Shown: piece by piece, positions 1 to 49,340 of the stretch
How positions within the stretch are numbered: the stretch's first letter is position 1
Layout: each line of letters opens with the position of its first letter
Virus record (IMG/VR): IMGVR_UViG_3300035670_000322
Span: 1-49,340 of that record
Strand: one strand, 5' to 3'
DNA from: a virus
DNA: 49,340 nucleotides
Notes under the pieces: model-generated
Seen by the model: the letters and a program-made list of their open reading frames with translations, nothing else
What the model was told of the DNA's origin: nothing
Database searches by the model: none
Program-made: the position numbers and the translations under genes

Positions 1-12
1 AGACTATTTTCA

Positions 13-105
13 AGGTTGAGGTGGTGACTTGGTGTAGGGGAACAGTCCGCACGGTTTACTTAACTGTAAAAGAGAGCGCTCCGACTGGCGCAGTCACCCT
101 CAACC
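13..105 (+). ncRNA. Structured RNA element 1 (closed three-arm fold)
   Basis: The ends pair perfectly: 14-20 (GGTTGAG) with 99-105 (CTCAACC), continued by 23-29 (GGTGACT) with 92-98 (AGTCACC). Inside, 55-59/66-70 (TTTAC/GTAAA) and 76-79/88-91 (GCGC/GCGC) form hairpins, and a weak GTG/CAC arm precedes them. The bases just before it (TATTTTCAAGGTTGAG) match the start of element 2, which has a full promoter, so this is probably a paralogous small RNA whose promoter lies partly outside the window. There is no T-loop or anticodon loop, so it is not an ordinary tRNA. Function unknown. Confidence 0.45.
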
Positions 106-128
106 CCAAAGATTTTAAAAAAAGTTCG

Positions 129-156
129 TTGACATTCGGATAGTTTGTGGTAAGAT
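129..156 (+). promoter_or_regulatory. Sigma-70-type promoter of structured RNA element 2
   Basis: TTGACA at 129-134, a 16-nt spacer, and TAAGAT at 151-156. The expected transcription start (about 163) falls on the first base of the closing stem of the next RNA element, which supports both calls. Confidence 0.6.
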
Positions 157-162
157 ATTTTC

Positions 163-246
163 AAGGTTGAGAGAGAGTCGGTTGAAGTCCGAACGGAAGC
201 GGAATCCGCCCTAAGTAGTGGTAAGTGAATCCACGCTCTCAATCTT
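163..246 (+). ncRNA. Structured RNA element 2 (cloverleaf-like)
   Basis: An 11-bp closing stem pairs 163-173 (AAGGTTGAGAG) with 236-246 (CTCTCAATCTT), with one G-U pair. Inside are three hairpins: 178-181/189-192 (TCGG/CCGA), 199-202/206-209 (GCGG/CCGC) and 218-221/231-234 (GTGG/CCAC). A promoter places the 5' end exactly at the stem, and T-rich DNA follows the 3' end. The shape recalls a tRNA cloverleaf, but the loops lack tRNA signatures (no TTCRA, a 3-nt middle loop). Probably an autonomous phage small RNA of unknown role. Confidence 0.5.
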
Positions 247-263
247 TTAGTTCTTTTAATAAT

Positions 264-359
264 TTTTGGATTCAACCGCTAATGAAAGGTGTCACCTATT
301 GGTTTAGGGGATGGACACTGCGGATCGGAAAATAACCAATACACCGCATGAATCCAAAA
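264..359 (+). ncRNA. Structured RNA element 3
   Basis: An 11-bp perfect closing stem pairs 264-274 (TTTTGGATTCA) with 349-359 (TGAATCCAAAA). Inside, GTGTC/GACAC and CCTA/TAGG can stack into one long arm, while ATTGGTT/AACCAAT offers a competing fold. No open reading frame of note covers it. The same closed-stem design and tandem placement as its neighbours suggest one RNA family or processing scheme. Function unknown. Confidence 0.4.
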
Positions 360-366
360 CAATTTT

Positions 367-522
367 GTTTGGGGTGTTACCGAAAGGTAATTGAGATGCA
401 ACAGAGAGATACTTATCTAGCGTTAGATCAGATATGAGTGTAATTATATCTGTGATGCAAGTGTTAATGTTACACCATTAATAAACTGCCGCTGAATATG
501 TAGAAATGCTCTTGCCTCAAAC
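367..522 (+). ncRNA. Structured RNA element 4 (largest)
   Basis: The closing stem pairs 367-374 (GTTTGGGG) with 515-522 (CCTCAAAC), with one G-U pair. Internal hairpins: 377-381/386-390 (TTACC/GGTAA) capped by a GAAA tetraloop, 429-435/446-452 (CAGATAT/ATATCTG), and 464-469/476-481 (TTAATG/CATTAA). A run of T follows at about 527-534. At about 155 nt it is larger than a tRNA. Role unknown. Confidence 0.4.
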
Positions 523-540
523 ATAGATTTTTTTGTATAA

Positions 541-613
541 TATATACAGGCGGTCATTTTAAACTGAGCTGATCACCAGTGGTAAATGAGAGGTTCAAAT
601 CCTCTGTATATTA
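541..613 (+). ncRNA. tRNA-like element with canonical T-arm, no clear anticodon arm
   Basis: It has tRNA length (73 nt). An acceptor stem pairs 541-547 (TATATAC) with 606-612, with a T-T mismatch in the first pair. A perfect T-arm at 589-605 (AGAGG, TTCAAAT, CCTCT) sits at the standard tRNA positions 49-65. The 5' half does not fold into a D-arm or a five-base-pair, seven-base-loop anticodon arm. It may be a degenerate tRNA, a tRNA mimic, or a tRNA I cannot fold by eye. Confidence 0.4.
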
Positions 614-641
614 TATAAATAACAAGGTACAGATAGACGCG

Positions 642-707
642 TAAGTTCAGCATTCGGATAATGCGCCGGTAATTACAGGAGACTAGGTTCAATTCCTAGG
701 GGCTTAT
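642..707 (+). ncRNA. Short tRNA-like element (anticodon arm abnormal)
   Basis: The acceptor stem pairs 642-648 (TAAGTTC) with 700-706 (GGGCTTA), using two G-U pairs. A D-arm-like hairpin is CATT-CGGAT-AATG at 651-663. The T-arm is CTAGG-TTCAATT-CCTAG. Only 18 nt lie between the D- and T-arms where a tRNA needs about 22, and they do not make a standard anticodon hairpin. Together with the preceding element this is the second tRNA-like RNA here that keeps the elbow and acceptor but not the decoding end. Confidence 0.42.
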
Positions 708-776
708 AGGGAACATATCGCTATCGCCATAAGGTGAATGTGAGTGAGATCCTGAAAACTTGTTATATTTTTCCTC

Positions 777-804
777 TTGACTTCTCCAAAAAAGCTGGTA
801 CACT
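777..804 (+). promoter_or_regulatory. Sigma-70-type promoter, near-leaderless
   Basis: TTGACT at 777-782, a 16-nt spacer, and TACACT at 799-804. The expected start of transcription (about 811) is only 2-3 nt before the ATG at 814. Confidence 0.55.
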
Positions 805-813
805 GTTCCCACG

Positions 814-999
814 ATGAATGTGTGGAATCAACAACAGATTGAGGGTGAACCTCTTTTGGAGAGTTGTGATGAATGTAACGCGTTAATCGTGAATTGGGAA
901 ACTCTAACAAATAGTTTCTTGACATTTGATAATCGTGTGGTCTGTAAAAAATGTAAAGAAAATATTGACTTTCCCGCTGAAATACTACAATCTTCGTAA
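814..999 (+). CDS. Small zinc-ribbon-like protein (61 aa)
   Basis: Two CxxC knuckles (CDEC and CKKC) about 26 residues apart suggest a zinc ribbon, of the kind phages use for nucleic-acid or protein binding. The ATG follows a promoter by only 9 nt after the -10 box, so the message is probably leaderless. No family can be assigned from sequence alone. It is the first protein gene after the RNA elements and heads a run of small plus-strand genes. Confidence 0.6.
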   Translation: MNVWNQQQIEGEPLLESCDECNALIVNWETLTNSFLTFDNRVVCKKCKENIDFPAEILQSS

Positions 1000-1090
1000 G
1001 CGATTTCTTAAACTAAAAGAAGAAAATGATAAAAATAGCAGATACGCTTATCGGTATTTGGAAGTAGCGGGGTTAATAAATAGAGGATAA
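965..1090 (+). CDS. Possible small protein from a TTG start
   Basis: This frame is open across the gap between the zinc-ribbon gene and the gene at 1106, and would overlap the end of the former. From TTG at 965 it reads a basic, helix-prone 41-aa peptide (contains YYNLRKRFLKLKEEND). There is no ATG and no ribosome-binding site, so the call rests only on plausible protein-like composition and on filling an otherwise empty 106-bp gap. Confidence 0.25.
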   Translation: MTFPLKYYNLRKRFLKLKEENDKNSRYAYRYLEVAGLINRG

Positions 1091-1105
1091 AAATAACAAA
1101 CCAAT

Positions 1106-1321
1106 ATGACTACCATTAAATTCAAAAAACTTCGTTGGTCTCCGCATAGTCAATATGGATATGCTTCTGGAAAAATGATGACCATTTGTTTTGATTCTAA
1201 AAAAGAATGTGATGAATGGATTAAAGAAGTTAATAACTCTTATAAAGGTTGCACTCAATACATTTCATTACCTTATATTATACAAAAAGATTTACTTGAT
1301 GCAGAAGTAATCGAAGAATAA
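1106..1321 (+). CDS. Hypothetical protein (71 aa)
   Basis: Starts with MTTIKFKKLRW and has a charged helix ending in DEWIKEVNN. I do not recognise the family. Codon use is AT-rich like its neighbours. The next gene starts one base after its stop, so the two are probably co-transcribed and translationally coupled. No good Shine-Dalgarno site precedes the ATG. Confidence 0.55.
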   Translation: MTTIKFKKLRWSPHSQYGYASGKMMTICFDSKKECDEWIKEVNNSYKGCTQYISLPYIIQKDLLDAEVIEE

Positions 1322-1322
1322 T

Positions 1323-1562
1323 ATGAAACTTTTCATTGTTATTGGCATAAGAGAGAATGTCTATCAAGATCAAATTGGTGGACCATTTCTATCTCATCCA
1401 GAAAAAGAAATTGTAGCTATCTTTAAAACACAAGAATATGCTAAATTATTTATCTCTAATAATAAACTAAAGAAGCAAAAAAAGAGTAGTTACAGTGATA
1501 CTGAAAACTACAAAACAGGTCATGAGAGTATGAATATAGAGGAACATTATTTAAATGAATAG
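1323..1562 (+). CDS. Hypothetical protein (79 aa)
   Basis: Begins with a hydrophobic beta-like segment (MKLFIVIGIRENVY) followed by a helix (KTQEYAKLFISNNKLKKQ). This beta-alpha pattern is common in small phage proteins that track neighbouring values or bind partners, but no family is assignable. The stop overlaps the next gene's start by 8 nt, which indicates operon structure. Confidence 0.55.
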   Translation: MKLFIVIGIRENVYQDQIGGPFLSHPEKEIVAIFKTQEYAKLFISNNKLKKQKKSSYSDTENYKTGHESMNIEEHYLNE

Positions 1563-1887
1563 AAAATCTTTTTTAGCAACTCTAGTTGGTAGTATATTTG
1601 GCGGCAAAATATTAGCAAATACTGAACCGCCAAAACCAAAACAAATAACCGTCAATTCACTTGTATTAACAAACAGTACAGGTGAATCTTTTACTTTAAC
1701 TGTTAATGAAGCTGGTAATTTAACAATCGGCGAAACAAATAACAAGATTGATCGCATGACAATTATGCATTCAAAGAATGAGATAAAATTTAATCAACCT
1801 TTGAATATAAAAACTGATGGCTTTATTGGTTTAAATGGTAATTCTTCTTATCCGTTAGATGTTCAATATGATAAATCTAATTCTTAA
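1555..1887 (+). CDS. Exported or virion-associated beta-rich protein (110 aa)
   Basis: The N-terminus (MNRKSFLATLVGSIFGGKIL) looks like a signal peptide with a basic n-region and hydrophobic core, ending near residue 21. The rest alternates short beta-strands (ITVNSLVLTNSTGESFTLTV), a pattern seen in phage tail-fibre and baseplate pieces. Export is an inference from the N-terminus. Without a transmembrane anchor or lysis neighbours the role is open. It overlaps the genes on both sides. Confidence 0.5.
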   Translation: MNRKSFLATLVGSIFGGKILANTEPPKPKQITVNSLVLTNSTGESFTLTVNEAGNLTIGETNNKIDRMTIMHSKNEIKFNQPLNIKTDGFIGLNGNSSYPLDVQYDKSNS

Positions 1888-2197
1888 TAAAATTCTTAAA
1901 AAAGAACAGAAGCAATTATCTACTCCAAAAACGCATTATGTAAAAATCATATTAGAAGTAGAATATGTAACTGGTAAATCAGTCATGATATATTCAAACA
2001 GTTATGAAATAACACATGATAATCATCCAGTATTTATTAAATTAAGAGAAGAAAAAACTAAAGAATATACTGATGCAATTAAAGCTATACATATTAATTT
2101 AGATGATAAATCTAGCGAATTTATTAATATAAATAATAGTATTTTGATTAAAAAATCAGATTTTACTAATGCTAGAATACTTTATAAATATGAGTGA
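1859..2197 (+). CDS. Hypothetical protein (112 aa)
   Basis: An ATG at 1859 overlaps the preceding gene by 29 nt; an in-frame ATG at 1868 gives a product shorter by three residues and is equally possible. The N-terminal 15 residues are a basic amphipathic helix, followed by beta-strands (YVKIILEVEYVTGKSVMIYS) and another helix. No family recognised. The TGA stop overlaps the next start region. Confidence 0.5.
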   Translation: MFNMINLILNKILKKEQKQLSTPKTHYVKIILEVEYVTGKSVMIYSNSYEITHDNHPVFIKLREEKTKEYTDAIKAIHINLDDKSSEFININNSILIKKSDFTNARILYKYE

Positions 2198-2543
2198 TAC
2201 ACCTAGAACAGACGAAGAATTGGATCATATAAATAATGTTTATCATGATTGGGTTTGTCGTCCAATTGTAAAAGTAGATGAAGATAAATGCGTTGTTGAT
2301 GCTAAATTTGCTAAACAATTAGAAATAGAACTTAACGAAGCAAATTCCATCATTCGACAACAACAACTACTTGACGAGGAAAACCTCAGACTGAGGCAAC
2401 GCATCAAGCGGTTGCAGGAGGCTGGGGATGCGATGCTTAATGCATGGTTAATGCCAGAGGACTCAATGGAGTATTCTGATCGGATCACGTTGAGCGCGGA
2501 CGCAAAAGCAAAGTGGTACTCAGCCAAGGAGGCCAAGTCATGA
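2190..2543 (+). CDS. MSDTPRTD-type phage protein, mosaic (117 aa)
   Basis: Opens with MSDTPRTDEE, the signature start of a large class of small phage accessory proteins. Residues about 45-80 form a coiled coil (QLEIELNEANSII, then LRLRQRIKRLQEAGD). From about nt 2370 to the stop the DNA becomes visibly GC-richer, with codons such as CTC, CGG and GCG, unlike the AT-rich first half. This points to recombination between family members. The start at 2190 is chosen by the family signature. Confidence 0.6.
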   Translation: MSDTPRTDEELDHINNVYHDWVCRPIVKVDEDKCVVDAKFAKQLEIELNEANSIIRQQQLLDEENLRLRQRIKRLQEAGDAMLNAWLMPEDSMEYSDRITLSADAKAKWYSAKEAKS

Positions 2544-2794
2544 GTGACACTCCAAGAACAGATCATATTCAAGACGTATATTATAACACAGATAAATATG
2601 TCGTGAGCGATCTATTTTATTTTGCAAGAAACCTAGAAATAGAACTTAATGCTGCCAATCAACATATTAAAAGATTAAAAGAAGCTGGAACTTACGCAAT
2701 CAATACGCTTCAGCCAAAAGATCCATCTAATTTATCTTTTCTGCAATCACAAGCTATTAAAGAATGGAATGATGTAAAGGAGAATAAAGTATGA
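2540..2794 (+). CDS. MSDTPRTD-type phage protein, paralogue (84 aa)
   Basis: Starts MSDTPRTDHIQDVYY and repeats the LEIELNAANQHIKRLKEAG coiled-coil core of the upstream gene, so the two are tandem paralogues. The ATG overlaps the previous TGA (ATGA), and a clear Shine-Dalgarno sequence (AAGGAGG) precedes it. This fixes the start here rather than at the upstream in-frame codon. Function unknown. Confidence 0.62.
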   Translation: MSDTPRTDHIQDVYYNTDKYVVSDLFYFARNLEIELNAANQHIKRLKEAGTYAINTLQPKDPSNLSFLQSQAIKEWNDVKENKV

Positions 2795-3369
2795 ATACAG
2801 TCAAATTAACAGACAATCATTTGCGAGTAATTAATACCGCGCTTGAAACTTATTTTCGTTTAAAGACTGGGCAGATTGATATTGCATTAGATTATGCATA
2901 TGATTTTAAAATAGATCGCCAACAAGTTGATGCTATTGGCGCACTTATTAAATCTATTGTAATGCCCGAAATTGCAAGTCGCGGTTCAAGTTATGGTTTT
3001 AACGCACCACAAATTGGTGATGGCCGCATAGCATATGAGATTAAAAAAACTTTTGAAGAAGTATTAGCTGTAAAAAATAATGATGGTTATTATGGTTATA
3101 CAGTTGATTTTCATGGACCGCTAAAAGCTAGTGATGAACCTTTACCTGAAGTCGTTGATTTTAAAAACTATATAGACTACCAGCTTGATAAAAAGCAATC
3201 AAAAAAAGTAAATAAATTTTTTGCTACAAAGGACTTTGATGGCATGTGGAATTACATTGATTCTTTGAAATTAGACTTGCCAAAAGGCGACAAGCTGGAA
3301 ATAATACCTTCGTTTGAATGCGTAACTATCAGAGTAACAAAGCCTAGAAAGCCAGAAAATCAAGATTAA
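2791..3369 (+). CDS. Conserved phage-type hypothetical protein (192 aa)
   Basis: The start overlaps the preceding stop (ATGA) and has an AAGGAG ribosome site. The first 60 residues (LTDNHLRVINTALETYFRLK) are helical. The rest mixes helices and strands with a glycine-rich YYGYTVDFHG turn. No catalytic motif stands out. Similar helical proteins sit among the accessory genes of many phages with no known role. Co-transcribed with the MSDTPRTD pair. Confidence 0.55.
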   Translation: MNTVKLTDNHLRVINTALETYFRLKTGQIDIALDYAYDFKIDRQQVDAIGALIKSIVMPEIASRGSSYGFNAPQIGDGRIAYEIKKTFEEVLAVKNNDGYYGYTVDFHGPLKASDEPLPEVVDFKNYIDYQLDKKQSKKVNKFFATKDFDGMWNYIDSLKLDLPKGDKLEIIPSFECVTIRVTKPRKPENQD

Positions 3370-3372
3370 TTT

Positions 3373-3669
3373 ATGAAAATCAAAACTAAGAAATATAGAA
3401 ATAATCCTGATATTCATTTCAAAATTTTTACTGATAAAATTGGTAATTATAAGTTTGAAGCTAGTGTTTTTAAGGACCAGTACATAGATGATAATCTGGT
3501 AGGTGAGTTTACAGGTAAAATTGGTTGTAATATTATAATATCTAAATTCGATGGTACTCTTGAAAATTGGTTACAAGACGCTCAAAAAATGAGTGATTTT
3601 TATTATAATCTTGTTGAGTTTCTCAAAGAAGTGAAATGTCTTTATAACAAAAATAACAGGCAAAATTAA
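3373..3669 (+). CDS. Hypothetical protein (98 aa)
   Basis: Beta-rich first two thirds (FKIFTDKIGNYKFEASVF), then a C-terminal helix (DFYYNLVEFLKEVKCLYNK). Starts three nt after the previous stop, so it closes the same operon. No recognisable family. Confidence 0.5.
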   Translation: MKIKTKKYRNNPDIHFKIFTDKIGNYKFEASVFKDQYIDDNLVGEFTGKIGCNIIISKFDGTLENWLQDAQKMSDFYYNLVEFLKEVKCLYNKNNRQN

Positions 3670-3671
3670 AG

Positions 3672-3700
3672 TTGACTTTGTAAAAATTATATAGTAAAAT
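3672..3700 (+). promoter_or_regulatory. Sigma-70-type promoter, leaderless geometry
   Basis: TTGACT at 3672-3677, a 17-nt spacer, and TAAAAT at 3695-3700. The ATG at 3710 comes 9 nt after the -10 box, the same spacing as in the minus-strand cassette promoters at 17-24 kb. Confidence 0.55.
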
Positions 3701-3709
3701 AATAAAAAT

Positions 3710-3958
3710 ATGAATAACGACATTAAAATCTCAACAACTTACAAGCTCAATATCAAAAATCAAGAATTTGATTTGACTCAAGATGAAGTTTATGCTTTAT
3801 ATAAGCAACTATCAAATGCATTAGGACTGCGCGAATTTATTAATGCGCCAGATAATGATAAAGTCTTTTCGCAGCCATATGTTCCTTATAATCCATATAA
3901 TAAAGATTGGACTTATCCATCTCAGACTTGGTGTTATGTGACAAATAACGCAAAATAG
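3710..3958 (+). CDS. Hypothetical protein (82 aa)
   Basis: An N-terminal beta-hairpin (KISTTYKLNIKNQEF), a short helix (TQDEVYALYKQLSNALG), then a proline- and tyrosine-rich tail (YVPYNPYNKDWTYP). This resembles small phage proteins with a helix and disordered tail, but no family can be named. It has its own promoter and a terminator just downstream, so it is probably a single-gene unit. Confidence 0.55.
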   Translation: MNNDIKISTTYKLNIKNQEFDLTQDEVYALYKQLSNALGLREFINAPDNDKVFSQPYVPYNPYNKDWTYPSQTWCYVTNNAK

Positions 3959-3981
3959 TTAAAAAAAGTGTGTTTTTTAGC

Positions 3982-3999
3982 AAACGTTCGCGTTTTTTT
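3982..3999 (+). terminator. Intrinsic terminator
   Basis: Stem AAACG/CGTTT with a TTCG tetraloop at 3982-3995, running into a T tract. Lies 24 nt past the stop of the 82-aa gene. Confidence 0.55.
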
Positions 4000-4060
4000 A
4001 CTGAAATGACCGTTTTTACCGTGCGGTGAAATAGGCATATTTAGTGAAATCAAATATGTT

Positions 4061-4210
4061 ATGAAAAAGTACCATTTTAGTATAGATAATATTGAACGTG
4101 GGCGTAATAAAAAAATATATATTACTATAACTGACTCTTCATTAAAAGGCGCGAAGAAGCAACTTAAAAAAGTATTTGGTGAAATAATAGCAAATTATAT
4201 ACATGAATGA
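4061..4210 (+). CDS. Small hypothetical protein (49 aa)
   Basis: MKKYHFSIDNIERGRNKKIY starts a short basic alpha/beta peptide with a lysine-rich middle (LKGAKKQLKKVFG). The end overlaps the next start by 8 nt. The gene lies in the first open stretch after the terminator. No family recognised. The small size and strong coding-like overlap give moderate confidence. Confidence 0.45.
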   Translation: MKKYHFSIDNIERGRNKKIYITITDSSLKGAKKQLKKVFGEIIANYIHE

Positions 4211-4331
4211 TATAGACATAATAGAGCTTATAAGATTAATTCGAGTAAAGTATGAACAATTACTGCTCGAAAATCAAGAACTCAAACTTAAACTCGCCGC
4301 ATTAGAAAAAAATGGTTCAAGCGATGCTTGA
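4203..4331 (+). CDS. Small coiled-coil protein (42 aa)
   Basis: Almost the whole peptide is one predicted helix with heptad leucines (IIELIRLIRVKYEQLLLENQ). Such short coiled coils usually oligomerise or bind a larger partner. Its start overlaps the end of the 49-aa gene, suggesting coupling. Function unknown. Confidence 0.45.
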   Translation: MNDIDIIELIRLIRVKYEQLLLENQELKLKLAALEKNGSSDA

Positions 4332-4348
4332 TCTACTGCTTATAAATT

Positions 4349-4585
4349 ATGCAAATATATAGATGGGAGCATGAAGGACAACCGTATAATTATTTTCAAC
4401 TTTTATTAAAGTTGCCGATTTTTCATATGGTTAATAAGTGCGATAATTCAGATAATTCTATTTATAAAGGCGTTAATTTATCGTTTGACACGTCATTCAC
4501 TTTTCGTTACACTAACAATCATTGGATGCTCATGGTTAGAATTTTAGGATTCGGTATTGCCGCATTACGCCAAACTGATTATTAA
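4349..4585 (+). CDS. Hypothetical protein (78 aa)
   Basis: Begins MQIYRWEHEGQPYNYFQLLL. Mixed aromatic and hydrophobic composition, with a hydrophobic C-terminal stretch (WMLMVRILGFGIAAL) that is short for a membrane span. No recognisable domain. Part of the dense plus-strand run and preceded by no obvious ribosome site. Confidence 0.45.
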   Translation: MQIYRWEHEGQPYNYFQLLLKLPIFHMVNKCDNSDNSIYKGVNLSFDTSFTFRYTNNHWMLMVRILGFGIAALRQTDY

Positions 4586-4589
4586 TTAA

Positions 4590-4847
4590 ATGAAATTATT
4601 CTGGGTTCAAAATACTAATATTTGGACAGGTAGATATGTTATTGCAAAATCAGAAGAATCAGCGCAAAAAATTGCACTGACTAGGATTACTGTTAAAGAT
4701 ATAAGAAATCTCATAGTTGAAGAAAAGATTTATCATAATTATTCAAATTCAAATATCAAACAGATAACAGAAGAAGGTTTTGCTGGAGTAATTGATTATA
4801 ATCACGATACTGAATTCCAAACTTGGAAGGTAGGTAATTTTCTATGA
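4590..4847 (+). CDS. Hypothetical protein (85 aa)
   Basis: Starts MKLFWVQNTNIWTGRYVIAK; the following helix (SEESAQKIALTRITV) recalls small phage proteins with a beta-beta-alpha layout. No family can be assigned. The TGA stop overlaps the ATG of the next gene, indicating coupling. Confidence 0.5.
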   Translation: MKLFWVQNTNIWTGRYVIAKSEESAQKIALTRITVKDIRNLIVEEKIYHNYSNSNIKQITEEGFAGVIDYNHDTEFQTWKVGNFL

Positions 4848-4990
4848 CTAAATACCAATTAGAAGTGAAACTACCTGTTTCAATTAATAGAGAAGAAGCA
4901 GAAAAAATACAGCAACATTTAATTGAATATCTGCGCCAAAAGTATAATGATAAGATTGATGTTAAGTTTGTAACAGTTATTACTAATTAA
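4844..4990 (+). CDS. Small hypothetical protein (48 aa)
   Basis: A beta-alpha-beta peptide (YQLEVKLPVSINREEAEKIQ, then an acidic/basic helix, then VKFVTVITN), like a minimal ferredoxin-type half-fold. It overlaps the previous stop, and the next gene begins one base after its stop. Both the frame and the spacing support a real gene despite its size. Confidence 0.5.
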   Translation: MTKYQLEVKLPVSINREEAEKIQQHLIEYLRQKYNDKIDVKFVTVITN

Positions 4991-4991
4991 T

Positions 4992-5474
4992 ATGGATATA
5001 AAATACATATACGGATATATAGCAGAAATAATTGAAGATCAATATATATTAATTCGTAGAAGAATTATTAGTACATATCAAAAATTAAGATATGGTTCTA
5101 GCGATGAAGAATGTTGGAATGTTTTTCGAGTAATTGCTAGACATAATTTAAAAAAGCTACGTTATTTCAGAAACATGCAACGCATGGGTCATCCAGCAGA
5201 AATGACCGAAAATGAGTGGCTAAATCAGATTGATGAAATAATTTGGGCGTATGATTATATATTAAATGATGAAAAGTATAATCCTATTCCTGATTGCGGC
5301 GAGTTAAAGCTGATTAAGAAAGAAGAAGAAGATATTTCTCGCGTTGAGTTTGTTACAGAGCCTAATTGTAAGAAAAGATGGGAAGAATACAATAAAAAAG
5401 CACAAGAATTAGAAATCAAAAAAAAGAAAGCTCTTGTCTGGTTCGCTGAAAATTTCGAAACTTTCTGGGATTAG
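4992..5474 (+). CDS. Helical hypothetical protein (160 aa)
   Basis: Almost entirely helical and charged, rich in Lys, Glu and aromatic residues. The C-terminal third is a coiled coil (WEEYNKKAQELEIKKKK). No enzyme motif. It ends the plus-strand run; its stop overlaps the stop of the convergent glycosyltransferase gene by 4 nt, so there is no room for a separate terminator. Confidence 0.5.
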   Translation: MDIKYIYGYIAEIIEDQYILIRRRIISTYQKLRYGSSDEECWNVFRVIARHNLKKLRYFRNMQRMGHPAEMTENEWLNQIDEIIWAYDYILNDEKYNPIPDCGELKLIKKEEEDISRVEFVTEPNCKKRWEEYNKKAQELEIKKKKALVWFAENFETFWD

Positions 5475-6484
5475 AATAGATTATCTAATACATCTTTATA
5501 TTTATTAAACCAAGTATCATTGTTTACTTGGTTTTTTGGTATCAAAGATAAATATAATTTTTTACTGAAAGCGCCGAATCCGTGAGTTTCGGCGTCATTA
5601 CAATTCGCATATTGTTCAAAATGATTGGGTAATGGTATCATTAAAACAGGTTTGTTGTGCAATATAGCTTCTGAACTTGTTTCAAAACCGCCGCTACAAA
5701 TAACTGCTTTGCATACTTTCATCTTTTCTTGAAATAATTTACCGTTTAAATTATAAACTATTAAATTTCTAGGACAAATAAATTCTTTAGTTAATTTAGT
5801 AAAGCATTCTAATTTAATATCTGGATTTCTAATTGCTTCATCAATCAAATCAGGCAACATATCTTCATTCATTAAATAAACAAGAACAAAATCTTGTTTG
5901 TCTTCTGATTTGATATAAGTTTCTTTTCTTAGAATTGGTGGACAAGCAATTACTTTATTATCATTAAATTCATAATAGCTTAAAGCAACTTTTTGAGCGC
6001 GAATACTAGTTATATAATTAATCAATGTCAAGAACATTTTTTGTATATAAAATCCTTCGATTTTAGGATACATATCTAATGTCATTGCGTATTGATGTCC
6101 AAAACTTATATATTTGATCTTAGGAAACAATAAAGCAGATAAACCAACGAGTGGCTCATAAAAATTAACAATGATATCTGGCTTTTGTTGTTTAATTGTT
6201 TTATATATTTTATAAAAGGAATAAACAAACTTAGGAAGTTCATATATATTTTTTAATATTGTTTTCCATATTACAACTTTGCCATTATCGCCAAATACAA
6301 AATCAAAACCTTCATATTCTACTGTTTCAAATTCATCAGTAAAAAATGATGCTAAACCTTTTTTCTTTTTAGCGACAAATGCGGGGCCAATTTCATAGTT
6401 CCTTGTTTTTAAATAGTCTTTAATGCATAAGGCTTGGACCATGTGTCCATTTCCTTCACTTTGGACGCCGAATAATACTTTCAT
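5471..6484 (-). CDS. Glycosyltransferase, GT-B fold, MJ1255/MurG-like (337 aa)
   Basis: The start MKVLFGVQSEGNGHMVQAL has the glycine-rich loop and GH motif of GT-B transferases of the MJ1255/MurG type. The C-terminal donor-site motif is visible as ICSGGFETSSEAILHNKP followed by PLPNHFEQYANC. It probably moves a sugar from a nucleotide sugar to a lipid or polysaccharide acceptor. The ATG at 6484 overlaps the phosphoesterase stop (ATGA), which decides the start over an upstream in-frame codon. The pairing with an LpxH-like enzyme suggests a role in host envelope lipid or surface modification, which is inference. Confidence 0.8.
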   Translation of the reverse strand: MKVLFGVQSEGNGHMVQALCIKDYLKTRNYEIGPAFVAKKKKGLASFFTDEFETVEYEGFDFVFGDNGKVVIWKTILKNIYELPKFVYSFYKIYKTIKQQKPDIIVNFYEPLVGLSALLFPKIKYISFGHQYAMTLDMYPKIEGFYIQKMFLTLINYITSIRAQKVALSYYEFNDNKVIACPPILRKETYIKSEDKQDFVLVYLMNEDMLPDLIDEAIRNPDIKLECFTKLTKEFICPRNLIVYNLNGKLFQEKMKVCKAVICSGGFETSSEAILHNKPVLMIPLPNHFEQYANCNDAETHGFGAFSKKLYLSLIPKNQVNNDTWFNKYKDVLDNLF

Positions 6485-7185
6485 AATTTGATTAGTTTTA
6501 ATTCTCCTTCTAATGTTTCGATGATTGCTGTATTGCTTTCGACCCAATCGCCGCAATTTAAATAATGTATGCCATTTAAAGTTTTATCAGCAGGTTTATG
6601 AATGTGACCTGTAATGACGCCATCAAACTCATATTTTTTACAATAATCAGATACTAACACTTCGTAATTATTAATGTACTTAACTGCTTCTTTAGCTTTT
6701 TGCTTTAAAAAATTACTGAAACTGAATTTAAATACTCTAAATAACTTATTTAAACCCAAACTGATTTCATAAATAAGTGCGCCGATATATTGTATATATT
6801 TGAATTTAGTAACGACTCCATCAAATTGATCGCCGTGAATAATTAAATAGTTCTTGTCTTTTAATGTAGTGTAAAAATTTTCTCGACAAATCACTATGTT
6901 ATCGCCAAGATGAAGACCGTCATAATGTTCTAGAAAGTCGTCATGGTTGCCATATAGATAATAAACTTCTGTACCTTTTCTACTTAATCTTAATATCTTT
7001 TGTATTATTAGATTGTAGTTATTGTGCCATCTGAAATTCGATTTTAATAACCAACCATCTATAAAATCGCCTACAATATACAAATATTCACATTCGATTT
7101 CTGATAAAAATTTAGCTAGTTTTTCATGATTGCAATATTCACTGCCAAGATGACAATCACTAATAAAAAGTGCGCGAACTTTCAT
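6481..7185 (-). CDS. Calcineurin-like phosphoesterase, LpxH-like (234 aa)
   Basis: A complete metallophosphoesterase active site is visible: D10 and H12 (ISDCHLG), D40 (VGDFIDG), N80-H81 (GNHDD), H117 (IHGDQ) and H194/H196 (GHIH). The order and spacing fit the UDP-2,3-diacylglucosamine pyrophosphatase (LpxH/YbbF) group, which releases lipid X in lipid A synthesis. The length also fits. Substrate identity is not proven: related phosphoesterases act on other diphosphates. It is first in a two-gene minus-strand operon, with a glycosyltransferase translationally coupled behind it, and diverges from the api92-like gene. Confidence 0.82.
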   Translation of the reverse strand: MKVRALFISDCHLGSEYCNHEKLAKFLSEIECEYLYIVGDFIDGWLLKSNFRWHNNYNLIIQKILRLSRKGTEVYYLYGNHDDFLEHYDGLHLGDNIVICRENFYTTLKDKNYLIIHGDQFDGVVTKFKYIQYIGALIYEISLGLNKLFRVFKFSFSNFLKQKAKEAVKYINNYEVLVSDYCKKYEFDGVITGHIHKPADKTLNGIHYLNCGDWVESNTAIIETLEGELKLIKL

Positions 7186-7238
7186 CTATAGTAATTACAC
7201 TTTGATTGTGTATGGCACAGAATCGTAACACTGAACGC

Positions 7239-7267
7239 TTGACAACAGCATCTATCTGTGCGATGCT
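7239..7267 (+). promoter_or_regulatory. Weak candidate promoter for the api92-like gene
   Basis: A perfect TTGACA box at 7239-7244 with a 17-nt spacer to GATGCT at 7262-7267, a poor -10. It sits in the 135-bp divergent gap between the phosphoesterase and the gene starting at 7321. Confidence 0.3.
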
Positions 7268-7320
7268 TACCAAGATGCAACTGCTACAGCATCAAAAACA
7301 ATCAACTTGATATAAAATTT

Positions 7321-7869
7321 ATGCCTAATTATTGTTTTAATAACCTAGATATATCTGGAACTAAATCTGATATTCTTTCTTTTATAGAACAGAATAAACA
7401 AGGTGAACAATATCTCGATTTTAATGGTTCGGTTCCAATGCCTGAAGAGTTAGTTGGAACAAGAGCGCCAAATCTCGATATTAATTCTGAAAAAAGCAAA
7501 GAACTGATTGCTAAATATGGTTCTTGCGATTGGTATGATTGGTCTATTGTGAATTGGGGCACCAAATGGAACGCCACTTGTATTGAAGATTGGTATGTCG
7601 CTGAAGATGGAACTACTGCACAAATCGATTTTGATACTGCATGGGGCCAGCCAACTGAATGGCTAATAAAAGCTAGCAAGAAATATCCAAATATTGAGTT
7701 TGGTTTGGAGTTTTACGAAGAGGGTAATTGTTTTATTGGATATTATAAAATCATAAATGGTCAATTCTTGGTTAAGAATGAACCTGCTTGGGATAGCGAA
7801 GAAGGTATTAATATGCGTAAAGATTATGGTATTTATGACGACGAACAGCTAGAAGATCAAGAAAATTAA
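7321..7869 (+). CDS. api92-like / DUF1281-type ferredoxin-like protein (182 aa)
   Basis: The N-terminus MPNYCFNNLDISG is the hallmark of the api92 family found in phages and genomic islands; it fixes the start at 7321 rather than at an upstream GTG. Family features seen are the WYDWSIVNWGTKWNA segment and the acidic FDTAWGQPTEWLIKASKKYP segment. The fold is thought to be ferredoxin-like with unknown biochemical role. It heads a new plus-strand run after the divergent gap. Confidence 0.75.
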   Translation: MPNYCFNNLDISGTKSDILSFIEQNKQGEQYLDFNGSVPMPEELVGTRAPNLDINSEKSKELIAKYGSCDWYDWSIVNWGTKWNATCIEDWYVAEDGTTAQIDFDTAWGQPTEWLIKASKKYPNIEFGLEFYEEGNCFIGYYKIINGQFLVKNEPAWDSEEGINMRKDYGIYDDEQLEDQEN

Positions 7870-7881
7870 TATTTATATAAA

Positions 7882-8166
7882 ATGCTACATCCATATCATC
7901 ATTATATCATGCAAATTGATAGTCAATTTGACACGATGATTTTGAGTTTACTTTATAAAGAAATAGATGATTCTAAATCTGTTCTTAAATATTTAGAAGA
8001 TCAAATTAATAATTGCAAATCAGAAGAGTTTAAAAAAGTTCATATGCAGGCTTATGAACGTCAAAAAGTAAATGTCATTATAGCTGAATCTAAATTAGAA
8101 ACATGGAATAATAAAAAAGTAGTAAAAGTTAATAAAGAAAAAATAGAAGAATTGTTTAATATATAA
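7882..8166 (+). CDS. Helical hypothetical protein (94 aa)
   Basis: After a His- and Tyr-rich start the protein is a continuous charged helix (SKSVLKYLEDQINNCKSEEF) likely to form a coiled coil. Twelve nt separate it from the api92-like gene. No family recognised. Confidence 0.5.
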   Translation: MLHPYHHYIMQIDSQFDTMILSLLYKEIDDSKSVLKYLEDQINNCKSEEFKKVHMQAYERQKVNVIIAESKLETWNNKKVVKVNKEKIEELFNI

Positions 8167-8178
8167 AGTATATATATT

Positions 8179-8514
8179 ATGTACGACTTATTCTATCTTA
8201 TTAATCATGTAGTTCCAGCCGTTACAATAGCTTATATAGCTTATGTTTGGATACAAACTAATGCTGTATATGAATACCTACTAAAGTGGAAGCCTTTCTC
8301 TTATCTTCCATTCATTAAAGCTTATAGACAATATACTGAAACGGTTAATATAGATTTCAATGTATGGCTTAAAACAAATAATAATTTTGTCGCCAAACTA
8401 CTTAGCTGCCCATTCTGCTTTATCTTCTGGGCATCTTTATTAACTGGTTTGATTGGCGGCTACAGTGTTTTTCTACTAGCTTTTGGTAGTTATGTGCTAT
8501 ACAAGAAACTATGA
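8179..8514 (+). CDS. Integral membrane protein, DUF1360-like (111 aa)
   Basis: An N-terminal transmembrane segment (HVVPAVTIAYIAYVWIQ) and a C-terminal pair around LLSCPFCFIFWASLLTGLIG. The SCPFCxxFW signature is typical of small membrane proteins of the DUF1360 type. It probably sits in the host inner membrane; the function is unknown. The stop overlaps the next start (ATGA). Confidence 0.6.
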   Translation: MYDLFYLINHVVPAVTIAYIAYVWIQTNAVYEYLLKWKPFSYLPFIKAYRQYTETVNIDFNVWLKTNNNFVAKLLSCPFCFIFWASLLTGLIGGYSVFLLAFGSYVLYKKL

Positions 8515-8756
8515 ATAAACCCATAGTGCTTGCTAAAAAGCAGATACTCAAAATCATATTTGATAATAAAGATAGATTTGTACACATTGGTCCTGAAATT
8601 TCAGATCTAATTAATACCCCAGCAATGCATTGCATGGGTTGTTATAACAAAACTCTATATGCCAAGCTAGATATTATATTACATAAATATAATACAGATA
8701 TATTTTCTATACTAGAACAAATGCTTGGTAATAAAATAGAGTTATATCCTTATTAA
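8511..8756 (+). CDS. Hypothetical protein (81 aa)
   Basis: Starts inside the stop of the membrane protein gene. A possible metal site lies in the middle (PAMHCMGCYNK, with CxxC and a nearby His). The rest is helical. No family recognised. The coupling suggests it works with the membrane protein. Confidence 0.5.
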   Translation: MNKPIVLAKKQILKIIFDNKDRFVHIGPEISDLINTPAMHCMGCYNKTLYAKLDIILHKYNTDIFSILEQMLGNKIELYPY

Positions 8757-9192
8757 TGCTTGTAAAATTGTTAATAAGTCGGGCGCAAAGTGTTTGTTAT
8801 TCATGTTTTGTATAGCTTTTATGTGCTAATTATGTTCTAACTTGTACCAAATAAGATAAATTATGTCTATTTTGTTCTACGTAGAACGTTATGCTAGATG
8901 ATATATATTATATAGGTATATATGGTAAATATAGTACCAAATATGTATCAAATAAGATGATGTATTTATATGCTAATTTATACCCCCAAAATAGCTAACT
9001 AAAAACCCCCAAATACATCAAAAACCCCTTGTTTTTGTATGTTTTTGATCTATTTTCCAAATATGTCTTTATTGATCTATCTTATAGGTTAAATATATAC
9101 TATATAATAGTATAATATATATAGATAATAAGATAGGAAATATAGGTATATAGATAGAATACGTATCTGCGAGCCTCTGCTTTATAAATAAG
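8757..9192 (+). other. 436-bp AT-rich non-coding region with short repeats
   Basis: No credible gene. It contains repeated short strings: ACCAAATAAGATAA and ATCAAATAAGATGATG, two ACCCCCAAA tracts near 8982 and 9005, and a hairpin CAAAAAC/GTTTTTG around a CCCTT loop near 9019-9037. Alternating TATA stretches fill the end. The combination of AT-richness, reiterated short words and strand-biased C tracts could mark a regulatory or replication-origin region, but no iteron array is clear. Confidence 0.35.
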
Positions 9193-9462
9193 ATGTTAAA
9201 TAATAAACTAAATTCTAATTTTAATTACATCATACATAAATATGGTGTATTGTTACATTTTTTTATATTTTTGTATATATTGTATAGTGCTAATATACAT
9301 CCAAATACCTTTATTTATTGGGCTTTTTTAATAAATTTGGTGTTGATATCTTATTTTAATTATGTGAATGGTGTGGCGCTTGGTATCAAGCAAACTTTGC
9401 TTGCTACTGCCGAAATGCAGCTAGAAAAAGAAGATATGGATGATATAAATAGAAATAATTGA
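9193..9462 (+). CDS. Small membrane protein (89 aa)
   Basis: Two transmembrane segments: about residues 17-35 (YGVLLHFFIFLYILYSANI) and 41-60 (FIYWAFLINLVLISYFNYV). They are followed by a soluble acidic tail of about 25 residues. A hairpin-in-membrane topology is likely, with the tail free to contact a partner. Not recognised as a holin by sequence alone, although the size and topology would allow it. Confidence 0.55.
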   Translation: MLNNKLNSNFNYIIHKYGVLLHFFIFLYILYSANIHPNTFIYWAFLINLVLISYFNYVNGVALGIKQTLLATAEMQLEKEDMDDINRNN

Positions 9463-9507
9463 TTTTGTTTGTTTTTGTTTGGTTTTAAATGTTTTTGATT
9501 TGTTTTG

Positions 9508-9536
9508 TTGACATTAGAAGTATTTTGTATTATTGT
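9508..9536 (+). promoter_or_regulatory. Sigma-70-type promoter
   Basis: A perfect TTGACA box at 9508-9513, a 17-nt spacer, and TATTGT at 9531-9536. The gene it serves starts at 9565, so the leader here is about 20 nt, unlike the leaderless promoters elsewhere. Confidence 0.55.
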
Positions 9537-9564
9537 ATATATATACTATATATAAGATATATAT

Positions 9565-9888
9565 ATGAAAAAACTAAATAAAGAATTTGAAAGCGCCGGG
9601 TTCAAATATAAGCAAATACATAGAGAAGATATGTATGCTATATATGAAAGATGTTATAGTAATAATATAAATAAGAAACATTATGAGGCTATACGAATAC
9701 AATCTCATAATGGAATAATAATAGCTGGCAATAAAATAGCGCCGAGTGAATTTTATCCATCTAATAATAGTTGGGGGCTGCACGGTTACACTTGTCTAAC
9801 TAAACAAGATGCATATAAAAGATTAGATAGAATGATGAGTGAGGCCGCCGCAAATAAAGACAAAGCTGAACGAAAAAAGGCTAAATAA
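9565..9888 (+). CDS. Hypothetical protein (107 aa)
   Basis: Mixed alpha/beta; contains YAIYERCYSNNINKKHYEAI followed by a tryptophan-glycine turn (SWGLHGYTC) and a basic C-terminal helix (AAANKDKAERKKAK). The layout (beta-sheet, then helix, then lysine tail) is frequent in small phage proteins of unknown role. It has its own promoter 29 nt upstream. Confidence 0.55.
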   Translation: MKKLNKEFESAGFKYKQIHREDMYAIYERCYSNNINKKHYEAIRIQSHNGIIIAGNKIAPSEFYPSNNSWGLHGYTCLTKQDAYKRLDRMMSEAAANKDKAERKKAK

Positions 9889-9912
9889 CTACTTTTAAAT
9901 ATACAAATATAT

Positions 9913-10047
9913 ATGGAATCATTATATCATATGGGCATTTTTACTTTTCTACTATTGATTGGTTTAATGCTCGCGCCAGTTGGAATTGGTTTATTTATTA
10001 TTGGATATGCTTTTTATTATTTATTCACATCTACTACTACAAAATAG
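9913..10047 (+). CDS. Tiny membrane protein (44 aa)
   Basis: Most of the peptide is hydrophobic (FTFLLLIGLMLAPVGIGLF), enough for one long or two short membrane spans, with a Thr-rich tail. It is one of several very short membrane peptides in this window. AT-rich codon use matches the neighbours. Confidence 0.45.
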   Translation: MESLYHMGIFTFLLLIGLMLAPVGIGLFIIGYAFYYLFTSTTTK

Positions 10048-10199
10048 TGAATGGTTAATGATTAAATAACAAATAAGAACATATAATAGCTAGAATATAA
10101 TATACCATATATATAATATAAAACATATATATTGGTATTTTTTGTATTTAATATAAATAAAAATAGAATAGAAAATAATATAGCCACCAGGTCGGGCGC

Positions 10200-10228
10200 T
10201 TGACATGATGGCTGAATGGTGTTAGCAT
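10200..10228 (+). promoter_or_regulatory. Sigma-70-type promoter upstream of a tiny membrane gene
   Basis: TTGACA at 10200-10205, a 17-nt spacer, and TAGCAT at 10223-10228. The next ATG with an open frame is at 10265. The surrounding 10,048-10,264 stretch is otherwise AT-rich and carries no gene I can support. Confidence 0.5.
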
Positions 10229-10264
10229 ATGCGGAATAAATAGAATAAACACTATATATAATAC

Positions 10265-10333
10265 ATGTATTTAATATTGATAATGAGTATTGCATTTTTG
10301 TTAGTAATACATCAAAATAATGTTGACAAATAG
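10265..10333 (+). CDS. Tiny single-span membrane peptide (22 aa)
   Basis: The peptide MYLILIMSIAFLLVIHQNNV plus DK is one hydrophobic span with a short polar end. It follows a good promoter. The promoter of the next gene is embedded in its last codons. Short length keeps confidence low, but similar peptides occur at 13,248, 13,317 and 14,556. Confidence 0.35.
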   Translation: MYLILIMSIAFLLVIHQNNVDK

Positions 10334-10351
10334 TCAAATATCCTATATAGT
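10323..10351 (+). promoter_or_regulatory. Sigma-70-type promoter, near-leaderless
   Basis: TTGACA at 10323-10328, a 17-nt spacer, and TATAGT at 10346-10351, both close to consensus. The ATG at 10365 is 13 nt after the -10 box. Confidence 0.65.
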
Positions 10352-10364
10352 ATGCGCGTCAAAT

Positions 10365-10586
10365 ATGACACTATCTGAAACACTAAATAGGACAGCAGGC
10401 CGTTTTACAACGCTTGTGGTGAATAAGGGCAAGACAAATAGCACATATTGTGCGAGAATCATGAATGCAACAAATAAGAGTGTTCGCTTTTATGATGTCA
10501 ATGCTGAAGCAAATAGAACAGTAAATACAAATAATATTGTATTTGCTCGCTCAGGGCGAATTCAATATCGTAAGCCACGTAGTTAA
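10365..10586 (+). CDS. Hypothetical protein, small beta-barrel-like (73 aa)
   Basis: Reads MTLSETLNRTAGRFTTLVVN and continues as short beta-strands ending in a basic RIQYRKPRS tail. An in-frame ATG at 10320 would place the promoter inside the gene, so the start at 10365 is preferred. The strand-rich, basic composition suggests nucleic-acid binding, but no family is recognised. A strong terminator follows. Confidence 0.6.
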   Translation: MTLSETLNRTAGRFTTLVVNKGKTNSTYCARIMNATNKSVRFYDVNAEANRTVNTNNIVFARSGRIQYRKPRS

Positions 10587-10618
10587 ATAAGTAAAGGCTA
10601 AATAGCCAAATAAAGCAG

Positions 10619-10656
10619 CCCATCAGGTTTAAAACCTGGTGGGTTTTTTCTTTTAT
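10619..10656 (+). terminator. Strong intrinsic terminator
   Basis: An 11-bp stem (CCCATCAGGTT with AACCTGGTGGG) followed by TTTTTTCTTTT. It ends the plus-strand accessory run just before the repeat-rich island. Confidence 0.8.
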
Positions 10657-11019
10657 AGCTGAATGATTTTTTCCTAAATAACTGATCTATATATAGGCAA
10701 ATAACATATATACAAATATAACTATATAAGCTATATATAAATAATCAAATAAGTATTAAATAAATATAAATATAATGTTTCTATATATTAAAAAGTAGTT
10801 TGGCTTATAATGTCACTTTATCGATAAAAACCAAAAACCGCTTCTGTAACCCCTTGATTATCAAGGACTTACGATGGGGCCCCACCTTTTGTAAGTCCTT
10901 GAATATCAACGACTTACGCAAGGAGGGGCCCCAACGTAACTCGTTGGAAGACAACGACTTACGTTGGATTTTCCCAGGAGCATCTCCAGGTTGTCAAGCG
11001 CAAAAGACGTGCCAACTGC
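10657..11019. other. Non-coding junction: AT-rich tract followed by first repeat module
   Basis: 10,657-10,800 is a TATA-rich tract with many AAATAA words and no gene. From about 10,840 the composition changes abruptly to GC-rich repeat DNA holding the first GGGGCCCC palindrome and a second GTAAGTC/GACTTAC half-copy on its left. This is the left edge of the island. Confidence 0.5.
10876..10932. repeat. 57-bp GGGGCCCC palindrome, copy 1
   Basis: Imperfect palindrome: GGGGCCCC ends, inner CCTT/AAGG, GTAAGTC/GACTTAC arms and a TTGAAT/ATCAA core. A related partial unit lies at about 10,850-10,875, and a third GACTTACGTTGG piece follows to the right. Confidence 0.85.
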
Positions 11020-11048
11020 AAAAAAAAATCCTCCCTTGCGGGAGGATT
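11020..11048 (-). terminator. Intrinsic terminator of the DUF932 gene
   Basis: A perfect 9-bp stem (11027-11035 with 11040-11048) and TTGC loop, followed on the minus strand by a run of T. It lies 14 nt past the stop of the minus-strand gene. Confidence 0.85.
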
Positions 11049-11062
11049 CTTGCTTGACTGGT

Positions 11063-12091
11063 TCAGTTCGCGGTCACTGCTTCCATCGCGCTGATGAGGT
11101 TGCGACCGTTGGTCACCAGATTGGTGAACCGTTCCCGATTGAACGTCACTTCCTTGTCCACATCGAAGATCTGGCCGAAGAAGTCCTGCTTGCGCTTGGC
11201 CGCTGCGCCAAAGTCGCTGGAGATGGTCTGCTTCATTCGGAAGCCCGGTTGATCTTGACCGCCGCTCGATTCGTGCGAATAGAAGTCAGTCACCGCGCTG
11301 AACGCATCGAGAAGAGTCTCTCCGCGATTTCCAGCACCCCGAGTGAACAACTCGGTCAAACGTCCGACAGTGTTGAACGAACGAGTGGAGAGACCGTTGG
11401 TCTCCTCCGCGATCCAGCCAGCGAAGAGAGGACGAGCCTGATCCAGCTTGACTGGAATCTCATTCGCGATCTTCAGCGCCTGCTGGAACTGGGCGGTGAC
11501 ACCGATGAACTGGTCGATGGCCTTCTCCATGTTCTCGATCTTAGGCACCAGATTCTTCGAGTGCCGCAGCTTGAAACGGAACTCGCCGGACCTGTCGCCC
11601 ATCGCCATCGCGAACGTGTTCGAGCAGACGACGCAGGTGCTGCTGTTCACGCCGTACAGATTCGTGCTCTGGTCGATACTGTCGAGCAGGGAGAACCGAT
11701 TCTTGAACACGCGATCTCCAACCTTGAACGTGTCGAGATCGGTTTGCAGTTTGACGGTGACAAACCGGCGGCAACGGTCGAAAACCGTTCCAGCGGACTC
11801 GATCACTGCACCAGTTCCGCCGACAGCGTTCTGCACGATCTCCCAGAAACGCTCATTCGTCACGGCGCTGTAAGTTTCAGGAACAGGCTTGCCGACAGGC
11901 TTGCCGTCGTCGGTGCAGCGGAAGTAGCTCCATCCCTGCAACTCTTCTTGGTTCTCGGTGAACAGAGGCTTACGCTCGATGTCGAACGGGAACGCATCCG
12001 CGAAGTTAATCACGGGAACGATCTTAGTCATCCCGTGCCAAGCCATCTCAAGTCCGGCCTGAATGTCTCGATTTTCAAGGTTTGCTGGCAT
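11063..12091 (-). CDS. DUF932 family phage/plasmid-like protein (342 aa)
   Basis: Length and pattern fit the DUF932 family (phage/plasmid-like TIGR03299 type): an N-terminal AWHGMTKIVPV segment, a central NSSTCVVCSNTFAMAMGD segment and a long helical C-terminal half. The family is common in plasmids and phages; its biochemical role is unknown. A ribosome site (AAAGGAAAA) precedes the ATG. The gene is much GC-richer than the phage core, with codons ending in G or C, so it was probably acquired. A terminator follows it. Confidence 0.8.
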   Translation of the reverse strand: MPANLENRDIQAGLEMAWHGMTKIVPVINFADAFPFDIERKPLFTENQEELQGWSYFRCTDDGKPVGKPVPETYSAVTNERFWEIVQNAVGGTGAVIESAGTVFDRCRRFVTVKLQTDLDTFKVGDRVFKNRFSLLDSIDQSTNLYGVNSSTCVVCSNTFAMAMGDRSGEFRFKLRHSKNLVPKIENMEKAIDQFIGVTAQFQQALKIANEIPVKLDQARPLFAGWIAEETNGLSTRSFNTVGRLTELFTRGAGNRGETLLDAFSAVTDFYSHESSGGQDQPGFRMKQTISSDFGAAAKRKQDFFGQIFDVDKEVTFNRERFTNLVTNGRNLISAMEAVTAN

Positions 12092-12315
12092 ACTGTGTTT
12101 TCCTTTTGGTTAGTTGTTGAATCGAACTGCGGAGACAGTGTGAGTGATTTCCTGTCCGGCTTCAACAATTTTTCTCAGATATTTTCGGTCCACCTGGCAA
12201 AATCCTGGTCAAGAAATCAATTTTCATGCCAACTATGATTTGGCATTCCTATTGCTGGGAGCAGAAACCGTGCCAACCACCTGGAGAATACCCAAAAAAA
12301 TCTCTTGATTTTTTT

Positions 12316-12372
12316 GGGGCCCCACCTTTTGTAAGTCCCTCAGTATCAAGGACTTACGCAAAGAGGGGCCCC
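12316..12372. repeat. 57-bp GGGGCCCC palindrome, copy 2
   Basis: Core variant CTCAGTATCAAGG. It sits in the 438-bp gene-free gap 12,092-12,529 between the DUF932 and SprT-like genes, and is preceded by a TTGGCA/TGCCAA inverted-repeat module and followed by an extra GTCGTTG/CAACGAC hairpin. Confidence 0.85.
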
Positions 12373-12529
12373 AACGCAAGTCGTTGAAAGACAACGACTT
12401 ACGTTGGTTTCTCTCTGAAGAAACTCCAGGTTGTCAACAACAAGTTTCGTGCCAAGTGGCTCAAAAAAAAGTTGTTCAGACGAGAAAAATCCCTTGTGCC
12501 TTGCAGTACAAGGTGATACTTTGATTGCA

Positions 12530-13030
12530 ATGAATGTGACTGAATTACAGAACGCTTGCATAGTTAAAATACAAAACGCATATTCAATTTGCGAATCTAT
12601 TTATTCAACTAAGTTTACATTTCCTACAGTAGAATTTAATTTGCGCGGTCGTCGAGCTGGTGTTGCATATTATCATTACAATCTAATTCGATTAAACAAT
12701 GTTCTTTTGATTGAAAACAAAGAAGCATTTATTAACGATACTCCGGGCCACGAAGCTGCCCATCTGATTGCGCGACAAGTTTATGGTATGTTCATTTCTT
12801 CACATGGTGCCGAATGGAAGAAAGTTATGCAAGTTATCGGCCAACCGGCAATTCGTTGTCACGATTTTGAAGTAAAAACAAATCATATTTATTCTTGCAA
12901 GTGCGATAAGAAGATTTATCTTTCTACCACCAAGCACAATGCAATTCAATCTGGCAGAAGAAATTACTTTTGCAAAATTTGTAAACAATATATTACTTGG
13001 GATAATTTAAACCAACCAGTTTTTGCCTGA
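12530..13030 (+). CDS. SprT-like zinc metalloprotease (166 aa)
   Basis: The HExxH motif is present as GHEAAHLIARQVYG (H74, E75, H78), and the third ligand region as SHGAEWKKVM (H92), both typical of SprT/Spartan domains. A C-terminal zinc ribbon follows (CKCDKK, then CKICKQY). Such proteins cleave DNA-bound proteins in eukaryotes; in phages the role is unknown. The start at 12530 is chosen because a GATACT -10-like box ends 9 nt before it, matching the leaderless spacing seen elsewhere. A longer TTG-initiated form would run back into repeat DNA. Confidence 0.78.
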   Translation: MNVTELQNACIVKIQNAYSICESIYSTKFTFPTVEFNLRGRRAGVAYYHYNLIRLNNVLLIENKEAFINDTPGHEAAHLIARQVYGMFISSHGAEWKKVMQVIGQPAIRCHDFEVKTNHIYSCKCDKKIYLSTTKHNAIQSGRRNYFCKICKQYITWDNLNQPVFA

Positions 13031-13053
13031 TAAACAACCAACCAAACAAAAAA

Positions 13054-13245
13054 ATGCAGACTAAAATTAAGTACTATGTTCAGCATATCTATGGTGTTCC
13101 CCGCGAAAAGTTCATCGACAAGGCGCAGGAAGCCATATTTATTCAGTTGACTGGGCGCAAGACTCTTGATAGCGTGTCCCGTGAACTCATTCGTGATCTG
13201 AGTGGACGCGCAGTTGAGTTTGAACAAGTTCTACCTCCAGCCTGA
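13054..13245 (+). CDS. Small hypothetical protein (63 aa)
   Basis: Helical, with alternating charges (REKFIDKAQEAIFIQLTGRK). Third codon positions are richer in G and C than in the flanking AT-rich genes. No family recognised. The next tiny gene starts two bases after its stop. Confidence 0.5.
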   Translation: MQTKIKYYVQHIYGVPREKFIDKAQEAIFIQLTGRKTLDSVSRELIRDLSGRAVEFEQVLPPA

Positions 13246-13247
13246 TT

Positions 13248-13313
13248 ATGTATCTATTATTTGTTATTATTTGCGCATTATTAATTGCAATCTATCAACA
13301 AAAAAATGATTAG
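13248..13313 (+). CDS. Tiny single-span membrane peptide (21 aa)
   Basis: The hydrophobic run MYLLFVIICALLIAIYQQK covers nearly the whole peptide. It lies two nt after one gene and three nt before the next, which is the packing expected of a real gene. Function unknown. Confidence 0.4.
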   Translation: MYLLFVIICALLIAIYQQKND

Positions 13314-13316
13314 ATA

Positions 13317-13388
13317 ATGTTATTGCTTTGTTTATTAATTTGTATTGGTATTTATTTTTTCTACAAGGGATTTACATACAATGAGTGA
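13317..13388 (+). CDS. Tiny single-span membrane peptide (23 aa)
   Basis: MLLLCLLICIGIYFFYKGF followed by TYNE: one hydrophobic span with a short polar tail. The last bases overlap the start of the lysine-rich gene at 13381. Second of two adjacent membrane peptides. Confidence 0.4.
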   Translation: MLLLCLLICIGIYFFYKGFTYNE

Positions 13389-13764
13389 TAGTCAATTTAA
13401 ATCGCGTATCACAAACAGATATGATATTAGTATGGATGGTATTTATTCTTTAGACCTTCCAGATGGCACATATAAAATGATTGACGACGCTTTTAAGAAA
13501 TGGGAGATTCGTCGAGGCTTCATCACAGAAGATCAGCAAAAGCTGGGGCTTCGTGGTCGAGCATATCACTACGGCGAGTTTGCCAAGAAGAAAAAGCAAG
13601 CAGAAAAAGAAGTAACCGTCAAGAAGATTAAGAAACAAAAACCATGCAAAAAATCCGTTTCCGCTACCAAGAAGAAGACAACCACCAAGTCGAAGTTGAA
13701 GAAGGTGGCAAGTGGAAAAAAGACAAAAAAGTTGGCTCGCTCCACCTCACGCAAGTCACGCTGA
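13381..13764 (+). CDS. Lysine-rich histone-H1-like-tail protein (127 aa)
   Basis: A globular first half (residues 1-65) is followed by a strongly basic tail of about 60 residues with repeated KKK and TTK words (SATKKKTTTKSKLKKVASGK), like histone H1 or bacterial H1-like DNA-binding tails. It probably binds DNA or RNA by charge. The start at 13381 avoids the membrane-peptide region that a longer frame would include. Its last 121 nt overlap the next gene in another frame. Confidence 0.55.
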   Translation: MSDSQFKSRITNRYDISMDGIYSLDLPDGTYKMIDDAFKKWEIRRGFITEDQQKLGLRGRAYHYGEFAKKKKQAEKEVTVKKIKKQKPCKKSVSATKKKTTTKSKLKKVASGKKTKKLARSTSRKSR

Positions 13765-13922
13765 AAAACGGATACGTTGTCGGCTGGACTGTCAAGTCTC
13801 CCGTGGGATTTTATGGGGGCGTTTTAGAGTACGATTCCAATAAAAAATCCTTTACAAGGCGCGGCGTTCCTGTAGATTCAGTCTCAGCGTTGACGGTACA
13901 AGGTAAAAAATTATTTGTATGA
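13644..13922 (+). CDS. Hypothetical protein overlapping the lysine-rich gene (92 aa)
   Basis: Starts at ATG 13644 inside the lysine-rich gene, in a different frame, and continues as a beta-rich protein (KNGYVVGWTVKSPVGFYGG) well beyond its end. The downstream half is clearly protein-like and its stop overlaps the next start (ATGA). The long out-of-frame overlap is unusual. The true start could lie further inside. Confidence 0.55.
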   Translation: MQKIRFRYQEEDNHQVEVEEGGKWKKDKKVGSLHLTQVTLKNGYVVGWTVKSPVGFYGGVLEYDSNKKSFTRRGVPVDSVSALTVQGKKLFV

Positions 13923-14173
13923 AACGAAAAACCATTCCAGTTGAGGAAATCAGAGAACAAGCGAATCGAATCTTCTTGAACAGCAAGAATGACTATGCGG
14001 ATCAGCGAAAAGCTCTACAGTATTTCGTGGCAGATCTTCTCATGCAGACGGGTAATTACAAAGGATTTGGATATTTGTCCAAGTCTGATGTAGATCCGGG
14101 CTTGACGTTCGGTGTGGATCGGGATACCGTTCCTCATTCGTTTCCTGACGAGTCGCGCATCTTCTTCTACTAA
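13919..14173 (+). CDS. Hypothetical protein (84 aa)
   Basis: A helical N-terminal half (VEEIREQANRIFLNSKNDYA) and a less regular C-terminus. The start overlaps the preceding stop by 4 nt, so the two are translationally coupled. GC-richer than the next genes. No family recognised. Confidence 0.55.
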   Translation: MKRKTIPVEEIREQANRIFLNSKNDYADQRKALQYFVADLLMQTGNYKGFGYLSKSDVDPGLTFGVDRDTVPHSFPDESRIFFY

Positions 14174-14174
14174 T

Positions 14175-14372
14175 ATGAATAAACAAATTGTTATTGTTGA
14201 ATATCGCAACGGCCCAACTATTGGGTATCATTTTAAATCTGATGTCAAATTAGATCCTATTGATATTCATAATTGGCTAGTTCAGAATGATGATTTTGAT
14301 GCAGAAAAAGATAGCTTTACTATCATTGATGATGTGATTGATGTAAGTTATACAAAAAATCCAGTTAAATGA
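14175..14372 (+). CDS. Hypothetical protein (65 aa)
   Basis: The ATG at 14175, one base after the previous stop, is preferred to an upstream in-frame codon that would overlap. The product begins MNKQIVIVEYRNGPTIGYHF and is mostly beta-strands. The stop overlaps the next gene (ATGA). Confidence 0.5.
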   Translation: MNKQIVIVEYRNGPTIGYHFKSDVKLDPIDIHNWLVQNDDFDAEKDSFTIIDDVIDVSYTKNPVK

Positions 14373-14554
14373 ATACATACAAAATCCCTTGCACTTGGCA
14401 AATGTATGGTTATTACCATATCGAAGCAAACAGCATAAAAGAAGCATTACAAAAAGCAGAAGATTCTAATCTTCCAACTGATGCTGATTTTGTAGAAGGT
14501 AGTTTTGAAATTGATAATGAAATGATTCCTTTTTATAATTCAAAAGAGGAATGA
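14369..14554 (+). CDS. Small conserved-looking phage protein (61 aa)
   Basis: MNTYKIPCTWQMYGYYHIEA, then a helix (SIKEALQKAEDSNLP) and an acidic end. This beta-alpha-beta layout, a strand pair around an EALQKAE helix, is common in small phage proteins of unknown role. Coupled to the previous gene by ATGA. Confidence 0.55.
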   Translation: MNTYKIPCTWQMYGYYHIEANSIKEALQKAEDSNLPTDADFVEGSFEIDNEMIPFYNSKEE

Positions 14555-14555
14555 T

Positions 14556-14642
14556 ATGTTCAAAATCTTTTTGATATATTTAATTCCGGCTATTGTTTTA
14601 ATTAGCCTGGCAATTTATTTATCAGAAACAATACTTAAATAG
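14556..14642 (+). CDS. Tiny single-span membrane peptide (28 aa)
   Basis: MFKIFLIYLIPAIVLISLAI is a classic single span with a short polar tail. It begins one base after the previous stop and ends the plus-strand operon. Confidence 0.42.
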   Translation: MFKIFLIYLIPAIVLISLAIYLSETILK

Positions 14643-14747
14643 TGATCGCTAAATAGTTAAATACAAATAGCTAAATAGTGATATATAAATAGTTAAATAG
14701 TTAGCGTTAACCTGGTGTAACCCCTTGATTATCAAGGGTTTACGCAT

Positions 14748-14804
14748 GGGGCCCCACCTTTTGTAAGTCCTTGATTATCAACGACTTACGCAAGGAGGGG
14801 CCCC
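14748..14804. repeat. 57-bp GGGGCCCC palindrome, copy 3
   Basis: Core TTGATTATCAA. A partial unit (CCTTGATTATCAAGG) stands just to the left. To the right, 14,807-14,847 is an inverted repeat AGCAAG...TGCCAA/TTGGCA...TTGCT. The gap 14,643-14,993 holds no gene; its left end has reiterated TAAATAG words and its right end poly-T/poly-A tracts. Confidence 0.85.
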
Positions 14805-14993
14805 ACAGCAAGTGCCGTGCCAAGTGCCGGTTGGCATGAAAATTGCTCGCGCTATTTTTATTTATTAATTTTTTTTAATTTTTTTTAATTAAAAAAAGCA
14901 ATGGTGTTTCAATGGGCCATAACACAATCCCGTTGCAAGATCTCCTTGCACACCATGCCATTGCTTTATCGTCTTTTTTCCAACAAAATTAAT

Positions 14994-15239
14994 TTAAAAG
15001 AAAGCAAGATCAATTTCATTAATTCGATCAAATCGAAAACTCCGCCAACCTGCTTTTTGATTTGCGCCGGTATTTGCCAATTTCCAGGCTTTGAAACCGA
15101 CAATTTGATTCTCATCTTTCTTTTTATTACGAAAAAGATGCTTTGAAAGACGGAAAACTTTATAAACAGCTTGATTGCCGTCTTCGCGAGTGTAATTAAT
15201 TACTTCAAAAGGTGCAATGTATTTTTTAATTGTGTGCAT
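14994..15239 (-). CDS. Small WYL-like / SH3-like beta protein (81 aa)
   Basis: The C-terminal pattern GWRSFRFDRINEIDL resembles the end of WYL-type beta domains (a conserved arginine, then FxxDRI), which sense ligands or nucleic acid in bacterial regulators. The protein is short and carries no helix-turn-helix. The similarity is by motif only. First of a minus-strand series. Confidence 0.45.
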   Translation of the reverse strand: MHTIKKYIAPFEVINYTREDGNQAVYKVFRLSKHLFRNKKKDENQIVGFKAWKLANTGANQKAGWRSFRFDRINEIDLAFF

Positions 15240-15253
15240 GATATGTTGTTTGT

Positions 15254-15439
15254 TTAGTTTTTAGAAGGAAACTCGAAAATCACATTGTCGCGATTGCTTA
15301 CGATTTTTGCGGATCTAAACTCATCTTTTGTAATGAAGGATCCGAGTTTTTCAAAAGCTGCCGTTGAACCTTCGCGATTGTGCGGGAAAGTAAAGAAAGA
15401 CGTGCAGGCTTCGGTTTCAACAATCAATTCGTATTTCAT
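15254..15439 (-). CDS. Hypothetical protein (61 aa)
   Basis: Starts MKYELIVETEACTSFFTFPH and ends VIFEFPSKN; a beta-alpha-beta peptide. A longer in-frame version would run 143 nt into the Gp88-family gene, so the internal ATG at 15439 is preferred. No family recognised. Confidence 0.5.
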   Translation of the reverse strand: MKYELIVETEACTSFFTFPHNREGSTAAFEKLGSFITKDEFRSAKIVSNRDNVIFEFPSKN

Positions 15440-15500
15440 TTTTGTTGAGAACAGATTACCAGAAGCAACGCCACCGTCAATACCAGAAACAACATTTTTT

Positions 15501-16130
15501 TCAGTGCAGTTTATAGTTGACGTTCTCGACCGTCTTGTCCCAACACGCCCGACAGGAAAGGCACTTGTTGCCCTGACTTGGCGCTGGACAATTGAAGCCA
15601 GACTTGGTGACGCCTGACGTGACCAGTCCCAAAAGTTTTGCAATCGTGGTGGGTGGTGCTCCGTTGATCTTCAGAGCAGACAACCGAATCGTGAGGTTTG
15701 AAGGTAAGTCGCCGTTACGCCTTTTCCAAGCCGCAACCGTGCTGAACTCACGGGTAGGAAGCCAGAACTTGATTTCCGGCAGGTTACGGGCAACTTGCAC
15801 GATCTTGTCCAGATGATCAAGGTCTTGAATGTCGCCGGAATCGTGCCAACGGAAGTAACCGCTGGACTCGGTGCCACGAATTGCAATCGTCATGGCCTGA
15901 ACCCACAGCTCGTTTTTCAGGTTGGCGAAGCGCCTTTCGAGCGCATTTTGTACGTTGGGGAAACCGTATCTGCCCTTGAGAGCATAGCATTTGGAACAGA
16001 TGGTGTCCGCAACGTTGCGGAGCTTTTGTCCCGTTTTGCAATACTTCGCCGGGATGCTAAACCCATGGCAGGGCATCTTAGATGGGGCGGAAAGTCCGCC
16101 CACGTATTCAATCGCTTGTGCAAGTTTCAT
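15501..16130 (-). CDS. Gp88 family protein (209 aa)
   Basis: The arrangement fits the phage/plasmid Gp88 family: an N-terminal MPCHGFSIPAKYC, a cysteine pair CSKCYALKGRYGF, a conserved FRWHDSGDIQDLDHL, the motif KFWLPTREF, and a final cysteine set CLSCRACWD. The cysteines suggest a metal or iron-sulfur centre. The biochemical role is unknown. GC-richer than the phage core, like the DUF932 gene that often accompanies it elsewhere. It follows a small coiled-coil gene by 12 nt. Confidence 0.8.
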   Translation of the reverse strand: MKLAQAIEYVGGLSAPSKMPCHGFSIPAKYCKTGQKLRNVADTICSKCYALKGRYGFPNVQNALERRFANLKNELWVQAMTIAIRGTESSGYFRWHDSGDIQDLDHLDKIVQVARNLPEIKFWLPTREFSTVAAWKRRNGDLPSNLTIRLSALKINGAPPTTIAKLLGLVTSGVTKSGFNCPAPSQGNKCLSCRACWDKTVENVNYKLH

Positions 16131-16142
16131 GTTGAGAAGAGA

Positions 16143-16328
16143 CTAGTCGAGGAGCGCCCGACGTGCAAGGACTTTTTGCAAGATTTCGCGCTCAATTTGC
16201 TGCCTGGTTTTTTCCTTTTCCAGCCAGATTTTCCTTGCGTTTTCGCGAGCGTTTCGAGCTTGCGTTTCCTTTTCTTTGCGTTCGTGAGCAGACCATCGAA
16301 GACTTCGGGGAATCCAGTTATTTTTCAT
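16143..16328 (-). CDS. Small charged coiled-coil protein (61 aa)
   Basis: Nearly all Arg, Lys, Glu and Gln in a single helix (ARKIWLEKEKTRQQIEREIL). It probably forms a coiled coil or binds nucleic acid. It lies directly upstream of the Gp88-family gene on the same strand. No family recognised. Confidence 0.5.
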   Translation of the reverse strand: MKNNWIPRSLRWSAHERKEKETQARNARENARKIWLEKEKTRQQIEREILQKVLARRALLD

Positions 16329-16469
16329 GCGAACATCTTAGGCTTGACAATGGAGTCAACAAGCTTTTTTTGCATTTTTCTTTTTTGTGATGTTGGCATG
16401 ACTCTTGCTGGGGAGCAGAAGCCGTGCCAAGCGCCTGGAAAATACCGAAAAAAACCTCTTGATTTTTTT

Positions 16470-16526
16470 GGGGCCCCTCTTTTTGTAAGTCCTTGATTAT
16501 CAACGACTTACGTAAGGTGGGGCCCC
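16470..16526. repeat. 57-bp GGGGCCCC palindrome, copy 4
   Basis: Core TTGATTATCAA with CGTAAGG on the right arm. Flanked left by TTGGCATGACTCTTGCT/AGCAGAAGCCGTGCCAA around a GGGG loop, and right by AGCAAGTTCCATGCCAA/TTGGCACGGTTCGTGCT. The gap 16,329-16,583 holds only these repeats. Confidence 0.88.
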
Positions 16527-16583
16527 ATAGCAAGTTCCATGCCAAGTCCAGGTTGGCACGGTTCGTGCTGGCGCTATTGTCAA

Positions 16584-16820
16584 TTACTTATTGTCAATAA
16601 AATTACTCATTCTAACTTTATCATATTGAATGTCATTTAAAAGTTCTTCCAATACTTCAATTTCATTCTCGCGAGTGCCATTATTAGATGATGGGCGGAA
16701 AACTAATTTACAATCTGAATCGCGAAGATTCAATAACAAAGTGCGAAGTGCAAAACGCACATCAGTCATTTGCACAATTGAAAGGACATAATTAAATTGA
16801 GGGTCAAGTTGTGTATTCAT
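16584..16820 (-). CDS. Small paralogous helical protein, member 1 (78 aa)
   Basis: Shares a pattern with the genes at 16,836 and 17,597: an N-terminal FNYVLSIVQMTDVRFALRTL, a variable middle, then ELLNDIQYDKVRMSNF. Two helices with a conserved aromatic start suggest a small helical-hairpin protein. Function unknown. The three genes are tandem duplicates within the minus-strand array. Confidence 0.58.
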   Translation of the reverse strand: MNTQLDPQFNYVLSIVQMTDVRFALRTLLLNLRDSDCKLVFRPSSNNGTRENEIEVLEELLNDIQYDKVRMSNFIDNK

Positions 16821-16835
16821 ATTTATTATTAATTA

Positions 16836-17066
16836 TTAAAACTCAATTCGCTCAACAAAGTTATCAAGTCTGGTCTTGCTGTATTCAATATCATTCAAAA
16901 GTTTCTTAAGCTCTTGAATCTGAGTGTGACAATCGCCACCCTTGGCGAAATTGTACATATTCATATCATTCTCAAGACGACGAATCAAAGTTCCAATTGC
17001 CCAGCGAATATCAACTAATTGATTTCCGCTCACAACATAATTAGTAATTGGATCAATGTTATTCAT
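16836..17066 (-). CDS. Small paralogous helical protein, member 2 (76 aa)
   Basis: TNYVVSGNQLVDIRWAIGTL and KKLLNDIEYSKTRLDNF align directly with member 1. The middle segment differs and carries a His/Cys pair (GGDCHTQ). The two genes are 15 nt apart and probably co-transcribed. Confidence 0.58.
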   Translation of the reverse strand: MNNIDPITNYVVSGNQLVDIRWAIGTLIRRLENDMNMYNFAKGGDCHTQIQELKKLLNDIEYSKTRLDNFVERIEF

Positions 17067-17091
17067 ATAAGTATAATGTGTTAGTTAGTTA

Positions 17092-17313
17092 TTAAATGAA
17101 CATCCGCTCTTCGTAAACTATAATTGAAGCCAAATGACTGTTCTCATTGTTCAATTGATTCAACTCGTCAGAAGTTAATTCAGTTCCATCTACAAAAGAT
17201 GCAGATGCGATATAAGCGTCAACAAAGTCAGGATAATCGCAACGATCAATTCCTTCGATGTCGAAACTCCTAGGATCAACTTGCTTACCGTTCAGTGTTA
17301 TTTCGTCCTTCAT
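17092..17313 (-). CDS. Small acidic phage protein (73 aa)
   Basis: An acidic protein with the segment CDYPDFVDAYIASASF, then DGTELTSDELNQLNNEN. The PDFxDAYI...G.ELT..ELxxLN pattern recurs in small proteins of many phages and plasmids; the role is unknown. The ATG is positioned by a strong promoter module with a 9-nt gap, so the message should be leaderless. Confidence 0.6.
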   Translation of the reverse strand: MKDEITLNGKQVDPRSFDIEGIDRCDYPDFVDAYIASASFVDGTELTSDELNQLNNENSHLASIIVYEERMFI

Positions 17314-17322
17314 TGTGGCTAT

Positions 17323-17351
17323 AGCCTACAGGACGGACGCAAAACCGTCAA
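17323..17351 (-). promoter_or_regulatory. Cassette promoter module a
   Basis: On the minus strand: TTGACG, 17-nt spacer, TAGGCT, then 9 nt to the ATG at 17313. The GGCTATAGCC palindrome covers the -10 and start region, and CTGCACAGAAGTTG precedes the -35. Confidence 0.8.
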
Positions 17352-17489
17352 CAACTTCTGTGCAGATTTTCTGAGAAACAAGTTTCATGCCAATCGCCTG
17401 GACAATCGCTCTTGGCACGAAGGTTGCTGGGGGAGCAGAAGTCATGCCAAGCGCCTGGAAAATACCGAAAAAAATTTCTTGATTTTTTT

Positions 17490-17546
17490 GGGGCCCCCCT
17501 TTTTGTAAGTCCTTGATTATCAACGACTTACACAAGGAGGGGCCCC
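17490..17546. repeat. 57-bp GGGGCCCC palindrome, copy 5
   Basis: Core TTGATTATCAA. It carries the clearest flanking inverted repeats: TTGGCACGAAGGTTGCT/AGCAGAAGTCATGCCAA on the left and AGCAAGTTCCGTGCCAA/TTGGCACGTTTCCTGCT on the right. Confidence 0.9.
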
Positions 17547-17596
17547 ACAGCAAGTTCCGTGCCAAGTCCAGGTTGGCACGTTTCCTGCTCAGGTTA

Positions 17597-17821
17597 TTAA
17601 TTTACATTTGTCGTATTGGCATATTTCAAATTGGAATAGTCAGTATCAATTAACAATTGTTCCAATTCTTTTTTGTATTTAGAAAAGTAAGAATTATCAC
17701 TCAATTCTTCTTTCTTAATCTGCTCTTCGAGCCTGACAATTAGAAGTTCAACCGCAACGTGCAAACTAATCAATTTAAGCGGATCGATAACGTAGTTAAA
17801 AGCGTATTTATGTTCGTTCAT
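17597..17821 (-). CDS. Small paralogous helical protein, member 3 (74 aa)
   Basis: FNYVIDPLKLISLHVAVELL and EQLLIDTDYSNLKYANT match the conserved ends of members 1 and 2. The middle is lysine-rich. It is separated from them by a repeat module and one unrelated gene, as if the array had been rearranged. Confidence 0.55.
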   Translation of the reverse strand: MNEHKYAFNYVIDPLKLISLHVAVELLIVRLEEQIKKEELSDNSYFSKYKKELEQLLIDTDYSNLKYANTTNVN

Positions 17822-17879
17822 ATGTTGTTTGTTTTATTTATTAGTAAAATGACGATGCAGATAATTAGTAAAATGTACA

Positions 17880-18026
17880 TTAGAAAGGAAACATGATTTC
17901 AGTTGCCGCTTCCAAACTTAGATATTGATCCATATTGTTATCATCAGGCCAAGTCGGATTTGAATCTTCAGTAATTACTTCCTCAACTTCAATCTGCGCC
18001 AATCCAATTTCAATGTTGTTGTCCAT
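17880..18026 (-). CDS. Small acidic protein (48 aa)
   Basis: MDNNIEIGLAQIEVEEVITE continues to LSLEAATEIMFPF, an acidic peptide with a final helix. It lies in line with the other minus-strand mini-genes and has AT-rich codons. Not recognised. Confidence 0.45.
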   Translation of the reverse strand: MDNNIEIGLAQIEVEEVITEDSNPTWPDDNNMDQYLSLEAATEIMFPF

Positions 18027-18040
18027 ATGTGTTGTTATTA

Positions 18041-18262
18041 TTAGTTGTTAATTTCAAATGCGACCAACTCTTCGATTTGTTCATAATGCTTTGCCCGAGA
18101 ACAAATCCAATCCCAATCTTCTGATGAAACATTATCAACTGGTTTCATCTCCATGATGAAAACATTGTTTGAAAGAGAAACGCGATACCAAACTTCGATT
18201 TGGGTTTCGCAGAAAGTGATCGTAACGGAGGGATAGTTGTTTGTGTTCATTGCGTCCTTCAT
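18041..18262 (-). CDS. Hypothetical protein (73 aa)
   Basis: Beta-strands (VTITFCETQIEVWYRVSL) followed by a tryptophan-rich helix (SSEDWDWICSRAKHYEQIEE). The start at 18262 is fixed by a promoter module; a second Met four codons later is possible. Unknown function. Confidence 0.55.
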   Translation of the reverse strand: MKDAMNTNNYPSVTITFCETQIEVWYRVSLSNNVFIMEMKPVDNVSSEDWDWICSRAKHYEQIEELVAFEINN

Positions 18263-18271
18263 TGTGGCTAA

Positions 18272-18300
18272 AGCCTATCGGAAGGCTGGTTCCCGGTCAA
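18272..18300 (-). promoter_or_regulatory. Cassette promoter module b
   Basis: TTGACC, 17-nt spacer, TAGGCT, 9 nt to the ATG at 18262. The spacer differs from the other copies while the spacing is unchanged, so the geometry is selected. Confidence 0.75.
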
Positions 18301-18424
18301 TACTTCTGCACAGATATTTTCAGAAACAAGTTTCATGCCAATCGCCTGGAGAATAGCTCTTGGCACGAAGATTGCTGGGGAAGCAGAAGTCATGCCAAGA
18401 TCATGTTGGCACGATAGTTGCTAC

Positions 18425-18481
18425 GGGGCCCCACCTTCTGTAAGTCCCTCAGTATCAACGACTTACGCAAGGAGGGGCCCC
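18425..18481. repeat. 57-bp GGGGCCCC palindrome, copy 6
   Basis: Core CTCAGTATCAAC. Flanked by ATGCCAAGATC/TTGGCACGATAGTTGCT on the left and GCAAGTTCCATGCCAA on the right. Confidence 0.88.
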
Positions 18482-18523
18482 AAGCAAGTTCCATGCCAAG
18501 TCTAGGTTGGCACGAAAATTGCT

Positions 18524-18772
18524 TTATTTATTTATCATTTCAGCATATTCATCAAACACTTCTGTCTTAACAGTATAACCATCACAAATCATTTTGGCGT
18601 CATCACTATTTATATCATCTAAAAAACATTCAATGTCTTTTTTGTTTTGTATATATAAATCACTTTCTTTACCATTAGAAAGATAATTGTATTTACTGAC
18701 TTCAATTATATTTACATTACCAAACCAAACGTGCAAATGGCCGATTTTGTTTTGTTTAATTGTTGCAATCAT
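18524..18772 (-). CDS. Hypothetical protein (82 aa)
   Basis: Beta-rich (IGHLHVWFGNVNIIEVSKY) with an acidic second half. Its start overlaps the end of the upstream gene by 17 nt. No family recognised. Confidence 0.52.
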   Translation of the reverse strand: MIATIKQNKIGHLHVWFGNVNIIEVSKYNYLSNGKESDLYIQNKKDIECFLDDINSDDAKMICDGYTVKTEVFDEYAEMINK

Positions 18773-18950
18773 ACTTTTTAAGAATCAACTTTTTTTTCGC
18801 TTGCTCACTCCATTTTCTTCCTTGCGTATGCGTATAAATCTTTCCATCACCAATAGAATAACCAACTTCGTTCATTTCTGAATCAAAGAAGTATTGCATA
18901 AAAGGAACGCCATTCTCAAAACGGCCAATGTATTTAATTGTCGCGAGCAT
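18756..18950 (-). CDS. Hypothetical protein (64 aa)
   Basis: Begins MLATIKYIGRFENGVPFMQY, similar in its first residues (MxATIK) to the 82-aa gene behind it, and ends in a basic helix (WSEQAKKKLILKKY). It could be a distant paralogue. Not assignable. Confidence 0.5.
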   Translation of the reverse strand: MLATIKYIGRFENGVPFMQYFFDSEMNEVGYSIGDGKIYTHTQGRKWSEQAKKKLILKKYDCNN

Positions 18951-18967
18951 ATTAAACTTTCATATTA

Positions 18968-19177
18968 TTATATACCAAAATCTACAGTTTTTGTCACTTC
19001 GTTGTATTCGATGCCATTTATACTAGTAAAAGATTCGTCGTATTGTTCAACATAAACAAATCTTGTGCTGGTTTCGTAGTTTCTAGCGTATTCTTCTTTG
19101 ACTCGGATTTTTGTATTTGGCGGAATAGTCTTGAAAAACTCGATAACATCAGCAACAGTAATGATTTTATTGTTCAT
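18968..19177 (-). CDS. Hypothetical protein (69 aa)
   Basis: Starts with a helix (TVADVIEFFKTIPPNTKIRV) and continues as strands. The pattern of helix, Pro-Pro-Asn turn, then strand is shared by many small phage proteins. Five nt separate it from the next gene upstream, so the group 18.5-19.4 kb is one operon. Confidence 0.52.
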   Translation of the reverse strand: MNNKIITVADVIEFFKTIPPNTKIRVKEEYARNYETSTRFVYVEQYDESFTSINGIEYNEVTKTVDFGI

Positions 19178-19182
19178 ATTTA

Positions 19183-19392
19183 TTATAGTCCAAAATCATT
19201 TAACTCAGTAACTTTAACACAATCTCTGCTTTTATCAATCTTCTCTATATAAAAATACAAATCATTAGTATCGAAACTGATTAAAGAAACATATTCGTTT
19301 TTATATTTTGCCGTTTTATATCTGGGACACTTAGCAAAGAAATTGCGCCCATATTTCTTTAACAATTCCGCAATCAATTTAAGGTCCGACAT
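19183..19392 (-). CDS. Hypothetical protein (69 aa)
   Basis: MSDLKLIAELLKKYGRNFFA is an amphipathic helix; strands follow. It is first of the 18.5-19.4 kb operon. No family recognised. Confidence 0.5.
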   Translation of the reverse strand: MSDLKLIAELLKKYGRNFFAKCPRYKTAKYKNEYVSLISFDTNDLYFYIEKIDKSRDCVKVTELNDFGL

Positions 19393-19422
19393 GAGAAAAA
19401 GGTATCAGATTTTTTGTGGGTG

Positions 19423-19800
19423 TCAAAGATTTTTTTGGATTTTTTTCCAGTAGCCGTTCGTCGCTGCCTTGTTCTTGCGCCAACCGCACCCGCCGTTGTG
19501 GCAACGCGCCAACGTCTCGAAGTCAAGGTTTTTCAGCGCAGTCGGTTCGTACTTTTGGAAGTACGCCAGAACCACCTTTCGCGCCACGTCAGGCTTGAAA
19601 ACGTCGCCGTGCTTCGCCTTCACACCTGAGTCTTTGAAGTACGCTGGGCGGATTTGGTACAGGCCAAGAGCATTTTCTTTCTTGTTGACAGCCTTCGGAT
19701 TGTTGCTGCTCTCGACCTTCGCGACAGCATCGAGAAAGGTGTTGAGATCGGCAGCAGAGACAGAGAACGAGACGAGCAGGATAGCAAGTAATTTTCGCAT
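19423..19800 (-). CDS. Secreted lytic transglycosylase / lysozyme-like protein (125 aa)
   Basis: The signal peptide MRKLLAILLVSFSVSAA precedes a compact lysozyme-like SLT domain. The catalytic glutamate is E30 in KVESSNNPKAV; the GLYQI motif (residues 46-50) and the ARCHNGG motif (residues 98-104) are in the expected order. It should cleave peptidoglycan after export, as an endolysin or as a host-wall remodelling enzyme during infection. GC-richer than the neighbours. No holin is adjacent, although several tiny membrane proteins are near. Confidence 0.82.
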   Translation of the reverse strand: MRKLLAILLVSFSVSAADLNTFLDAVAKVESSNNPKAVNKKENALGLYQIRPAYFKDSGVKAKHGDVFKPDVARKVVLAYFQKYEPTALKNLDFETLARCHNGGCGWRKNKAATNGYWKKIQKNL

Positions 19801-19841
19801 AGGATTAGATTAGCAAGTGATTAGCAATGGTCAACTAGTAT

Positions 19842-20018
19842 TTACACCCAAACCTCGACGACCTTCACTGCGGCGTTCGTGGTGGTGTCGCGGATATACT
19901 GGGCGATTTCTTCAGCCTCCGTCTCATCGGAGACTTCGCACTCGAACTTCCAAAGGAAGCCGGGCTTGCTGAGAGTGAGAACGTGCCAGAGGATCTTGAT
20001 TTGCATACCGTGTTTCAT
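19842..20018 (-). CDS. Small acidic protein (58 aa)
   Basis: MKHGMQIKILWHVLTLSKPG, then a strand and a helix (SDETEAEEIAQYIRDTTTN), ending VKVVEVWV: a beta-alpha-beta mini-protein. It is too short for many gene finders, but a promoter module sits at the exact leaderless distance upstream, which supports it. Confidence 0.58.
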   Translation of the reverse strand: MKHGMQIKILWHVLTLSKPGFLWKFECEVSDETEAEEIAQYIRDTTTNAAVKVVEVWV

Positions 20019-20027
20019 TGTGGCTAT

Positions 20028-20056
20028 AGCCTACAGTGCGGACGCCGATCCGTCAA
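20028..20056 (-). promoter_or_regulatory. Cassette promoter module c
   Basis: TTGACG, 17-nt spacer, TAGGCT, 9 nt to the ATG at 20018. Confidence 0.8.
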
Positions 20057-20125
20057 CAACTTCTGTGCAGATTTTCGTCAGAAAAAAATCACCTGGTTTT
20101 TCAAGGTTGGCACGATACATGCTGG

Positions 20126-20182
20126 GGGGCCCCTCTTTTTGTAAGTCTCTCAGAATCAAGGACTTACGCAAGGTGGGGCCCC
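20126..20182. repeat. 57-bp GGGGCCCC palindrome, copy 7
   Basis: Core CTCAGAATCAAGG, with GTGGGGCCCC on the right end. Followed by AGCAAGAGTCATGCCAA/TTGGCACGTTACTTGCT. Confidence 0.87.
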
Positions 20183-20239
20183 ATAGCAAGAGTCATGCCA
20201 ACTTCAACTTGGCACGTTACTTGCTTTCTATTTAATTGA

Positions 20240-20368
20240 ACTATTTATTTACAAATTTGAGAGATAATTGAGCAAATTGGTATCAAATTGATTCAAATCT
20301 GAACCATATTGATTCAAATTTGAACCATATATATACAAATTGGTATATATATTTTTATATATATTATT
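20240..20368. repeat. AT-rich tract with tandem TTGATTCAAATYTGAACCATA repeats
   Basis: Two 21-bp direct repeats of TTGATTCAAATYTGAACCAT type lie end to end at about 20,288-20,330. They are flanked by AAATTGGTAT words and by AATTTGA strings on both sides. There is no gene. Tandem AT-rich repeats of this size resemble iterons or an operator array. The tract lies just past the stop of the 51-aa minus-strand gene. Confidence 0.5.
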
Positions 20369-20524
20369 TCAATTTACATATTTAACTTCATCAATTTCAT
20401 ATATAAATGCCCAATTTGAACAACCATTCTCCACATTTCTTACTCGAATTGATTCTGAACATATCTGTTCAACAACAAACCATTCATCATCAAAACGAAC
20501 AAAGCAATTAACATTTATGTTCAT
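20369..20524 (-). CDS. Small hypothetical protein (51 aa)
   Basis: Reads MNINVNCFVRFDDEWFVVEQ, then SESIRVRNVENG, a compact beta-sheet protein. The frame is AT-rich like its neighbours and starts seven nt after the 103-aa gene ends. No family recognised. Confidence 0.5.
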   Translation of the reverse strand: MNINVNCFVRFDDEWFVVEQICSESIRVRNVENGCSNWAFIYEIDEVKYVN

Positions 20525-20531
20525 ATATATA

Positions 20532-20843
20532 TTAAAAAACAGCTTTTTCCATTAACTTGCCAAACTCTTCACACCAATCTACAGGCCAAACTGGCAATTT
20601 ATCATTGTGATGAGACAATTGTCGGAAACAATAAACAATTTCGCCCCGATGTTCTCTTGTTGTTACATATCCGCTGATTCTCTTTCTATTCAAAACAATT
20701 GATGCAGGAATTGAAAAGAAAGTATCAGGTGTTGGCGCTAAACGACAAGCGCGAATTATTCCGTCAGAACAAAGCGCTCGATGCCCAGAAGGGGTATATA
20801 TACCCCAAGGTTGGCGCTGCGTTACATAAGTTCGATTGCCCAT
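20532..20843 (-). CDS. Hypothetical protein (103 aa)
   Basis: Starts MGNRTYVTQRQPWGIYTPSG, followed by RALCSDGIIRACRLAPTPDT. It reads like a small beta-barrel with many arginines, a composition that fits nucleic-acid binding, but no family is recognised. It sits in an operon with the 71-aa gene 7 nt upstream. Confidence 0.52.
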   Translation of the reverse strand: MGNRTYVTQRQPWGIYTPSGHRALCSDGIIRACRLAPTPDTFFSIPASIVLNRKRISGYVTTREHRGEIVYCFRQLSHHNDKLPVWPVDWCEEFGKLMEKAVF

Positions 20844-20850
20844 ATATATA

Positions 20851-21066
20851 TTAAACCGTCAATTTAAGATAATTATAATTGAGCTTCGTCTTTAACAAAG
20901 CGTCCAATTCGTCGCTTTGACGAATCAGAGAATTTATATTCGCATTTGGTGTAGTTAACTTGTAAACAGCGATCAACTCAGCAATTGCCAATTTCGCATT
21001 CTGCAATGCAACGCGAGTTTCAATTAAATCATCAGGATTGATAAGATATTGAGGTTTGTTGTCCAT
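20851..21066 (-). CDS. Small helical protein, possible fourth paralogue (71 aa)
   Basis: The N-terminal YLINPDDLIETRVALQNAKL resembles the YVVSxxxLVDIRxAI start of the three paralogues at 16.6-17.8 kb, and the helical continuation is similar. The C-terminus does not align well, so the relation is tentative. Confidence 0.48.
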   Translation of the reverse strand: MDNKPQYLINPDDLIETRVALQNAKLAIAELIAVYKLTTPNANINSLIRQSDELDALLKTKLNYNYLKLTV

Positions 21067-21109
21067 ATTGTGTTGTATTGTTATGTTGTTATTGAAAGAG
21101 AATTAAGTA

Positions 21110-21298
21110 TCAGCCCCAACGAACAGTAACAAATCCAATTTGAGATTGAACTGCCATTGTATAGTGCCACATATCGTCAGCTTTCAAACCTTGAGGGTAA
21201 GCCGAGAGCGGCTGCCCAGACTTGGAAAAGGAGACGCGAGTGGGGATCGTGAGGCGGTCTCCTGACTTGTTCGTGAAGGTGACGTATTGTGTTTTCAT
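21110..21298 (-). CDS. Hypothetical protein (62 aa)
   Basis: A beta-rich mini-protein (MKTQYVTFTNKSGDRLTIPT, then QIGFVTVRWG). The promoter module 9 nt upstream supports its start. GC-richer than the neighbouring AT-rich genes, like the other cassette genes. Unknown function. Confidence 0.58.
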   Translation of the reverse strand: MKTQYVTFTNKSGDRLTIPTRVSFSKSGQPLSAYPQGLKADDMWHYTMAVQSQIGFVTVRWG

Positions 21299-21307
21299 TG
21301 TGGCTAT

Positions 21308-21336
21308 AGCCTACAGGACGGACGCTGATCCGTCAA
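21308..21336 (-). promoter_or_regulatory. Cassette promoter module d
   Basis: TTGACG, 17-nt spacer, TAGGCT, 9 nt to the ATG at 21298. Confidence 0.8.
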
Positions 21337-21461
21337 CAACTTCTGTGCAGATTTTTCAGGAAACAAGTTTCATGCCAATCGCCTGGAGAATAGCTCTTGG
21401 CACGAAGGTTGCTGGGGGAGCAGAAGTCATGCCAACATCGAGTTGGCACGAAGATTGCTAC

Positions 21462-21518
21462 GGGGCCCCACCTTCTGTAAGTCCCTCAGTATCAACGACT
21501 TACGCAAGGAGGGGCCCC
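21462..21518. repeat. 57-bp GGGGCCCC palindrome, copy 8
   Basis: Core CTCAGTATCAAC. The left flank has two TTGGCA/TGCCAA inverted repeats; the right flank is reduced to AAAAAAATGTGCCACTTGGCAC. Confidence 0.9.
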
Positions 21519-21552
21519 AAAAAAAATGTGCCACTTGGCACGGGAGTTGCTC

Positions 21553-21708
21553 TTAGTCTTCGGCCATTTGCTGAAGATCTTCCCACTCCCATTCGTCTCG
21601 TTCTGCATCACACTCGGCAAACCACTTGTCGTTGCTCTCAATTTCCTCCGTTGAGACAACGGTGAGCGATTGGACTTCAGACTGCGGATCGAGAAGTTCG
21701 TTGTTCAT
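21553..21708 (-). CDS. Small acidic protein, family X copy 1 (51 aa)
   Basis: MNNELLDPQSEVQSLTVVST is shared almost exactly with the gene at 23,586, after which the two diverge (here DKWFAECDAERDEWEWED). Very acidic and tryptophan-rich; it may bind a basic partner. The shared 5' half and different 3' half suggest recombination inside the gene. Confidence 0.58.
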   Translation of the reverse strand: MNNELLDPQSEVQSLTVVSTEEIESNDKWFAECDAERDEWEWEDLQQMAED

Positions 21709-21717
21709 TGTGCCTAC

Positions 21718-21746
21718 AGCTTACAGGAGGGATGCCGATCCGTCAA
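21718..21746 (-). promoter_or_regulatory. Cassette promoter module e (TAAGCT variant)
   Basis: TTGACG, 17-nt spacer, TAAGCT, then GTAGGCACA and the ATG at 21708. The variant -10 and start region is shared only with modules k and l. Confidence 0.78.
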
Positions 21747-21871
21747 CAACTTCTGTGCAGATTTTTCAGGAAACAAGTTTCATGCCAATCGCCTGGACAA
21801 TCGCTCTTGGCACGAAGGTTGCTGGGGGAGCAGAAGTTATGCCAAGATCAAGTTGGCACGAAGATTGCTAC

Positions 21872-21928
21872 GGGGCCCCACCTTCTGTAAGTCCCTCAGA
21901 ATCAACGACTTACGCAAGGAGGGGCCCC
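21872..21928. repeat. 57-bp GGGGCCCC palindrome, copy 9
   Basis: Core CTCAGAATCAAC. Its entire neighbourhood (about 21,737-22,094) is repeated almost exactly 942 bp further on, around copy 10. Confidence 0.9.
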
Positions 21929-21968
21929 ATAGCAAGACCCATGCCAAGGATCCGCTATTTGGAGATTT

Positions 21969-22094
21969 TCAGCCGAAGATTCCGGTGCCGATACCGTAGC
22001 CCACGCCGAAGAATGGGATGCAGTAGAAGACCGTCACGGTGAAGATAACGATGGTGTCGCTGACTTTTTCGAGGAGGCTCTTGTCGTGATTCAT
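21969..22094 (-). CDS. Tiny membrane protein, triplicated family copy 1 (41 aa)
   Basis: MNHDKSLLEKVSDTIVIFTV leads into a membrane span and a glycine-rich end (GVGYGIGTGIFG). The same gene recurs at 22,911 and 24,067 with only a few base changes. The span could insert in the host inner membrane. The promoter module fixes the start. Role unknown. Confidence 0.6.
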   Translation of the reverse strand: MNHDKSLLEKVSDTIVIFTVTVFYCIPFFGVGYGIGTGIFG

Positions 22095-22103
22095 TGTGGC
22101 TAC

Positions 22104-22132
22104 AGCCTAGAGGGTGGGCGCTGATTCGTCAA
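22104..22132 (-). promoter_or_regulatory. Cassette promoter module f
   Basis: TTGACG, 17-nt spacer with a divergent sequence, TAGGCT, 9 nt to the ATG at 22094. Confidence 0.77.
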
Positions 22133-22142
22133 CAAGTTTCGT

Positions 22143-22319
22143 TCAGTTTTTGAAGAAACCTTCCTGCTCACCTTTCTCTTGATCATGGCACCACAAGTAA
22201 GAAGGGGAAGCTTCAGAAGAGTTCATGTTCCGATAGTCTTGTTCTTCGAGCATGTCGATCATGTCGCAACCATCGATGTCACCGTCAACCTTGATCATGT
22301 TTTTGTTTTCCATATTCAT
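22143..22319 (-). CDS. Small acidic protein on an inserted cassette (58 aa)
   Basis: MNMENKNMIKVDGDIDGCDM, then an acidic helix and EASPSYLWCHDQEKGEQEGF. It is present between the 41-aa and 92-aa genes here but absent from the otherwise matching second block, where those two genes are adjacent. Gene plus promoter make about 225 bp, exactly the length difference between the blocks. Confidence 0.55.
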   Translation of the reverse strand: MNMENKNMIKVDGDIDGCDMIDMLEEQDYRNMNSSEASPSYLWCHDQEKGEQEGFFKN

Positions 22320-22328
22320 TGTGGCTAT

Positions 22329-22357
22329 AGCCTACAGGAGGGATGCCGATCCGTCAA
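22329..22357 (-). promoter_or_regulatory. Cassette promoter module g
   Basis: TTGACG, 17-nt spacer, TAGGCT, 9 nt to the ATG at 22319. Its sequence matches module i, which serves a different gene. Confidence 0.8.
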
Positions 22358-22371
22358 CAACTTCTGTGCAG

Positions 22372-22650
22372 TTATTTCAAGATTGCGTTGACCCACCCAG
22401 CAGTCACATCTTCACCGTTCATCGTGAAGTTCGCGATCTTGTCAAGAGGAATGATCGGATGAAGATCTCGTCCCATCCAGATCATGACACCAGCAGGGTG
22501 GAACTTGTCGCCCTTGTGCAGCATCGACATTCCCTTGAAGCTCGCCCGCACTTCGATCTTCGTGCCCTTGGGGGTAACGATCTTCTCACCAGTGCAGTCG
22601 GTCCAAGTGAAGTCAGCGTTCAGTTCAGCGTAGGTAGCGTTGCGTTTCAT
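22372..22650 (-). CDS. Hypothetical protein, duplicated family copy 1 (92 aa)
   Basis: Begins MKRNATYAELNADFTWTDCT, has basic strands (KGTKIEVRASFKGMSMLHKG), then FHPAGVMIWMGRD and a C-terminal helix. Probably a small beta-barrel. Nearly identical to the gene at 23,089; the differences cluster in the last residues (TAGWVNAILK here, TARWANAILK there). Function unknown. Confidence 0.62.
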   Translation of the reverse strand: MKRNATYAELNADFTWTDCTGEKIVTPKGTKIEVRASFKGMSMLHKGDKFHPAGVMIWMGRDLHPIIPLDKIANFTMNGEDVTAGWVNAILK

Positions 22651-22659
22651 TGTGGCTAT

Positions 22660-22688
22660 AGCCTACGGGACGGACGCCGATCCGTCAA
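22660..22688 (-). promoter_or_regulatory. Cassette promoter module h
   Basis: TTGACG, 17-nt spacer, TAGGCT, 9 nt to the ATG at 22650. Confidence 0.8.
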
Positions 22689-22813
22689 CAACTTCTGTGC
22701 AGATTTTTCAGGAAACAAGTTTCATGCCAATCGCCTGGACAATCGCTCTTGGCACGAAGGTTGCTGGGGGAGCAGAAGTTATGCCAAGATCAAGTTGGCA
22801 CGAAGATTGCTAC

Positions 22814-22870
22814 GGGGCCCCACCTTCTGTAAGTCCCTCAGAATCAACGACTTACGCAAGGAGGGGCCCC
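22814..22870. repeat. 57-bp GGGGCCCC palindrome, copy 10
   Basis: Identical in core and flanks to copy 9; the two lie 942 bp apart. Confidence 0.9.
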
Positions 22871-22910
22871 ATAGCAAGACCCATGCCAAGGATCCGCTAT
22901 TTGGAGATTT

Positions 22911-23036
22911 TCAGCCGAAGATTCCGGTGCCGATACCGTAGCCCATGCCGAAGAAAGGGATGCAGTAGAAGACCGTCACGGTGAAGATAACGATGGTGTC
23001 GCTGACTTTTTCGAAGAGGCTCTTGTCGTGATTCAT
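22911..23036 (-). CDS. Tiny membrane protein, triplicated family copy 2 (41 aa)
   Basis: Same product as the gene at 21,969 apart from a Met/Val-type change in the FFGMGYGIG region. Here it directly abuts the promoter of the second 92-aa gene, with no 58-aa gene between. Confidence 0.6.
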   Translation of the reverse strand: MNHDKSLFEKVSDTIVIFTVTVFYCIPFFGMGYGIGTGIFG

Positions 23037-23045
23037 TGTGGCTAT

Positions 23046-23074
23046 AGCCTACAGGAGGGATGCCGATCCGTCAA
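23046..23074 (-). promoter_or_regulatory. Cassette promoter module i
   Basis: TTGACG, 17-nt spacer, TAGGCT, 9 nt to the ATG at 23036. Confidence 0.8.
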
Positions 23075-23088
23075 CAACTTCTGTGCAG

Positions 23089-23367
23089 TTATTTCAGGAT
23101 GGCGTTCGCCCATCGAGCAGTCACGTCTTCACCGTTCATTGTGAAGTTCGCGATCTTGTCAAGAGGAATGATCGGATGAAGATCTCGTCCCATCCAGATC
23201 ATGACACCAGCAGGGTGGAACTTGTCGCCCTTGTGCAGCATCGACATTCCCTTGAAGCTCGCCCGCACTTCGATCTTCGTGCCCTTGGGGGTAACGATCT
23301 TCTCACCAGTGCAGTCGGTCCAAGTGAAGTCAGCGTTCAGTTCAGCGTAGGTAGCGTTGCGTTTCAT
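23089..23367 (-). CDS. Hypothetical protein, duplicated family copy 2 (92 aa)
   Basis: Second copy of the gene at 22,372, with a nearly identical coding sequence. The stop lies 14 nt before the -35 box of the next module, so the gene and the next promoter are directly joined without a palindrome. Confidence 0.62.
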   Translation of the reverse strand: MKRNATYAELNADFTWTDCTGEKIVTPKGTKIEVRASFKGMSMLHKGDKFHPAGVMIWMGRDLHPIIPLDKIANFTMNGEDVTARWANAILK

Positions 23368-23376
23368 TGTGGCTAT

Positions 23377-23405
23377 AGCCTACGGGACGGACGCCGATCC
23401 GTCAA
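23377..23405 (-). promoter_or_regulatory. Cassette promoter module j
   Basis: TTGACG, 17-nt spacer, TAGGCT, 9 nt to the ATG at 23367. Same sequence as module h, so promoter and gene were duplicated together. Confidence 0.8.
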
Positions 23406-23483
23406 CAACTTCTGTGCAGATTTTTCAGGAAACAAGTTTCATGCCAATCGCCTGGAAAATCAGTGTTGGCACGATAGTTGCTA

Positions 23484-23541
23484 GGGGACCTCCGCTTCTG
23501 TAAGTCCCTCAGTATCAAGGACTTACAGAAGGAGGGGCCCC
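23484..23541. repeat. GGGGCCCC palindrome, copy 11 (left end decayed)
   Basis: The right end GGGGCCCC is intact; the left end reads GGGGACCTCC. The arms are extended to TTCTGTAAGTC/GACTTACAGAA. The compensating CAGAA change keeps the arm paired, which suggests selection for the hairpin. Confidence 0.8.
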
Positions 23542-23585
23542 ACAGCAAGTTTCATGCCAAGCTTCACTTGGCACGAAGATTGTTT

Positions 23586-23744
23586 TCAGTATTCGCCCAA
23601 GTGTTTAGCCCAGCTTGAGATCCAATCGGGATCCAGTTGAGCCTCACACTCGGCAAGCCACTCCGCGTAGCCGGGAAGCTCTTCCGTTGAGACAACGGCG
23701 AGCGATTGGACTTCAGACTGAGGATCGAGAAGTTCGTTGTTCAT
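23586..23744 (-). CDS. Small acidic protein, family X copy 2 (52 aa)
   Basis: Shares MNNELLDPQSEVQSLAVVST with the gene at 21,553, then differs (AEWLAECEAQLDPDWISSWA). Retention of W and acidic residues in both tails suggests the tail is functional but variable. Confidence 0.58.
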   Translation of the reverse strand: MNNELLDPQSEVQSLAVVSTEELPGYAEWLAECEAQLDPDWISSWAKHLGEY

Positions 23745-23753
23745 TGTGCCTAC

Positions 23754-23782
23754 AGCTTACAGGTTGAAGTTGAAGGTGTCAA
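23754..23782 (-). promoter_or_regulatory. Cassette promoter module k (TAAGCT variant)
   Basis: TTGACA, 17-nt spacer, TAAGCT, 9 nt to the ATG at 23744. The -35 is a perfect consensus box. Confidence 0.8.
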
Positions 23783-23791
23783 CCGGTCTTT

Positions 23792-24010
23792 TCAGTTGCG
23801 GACCACGGTGATATCACGACCGCCGAAGGATCGGCAGTAGATGCTCCGACCCTTCGGGCCGACAACCACGATCCGCATCATGTTTCCATAGTCCTCGTCA
23901 GGACCGATCTCGGTAACCGTCACGTCATCGAATCCCATGCCAAAGGAACCGGCAGGAATGATGTCGCCAACGCGGATGTTGTTCAGAGTCACTGTCATTT
24001 CGTGTTTCAT
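23792..24010 (-). CDS. Small beta-barrel-like protein (72 aa)
   Basis: A VTLNNIRVGDIIPAGSFGMG start, then DVTVTEIGPDEDYG and MMRIVVVGPKGR, a strand-turn-strand series typical of small SH3- or OB-like barrels. It may bind nucleic acid. Its promoter module is very strong by consensus. Confidence 0.58.
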   Translation of the reverse strand: MKHEMTVTLNNIRVGDIIPAGSFGMGFDDVTVTEIGPDEDYGNMMRIVVVGPKGRSIYCRSFGGRDITVVRN

Positions 24011-24019
24011 TGTGCTTAC

Positions 24020-24048
24020 AGCTTACAGGTTGAGGTTCAGGGTGTCAA
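24020..24048 (-). promoter_or_regulatory. Cassette promoter module l (TAAGCT variant)
   Basis: TTGACA, 17-nt spacer, TAAGCT, 9 nt to the ATG at 24010. Confidence 0.8.
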
Positions 24049-24066
24049 CAACTTCTGTGCAGATTT

Positions 24067-24192
24067 TCAGCCGAAGATTCCGGTGCCGATACCGTAGCCC
24101 ATGCCGAAGAAAGGGATGCAGTAGAAGACCGTCACGGTGAAGATAACGATGGTGTCGCTGACTTTTTCGAAGAGGCTCTTGTCGTGATTCAT
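24067..24192 (-). CDS. Tiny membrane protein, triplicated family copy 3 (41 aa)
   Basis: Third copy of the 41-aa gene. On its downstream side it joins module l directly, a different neighbour from either other copy. It is the first gene of the minus-strand array. Confidence 0.6.
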   Translation of the reverse strand: MNHDKSLFEKVSDTIVIFTVTVFYCIPFFGMGYGIGTGIFG

Positions 24193-24201
24193 TGTGGCTA
24201 T

Positions 24202-24230
24202 AGCCTACAGGAGGGATGCCGATCCGTCAA
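24202..24230 (-). promoter_or_regulatory. Cassette promoter module m
   Basis: TTGACG, 17-nt spacer, TAGGCT, 9 nt to the ATG at 24192. The last module; upstream of it the repeat DNA fades into a GC-rich and then AT-rich gap. Confidence 0.8.
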
Positions 24231-24249
24231 CAACTTCTGTGCAGATTTT

Positions 24250-24561
24250 TTCGATTCCTGGACAGCGTTCACTCTGCTGAGAGCAAGGATCGTGCCAACC
24301 CCCCCAATTTTCAAAAAATTTTTGACTTGCTTGTTTCGCGTTGCGGTGGGGGGAGGTTTTCCTCAATCTCTAATCCATTTTATCCAATTTCATTCAATTC
24401 CTCTATTTATATGTCCTATGATATATAAACATATATAATAAAACATACATATATATACCCCTCCCCCTTTTTTTAAAAATATATATCTACATTTTCTATT
24501 ATCTCCTTTGTTAAAGTCAAAAAAAATACGACACAATTTGTTCCAACCCTTGTTTTTTATC
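24250..24561. other. Gene-free right border of the repeat island
   Basis: It holds a GTGCCAA remnant, a GGTGGGGGGAGG tract, poly-T and TATA stretches, and a CCCCTCCCCCTTTTTTT tract. I find no gene. Composition changes here from island to AT-rich phage core. Confidence 0.45.
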
Positions 24562-24589
24562 TTGCAAAAAGAAAGTAGAATAATATAAT
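24562..24589 (+). promoter_or_regulatory. Sigma-70-type promoter
   Basis: TTGCAA at 24562-24567, a 16-nt spacer, and a perfect TATAAT at 24584-24589. It serves the endonuclease VII-like gene that starts at about 24605. Confidence 0.6.
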
Positions 24590-24604
24590 AGCCGCCGACT
24601 TACA

Positions 24605-25021
24605 GTGAATTTTAATTTTTTAGATATATATGTAAAAGCGTTTATTGAATTAAAAGTGTGTACTTCATGCCACCGTGCTTTGCACCTGTGCGAGTTCTCG
24701 TATGCATCGGGCGGCAATTATAAAAGATCTAAATGTAGAACATGTGAAAAAGCACAAGTAAAAATAAGAAAAGAGTTGAAATCACAGAACCCCGCACCTG
24801 TTGATCCCGATTATAAATGTCTCATATGCCATCGAAATGCTGAAGAATGCGCTTCAGAAGGCAATAAAAATAATGGCCCGTGGGTATTAGATCACGACAG
24901 TAAAACAGGCAAATTTAGAGGTTATATATGTCATACTTGTAATCGTGGTTTAGGTTGTTTTAAAGATGATCTATTTATACTAGATAACGCTATACAATAT
25001 ATAAAATTACATAAAGATTAA
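24605..25021 (+). CDS. Recombination endonuclease VII-like protein (138 aa)
   Basis: Four zinc-type cysteines occur as pairs (CTSC and CRTC) in the N-terminal half, with a further CLIC/CHTC set around the catalytic segment. The signature WVLDHDSKTGKFRGYICHTC followed by NRGLGCFKDD is the endonuclease VII (T4 gp49-type) His-Me finger. These nucleases cut branched DNA during replication and packaging. The start is a GTG; a later start just before the first CTSC is possible. The first half with the extra cysteine pair makes it somewhat longer than minimal family members. Confidence 0.8.
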   Translation: MNFNFLDIYVKAFIELKVCTSCHRALHLCEFSYASGGNYKRSKCRTCEKAQVKIRKELKSQNPAPVDPDYKCLICHRNAEECASEGNKNNGPWVLDHDSKTGKFRGYICHTCNRGLGCFKDDLFILDNAIQYIKLHKD

Positions 25022-25063
25022 GTTGTTAAGTATATTTGTATATCATATAATAGTATATATTAA

Positions 25064-25384
25064 ATGAACTATATATTGATATATAAAGACGGTCGTGGTA
25101 CTAAAATGGCTGCAATACCCGACGAAGAAGGCGTTTATAAGACAAAAATCAACTTCTCAGATTTTAAAGAAGACATAACAAGCATCGAAGTTCTTGTTAT
25201 GGAGGTAGAAAATCCACATATTTTCTGCGATTGCGGTGAGGAAGATTATGAATATATAGAAGGTGAGATCGTGGGTAAAATGGTTGCATCGAAAAAAATA
25301 AGCGAATGTATAAAAAAACTTGGATTCGAGAAGTTTTTTACTACAATGATCAAACAATTTATTAAAAAAGAAGCTAATCTATAA
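25064..25384 (+). CDS. Hypothetical protein (106 aa)
   Basis: MNYILIYKDGRGTKMAAIPD, a strand-rich acidic protein with a short cysteine-containing turn (HIFCDCGEEDYEY) and a C-terminal helix. Its stop overlaps the first base of the glycosyltransferase start, so it is probably the first gene of the glycosylation operon. Not recognised. Confidence 0.5.
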   Translation: MNYILIYKDGRGTKMAAIPDEEGVYKTKINFSDFKEDITSIEVLVMEVENPHIFCDCGEEDYEYIEGEIVGKMVASKKISECIKKLGFEKFFTTMIKQFIKKEANL

Positions 25385-27312
25385 TGTCAAATCATCAATT
25401 CAAAGTATTATTTATTACTCCGCACTTGTCAACCGGTGGCGGTCCGCAATATTTACTCAAAAAAATACAAGAACTAAAAAATGATTGTGATATATATTGC
25501 ATTGAGTATTCAGATATAACAGGCGGCGTTCTCGTAGTACAACGAAATCAAATTAAAGAAATATTAGGTAATAAACTAATAACACTTGGTGAAAATAAAG
25601 CAGAATTGATGAATCATATTAATTCTATCAATCCTGACATTGTACATTTTGAAGAAATGCCAGAGTACTTTTGCAATCATGATATAGCAAAAAACATATA
25701 CAATAAGAACCGCCGATATAAGATTATTGAAACATCTCATGATAGTAGTTTTGAAATACAAAATAAATGTTTTTACCCTGATCGTTTTGTATTTGTAAGC
25801 GAATATCAAAAACAAATGTTTGCGCCATTAAATATACCATCAGATGTTGTTTTGTATCCTATAGAATATAAAATAAAAACAGACCGCACAGAAGCTTTAA
25901 AAAATTTAGGCTTAGATGTTAATAAAGTACATTTCTTAAACGTTGGTTTATTTACTTCACGTAAAAATCAAAAAGAAATCATTCAATACGCAAAAGAATT
26001 ATTGAACGAACCGGTGCAGTTTCATTTTGTCGGTAATCAAGCTGATAATTTTAGAGAATATTGGGAACCATTGATGAAAGATTTTCCATCAAACTGCAAA
26101 TGGTGGGGAGAAAGAAAAGATGTTGACACATTTTATAATGCTATGGATATATTTCTCTTCACATCAAAAGGCACAGCTCATGATAAAGAAACAAATCCTT
26201 TAGTATTAAGAGAAGCGATTGGTTGGAGAATGCCTATTTTGATGTATAATTTGCCGGTATATTGTGGAATGTATGATGAATATAAAAATATAACATATTT
26301 ATCTGATAATTTTGATCACAATTTATCAATGATAAAAGGTTTTTATACAAAAGAATTACCGATTGATATAGTTTTTACGGCTCCGAATAAATTTGAATTA
26401 ACAAATTATGGTCCTAAGACCAAATATTTAGTTTCTATTAAAGATTGTTTTACAAATATACCAATGTATCATTGTGAAGTAGATTTTACAGAAGCTAAAT
26501 CATGGTATATTGTGCCTAATGGTAATAAAGATTTTAGTTCTGAAACATTTTTTAGCACTTTTTTGATTGAATTTTATGATTTGAATAAAAATTTACTCGG
26601 TAAGAAGAAAATTAAAGTAAAAGATTTGAATTATATGCCGGTTGTTTTGAATGTTAATTTTAGTCCATTTGATTGTTTGTATATAAATTATAAGCAAATG
26701 TTTTATGAAAATATATATGGTCATTTACAAATAGACAATTTAAATACTGTTTTAGACATTGGTGCTAATGTTGGATTATTTAGCTTATACATGGCTAATC
26801 GAGGCAGTAAAAAAATCTACGCTTTTGAGCCAACTCGAAAAGCTTTCGATCAGTTATCTAAAGTTCTCGGTAATAATGATAAATTTACATTAATTAAAAA
26901 AGCTATATTTAATACAAATGGAAAATTAAAAATTAAGAGCGTTCAAGATAATTCTACGATTAGCGGCTTCATGAAAGAAGCTCATGAATATACTGGTAAT
27001 AATGTTACAGAAGAAGAAGTTGACGTAATCACATTAAATAGTTTTTATACTTCAGAAAATATAAAAAACATTGATTTAATTAAAATAGATATTGAAGGTG
27101 CAGAATATGAAGTAATAGCTGGTCTGCGTGATCAAGAAATTGTAAAATGTCCTAGATACATTATTGAATATCATTTAGGTAACAAAAAGAATGTATTTGA
27201 TATAGTCAACAGATTTACTAAATTAAATTATAAAATAATAAATATTGAAGATCCAAAATTTTTAAATGAAACAGGATTTTTTTACGCTCATTTAAATAAT
27301 GAAATTTCCTAA
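25384..27312 (+). CDS. Glycosyltransferase fused to FkbM-type methyltransferase (642 aa)
   Basis: Residues 1 to about 320 form a GT-B, GT4-type transferase: FITPHLSTGGGPQYLLKKIQ at the start, GLFTSRKNQKE before the donor domain, and DIFLFTSKGTAHDKETNPLV with the usual acidic donor-site stretch. A beta-rich linker follows (about 330-440). Residues about 450-642 are an FkbM methyltransferase with the SAM loop VLDIGANVGLFSLYM (D458) and the DLIKIDIEGAEYEV motif. It probably adds and O-methylates a sugar. It overlaps the next gene by 14 nt, so the two giant proteins are made together. Confidence 0.85.
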   Translation: MSNHQFKVLFITPHLSTGGGPQYLLKKIQELKNDCDIYCIEYSDITGGVLVVQRNQIKEILGNKLITLGENKAELMNHINSINPDIVHFEEMPEYFCNHDIAKNIYNKNRRYKIIETSHDSSFEIQNKCFYPDRFVFVSEYQKQMFAPLNIPSDVVLYPIEYKIKTDRTEALKNLGLDVNKVHFLNVGLFTSRKNQKEIIQYAKELLNEPVQFHFVGNQADNFREYWEPLMKDFPSNCKWWGERKDVDTFYNAMDIFLFTSKGTAHDKETNPLVLREAIGWRMPILMYNLPVYCGMYDEYKNITYLSDNFDHNLSMIKGFYTKELPIDIVFTAPNKFELTNYGPKTKYLVSIKDCFTNIPMYHCEVDFTEAKSWYIVPNGNKDFSSETFFSTFLIEFYDLNKNLLGKKKIKVKDLNYMPVVLNVNFSPFDCLYINYKQMFYENIYGHLQIDNLNTVLDIGANVGLFSLYMANRGSKKIYAFEPTRKAFDQLSKVLGNNDKFTLIKKAIFNTNGKLKIKSVQDNSTISGFMKEAHEYTGNNVTEEEVDVITLNSFYTSENIKNIDLIKIDIEGAEYEVIAGLRDQEIVKCPRYIIEYHLGNKKNVFDIVNRFTKLNYKIINIEDPKFLNETGFFYAHLNNEIS

Positions 27313-30300
27313 ACGCGCTTATATAACTTTCGCCAATGAAATATATGCTGACTTGGCTATTAAACTTGCTGAAACATTGTCATTATTTTCTAATAATAAA
27401 ATAATAATATATACTTATAATTTTGATCTAAAAACTGATTTGAAAAACATTATTGCAAAGAGAGTTAATTATAAATTAGAAAATCCACATTTTGTTAAAA
27501 ACGCAAAAGATTTAAACAATATTGGTATTGTTAATAGAGAAGATGTCAATACTTATCACGCATTAGTAAAAAAATTTGATATTGTTTTAAATGCTTTATC
27601 AAATGGTTTAGAAGAAGGATTTTTTATTGATTGTGATTCAATTGTAAGAAAAAATGTTGATGAAGTTTTTTCTTATTTGAGTGAAATAGAAAATTACCCT
27701 TTAGCAACTAAAGGGGTTTTTGAATATATGATGTGGAATGGAAAAGGAGATCCATTTACCGCTGATGTTTTAGAGAGAGAATCAATGGATATGTTGAATA
27801 TAAAAAATAGATCCATGCATTATGTACAAAGTGGTTATTTTTTATTTAATACATCTTGTAAAGATTTTTTTATGGATTGCCAAAAATTGGCTGCTGATAA
27901 AAGAATAATTGAAAATCATGTTTTATATGCTCCATATCATGATGAAACAATATTAAATTTAAAATTATGGCAGATTAACGCTAAAAAACAATTGCCTCTA
28001 AGTTATTATAATGTTGGATCGATTACTGATATAGATGATTTTTATAAGGCTGAAAATAAATCTCATTTTGTAAAAAATTGCCCGTGGCATGTTATTCCAA
28101 GCGATAAAAATGATATTAAATTTTTTCACGGTTGTAAATCTGTTAGCGAGATAGAGAAATGCATTATTTATTTAAAAAATAAAGAAATGAATATGCCTAG
28201 AATTTTTAATATTCATACAGGGCTTTTACCTATACCTCCAAATGGTTGGGGCGCTACAGAGAAAATAATTTGGGAGTATCATCAATCATTATTAAAGTTA
28301 GGTTTTGATTCGCAAATCGTTTATTTAGATGATTTAGTTTATAAAGAAGGTGATATTATACATATTCACATGGCTAATTTAGCATTGCTTGCTAAAAGCA
28401 GAAATATACCATATTATTTTACTTGTCATGATCATCATGCATATTTATATGGAAAAGATTCTTTTTGTTTCAAAGAAAACTATGAAGCAATAAAGTATTC
28501 AGTTAAATCATTTGTTCCGGCTAAATATTTAGTTGAATATTTTGATTTACCAAATTTAAATTATTTAAGTCATGGTGTAAACACTGAGGTTTTTAAAAAT
28601 GTAGATAATAAATTCAAGGATCATAAATTATTATGTGTCGCAAATAATGGATTTATTCATGACGCATCTGAAGATAGAAAAGGTTTTAGTTTTGCTATTG
28701 AAGCAGCACAAAAATTAAATTTGCCAATTACAGTTGCTGGTCCGTCGAATAACAAAAAATTCTTTGAACGCTATAATTGTAACTATGATAAATTAAATAT
28801 AATTTATGATTTGAATGAAAATGATTTAATTGAATTATATCAATCTCATACAATATTTTTAAGTCCATCTATTTTAGAAGCCGGTCACCCTAATTTAACA
28901 TTGTTAGAAGCATTATCTTGTGGACTACCTGTTCTATCAACTTTTGAAAAAAATAACGAATTAATAGGTTTAACAAGAATTGAAAGAAATGTTGATCATA
29001 TTGTTTCAGCAATTTGTGATGTTATAACTAATTATGATTTTTATTGTGAAAAAATAAAAGAAAATATTCATAAAAAATCATGGACTAACATAATTTTACA
29101 ATTATTATCTCATTATAATAAAGAATATAAAATGAAAGATCAACTGATTGACATTTATAAAAACACTGATGTTAAACATATAGACTATAAAATTCATAGC
29201 AATATATTTAAGCTTGATTATAATAACGGTTGCAAATTAGAAATATCAGGAAACGATAATACAAATTATACTGTTCAATTTTTCAATAAGACTGATGGTA
29301 AATTAATTTATGAATCTAACATCACAAACAATATGTGGACAATGCCAAATATTAAATATTTTATTGATTGGCGTGTTAAGGTTAGTAGCGATTCAAAACT
29401 AGTTTACGAAAATAGTATAAATCTAAAATATAAAAGAGTTTGTATAATTAATGAGTCGCCATCTTTGGGTGATTTGATTGCTTGGATGCCTTATGTTGAA
29501 GAGTTCAGAAAAAAGCATGATTGTTTACTTGATTTTTATACCCCTAATAAAGATTTATTTGCAAATGAATATCCTTTAATTAATTTCAAAAATTATGGTG
29601 TTATAAATACATCTTATTATGCTACTTACAAATTGGGTTATTTTGATTCAAATGATTTTAGTTCTACTCCAAAAGATAATAGAACGCAAAATCTACAACA
29701 AGTAGCAGCGGAAATATTAGGTTTAGAATATAAAGAAATAAAACCTAAAATTGATACATCTAAAGCCACTAGAAAAATTGATGGTAAATATGTTTGTATT
29801 ACTACAGCTTCAACTGCTGCTCTTAAACATTGGCAAAATTCTGATGGTTGGCAGCAAACTGTAGATTATTTGAATCAAAAAGGATATCAAGTTGTTGTAA
29901 TTCAAAAAGAACCGTTGAATTATATGGATTTGAAAGGGTTAAATAACGTTATACATCCAAAAACAAATACATTAAATGATTGTTTAGATTATTTAAATTA
30001 TTGTGATTTTTATATTGGTCTAGGTTCTGGTATTAGTTGGTTAGCTTGGGCTTTGGGCAAAAAAGTAATTATGATTAATGGTTTCAGTAAAGCTTTTACT
30101 GAATTTAATACTCCATATAGAGTTACTAATTTAAATGTATGTAATGGTTGCTGGAATGATACTAATTACCAGTTCAACAAAGGAGATTGGAATTGGTGTC
30201 CGAGACATCAAAATACAGATCGTCAATTTGAGTGTTCAAAAAATATATATTTTGCTGACGTTAAAAAACAAATTGATAATATAATTTATGATGGTGCTGA

Positions 30301-30940
30301 TGTAGCAAATTATAAAAATCTTGATTCTTTTGTATTCAATGAAATATTTTTGCATAACCAATATGAACTGTATCAAAAAATTGAAGAAAATGATTTTGTA
30401 GTTGATCTAGGATGTTCTAAAGGTTATTTATATCTTAAAAATAAAAATAAGAATATAACTTATCTAGGTATTGATGCGAGTGTTGATTGTATTAATGATT
30501 TTGTTTCTAATTTATCAAATAACGACAAGCCTATTATAATGAATGCTTTCTTATCTGATAAGTTAGATGTGCAAAATTTTAAATCTATTTTTCATGAAAA
30601 TGCTATTCAAAAAGTTTCATCTATAACATTTGAAAATCTAATTTCTCTTATAAATAAAAAAATTGATTTTCTAAAATTTGATATTGAAGCTTATGAAAGA
30701 CTGATTTTAAATAATAATTATAATTTATTTAAGAAATCAGTTAGAAAATTTTCAGGAGAAATTCATTTCCTTGGCGATTACTTTCCAAGACATGAAGTTT
30801 ATAAAACTTTAGAAAGAATGAAAAATGATAAAGATATCACTTTTAAACTTTTTTCACTAGATGGAGTAGATATTACTGAAAACTTTTGGAATATAAAAGA
30901 TTATTATAACGAGATAATAATAAATGGTTTAGTGAATTAA
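27299..30940 (+). CDS. Four-domain glycosylation protein: GT-A, GT4, autotransporter-heptosyltransferase-like, FkbM (1213 aa)
   Basis: Residues 1 to about 290 are a GT-A transferase with a metal-binding DCD (D111-D113 in FFIDCDSIVRKN). Residues 299 to about 620 are a GT4 domain (HTGLLPIPPNGWGATEKI; ILEAGHPNLTLLEALSCGLP). Residues about 711-1010 are a GT9 domain (NESPSLGDLIAWMPY; FYIGLGSGISWLAWALGKKV) with a four-cysteine finger, C948, C951, C967 and C979, around GDWNWCPRH. That finger marks the TibC/AAH autotransporter heptosyltransferases, which O-glycosylate serines. Residues about 1030-1213 are an FkbM methyltransferase (VVDLGCSKGYLYL; FLKFDIEAYERL). It probably builds and attaches a methylated glycan. 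Confidence 0.82.
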   Translation: MKFPKRAYITFANEIYADLAIKLAETLSLFSNNKIIIYTYNFDLKTDLKNIIAKRVNYKLENPHFVKNAKDLNNIGIVNREDVNTYHALVKKFDIVLNALSNGLEEGFFIDCDSIVRKNVDEVFSYLSEIENYPLATKGVFEYMMWNGKGDPFTADVLERESMDMLNIKNRSMHYVQSGYFLFNTSCKDFFMDCQKLAADKRIIENHVLYAPYHDETILNLKLWQINAKKQLPLSYYNVGSITDIDDFYKAENKSHFVKNCPWHVIPSDKNDIKFFHGCKSVSEIEKCIIYLKNKEMNMPRIFNIHTGLLPIPPNGWGATEKIIWEYHQSLLKLGFDSQIVYLDDLVYKEGDIIHIHMANLALLAKSRNIPYYFTCHDHHAYLYGKDSFCFKENYEAIKYSVKSFVPAKYLVEYFDLPNLNYLSHGVNTEVFKNVDNKFKDHKLLCVANNGFIHDASEDRKGFSFAIEAAQKLNLPITVAGPSNNKKFFERYNCNYDKLNIIYDLNENDLIELYQSHTIFLSPSILEAGHPNLTLLEALSCGLPVLSTFEKNNELIGLTRIERNVDHIVSAICDVITNYDFYCEKIKENIHKKSWTNIILQLLSHYNKEYKMKDQLIDIYKNTDVKHIDYKIHSNIFKLDYNNGCKLEISGNDNTNYTVQFFNKTDGKLIYESNITNNMWTMPNIKYFIDWRVKVSSDSKLVYENSINLKYKRVCIINESPSLGDLIAWMPYVEEFRKKHDCLLDFYTPNKDLFANEYPLINFKNYGVINTSYYATYKLGYFDSNDFSSTPKDNRTQNLQQVAAEILGLEYKEIKPKIDTSKATRKIDGKYVCITTASTAALKHWQNSDGWQQTVDYLNQKGYQVVVIQKEPLNYMDLKGLNNVIHPKTNTLNDCLDYLNYCDFYIGLGSGISWLAWALGKKVIMINGFSKAFTEFNTPYRVTNLNVCNGCWNDTNYQFNKGDWNWCPRHQNTDRQFECSKNIYFADVKKQIDNIIYDGADVANYKNLDSFVFNEIFLHNQYELYQKIEENDFVVDLGCSKGYLYLKNKNKNITYLGIDASVDCINDFVSNLSNNDKPIIMNAFLSDKLDVQNFKSIFHENAIQKVSSITFENLISLINKKIDFLKFDIEAYERLILNNNYNLFKKSVRKFSGEIHFLGDYFPRHEVYKTLERMKNDKDITFKLFSLDGVDITENFWNIKDYYNEIIINGLVN

Positions 30941-31972
30941 ATTTTTAAAAACTATCTCGTAGTCATCGCATTGTTTTTCAATTGTGTATTTATTTATTGC
31001 ATTAAGATAGCAATCATTTGGAGAAATATTTTGTATATTTAAAATTGCATCGATTAAGTTTTTAGGACTAAAACATCTATAGCCTGTTTTATTTTGTACA
31101 ACTGTTTCTGTAAAACCGCCAAAGTCCGTTGTTACTGTAGGTGTTCCAGAAAACTGCGCTTCGATTACAGTCCAGTTACACGGTTCTATAAATAAACTAG
31201 GAGCTACTAAGCATTTAGCATCGCTTAATAGTTTTTTTCTTTGTTCTGGTTCAACAAAACCAATAAATTTACAATATTTTGTATCTTTTAAATTTAATAT
31301 ATTCGGGCCTGCAAAAATAATATCTTGCTTAATATGATTATAAATATCATAAACTAAACGTGCACCCTTTTCTTTTATTATTCTTCCAAGAAATAGCGCG
31401 GTATTAGATTTTTGCGCTTTGTATTCAAAATCATTTTTATTAAAACCAGGATAAATAACAAATTCTTTTCCGAAATTCACTAATGTGTTTTGATTTCCGT
31501 GGAGTTTATGTAATTGGCTTTTTGTTTCAAAAATTTTAACCGGTGCAAACATGCTATCATAACCAATACTTGGTTCAACTACTATAGCTTTATCATAAAA
31601 ATTTTTAACACATTTTTCATGACCGAAACCAAACCATGCTAAAATAAATTCATTCTTAGATTTTAATCTTTTATTTATTTCTTGTACGCAATTATCATTA
31701 AAAATATCAAAAGCTTTATTATTGACATGTTGATCATAACCTTTTGTTTTCCAAGCGTTAAGATCGCCATATGTATCTTTTAAAATTTCATTATCTGTAA
31801 CAGTTATATGTTCAGTGCAATTAACTTTAGAATCTTTATGACCATAATGATATACAGTATGACCACGCTTTGTCATTTCATCGCAAAATTTATAAACTTT
31901 TTGAACAAATGCGCATAACGAATATTCTTTACAAGTTGGTGAATAAGGTATACTTAAGCAGTGAAATATCAC
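30929..31972 (-). CDS. Glycosyltransferase family 4 (347 aa)
   Basis: The N-terminal acceptor half includes SLCAFVQKVYKFCDEMTKRG and HTVYHYGHKD. The donor half has the GT4 landmarks ALFLGRIIKEKGARLVYDIY, KFIGFVEPEQRKKLLSDAKC and APSLFIEPCNWTVIEAQFSG. It is convergent with the 1213-aa gene (12-nt overlap of the 3' ends) and diverges from the PhoH-like gene with only 26 bp between the starts. It probably acts in the same glycan pathway. Confidence 0.85.
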   Translation of the reverse strand: MIFHCLSIPYSPTCKEYSLCAFVQKVYKFCDEMTKRGHTVYHYGHKDSKVNCTEHITVTDNEILKDTYGDLNAWKTKGYDQHVNNKAFDIFNDNCVQEINKRLKSKNEFILAWFGFGHEKCVKNFYDKAIVVEPSIGYDSMFAPVKIFETKSQLHKLHGNQNTLVNFGKEFVIYPGFNKNDFEYKAQKSNTALFLGRIIKEKGARLVYDIYNHIKQDIIFAGPNILNLKDTKYCKFIGFVEPEQRKKLLSDAKCLVAPSLFIEPCNWTVIEAQFSGTPTVTTDFGGFTETVVQNKTGYRCFSPKNLIDAILNIQNISPNDCYLNAINKYTIEKQCDDYEIVFKNLIH

Positions 31973-31998
31973 ATTTATAGTGTAAACATTACTGAAGT

Positions 31999-32745
31999 AT
32001 GTCTAGTAAAAAAAAGAAAAAACATATCAAACACGAAATCGATGAAAGCGTAGAAGATAATTTCTTCAAGCATATAAAATTAAACATCAAAGATTTCAAA
32101 TTAACAGAAAAACAAAAAAACATCGTAACAAAGGCATTCGATAAAAATACAAAAATAATATTTATAAATGGACCCGCAGGATCGGCTAAAAGTTTCATTA
32201 GTGTTTATTGTGCTCTTCACTTATTTAATACTGGAGCACATTCTGAAATTAAATATATTCGTACAATAGCTGAATCTGGAGAAAGAGCATTAGGAGCTTT
32301 ACCTGGAACTGTTGATGAAAAGTTTAATCCATTTATGATACCTTTATATGATAAATTGGATGAGTTGATTCCTTTAAATCAAACAAAATATCTTGAGCAG
32401 CAAAAACTAATTGAAGCTTTACCTGTTAATTTTCTTAGAGGCGCTACTTGGAAAGATATGATTGTTCTGATTGATGAATGTCAAAATTTTTCAACTAAAG
32501 AATTAATAACAGCGATAACACGTATCGGTGAAAATACAAAAATGTTTATTTGCGGCGATTCTATGCAATCTGATGTTGGAAATAAATCAGGTTTCATGAA
32601 AATATATGATATCTTTAATAATGATGAAAGTCGTGATAAAGGTATTTTTTGTTTTGAATTTAATGAAGAAGATATTTTGCGTAGTGAAATATTGAAATAT
32701 ATTATACATACATTAAAGAAATTAGATAAACCACCTATACACTAA
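31999..32745 (+). CDS. PhoH-like ATPase (248 aa)
   Basis: The Walker A is FINGPAGSAKSF (G58 to S65), followed by YIRTIAESGERALGALPGT, a PhoH hallmark, and the Walker B VLIDECQNF (D159, E160). The basic N-terminal extension (about 30 residues, KKKKKHIKHE) could bind nucleic acid. PhoH-like proteins are RNA- or DNA-linked ATPases common next to phage head genes; the exact job is unsettled. First gene of the late plus-strand block. Confidence 0.85.
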   Translation: MSSKKKKKHIKHEIDESVEDNFFKHIKLNIKDFKLTEKQKNIVTKAFDKNTKIIFINGPAGSAKSFISVYCALHLFNTGAHSEIKYIRTIAESGERALGALPGTVDEKFNPFMIPLYDKLDELIPLNQTKYLEQQKLIEALPVNFLRGATWKDMIVLIDECQNFSTKELITAITRIGENTKMFICGDSMQSDVGNKSGFMKIYDIFNNDESRDKGIFCFEFNEEDILRSEILKYIIHTLKKLDKPPIH

Positions 32746-32757
32746 TATAATAGGTGT

Positions 32758-33144
32758 ATGGGAAATATTTATTGTACCAGTTGTGGTACTAAAAATAATT
32801 TGGGCGCTAAGTTTTGTTTCAATTGTGGCAATCAAATTGGCGCTTCTGCTTTGCATAGTAATCAACAGCAAATCAAGAAACCTTCAGTTCGTTCACCTGA
32901 ATACGATGAAGATGGTTTGCCAACAACATTTGTTAAACCAAATAGATTAAGTTATGAAATAGAAAAATCAAAAAGTAAATATTCTGTTTCAGAAATTATA
33001 AGCGTTCCACCTTCCTCTGAACGCATGAATTATAATCTTAATAGTGATTTTAAAATACCTTCTAGGGAAGAATATCTTAAACAGTCATTATCTGAATGTC
33101 GGCCTTCTAGAAATCCCAAAGACATAGATGAAACGCAGCAATAA
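32758..33144 (+). CDS. Zinc-ribbon protein with disordered tail (128 aa)
   Basis: The N-terminus YCTSCGTKNNLGAKFCFNCG is a textbook double-CxxC zinc ribbon. The rest is polar and proline/serine-rich with no hydrophobic core, so it is probably disordered. It overlaps the sigma-like gene by 17 nt and may cooperate with it in transcription. That is inferred from position only. Confidence 0.65.
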   Translation: MGNIYCTSCGTKNNLGAKFCFNCGNQIGASALHSNQQQIKKPSVRSPEYDEDGLPTTFVKPNRLSYEIEKSKSKYSVSEIISVPPSSERMNYNLNSDFKIPSREEYLKQSLSECRPSRNPKDIDETQQ

Positions 33145-33844
33145 AAAAAAATTTGAGGAAATGTATGAAACAATTGATAAAGTCATCAAGAAACGCCGAA
33201 ACAAATGGAAGCTAAAAGCAATCACTTGGTTTGACTTTGAAGATATTGAGCAAATTATTAAATTGCATATATATAGAAAATGGCATTTATGGGATCAATC
33301 TAGACCTATTGAACCTTGGATTAATCGTATAGTTACTAATCAAATCAAAAATATAATACGTAATAATTATACATCTTTTGCACGTCCTTGTTTATCTTGT
33401 CCATTTAATCAAAATATCGGCGGCGAATCAGGAGATGAATTTTCATGTGGTTTTACAAAAAGCAGAAAACAGTGTGATGAATGCCCATTATATGCTAAAT
33501 GGGAAAAAGTTAAGAAAAGCGCATATGATGTAAAAATGACAGTTAGTTTAGAAAATCATAAAAATTATCATTTTGCTTTTGAATCTACAAGAGATCATGA
33601 TTATTTAGATGCTGAATATAAATTGCATGATCTTATGAAAAATCATCTTAGCGATAAACATTTTTTTATTTATAAAATGTTTTTTATTGATAATTTAACT
33701 GATGATCAAGTCGCTAAAATACTAAAATTTAAAACTTCAGAAAAAGGAAGAAAAGCGGGTTATAAGCAAATAAAAAATTTAAAAAAGATGTTGTTTTTAA
33801 AAGCCCAATCTCTTTTAGGGGAAAACGATATATTTAACGAATAA
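33128..33844 (+). CDS. Phage sigma-like transcription factor with cysteine insert (238 aa)
   Basis: The segment TWFDFEDIEQIIKLHIYRKW, then EPWINRIVTNQIKNIIRNNY, matches sigma-70 region 2 (core binding and -10 recognition). A C-terminal helix-turn-helix (NLTDDQVAKILKFKTSEKGR) stands for region 4. Between them five cysteines (C88, C91, C107, C116, C119) form a probable zinc module, which is unusual for a sigma factor. It probably redirects host RNA polymerase to late phage genes. Placed directly before the packaging genes. Confidence 0.7.
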   Translation: MKRSNKKKFEEMYETIDKVIKKRRNKWKLKAITWFDFEDIEQIIKLHIYRKWHLWDQSRPIEPWINRIVTNQIKNIIRNNYTSFARPCLSCPFNQNIGGESGDEFSCGFTKSRKQCDECPLYAKWEKVKKSAYDVKMTVSLENHKNYHFAFESTRDHDYLDAEYKLHDLMKNHLSDKHFFIYKMFFIDNLTDDQVAKILKFKTSEKGRKAGYKQIKNLKKMLFLKAQSLLGENDIFNE

Positions 33845-33845
33845 T

Positions 33846-34916
33846 ATGTTAAACGAAGAACAAACTAAATTTATCGCACAAAAAATTGAACAAGGATATA
33901 ATGATTATGTTTTAATCGCAAACATGCTTCATAATCGACAGGATCTAACTGGTCGATCTAAAGAAGCAAAAGAAGTGAGAGATTATTTAGTAAACAGTGG
34001 ATTTCTTGCAGGTAAAAAAGATAAACCTAAAGCAGTAACAACTGATATTCTTAGTTCTACTCAATATGAGTTCATTGATCAGAATATAAAAACAGGAATA
34101 ACTCCAAAACAAATTACAGAACTTTTATTTAATGAAAAGTTTCAAGGAGTTCAAAATTTAAATATATTTATTACTCCAGAATATCGCGCTGTTCATAAAT
34201 ATGTAAAAGAAAAATATCCTGAGTTTTTAGTAGATAACGAATCAGGTGTTAATGAGCGCTATTCTGTGCCGCGTTCTATTAAAACAGTTATTAATAAAGT
34301 AAATAGATGGTGCGGTCAAGACTTAAGTGAAGAGAAACTTTCTTTGCAGCATAGAAAGTATATGGATAAATTATTGACTTATTTAGCTAGTCCGCGCTTT
34401 GTTGGTAATTATGATTCTTATACCAGCTCCACAGATAAGGAATTGTTTGAGGCAGAATTCGTAAGATCGGTATGGGATAAACCTGATTTAACAATTGATG
34501 AAATTAATTTATATATTAATGTTTGCATGGATTATATTAATTTGCGACAAATAGATATTAAGAAAAATAAAGTTAATGAAATGTTTAACGATACTCAAGA
34601 TCAAAAAGATCTTACAATTCGTTTAACTGAAATTCTAAAGACCATTAGCGAAGAATATAATCAATGCGCACAACGCATAGATAAATCTATTCAAAAGCTT
34701 AACGGCGAACGTTCAAGAAGAGTTGAACAACATCAACAAAAAAATGCTTCTATCATTAATCTTGTAGAATTATTTCAAGATGAAAATGAGAGAAAGATGA
34801 TGATTAAAATAGCTGAAATGCAAAAACAAGTTATTAAAGAAGAAGCGAATAAACTCGAAAATATGTCTTCTTGGAAAGCTAGAATTTTAGGCATTTCTAA
34901 AGAAGATGCTATATGA
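33846..34916 (+). CDS. Candidate small terminase or packaging accessory protein (356 aa)
   Basis: The N-terminus repeats a helical motif (EEQTKFIAQKIEQGYNDYVL; TQYEFIDQNIKTGITPKQIT) like DNA-binding helix-turn-helix units. Residues about 230-330 are a long coiled coil. Position just before a nuclease and the large terminase suggests a small-terminase role, in which such proteins bind DNA and oligomerise. There is no direct family match, so the function is inference. Confidence 0.5.
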   Translation: MLNEEQTKFIAQKIEQGYNDYVLIANMLHNRQDLTGRSKEAKEVRDYLVNSGFLAGKKDKPKAVTTDILSSTQYEFIDQNIKTGITPKQITELLFNEKFQGVQNLNIFITPEYRAVHKYVKEKYPEFLVDNESGVNERYSVPRSIKTVINKVNRWCGQDLSEEKLSLQHRKYMDKLLTYLASPRFVGNYDSYTSSTDKELFEAEFVRSVWDKPDLTIDEINLYINVCMDYINLRQIDIKKNKVNEMFNDTQDQKDLTIRLTEILKTISEEYNQCAQRIDKSIQKLNGERSRRVEQHQQKNASIINLVELFQDENERKMMIKIAEMQKQVIKEEANKLENMSSWKARILGISKEDAI

Positions 34917-35845
34917 CAGAATGTAAAATATGTAATGAAAAGTTTGATAATGATAAATCATTTCACGCGCATTTAAAAAAACACAATATATATCAAGCAG
35001 AATATTATTGTACTCATTATCCGAGGTATTCTCTGTTTTATAAAAGACAAATACCTTATTTAAATAAAAAAGATTATTTCAAGACAGAATTCATTGATTT
35101 AAATGAATTTTTGCAATGGGAGAGATCTCAGCCTCAAGAAATTGTTAAATCTAAATGTTTAGAAATAATTTCTGAACGTATTAAAGAAAAGAATTACTCT
35201 TATGCGCCATTTCATAACGAAATTAAAACATTAGCATTGCCACCAATTAATATAATAAAAAAACATTTCGGTTCATATAATACATTTTGCAAAGAATTGA
35301 ATAAAGAACCAGTATTTAATAAAAATATAATATCAGATTTTAATAATGTTGATTTGCAGAATGCGACTATTTTAATTGATACTAGAGAACAAATGCCATT
35401 AGAATTTGCTAATTCGCGTATTGAAAAATTATATGTTGGCGATTATTTATTAGAAAATAATACATATAGTTATACTTTTGTTGATAGAAAAAGTGAATCT
35501 GATTTTCTAGGAACAATGGCTTCTGGATTAAGTAGATTTGAAAGAGAGATAGAAAAAGCAGTAGGATTAAATAGTTATTTATTTGTAGTTATCGAATCTA
35601 CTATAAATGATATTAAATACAATCATAAAAAATATAATCGCAGAACTAGTTTAGAATATGTTTTTCACAATATGCGTTATTTAACTCATAAATATGCTAG
35701 ACATATTCAATTCATATTTACAGGTAATCGCGAAAAATCTTTAGATATTATACCGAAACTTTTATATCATGGTAATAAGTTATGGCAAGTAGACATACAA
35801 TATTTTTTAGACTATGAGCTGGGAATGTGGGAGCCAAAAAAATAA
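34913..35845 (+). CDS. ERCC4-type nuclease with N-terminal C2H2 finger (310 aa)
   Basis: The first 25 residues are a C2H2 zinc finger (CKICNEKFDNDKSFHAHLKKH). Residues about 150-300 carry the ERCC4/XPF nuclease core: ILIDTREQMPLEF, then VGDYLL, then FVDRKSESDFLGTM, with the catalytic D...ERK-like acidic-basic set, and LFVVIES. Such nucleases cut branched or structured DNA. Set between the candidate small terminase and TerL, it overlaps both, so it may process concatemers for packaging. Confidence 0.75.
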   Translation: MTECKICNEKFDNDKSFHAHLKKHNIYQAEYYCTHYPRYSLFYKRQIPYLNKKDYFKTEFIDLNEFLQWERSQPQEIVKSKCLEIISERIKEKNYSYAPFHNEIKTLALPPINIIKKHFGSYNTFCKELNKEPVFNKNIISDFNNVDLQNATILIDTREQMPLEFANSRIEKLYVGDYLLENNTYSYTFVDRKSESDFLGTMASGLSRFEREIEKAVGLNSYLFVVIESTINDIKYNHKKYNRRTSLEYVFHNMRYLTHKYARHIQFIFTGNREKSLDIIPKLLYHGNKLWQVDIQYFLDYELGMWEPKK

Positions 35846-38800
35846 AAAAAATTATTTAATTTCGAATGAAGAACTTCTTCAAAAAGAAGGATTCATGGAA
35901 GAAAAAGAAGCTAAGTTGTTATTTTATCAGTTTTTAAGAAACAATATTACATTCTCAACTGATTTGATTACTGGAGTTAAATTATTTCCTTTTCAACATA
36001 TGGCTATTAAAGGCATGTTGGAAAGCGATTATTTTTTGGCGGTATGGAGTCGTGGTTTAAGTAAATGTACTAATAAAAATTCTTTAATTTTTACAAATAA
36101 CGGAATTAAAAAAGCAATAGATGTTCAAATTGGAGATTATGTTCTTGCTAAAAATTCTATGCAATTAGTGGAAGGTAAAACTGTTAATAAAAAGCAAAAG
36201 ACATATAAGATAACAACAGATAAAGGTTATGAATCTGAGGGTCTAGATTATCACAGAATTTTGATATTGAATAAAAATCTAGAACAAGAATGGAAGTTTG
36301 CTAAAGATCTTTCAATTGGAGATTGTATTATAATGCGTAAGAATGGTTTTTTCAGTAATCAAATCAATATATTCGCAGGATTTTCTATTGAAAAAGAAAG
36401 ATTTGATCAAGTTGTAATTGATCCACTAAAAATATCGTTAAAAGATTGGTATTACTTTTTTGGAATTTTTATTGGTGATGGCTGTTTTACAAATAAAATA
36501 ATTCAAATCACAAGCGAAGATATAGAAATAAAAAATTTCTTAATGTACTTTTGTGATAAATTAAATCTTAATTTAAAAATTTATCAAAAAAAGAACAATA
36601 AAGCCCAAAGCTTTACTATTTCTAATAAGTCTTTGCAAAAATTTCTTGAATTTTGTGGTTTTGAAGTAGGAAAAAAAGCAGTTAATAAAATAATTCCTTA
36701 TAAACTTTTAAACTGTTCGAAAGATAGCGCATCAAATCTATTAAAAGGTTTATTTGATACAGATGGTTACGCTTCAATATCAGCTAAACGTAGAAATTCT
36801 AATGGCGCAAAGATTGGTTTTACGAGTACGTCTTATGAATTAATTAAACAAGTCAGAACTTTGCTTTTAATATTTGGAATAGATTCAACTACAAAAATTT
36901 CTTTTAAAGGTGGTGAGTCTAATTTTTCAGGAAAAAAATATATTTGCAATAAAGCTTGGACAATCTTATTAAGCACTTATGAAAATATAAAAATATTTAA
37001 GGATTCTATTGGTTTTTTAATAAATAGAAAACAAGAAAAATTAAATATAATTAATGCCGCAAAATATATTGATGGGCAATTTTCTAATACGATTCCTTTT
37101 ATTGGAGAATATTTAATTTCAAAATATAATAAAAAATCAATTTGCAAAAAAAATAAAAATCAGCAGATCAAATTGCCATTTAGAAAAAAAACAAATCGGA
37201 CTCTTGCTAAAAATCTAGCAAACTTTGTTGATTTAGAAACTTCAAACAAAATAAATAATTTATTAGATGAAAATCTATTTTTTGATTTTGTAAAAATAAA
37301 AGAAGAATCTCTTAATGAGACCGTAGATTTGCAAGTAGCAAATGAACATTGCTATATGTCAGATGGATTTATAAATCATAATTCATATACGTGTGGCATA
37401 TTTGCAGCATTAGATGCGATATTTAATCAAGGTGTTGAGATAGGAATTTTGAGCCGCAGTTTTCGTCAGTCTAAAATGATATTTAAAAAGATTGAAGATA
37501 TTGCTGCAAAACCAGAAGCTTATTTATTAAAACAATGTATTACTCATGTATCTAAAAGTAATGATGAATGGGTAATGGAAATCGGTAAAAGCAGAATACG
37601 AGCATTACCTTTAGGCGATGGTGAAAAGCTTCGCGGTTTTCGCTTTCATCGTATTATCATTGACGAGTTTTTATTGATGCCAGAACGTATTTATAATGAA
37701 GTTATTGTTCCGTTCTTGTCCGTTGTGCAAAATCCAACACAAAGAGAAGAGCTTTATAATCTCGAAACACAATTGATTGAAAAAGACGAGATGAAAGAAG
37801 AAGATCGATATCAGTGGCCTAATAATAAATTAATTGCATTATCTTCTGCATCTTTTAAATTTGAATATTTATATAAGTTGTATGAGCAGTATGAAAATTT
37901 AATTTTTAATCCAAAAACAAAAGATACTACTAGACGTTGTGTTATGCAGTTTTCTTATGATTGTGCGCCGACACAATTATATGATCAAAATTTGATCAAT
38001 CAAGCGAAAGCAACGATGAGTGAATCTCAGTTTTTAAGAGAATTCGGAGCACAATTTACAGATGATAGTTCTGGTTATTTTAAAATTTCTAAAATGGCTC
38101 TTTGTACTATACCTGATGGTGAATTGCCGTCAATTGAAGTAGCGGGTCATGCAGAAGATGAATATATAGTTTCTGTTGACCCTTCTTGGTCAGAAACCGA
38201 ATCTTCTGACGATTTCGCGATTCAAGTATTAAAGATAAATAGAGAAAAACAAATATCAACTCTTGTCCATTCTTATGCTTTATCTGGTTCATCATTAAAA
38301 GACCATATTAAATACTTTTTATATATACTTCAAAACTTCAATGTTGTTGCAATATGTATGGATTATAACGGTGGCGTTCAGTTTATGAATTCTTGCAATG
38401 AAAGTGAACTTTTCAAAGACGCTAAAATTAATCTAAAATCAATTACAACAGAATTTGAGCGGCCTGAAGAATATGCCCAAAACTTGTTTTCTGCTAAAAT
38501 GGAATATAACAAATCAGAATATAAGTATGTATTTTTAAGAAAGCCAACTTCTTCTTGGATACGTTTAGCGAATGAAATGTTACAAGCTAATTTTGATCAT
38601 CGTCGTATTTTCTTTGGCAGCAGAGCAATTGATGACAATTTCAGAGCGCAAACTAAAAGAAGAATTGGCATTACTAATTTAAAATTTTCTAATTCATTAG
38701 ATTCAGAAAAAGAAAACGAAGAAGCTAAAATGATTGATTTTGTTGAGCATTTAACTGATATGATTTTGTTAACTAAAACAGAATGCGCACTAATACAAAT

Positions 38801-38996
38801 TACTACTTCTGCTCAAGGTTTACAGAATTTTGATTTACCAGCTAATTTAAAACGTAAAACAGGTCCAGATAAACCTAGAAAAGATAGTTATTCAGCTTTA
38901 GTATTAGGTAATTGGTTAGCAAAAATTTATTTTGATATGGAAAATACTCAAGTCGATAATGTTATGGAAACTTTTGAGCCGTTATTTATTGCATAA
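35814..38996 (+). CDS. Terminase large subunit interrupted by an intein (1060 aa precursor)
   Basis: The mature protein (about 621 aa after splicing) is the packaging ATPase/nuclease. Its P-loop is split: WSRGLSK lies before the insert and SYTCGIFAALDAIF after it. The Walker B is FHRIIIDEFLLMPER. The RNase H-like nuclease begins with EYIVSVDPSW and continues with CMDYNGG. The start at 35814 overlaps the nuclease gene by 32 nt; ATG 35895 is an alternative. TerL cuts concatemers and drives DNA into proheads. Confidence 0.88.
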   Translation: MSWECGSQKNKKNYLISNEELLQKEGFMEEKEAKLLFYQFLRNNITFSTDLITGVKLFPFQHMAIKGMLESDYFLAVWSRGLSKCTNKNSLIFTNNGIKKAIDVQIGDYVLAKNSMQLVEGKTVNKKQKTYKITTDKGYESEGLDYHRILILNKNLEQEWKFAKDLSIGDCIIMRKNGFFSNQINIFAGFSIEKERFDQVVIDPLKISLKDWYYFFGIFIGDGCFTNKIIQITSEDIEIKNFLMYFCDKLNLNLKIYQKKNNKAQSFTISNKSLQKFLEFCGFEVGKKAVNKIIPYKLLNCSKDSASNLLKGLFDTDGYASISAKRRNSNGAKIGFTSTSYELIKQVRTLLLIFGIDSTTKISFKGGESNFSGKKYICNKAWTILLSTYENIKIFKDSIGFLINRKQEKLNIINAAKYIDGQFSNTIPFIGEYLISKYNKKSICKKNKNQQIKLPFRKKTNRTLAKNLANFVDLETSNKINNLLDENLFFDFVKIKEESLNETVDLQVANEHCYMSDGFINHNSYTCGIFAALDAIFNQGVEIGILSRSFRQSKMIFKKIEDIAAKPEAYLLKQCITHVSKSNDEWVMEIGKSRIRALPLGDGEKLRGFRFHRIIIDEFLLMPERIYNEVIVPFLSVVQNPTQREELYNLETQLIEKDEMKEEDRYQWPNNKLIALSSASFKFEYLYKLYEQYENLIFNPKTKDTTRRCVMQFSYDCAPTQLYDQNLINQAKATMSESQFLREFGAQFTDDSSGYFKISKMALCTIPDGELPSIEVAGHAEDEYIVSVDPSWSETESSDDFAIQVLKINREKQISTLVHSYALSGSSLKDHIKYFLYILQNFNVVAICMDYNGGVQFMNSCNESELFKDAKINLKSITTEFERPEEYAQNLFSAKMEYNKSEYKYVFLRKPTSSWIRLANEMLQANFDHRRIFFGSRAIDDNFRAQTKRRIGITNLKFSNSLDSEKENEEAKMIDFVEHLTDMILLTKTECALIQITTSAQGLQNFDLPANLKRKTGPDKPRKDSYSALVLGNWLAKIYFDMENTQVDNVMETFEPLFIA
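36066..37382 (+). mobile_element. Intein with LAGLIDADG endonuclease inside TerL (439 aa)
   Basis: It starts at Cys (codon 36066, after SRGLSK) and ends HN followed by Ser, the standard splice residues. The N-terminal splicing block reads CTNKNSLIFTNNGIKKAIDV and the C-terminal block HCYMSDGFINHN. Two LAGLIDADG helices are present (FFGIFIGDGCF and LLKGLFDTDGYAS), so the homing endonuclease looks intact. Insertion between the Lys and Ser of the P-loop is a classic intein choice: the most conserved codons of the host gene. Confidence 0.88.
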
Positions 38997-39048
38997 AATT
39001 AATGTTTAAAAGTCACTTTTAAAGTTACAATGTGTAACTATTTATACC

Positions 39049-41082
39049 ATGAGCCGTAAATATACAAAGAAGTCAGAATATTGGAGCAAATTTTCTAAAG
39101 GAACAGAAGATCAATCGGCTCCATTAGAAGATTTAATTAGAGATTATTCTGAACCTACTTTGGTTGGTGAGCCCTTTTATAATCATGATGCTAAAGCTTC
39201 TTACGAAAGATCACAAAATACAGATAATCCTACAGGTATTCGTCGTAATTTAGCTTATGTAGGGCCAAAAATTTATCGTTATGGTAATATTCGAGAAGGT
39301 TTATTGCCTTTCGAAACTTCTATTAATGGTTATAATATTCGCGATGCAATTGAATTATGTCAAAAAGCTTATGCAAATGTAGCTATTTTCAGAAACGCTG
39401 TTGATATTATGTCTGAGTTTGCTAACGCTGAAATATATTTAGAAGGTGGAAGCCAAAAAGCAAGAGACTTTTTCACAAAATGGATGAAGTATATAAAGAT
39501 TTGGGGAATTAAAGATCAGTATTTCCGCGAATATTACAGAAGTGGTAATGTTTTCTTTTATAAAATAAACGCTAAGTTTGATATAAATGATTTTCAAAAG
39601 ATTTTAGAATCTTATGCTACATACGATGGTCAATCTTATACAACAGATGTTTCATTATTACCTTATCCAAGTAATTACGATGTAAAAAATCAAATACCTG
39701 TTTCTTATACATTATTAAATCCATATTATGTTACTGTAAATAGAACAAGCTCATGGAAACAGATGTTGTATCAAAAGATTTTGTCTGAATACGAATTAGA
39801 AAGATTAAGAACACCTAAGAATGATCATGATAAAATGATCTTTGATCAATTGGATGAGCAAACAAAAGATAAAATCAAGAATGGTCAATGGGCGCGTGAT
39901 GGTTTGAAGATTCAATTAGATCCAACAAATGTTATTGCTTCATTCTATAAAAAGCAAGATTACGAGCCATTTTCTATTCCGTTTGGTTTTCCAGTTTTAG
40001 ATGATATTAACTTTAAGCTTGAGATGAAAAAAATCGATCAAGCTATTTGTAGAACGATTGAGAATGTAATTCTATTAATTACTTTAGGTACTGAACCAAG
40101 CAAAGGTGGAATTAATCATAAAAACATTAAAGCCATGCAAAGCTTGTTAAATAACCAATCAGTTGGTCGCGTACTTGTTGCAGATTATACAACAAAAGCA
40201 GAATTTATTATTCCTGATATGAATAAAGTATTAGGATATGAAAAATATCGTATTGTTAATGAAGATATTAAAGAAGGTTTGCAAAATATTTTAATTGGCT
40301 CTGAAAAGTTTGCTAATACTACTGTTAAAGCTCAAGTATTCTTTGAAAGATTAAAAGAATCAAGAAACGCTTTTATAAATGATTTTCTACAACCAGAAAT
40401 TGAAGGTATATTTAAAAATCTAGGATTTAAAGGTAAATGTCCCAAAGCTAGATTTGAAGAAGTTTCAATAAAAGATGAAACTCAATTTAATCGTGTTGTG
40501 ACTAGAATGATGGAACTTGGTATTCTTCCTCCAGAAGAAGGTATTAAGGTTATTGAAACAGGTATTTATCCTACTTCCGAAGAACTAGCTGCTGCTCAAC
40601 AAAAATTTGTTCAACAAAGAGAACAAGGTTATTACAATCCAATTGTTGGTGGTGTTCCAATGATACCACCTCCAATTCCAGGTATGCCAACTGGCGCAGC
40701 TCCAGTTAAAAATCAAACACCAAATACAGCCGGTCGTCCAAAAGGAACAACTAAGGCGTCTGTCTTTGCTAAAAACGCTATTGCAAAAGTTATGGATGAA
40801 TCAAAAACACTTAATGGTTTAGTTGAAGCGGGGCTAAAAAAGAAATATAATAAGAAATCATTAAGTGCAGAACAGAAAAAATTAGTAACAGGTATAACTG
40901 AAGCAATCATAACTGGAACTGAGTTTAAAGATTGGCCTAAAACTGCATCTTCTGTATTAAATGATCCTACTGCATTAGATAAACTAGGAATACTAAATTC
41001 TATTCAAGAAATGGCTGCCGAGCATCAATTAGATACATATTCAGCAAGCTTATTATATCACAGCACTAAGTTTTCCGTGTAA
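39049..41082 (+). CDS. Portal protein (677 aa)
   Basis: Position directly after TerL, length, and sequence features fit a phage portal: an N-terminal GPKIYRYGNIREGLLPFE, a wing/stem region with INAKFDINDFQKILE, and a helical crown segment (QAICRTIENVILLITLG; LQNILIGSEKFANTTVKAQV). Residues 540-570 are proline- and glycine-rich (GGVPMIPPPIPGMPTG) and the C-terminus is a helical barrel-like tail. It forms the dodecameric DNA entry ring. Confidence 0.85.
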   Translation: MSRKYTKKSEYWSKFSKGTEDQSAPLEDLIRDYSEPTLVGEPFYNHDAKASYERSQNTDNPTGIRRNLAYVGPKIYRYGNIREGLLPFETSINGYNIRDAIELCQKAYANVAIFRNAVDIMSEFANAEIYLEGGSQKARDFFTKWMKYIKIWGIKDQYFREYYRSGNVFFYKINAKFDINDFQKILESYATYDGQSYTTDVSLLPYPSNYDVKNQIPVSYTLLNPYYVTVNRTSSWKQMLYQKILSEYELERLRTPKNDHDKMIFDQLDEQTKDKIKNGQWARDGLKIQLDPTNVIASFYKKQDYEPFSIPFGFPVLDDINFKLEMKKIDQAICRTIENVILLITLGTEPSKGGINHKNIKAMQSLLNNQSVGRVLVADYTTKAEFIIPDMNKVLGYEKYRIVNEDIKEGLQNILIGSEKFANTTVKAQVFFERLKESRNAFINDFLQPEIEGIFKNLGFKGKCPKARFEEVSIKDETQFNRVVTRMMELGILPPEEGIKVIETGIYPTSEELAAAQQKFVQQREQGYYNPIVGGVPMIPPPIPGMPTGAAPVKNQTPNTAGRPKGTTKASVFAKNAIAKVMDESKTLNGLVEAGLKKKYNKKSLSAEQKKLVTGITEAIITGTEFKDWPKTASSVLNDPTALDKLGILNSIQEMAAEHQLDTYSASLLYHSTKFSV

Positions 41083-41093
41083 TATTTTACTAT

Positions 41094-42689
41094 ATGTCAA
41101 GCGATCTTTATCGTTATAAAACAAAATTTGATAATATAGTTACGGCTTCATTAAATTTTGATCAAAATCCTTTGTTGTCTGTTGCTTCGTTAGATGGTTT
41201 AAGAAGTTTAATTCCTAATAGTGTTAATTTGGATAAAAACATCGATCTTGTTGGCGCTGCATTTAATGCTGCTGTAGTAAATCGTTTTAATAAAAACGGC
41301 GATGGTATTAATACCGATACAGCAATTGCTTTTAAAAAATATTTTATTCATAAACCTACTAATATCGAACATAAGAAAACAAGAGTTGTTGGTCATATTG
41401 TTAATTCCGCTTTTTCATCTTATGGTGATAATCAATTATTATTTGAAGATGATGTTAAAGGAAAATTAGATCCATTCAATATTGCTTTAGCTGCTGTCGT
41501 TTATAAAACAGTTGATCGTGATTTTGCTGATGCGTTAGTTAATTCTAACAATCCTGATTCTCCATTATATCAAAAGATTAGCGCAAGCTGGGAAATTGGT
41601 TTCAATGAATATGCAATTGCAATCGGTAGCTTGGATCTAAAAAATGCTGAAATAATTACTAAACAAAATCAAATAGAAGAATTTAAGAAATTCTTAAAAG
41701 GTTTTGATGGTCCCGGCACTTTAAATGATGGCACTCCAGTTTATAGATTAGTAACTGGCAGAATTTATCCATTAGGCATTGGATTTACTACGAATCCAGC
41801 TGCTGATGTTCAAGGTGTTATTATTGACAATGAAGAAGAAAACGAAGTTGAAGAAGATACAGAAGCAGAAGTTTTAGAAATCGTTGAATCAATTGAAATT
41901 GATACACCTAAAAAAGTAATAGTAGATAATTTTTCACAAAATCAAAATAATACTGTAAATATTACCAAAAATAAAGTTATGGATTTAGACCAAATATTAT
42001 CCGCGCTAAAAACAGTTCTCGCTGAAAAGCAAGAATCTGAAAAATTCAGTGAAGAAGCTGTTGCTTCTATTTCTGCAAAGATCGCTGAAAGTATCAAACT
42101 CAAGAACGACGAAATCAAAGCTGAGATCGCTTCTGCTGAAAAAGCAAAGCTCGAAGCCGTCGCTCAAGCCGAACAGTTCAAGAAAGATCTTGAAGAAAAT
42201 AACAAGAAGCTAGCTGATTCATTAGCTAGATTGAATGAACTCGAAACCACAATGAGCGCCCAAGCCGCTCAAGAACTTTTTAATTCTAGAATGAATGTTC
42301 TAGATACTGAATATGATTTTGATGATGTAGATCGTCAATTTCTCGCTAAAGAAATTAGCGCTTTAGATAAGTCTGATGAGGCTTTTGCTTCTTATAAGGA
42401 TAAACTAGCAGTAGTTTATAGACACAAGAGCAAAGCTTTCAAGGCTGATCAAGAAAAAGCTTTCCAAGACCGTCTCGAAGCCGAACTAGCTAAGAGAATG
42501 GGACAAGTAAAAACAGTAGCAAGCGAAGTAGTTGAAAAAACTGTTGAAGTCGAAACCGCTTTAGCTAATGCAAAGCCTGAAGATGCTGCTATACCCGCTC
42601 AAGGCATTGAGCCGACTGAAGAGAAGGTTTCTTGGAAAGAAAGACTTAGCAAGGCTTTCAGTAAGGAAAATATAACAGTTAAATTTTAA
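41094..42689 (+). CDS. Prohead protease fused to scaffold-like coiled coil (531 aa)
   Basis: Residues 1 to about 240 look like a prohead serine protease: the catalytic His lies in TNIEHKKTRVVGHIVNS and the Ser in KISASWEIGF. Residues about 296-531 are a long Ala/Glu/Lys coiled coil (KAKLEAVAQAEQFKKDLEEN), typical of a scaffold core. An in-frame ATG at 41979 (residue 296) could make a separate scaffold, as in lambda C/Nu3. Codon use switches there towards C-ending codons. The enzyme should trim scaffold and capsid proteins in the prohead. Confidence 0.78.
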   Translation: MSSDLYRYKTKFDNIVTASLNFDQNPLLSVASLDGLRSLIPNSVNLDKNIDLVGAAFNAAVVNRFNKNGDGINTDTAIAFKKYFIHKPTNIEHKKTRVVGHIVNSAFSSYGDNQLLFEDDVKGKLDPFNIALAAVVYKTVDRDFADALVNSNNPDSPLYQKISASWEIGFNEYAIAIGSLDLKNAEIITKQNQIEEFKKFLKGFDGPGTLNDGTPVYRLVTGRIYPLGIGFTTNPAADVQGVIIDNEEENEVEEDTEAEVLEIVESIEIDTPKKVIVDNFSQNQNNTVNITKNKVMDLDQILSALKTVLAEKQESEKFSEEAVASISAKIAESIKLKNDEIKAEIASAEKAKLEAVAQAEQFKKDLEENNKKLADSLARLNELETTMSAQAAQELFNSRMNVLDTEYDFDDVDRQFLAKEISALDKSDEAFASYKDKLAVVYRHKSKAFKADQEKAFQDRLEAELAKRMGQVKTVASEVVEKTVEVETALANAKPEDAAIPAQGIEPTEEKVSWKERLSKAFSKENITVKF

Positions 42690-42695
42690 AACTAT

Positions 42696-43367
42696 ATGTC
42701 ACTAAGATTATATCCATTTAGACAATATAGCGAACATGATGTTATCAACTTGTTCGCAAGCGACACTGTAGACTCCACACCATCAACAAATGGTAACGGT
42801 TCTGCCGGTGTATTCGTCAAAGTATCAGCTGGTAACTTGGATCTAGATCCAATTACTTACTCTACTAACGATACAGTACTAGGTAAGACAGACTATCCTT
42901 TCTTGGGTGCTGCTCAATACCCTTCTGTACCTCTCACCTTTACTGCGGCTACCGCTGGTTCTCCAGTTCTTGGTATTACGCTCAATCAAACACTTCTAAC
43001 CGATGAAAACGGTGAAAAGCTTCTCTATAATCCTGTTAAGAGAGCTGAACTCCAAGCCGTTCTATCTGGTCAAGCTGTTCCTGTAGCTACACGCGGTGTT
43101 TTCACATTAGCTGATACAGCTATTGATTGGGTCGATGCTAGCATGACAGTTAACAATCACCTTGTTGTTTCTGCTAATGCTGGTAAAGTTTCTGGTCTAG
43201 ATGCTGCTACAGTTTCACCAATCACTGGTACTACAAGCATCGTCGGTAGAATTCTAGCTACTGGTCAACGTGTTTCCCAAAATGGTAAGAGCGATTATTT
43301 CGCTGGTGCCACAACAGGAAAATATGCTCTCGTTCAAATCGACTGCGTTACATCTTACGTTGTCTAA
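42696..43367 (+). CDS. Head-associated structural protein (223 aa)
   Basis: Between protease and capsid genes, where decoration or head-vertex proteins are usual. It is Gly/Thr/Val-rich with short strands (TAATAGSPVLGITLNQTL; ISPITGTTSIVGRILATGQ) and no charge clusters. It shares the optimised codon style of the capsid gene, so it is probably abundant. The exact role is inference. Confidence 0.6.
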   Translation: MSLRLYPFRQYSEHDVINLFASDTVDSTPSTNGNGSAGVFVKVSAGNLDLDPITYSTNDTVLGKTDYPFLGAAQYPSVPLTFTAATAGSPVLGITLNQTLLTDENGEKLLYNPVKRAELQAVLSGQAVPVATRGVFTLADTAIDWVDASMTVNNHLVVSANAGKVSGLDAATVSPITGTTSIVGRILATGQRVSQNGKSDYFAGATTGKYALVQIDCVTSYVV

Positions 43368-43385
43368 TATCCAACTTAACATAAT

Positions 43386-44576
43386 ATGAAAATCGTTTTA
43401 AAGAGAACAGACGAACAAGTCGAACTAATCAAAGCATTAGCTTCCAAGAATCGTGAAGTAGCCTATGAAGCTCAAGTAGCTTTGGCTGAATTCATTGGTC
43501 CTGTTTTGGCTGAAGTTATCAATAATGCTCCTACTGTTTCTAACTTGTTTACAAGTCTTCAATTCAACGCTGAAGATAATCCTTCCATTCCTTTGGATTT
43601 ATATTATGATATCTTCGATGAAGATTACATCAAAGTTTACAGCCAATCTGTAGCTGGTGGTCTTCCTCAAAATATCGTTCAACCTTTGGCTTCTGAACTC
43701 AAGATCGCTACTTATCGCTTGGACAGCGCTGTCGCATTCGATAAGAAGTATGCTGCTAAGAGCCGTTTAGATGTTGTCAGCAAGTCTTTCACTCGCGTAG
43801 CTCAAGAAGTTATGCTCAAGCAAGAAAGAACTTCTGCTAATCTTCTAATGACTGCTCTCGCTAATGCTTCCACTGGTAATTCTGCTACAGCTGCTGATAA
43901 CTATCACGTTTTCCGCGCTGCCGCTCCCGGTAGATTTGTTTTGAATGACTTGAACAAGTTATTTACCAAGATCAAGAGAATCAACGCTTCATTCGTTGGT
44001 GGTACTCCTTCAGGTGCTCGTCGTGGTCTAACTGATCTCATCGTTTCACCTGAAATCATCGAAGAAATTCGTGGTATGGCTTATAACCCAATTAACACTA
44101 AGGGTTCATTAGCTAAGGGTGGTACAGCTGCTGGTTATCAAGCTGATCAAACCGGTGGTAACAACGGTATCGTAGCTACTGATGCTATTCGTGATCAAAT
44201 CTTCAGCCAAGCTGGTATTCCTGAATTCTTCGGTGTTTCCATCATGGAAATTCTCGAATTCGGCGTTGGTAAGAAGTTCAACACAATCTTCAGCACAGTT
44301 TCTTCTGGCGTAAGTTATGCTGACAACTACGCTTTACCTGCTAATAGCGGTACTGCTAGAGCTATTCAAACAACCGAACAAGTTATCGTTGGTCTCGATA
44401 GATCACGCGATTCTCTCGTTCGTGCTGTCGCTGTTGATTCTGACACTGGTTCTGAATTCAATCTTGTCGCTGATGATCAATATACATTGCGTCAAGGCAA
44501 GATTGGTTACTATGGTGCATTAGAAGAGGGCCGTATGGTTCTTGACAATAGGGCACTTGTGGGTCTTCTAGTGTAA
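43386..44576 (+). CDS. Major capsid protein (396 aa)
   Basis: Strong codon bias (GCT, GGT, AAG, CTC), position after protease/scaffold, and size all fit an HK97-fold capsid protein. The N-terminal helix-rich part (AEFIGPVLAEVINNAPTVSN) precedes the E-loop-like region and a conserved C-terminal segment with FGVSIMEILEFGVGKKF. A strong terminator follows, as for many capsid genes. Cleavage by the upstream protease is likely but not visible. Confidence 0.83.
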   Translation: MKIVLKRTDEQVELIKALASKNREVAYEAQVALAEFIGPVLAEVINNAPTVSNLFTSLQFNAEDNPSIPLDLYYDIFDEDYIKVYSQSVAGGLPQNIVQPLASELKIATYRLDSAVAFDKKYAAKSRLDVVSKSFTRVAQEVMLKQERTSANLLMTALANASTGNSATAADNYHVFRAAAPGRFVLNDLNKLFTKIKRINASFVGGTPSGARRGLTDLIVSPEIIEEIRGMAYNPINTKGSLAKGGTAAGYQADQTGGNNGIVATDAIRDQIFSQAGIPEFFGVSIMEILEFGVGKKFNTIFSTVSSGVSYADNYALPANSGTARAIQTTEQVIVGLDRSRDSLVRAVAVDSDTGSEFNLVADDQYTLRQGKIGYYGALEEGRMVLDNRALVGLLV

Positions 44577-44585
44577 TATAATCAT

Positions 44586-44615
44586 AATGCAGAACATGTG
44601 TTCTGCATTTTTTTT
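44586..44615 (+). terminator. Strong intrinsic terminator after the capsid gene
   Basis: An 11-bp stem (44586-44596 with 44099-44109 counted from 44,000 upward as 44599-44609), a 2-nt to 4-nt loop, then eight T. It sits between the capsid stop and the endonuclease gene, so it separates the invader from the capsid message. Confidence 0.8.
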
Positions 44616-44652
44616 AAACTAGATAACTTACCTTTAATATATATAATAATAT

Positions 44653-45507
44653 ATGAACTATCAATTATGGACTGATTCAGAAATCAATATTCTAAAAGAA
44701 AAATGTTCTACTGGAGTTTATTCTTATAAAGATATTGGAAAATTTTTAAACCGTAGTTCGCATTCTTGTCAAAATAAAGCGAAACAATTAAAAATAAAAA
44801 ACCCATTTAAATCTGCTAAAAAATATAATGTAAATATAGATTTTTGGATTCCCAATGCCATTTCTTGTTATTGGGCTGGATTTAGTGCGGCTGATGCATC
44901 AATTAATAAACATAGTTTGAATTGTTATAATTACAGATTAGAAATATCAAATTCTGATATTGAACATTTGGAGCAATTTAAAAAAGATGCAGGATTTGAT
45001 GGACCGATAAAAACATCGCTAAGAGATGGTACTTTTTTGCATTCGCGAGTGGTTATATCTGAACCTAAATGGATTGCTGATTTGCAAAAATATTATAATA
45101 TAATTCCAAATAAAACATCAAGACTAGCGCCGCCAAATTTAAACGATGAATATTTAAAATTTTGTTATTTGATAGGATATATTGATGGTGATGGATGTAT
45201 TTTTTTTGATAAAAAAAGAAATATTTTAGCATTTAGAGTAATTAGTAGTTCAATTTTTATTATTGAATGGCTTCATAAAATAATTTTTGATAAATTTTCA
45301 AATTGTTATTTTAGAAATAAAAAAAATTCAATTTCTTACAGTTTAAATAAATATCCGGTGTTTTCAATTAACGGTATTCGTGCGGCTGTTGTTTTTGATT
45401 TTTTATATAAATTTAATTTACCAAAATTAAGTCGTAAATGGAACCGACCGGAAATACATGAATATGTGAATAAAATGAAAGCTTTATATCCGCAAGTTTT
45501 TATTTAA
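44653..45507 (+). CDS. Free-standing LAGLIDADG homing endonuclease (284 aa)
   Basis: Residues 1-45 form a Myb/HTH-like DNA-binding part (WTDSEINILKEKC, SYKDIGKFLNRSSHSCQNKA). Two LAGLIDADG motifs follow: CYWAGFSAADASIN, in which the usual first-motif acidic residue remains, and LIGYIDGDGCIFF. The protein should cut a site in related phages lacking the gene and spread by repair. It lies between the capsid gene and the SAP-domain gene, after a terminator. Confidence 0.8.
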   Translation: MNYQLWTDSEINILKEKCSTGVYSYKDIGKFLNRSSHSCQNKAKQLKIKNPFKSAKKYNVNIDFWIPNAISCYWAGFSAADASINKHSLNCYNYRLEISNSDIEHLEQFKKDAGFDGPIKTSLRDGTFLHSRVVISEPKWIADLQKYYNIIPNKTSRLAPPNLNDEYLKFCYLIGYIDGDGCIFFDKKRNILAFRVISSSIFIIEWLHKIIFDKFSNCYFRNKKNSISYSLNKYPVFSINGIRAAVVFDFLYKFNLPKLSRKWNRPEIHEYVNKMKALYPQVFI

Positions 45508-45535
45508 ATATATCATTATTTTACTATTATCTTAT

Positions 45536-45970
45536 ATGGCTAAAAAGACCAAGAAAAATACAACAAAGAAGGTTGAATCAAAAACAGAAATTAAAGCTAC
45601 TGAAAACAAATCACAGCTAGATAATTTAATTTTAGCAGACGGTAAGAAAAACGATGATCCTGATATTCAAAAGGTAAAAGAGCTTGAAGAAATTTTAGGC
45701 ATCAAAAAGATGAATCCTTTTGGTACTTCTAATTTAGAAGTATTTAAAGAGAAATTAGCAGAGATGACAATGCTAGATTTACAAAATATGTGTGAGAAGT
45801 TAGGCATATTCGGTAGTGGATCAAGAATGGAGTTGAAAGAAAAATTATTGCGTCAATTTAAGCAGCATTCTCGCGGTACGATTTCAATGACAACACAAAA
45901 TCCAGCTTTTAATTTAGATCCAAATAATCCGGAACACGCAAAAACAATTCGAATATTAAAGGAAATTTAA
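45536..45970 (+). CDS. SAP-domain-like protein (144 aa)
   Basis: The N-terminal 45 residues are lysine/threonine-rich and disordered (AKKTKKNTTKKVESKTEIKA). Residues about 75-110 look like a SAP domain, MTMLDLQNMCEKLGIFGSGS followed by RMELKEKLLRQF, a helix-turn-helix-like DNA-binding module. In phages such proteins sit between capsid and tail genes, where their role is unknown. Followed by a terminator. Confidence 0.6.
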   Translation: MAKKTKKNTTKKVESKTEIKATENKSQLDNLILADGKKNDDPDIQKVKELEEILGIKKMNPFGTSNLEVFKEKLAEMTMLDLQNMCEKLGIFGSGSRMELKEKLLRQFKQHSRGTISMTTQNPAFNLDPNNPEHAKTIRILKEI

Positions 45971-45987
45971 TATTATATTTTTTATTA

Positions 45988-46017
45988 AACCTCCATCGCA
46001 AGATGGGGGTTTTTTTG
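45988..46017 (+). terminator. Intrinsic terminator
   Basis: A 10-bp stem (AACCTCCATC with GATGGGGGTT, one G-U) around a GCAA tetraloop, followed by TTTTTTT. Ends the head gene unit. Confidence 0.82.
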
Positions 46018-46051
46018 TCTCTTTTTTTAAATCAAGTGTAAAATATTAAAA

Positions 46052-46381
46052 ATGGCTACTCAACTATCAGTTATTAGAGGTGATTATCTTTGCACACAAA
46101 CAGTCAATCTTTCATCTGCAACTGATGATTTTAGTAATTTGAGTTGCACCGGTCAAATTCGCGCACATCCAGATGGAAATTTATTATATCAATTTGTTCC
46201 AACTGTTGCGTATGCAGCATATCAAAGTGGTTCAGTATATTTTGATATACCGGCAAGTGTAACAAAAGGTTTTCCGCCTATTAATTTATATGGTGATGTT
46301 CATTTTTATTCAACCGGAATAAAAGATCAAACATTATTTGAATTCCGATTAAACGTGTTACCAGATGTGACACATCTATAA
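46052..46381 (+). CDS. Beta-rich virion protein (109 aa)
   Basis: Nearly all short strands (VIRGDYLCTQTVNLSSATDD; LLYQFVPTVAYAAYQSGSVY) with an Ig-like rhythm. It sits three bases before the GSS-repeat protein and likely pairs with it, perhaps as its attachment domain or chaperone. A TAAAAT box 7 nt before the ATG may again mark a leaderless start, though the -35 is unclear. Confidence 0.55.
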   Translation: MATQLSVIRGDYLCTQTVNLSSATDDFSNLSCTGQIRAHPDGNLLYQFVPTVAYAAYQSGSVYFDIPASVTKGFPPINLYGDVHFYSTGIKDQTLFEFRLNVLPDVTHL

Positions 46382-46384
46382 AAT

Positions 46385-48133
46385 ATGGCAAGTATTGATG
46401 TAAATGTTACAAACAGCAAAAATACAATTGATGTAAGCGTAGTTAATTCTTCATTACAAAGCAACGTTAATACTTGCGAAAATGAAATTGATATAAATTT
46501 AATTCCTAATGCGGCAATATCTGTTACAGGCAAAGAAATAGGACCAGCTGGATCTTCGGGTAGTAGCGGCACATCTGGATCAAGTGGTTCATCTGGAAGT
46601 TCTGGTTCTTCAGGTTCGTCTGGAAGTTCTGGATCTAGCGGTTCATCAGGTTCATCAGGATCATCTGGAAGTTCTGGTAGTACAGGATCTTCTGGTTCAA
46701 CTGGTAGTTCAGGTAGTTCAGGTAGCTCTGGTGCAAATGGTTCATCTGGATCGTCTGGAAGTTCTGGGTCTAGTGGTTCGTCTGGTTCATCTGGATCATC
46801 TGGTAGTGGTGGTAGTAGCGGATCCTCTGGAAGTTCAGGTTCATCTGGATCATCAGGAAGTTCAGGAGCAAACGGTTCATCTGGATCATCTGGTCAAAAC
46901 GGTTCTTCGGGCAGTTCAGGAATTAATGGATCATCAGGAAGCAGTGGATCTGCTGGTAGTTCTGGTAGCACAGGATCTTCTGGTTCAACTGGTAGTTCAG
47001 GAAGTTCAGGCAGTTCAGGTGTAAACGGTTCATCTGGATCATCTGGTCAAAACGGTTCTTCGGGCAGTTCAGGAATTAATGGATCTTCAGGAAGCAGTGG
47101 ATCTGCTGGTAGTTCTGGTAGCACAGGATCTTCTGGTTCAACTGGTAGTTCAGGAAGCTCAGGCAGTTCTGGTGTAAACGGTTCATCTGGATCATCGGGT
47201 CAAAATGGTTCTTCGGGCAGTTCAGGAATTAATGGATCATCAGGAAGCAGTGGATCTGCTGGTAGTTCTGGTAGCACAGGATCTTCTGGTTCAACTGGTA
47301 GTTCAGGAAGTTCAGGCAGTTCAGGTGTAAACGGTTCATCTGGATCATCTGGTCAAAACGGTTCTTCGGGCAGTTCAGGAATTAATGGATCATCAGGAAG
47401 CAGTGGATCTGCTGGTAGTTCTGGTAGCACAGGATCTTCTGGTTCAACTGGTAGTTCAGGAAGTTCAGGCAGTTCAGGTGTAAACGGTTCATCTGGAAGT
47501 TCTGGATCTAGTGGATCATCTGGCACATCAGGATCTAGTGGATTATCTGGTACATCAGGATCTTCAGGTTCATCTGGAAGTTCTGGAATATCAGGATCAA
47601 GTGGTTCAAGTGGAACTTCAGGATCTTCAGGTACAAGTGGAAATAGCGGATCATCTGGCAGTTCTGGAACAAGTGGAGTTGGAGTACCCGCTGGCGGAAC
47701 AACAAATCAAATATTAGCTAAGATTGATGGAACAGATTATAACACACAGTGGATCAATAATAATGCAACTTCAAATGGTCAATCGTTATATGATACTATA
47801 ACTTATACTGGTCATAATTTTATAGTTGGTGATGTTGTTAGATTTGATGGAACAGATTGGTATAAAGCTATAGCGAATAGTAAAGCAAACGCTGAAGTCG
47901 CGGGTTTTGTACAAGCTACTGCAACTAACACTTTTGATTTGTTATATTATGGAAAAATAACTGGTTTATCAGGATTAAATCCTGGCGGATTTTATTTTTT
48001 ATCTCCAAATATTTCTGGAACAATCACTGAAACTGAGCCAACTGGCAAATTTCAGATTTCTAAACCAGTTTTGTTATCTTTGTCATCGAATATTGGTTTA
48101 GTGTTATTGTATAGAGGATACGAAATAACTTAG
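46385..48133 (+). CDS. Gly-Ser-Ser triplet-repeat fibre protein (582 aa)
   Basis: A beta-strand N-terminal anchor (residues 1-50) is followed by about 370 residues of collagen-like triplets G-S-S, G-T-S, G-Q-N and G-I-N, then a folded C-terminal domain of about 150 residues (NQILAKIDGTDYNTQWI; GFYFLSPNISGT). Unlike collagen it has almost no proline. Four 153-bp near-identical DNA units make up its centre. It is probably a thin trimeric tail or capsid fibre. The density of serine and threonine makes it an obvious glycan acceptor. Confidence 0.75.
   Translation: MASIDVNVTNSKNTIDVSVVNSSLQSNVNTCENEIDINLIPNAAISVTGKEIGPAGSSGSSGTSGSSGSSGSSGSSGSSGSSGSSGSSGSSGSSGSSGSTGSSGSTGSSGSSGSSGANGSSGSSGSSGSSGSSGSSGSSGSGGSSGSSGSSGSSGSSGSSGANGSSGSSGQNGSSGSSGINGSSGSSGSAGSSGSTGSSGSTGSSGSSGSSGVNGSSGSSGQNGSSGSSGINGSSGSSGSAGSSGSTGSSGSTGSSGSSGSSGVNGSSGSSGQNGSSGSSGINGSSGSSGSAGSSGSTGSSGSTGSSGSSGSSGVNGSSGSSGQNGSSGSSGINGSSGSSGSAGSSGSTGSSGSTGSSGSSGSSGVNGSSGSSGSSGSSGTSGSSGLSGTSGSSGSSGSSGISGSSGSSGTSGSSGTSGNSGSSGSSGTSGVGVPAGGTTNQILAKIDGTDYNTQWINNNATSNGQSLYDTITYTGHNFIVGDVVRFDGTDWYKAIANSKANAEVAGFVQATATNTFDLLYYGKITGLSGLNPGGFYFLSPNISGTITETEPTGKFQISKPVLLSLSSNIGLVLLYRGYEIT
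46868..47479 (+). repeat. Four tandem 153-bp units within the GSS-repeat gene
   Basis: Units begin at 46868, 47021, 47174 and 47327 and encode 51-residue blocks of 17 triplets starting GxNGSSGSSGQNG. A fifth partial unit starts at 47480. Near-identity at the DNA level shows recent expansion by recombination or slippage. Confidence 0.88.
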
Positions 48134-48211
48134 CAAAATTTATATAATAAAAATATTACTCGGTGTAATATAAATAAATATATTTAGATTGTATAATAAA
48201 TAATAAATATC

Positions 48212-49340
48212 ATGGGTTATTCTACTTTTTCAGTTAGTAACGGTTCAAGCGGAACGTCAGGTTCAAGTGGTCTTAATGGATCATCTGGCTCCAGCGGAAT
48301 CAGTGGTATTGATGGATCTCATGGTACATCAGGAAGTTCTGGATCAAGTGGATCAACAGGATCTTCAGGATCAAGCGGAATAAATGGCAGTTCTGGATCT
48401 AGTGGTATTAATGGATCTAGCGGAAGTTCAGGAATCAACGGAACTTCAGGATCAAGTGGAAGCAGTGGTTCAACAGGTACTTCAGGAACAAGTGGTACTT
48501 CTGGAACAAGCGGAACCAGTGGTTCATCGGGAACTTCAGGTATAGATGGTAGCAATGGTTCATCTGGATCATCTGGTACAAGCGGAAGCAGCGGTTCATC
48601 AGGAACTTCAGGTACAAGTGGTAGTTCTGGCACAAGTGGAAGCAGTGGTTCATCGGGAACTTCAGGTATAGATGGTAGCAATGGTTCATCTGGATCATCT
48701 GGTACAAGCGGAAGCAGCGGTTCATCAGGAACTTCAGGTACAAGTGGTAGTTCTGGCACAAGTGGTACTTCCGGTACAAGCGGTAGTTCTGGTACAAGCG
48801 GAAGCAGCGGTTCATCAGGAACTTCAGGAACAAGTGGTACTTCTGGTGCAAGTGGTGCTTCTGGCACAAGTGGAAGCAGCGGTTCATCGGGAACTTCAGG
48901 AACAAGTGGTACTTCTGGTACAAGTGGTACTTCCGGTACAAGCGGTAGTTCTGGTACAAGCGGAAGCAGCGGTTCATCAGGGACTTCAGGAACAAGCGGA
49001 AGCAGCGGTTCATCGGGAACTTCAGGAACAAGTGGTACTTCTGGTGCAAGTGGTGCTTCTGGCACAAGTGGAAGCAGCGGTTCATCAGGGACTTCAGGAA
49101 CAAGCGGAAGCAGCGGTTCATCGGGAACTTCAGGAACAAGTGGTACTTCTGGTACAAGTGGTACTTCCGGTACAAGCGGTAGTTCTGGTACAAGCGGAAG
49201 CAGCGGTTCATCGGGAACTTCAGGAACAAGTGGTACTTCTGGTGCAAGTGGTGCTTCTGGCACAAGTGGAAGCAGCGGTTCATCGGGAACTTCAGGAACA
49301 AGTGGTACTTCTGGTACAAGTGGTACTTCCGGTACAAGCG
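48212..49340 (+). CDS. Second GSS/GTS triplet-repeat fibre protein, 3' end outside window
   Basis: MGYSTFSVSNGSSGTSGSSG begins triplet repeats within 11 residues, so it has almost no N-terminal anchor domain. It is rich in G-T-S and G-A-S triplets. 376 codons are visible, all open, and the gene continues past the edge. Long DNA repeats (for example the GGAACTTCAGGAACAAGTGG block, many times) indicate rapid length change. Preceded by a 78-bp AT-rich gap. Probably a second fibre or a paralogue of the first. Confidence 0.72.
   Translation, partial: MGYSTFSVSNGSSGTSGSSGLNGSSGSSGISGIDGSHGTSGSSGSSGSTGSSGSSGINGSSGSSGINGSSGSSGINGTSGSSGSSGSTGTSGTSGTSGTSGTSGSSGTSGIDGSNGSSGSSGTSGSSGSSGTSGTSGSSGTSGSSGSSGTSGIDGSNGSSGSSGTSGSSGSSGTSGTSGSSGTSGTSGTSGSSGTSGSSGSSGTSGTSGTSGASGASGTSGSSGSSGTSGTSGTSGTSGTSGTSGSSGTSGSSGSSGTSGTSGSSGSSGTSGTSGTSGASGASGTSGSSGSSGTSGTSGSSGSSGTSGTSGTSGTSGTSGTSGSSGTSGSSGSSGTSGTSGTSGASGASGTSGSSGSSGTSGTSGTSGTSGTSGTS

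Follow-up and report, generated by a model that had tools for sequence, protein, structure and literature searches.

What would a phage do with a glycosyltransferase related to TibC and AAH, a family known from bacterial adhesins, when the same genome encodes proteins built of Gly-Ser/Thr-Ser/Thr triplets? The question arises from the window, i.e., the whole 49,340-base stretch of viral DNA analysed here (IMG/VR record IMGVR_UViG_3300035670_000322), in which a 1,213-aa protein with a TibC-like domain is found together with two such array proteins (Table 1). A preliminary description of this DNA had proposed that the phage coats its own fibres with methylated glycans by means of a heptosyltransferase-like enzyme.

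The Locus

The 1,213-aa gene has an uninterrupted frame, and its product runs, in order, through a GT-A domain, a GT4 domain, a complete TibC-like domain and an FkbM methyltransferase domain. The first of these has an invariant D111-x-D113 (DCD) in the alignment, and the top Foldseek matches of its model (pLDDT 86) are GT6/GT8-type galactosyl/GalNAc transferases (E ~1e-7, TM ~0.5). The start of the gene is overlapped by that of a 642-aa protein whose relatives accompany TibC-like genes in many loci.

Table 1. Features of the window discussed in the text.
Feature	Coordinates	Strand	Evidence
642-aa GT4 glycosyltransferase and FkbM methyltransferase	25384..27312	+	PF05050 E 1.3e-21; PF00534 E 6.4e-12; TIGR01444 116.5 bits (well over the cut-off of 37.7)
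1,213-aa four-domain glycosyltransferase/methyltransferase	27299..30940	+	ORF; Pfam and NCBIfam profiles
Domain 1, GT-A fold glycosyltransferase, residues 1-295	27299..28183	+	AlphaFold2 model; Foldseek; alignment
Domain 2, GT-B glycosyltransferase of GT4 type, residues 301-610	28199..29128	+	PF00534 E 1.2e-9; PF13692 E 6.4e-9 (Pfam)
Domain 3, TibC/AAH-like O-glycosyltransferase, residues 635-995	29201..30283	+	TIGR04414; PDB 4rap; model
Domain 4, FkbM-type methyltransferase, residues 1030-1213	30386..30940	+	PF05050 22.7 bits (Pfam; exactly the family cut-off); TIGR01444 17.9 bits (under the cut-off of 37.7) and phrog_8156, weak
347-aa GT4 glycosyltransferase, convergent with the 1,213-aa gene	30929..31972	-	phrog_3408 E 3e-63; PF00534 E 5e-17
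Putative major capsid protein	43386..44576	+	Solely its position and very high conservation; no match in databases
Array protein 1, 582 aa, C-terminus non-repeat	46385..48133	+	G-X-X array 46541-47683; PF01391 Collagen
Array protein 2, open at the window end	48212..49339	+	Triplets from 48242

Array protein 1 has 127 G-X-X triplets, including 87 GSS, 10 GST and 6 GTS, and array protein 2, within which the window ends, has at least 122, including 57 GTS and 46 GSS. The two arrays claimed beforehand do exist, but with about 125 triplets each and not hundreds. The PHROG tail-fibre matches of array protein 1 stem from the repeat, its N-terminus alone giving none and its C-terminus alone weak or unnamed ones, so the label "fibre" rests on context. 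Two minus-strand ORFs over the second array (48319-49263 and 48435-49337) look like shadows of the repeat and not genes. A Pfam scan of 17 window ORFs found no autotransporter partner with strand-loop-strand repeats; there are Ser/Thr triplet arrays instead. Elsewhere in the window, a terminase large-subunit-like ORF (35814-38996) is split by a LAGLIDADG intein, and the region right after the putative capsid gene (44653-45507), with weak LAGLIDADG and Myb-like matches, probably encodes a homing endonuclease.

The TibC-Like Domain

By sequence, the 1,213-aa ORF is a member of the NCBIfam family TIGR04414 (hepto_Aah_TibC, "autotransporter strand-loop-strand O-heptosyltransferase"), with 332.6 bits (E 2.8e-99) over residues 638-995 against a curated equivalog cut-off of 200 bits, a placement that concerns the sequence family and not the functional class of autotransporter heptosyltransferases. 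TibC itself (PDB 4rap) aligns by phmmer to residues 635-993, N-terminal domain included, at E 1.5e-63, and with these two E-values the likeness to TibC/AAH is not a matter of chance. The homology that had been placed at residues 711-1010 is therefore real, but the domain begins at about residue 635. The start of the PDB alignment and the fold of the model both indicate that the N-terminal beta-barrel domain is present; Pfam TibC_1st gives the protein 20.3 bits, below its own cut-off of 27.

Structure prediction against TibC had been suggested at the outset, and it bore out the assignment: the top Foldseek matches of the AlphaFold2 model of this domain (pLDDT 84) are all TibC, with a TM of 0.85 to 4rap, while the runner-up family, GT9 and LPS heptosyltransferases, reaches at most 0.58. 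A plain LPS heptosyltransferase is ruled out by profile scores and fold. The GDWNWCPRH motif (residues 962-970) and the four-cysteine iron finger, both noticed earlier, are present, with C948, C951, C967 and C979 aligned to TibC Cys339, Cys342, Cys358 and Cys370.

The roles of TibC residues, i.e., the catalytic residues, donor contacts and iron-finger cysteines of the TibC structure paper (PMC4358343), were mapped onto 79 viral and 36 bacterial clusters at 85% identity. The catalytic base Asp110 corresponds to D725 in the window, and the donor contacts Thr226, Lys230 and Trp305 to T839, K843 and W914. Across the viral clusters Asp110, Trp305 and the four cysteines never vary (79/79), and the Lys230 position is Lys in 78 of 79. 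The tip of the thumb that forms the TibC dodecamer, Phe265-Val266, is Y875-M876 in the window, lies near model residues of low confidence (237-242), and is gapped in about one third of the viral clusters; because it is not conserved among them, the phage form may differ from the TibC ring in its assembly.

In a quick tree with several open forks, the 80 viral rows (the window included) and 7 rows from bacterial contigs fall on one side and 30 bacterial rows, TibC among them, on the other, although bacterial rows were reached only via motifs chosen from the viral ones and bacterial sampling is accordingly limited. The enzyme looks like an old resident of phages, not a recent capture. Five bacterial contigs (L524, L525, L526, L527 and L531, from Methylobacter, Polaromonas and other Proteobacteria) have TibC-like genes beside small GTS/GTA-array proteins, which could be prophage loci or a cellular version.

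The Sugar Donor

TibC Arg286, which contacts the adenine of ADP-heptose, is Cys895 in the window. The position is Arg in 30 of 36 bacterial clusters versus 20 of 79 viral ones, 19 of those 20 being a single clade, and the residue is thus lost in 59 of 79. Since the catalytic residues are kept and Arg286 is mostly lost, the domain is likely a working glycosyltransferase, and ADP-heptose is not supported as its donor. "Heptose" is doubtful on these residues, and the phage enzyme may well use another donor; a supply of ADP-heptose by the host is possible. A search for two families of the ADP-heptose pathway in 17 large phage records gave no TIGR02199 over its cut-off and gmhA once. The latter, a sedoheptulose-7-phosphate isomerase gene over its curated cut-off, is in the 636-kb phage LR756504.1 (L713 6084-6653, ~430.1-430.7 kb), ~27 kb from the TibC-like gene.

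Co-Occurrence and Adjacency of Enzyme and Arrays

An alignment search of IMG/VR found at least 598 confirmed stretches encoding a TibC-like domain. Whether enzyme and arrays co-occur across phages had been set beforehand as a check, and they do. A sample of viral records with runs of eight Ser/Thr triplets contains 44 that are 30 kb or longer; TIGR04414 is over its cut-off in 20 of these, as opposed to none of 50 random records, of which 32 reach 30 kb (Fisher 1e-8; 2e-6 against those 32). Records with Pro/Gln/Lys collagen-type arrays have it in 2 of 38 cases, and without one of the two, L209, which also holds a Ser/Thr array, in 1 of 37 (Fisher p 6e-6 versus the Ser/Thr-array records); all of these samples are unmatched for habitat or host and may differ in lineage, and related records within them are not independent. 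Chance co-occurrence is rejected by the random records, and association with any collagen-like repeat by the Pro/Gln control. The enzyme is associated with Ser/Thr arrays specifically and not with collagen-like repeats in general. The assembled part of 24 of the 44 records does not contain the enzyme; such absences, of enzyme or array, are soft because assemblies tend to break in arrays. Every array-bearing record of the T4-like capsid family carried the enzyme, an association that is one evolutionary event and has little weight.

The genes are also close together. The strict array pattern occurs somewhere in 32 of 50 enzyme-bearing records, and in 27 of these 32 an array lies within the fetched flank (at most 10 kb from the enzyme), where a single random position would give 8.2, an expectation that is somewhat low because arrays are long and three of the 32 records look near-identical. 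An array ORF is present in 62 of 115 viral enzyme loci, 3 of 120 random loci and 8 of 80 T4-like capsid loci, the locus lengths differing between sets. Counted by cluster, the fetched locus contains an array ORF for 48 of the 80 viral TibC clusters; the distance is at most 5 kb for 44 clusters and at most 1 kb for 11. In five loci (L130, L128, L202, L145 and L184) the array gene starts 13-98 bp past the matched TibC-like domain. The claim that the enzyme stands beside the array genes thus needs amending for the window, where they lie 15.4 kb downstream of it, but holds for many relatives, in which they directly adjoin. Gene orders and orientations vary among the loci, and near TibC genes the Ser/Thr saturation of the triplets averages 0.76 over the X and Y positions.

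The one cultured phage found to carry the enzyme is the Microcystis phage Mel-JY01, whose 190-kb genome has the enzyme gene at 4750-8430; its strict array matches are confined to 0.1-2.1 kb and 9.4-9.7 kb, on the two sides of that gene. For the phage family of the window, retrieved with the putative capsid gene as bait, the enzyme is present in all 29 contigs with 13 kb or more of sequence upstream of that gene; the 15 contigs without it all end short of 12.2 kb upstream. In most contigs of the family an array directly follows the capsid region. LR756504.1 has the enzyme and no array. The same is true after the capsid gene of a close relative of the window, L072, in which a non-repeat gene (11759-12663) instead follows a 109-aa gene.

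The records of L049, L060, L072, L076 and L079 contain tandem TibC-like copies side by side, some with in-frame stops. In L003 (PP395634.1), the CDS WWT39287.1 (739-2298, minus strand) is antisense to a Ser/Thr-array ORF (frame 2-3049, plus strand) and is probably an annotation error.

What the Enzyme Might Modify

The explanation that we favour, and consider quite probable, is that these phages O-glycosylate their own Gly-Ser/Thr-Ser/Thr repeat fibres and that the fused domains extend the glycan and cap it with methyl groups. In this scheme the TibC-like domain would attach the initial sugar to the Ser/Thr hydroxyls, which the arrays offer with a period of three residues. The glycan would then be lengthened by the GT4 and GT-A domains of the same chain and by GT4 enzymes encoded nearby, and O-methylated by the FkbM domains. 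What the analysis shows is the family of the enzyme, its retained catalytic residues, its domain fusion and its particular link to Ser/Thr arrays; from there we infer that the arrays are acceptors and virion fibres, and also the order of the sugars and the methyl cap. The array hydroxyls are the simplest acceptor because the link is specific to Ser/Thr and not Pro/Gln triplets; extension is suggested by the fusion of GT4 and GT-A domains, and capping by the presence of FkbM domains. Of the self-coating originally proposed, then, the co-occurrence, the proximity and the methyltransferase domains speak in its favour, whereas its heptose is weakened by Cys895 and by the single gmhA in the search for two ADP-heptose pathway families. 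Counting against the favoured explanation are the loss of Arg286 and the thumb tip, the carriers LR756504.1 and L072, the array records in which the enzyme is missing, the 15 kb between enzyme and arrays in the window and, finally, the known acceptors of TibC/AAH, which are loops of beta-helical autotransporters and not triplets of collagen type.

That last point bears on a different substrate. Beta-solenoid loops, on which TibC enzymes normally act in folded form, are often found in phage fibre tips, and the glycosylated protein might be some other part of the virion (capsid, tail tube or non-repeat fibre parts), with the arrays as passive spacers. We regard this as rather unlikely, since it leaves both the Ser/Thr saturation of the triplets and the Pro/Gln contrast unexplained, although there is a precedent in mycobacteriophages, which are described in papers citing the original work as glycosylating capsid and tail tube (PMC12363180, PMC12619734).

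A role in altering the LPS or capsule glycan of the host surface during infection, the arrays being merely common fibre parts of the same phages, is unlikely. LPS is the substrate of WaaC/WaaF-type GT9 enzymes, serotype-converting phage glycosyltransferases remodel the host surface, and PHROGs lists phage glycosyltransferases under morons/host takeover. In sequence and fold, however, the domain is TibC-like and not WaaC-like, LPS heptosyltransferase models score far under their cut-offs, and such remodelling predicts neither the preference for Ser/Thr over Pro/Gln nor adjoining array genes.

Could enzyme and arrays travel together without a functional link, both being traits of one habitat or phage lineage? 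The unmatched controls, the single origin of both traits in the T4-like set and the one phage with the enzyme only (LR756504.1) are compatible with this, but it is very unlikely given 80 enzyme clusters spread over a deep tree, adjacency far above random placement, and differing gene orders and orientations. Some phage glycosyltransferases are known to glycosylate modified bases in DNA (PMC12619734); here this has a very low probability, the enzyme being closely homologous to a protein O-glycosyltransferase and linked to array genes.

A broader form of the favoured explanation is offered tentatively, as plausible more than probable: a widespread phage system in which a TibC-related enzyme, having lost its adenine contact and using another donor, hyperglycosylates Ser/Thr-saturated collagen-like fibre arrays, which would explain the long GSS/GTS runs in many phages.

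Relation to Known Systems

TibC has the shape of a ring and hyperglycosylates its substrate (PMC4358343). The phage enzyme shares with the TibC/AAH enzymes (the BAHT family; TIGR04414; PDB 4rap, 4rb4) full-length homology, the N-terminal barrel, the catalytic Asp, the phosphate-contacting Thr and Lys, Trp305 and the four-Cys iron finger. It differs from them in its separate branch of the tree and its fusion to GT-A, GT4 and methyltransferase domains and, in the window, in the Cys at Arg286, Y875-M876 at the thumb tip, and the company of Ser/Thr triplet arrays where no autotransporter partner was found.

Glycosylation of collagen-like proteins is familiar from BclA of the Bacillus exosporium and from mimivirus collagens. 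There, sugars are known on Gly-X-Y repeat proteins of a particle surface, as is proposed here, with other enzymes and other hosts; the likeness is one of description only. Glycosylation of their own virions by phages is known too, the mycobacteriophages Che8, Corndog and Myrna being the examples (Freeman et al. 2023, as cited in PMC12363180 and PMC12619734). By the citing papers' description only, phage-encoded glycosyltransferases are common to both cases, the modification of virion proteins being known for theirs and predicted here from genetic association, and their acceptors are instead capsid and tail-tube subunits. A literature search, with most subscription papers and all preprints outside its scope, found no report of a phage TibC-type enzyme or of glycosylated phage GSS/GTS arrays, in agreement with the early impression that such a system had not been described; while phage virion glycosylation is already known, the pairing of a TibC-type enzyme with Ser/Thr arrays appears to be undescribed.

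Many phage contigs from the environment contain Ser/Thr triplet arrays, to which we found no role assigned. If they are carriers of glycans, the phage fibre would be a bottlebrush of sugars, which would matter for its stability, for its adhesion to particles or mucus, for shielding and for recognition of the host. The BAHT family would then reach beyond bacterial adhesins, into viruses and to an acceptor of a new type, and enzyme and substrate would form a compact pair.
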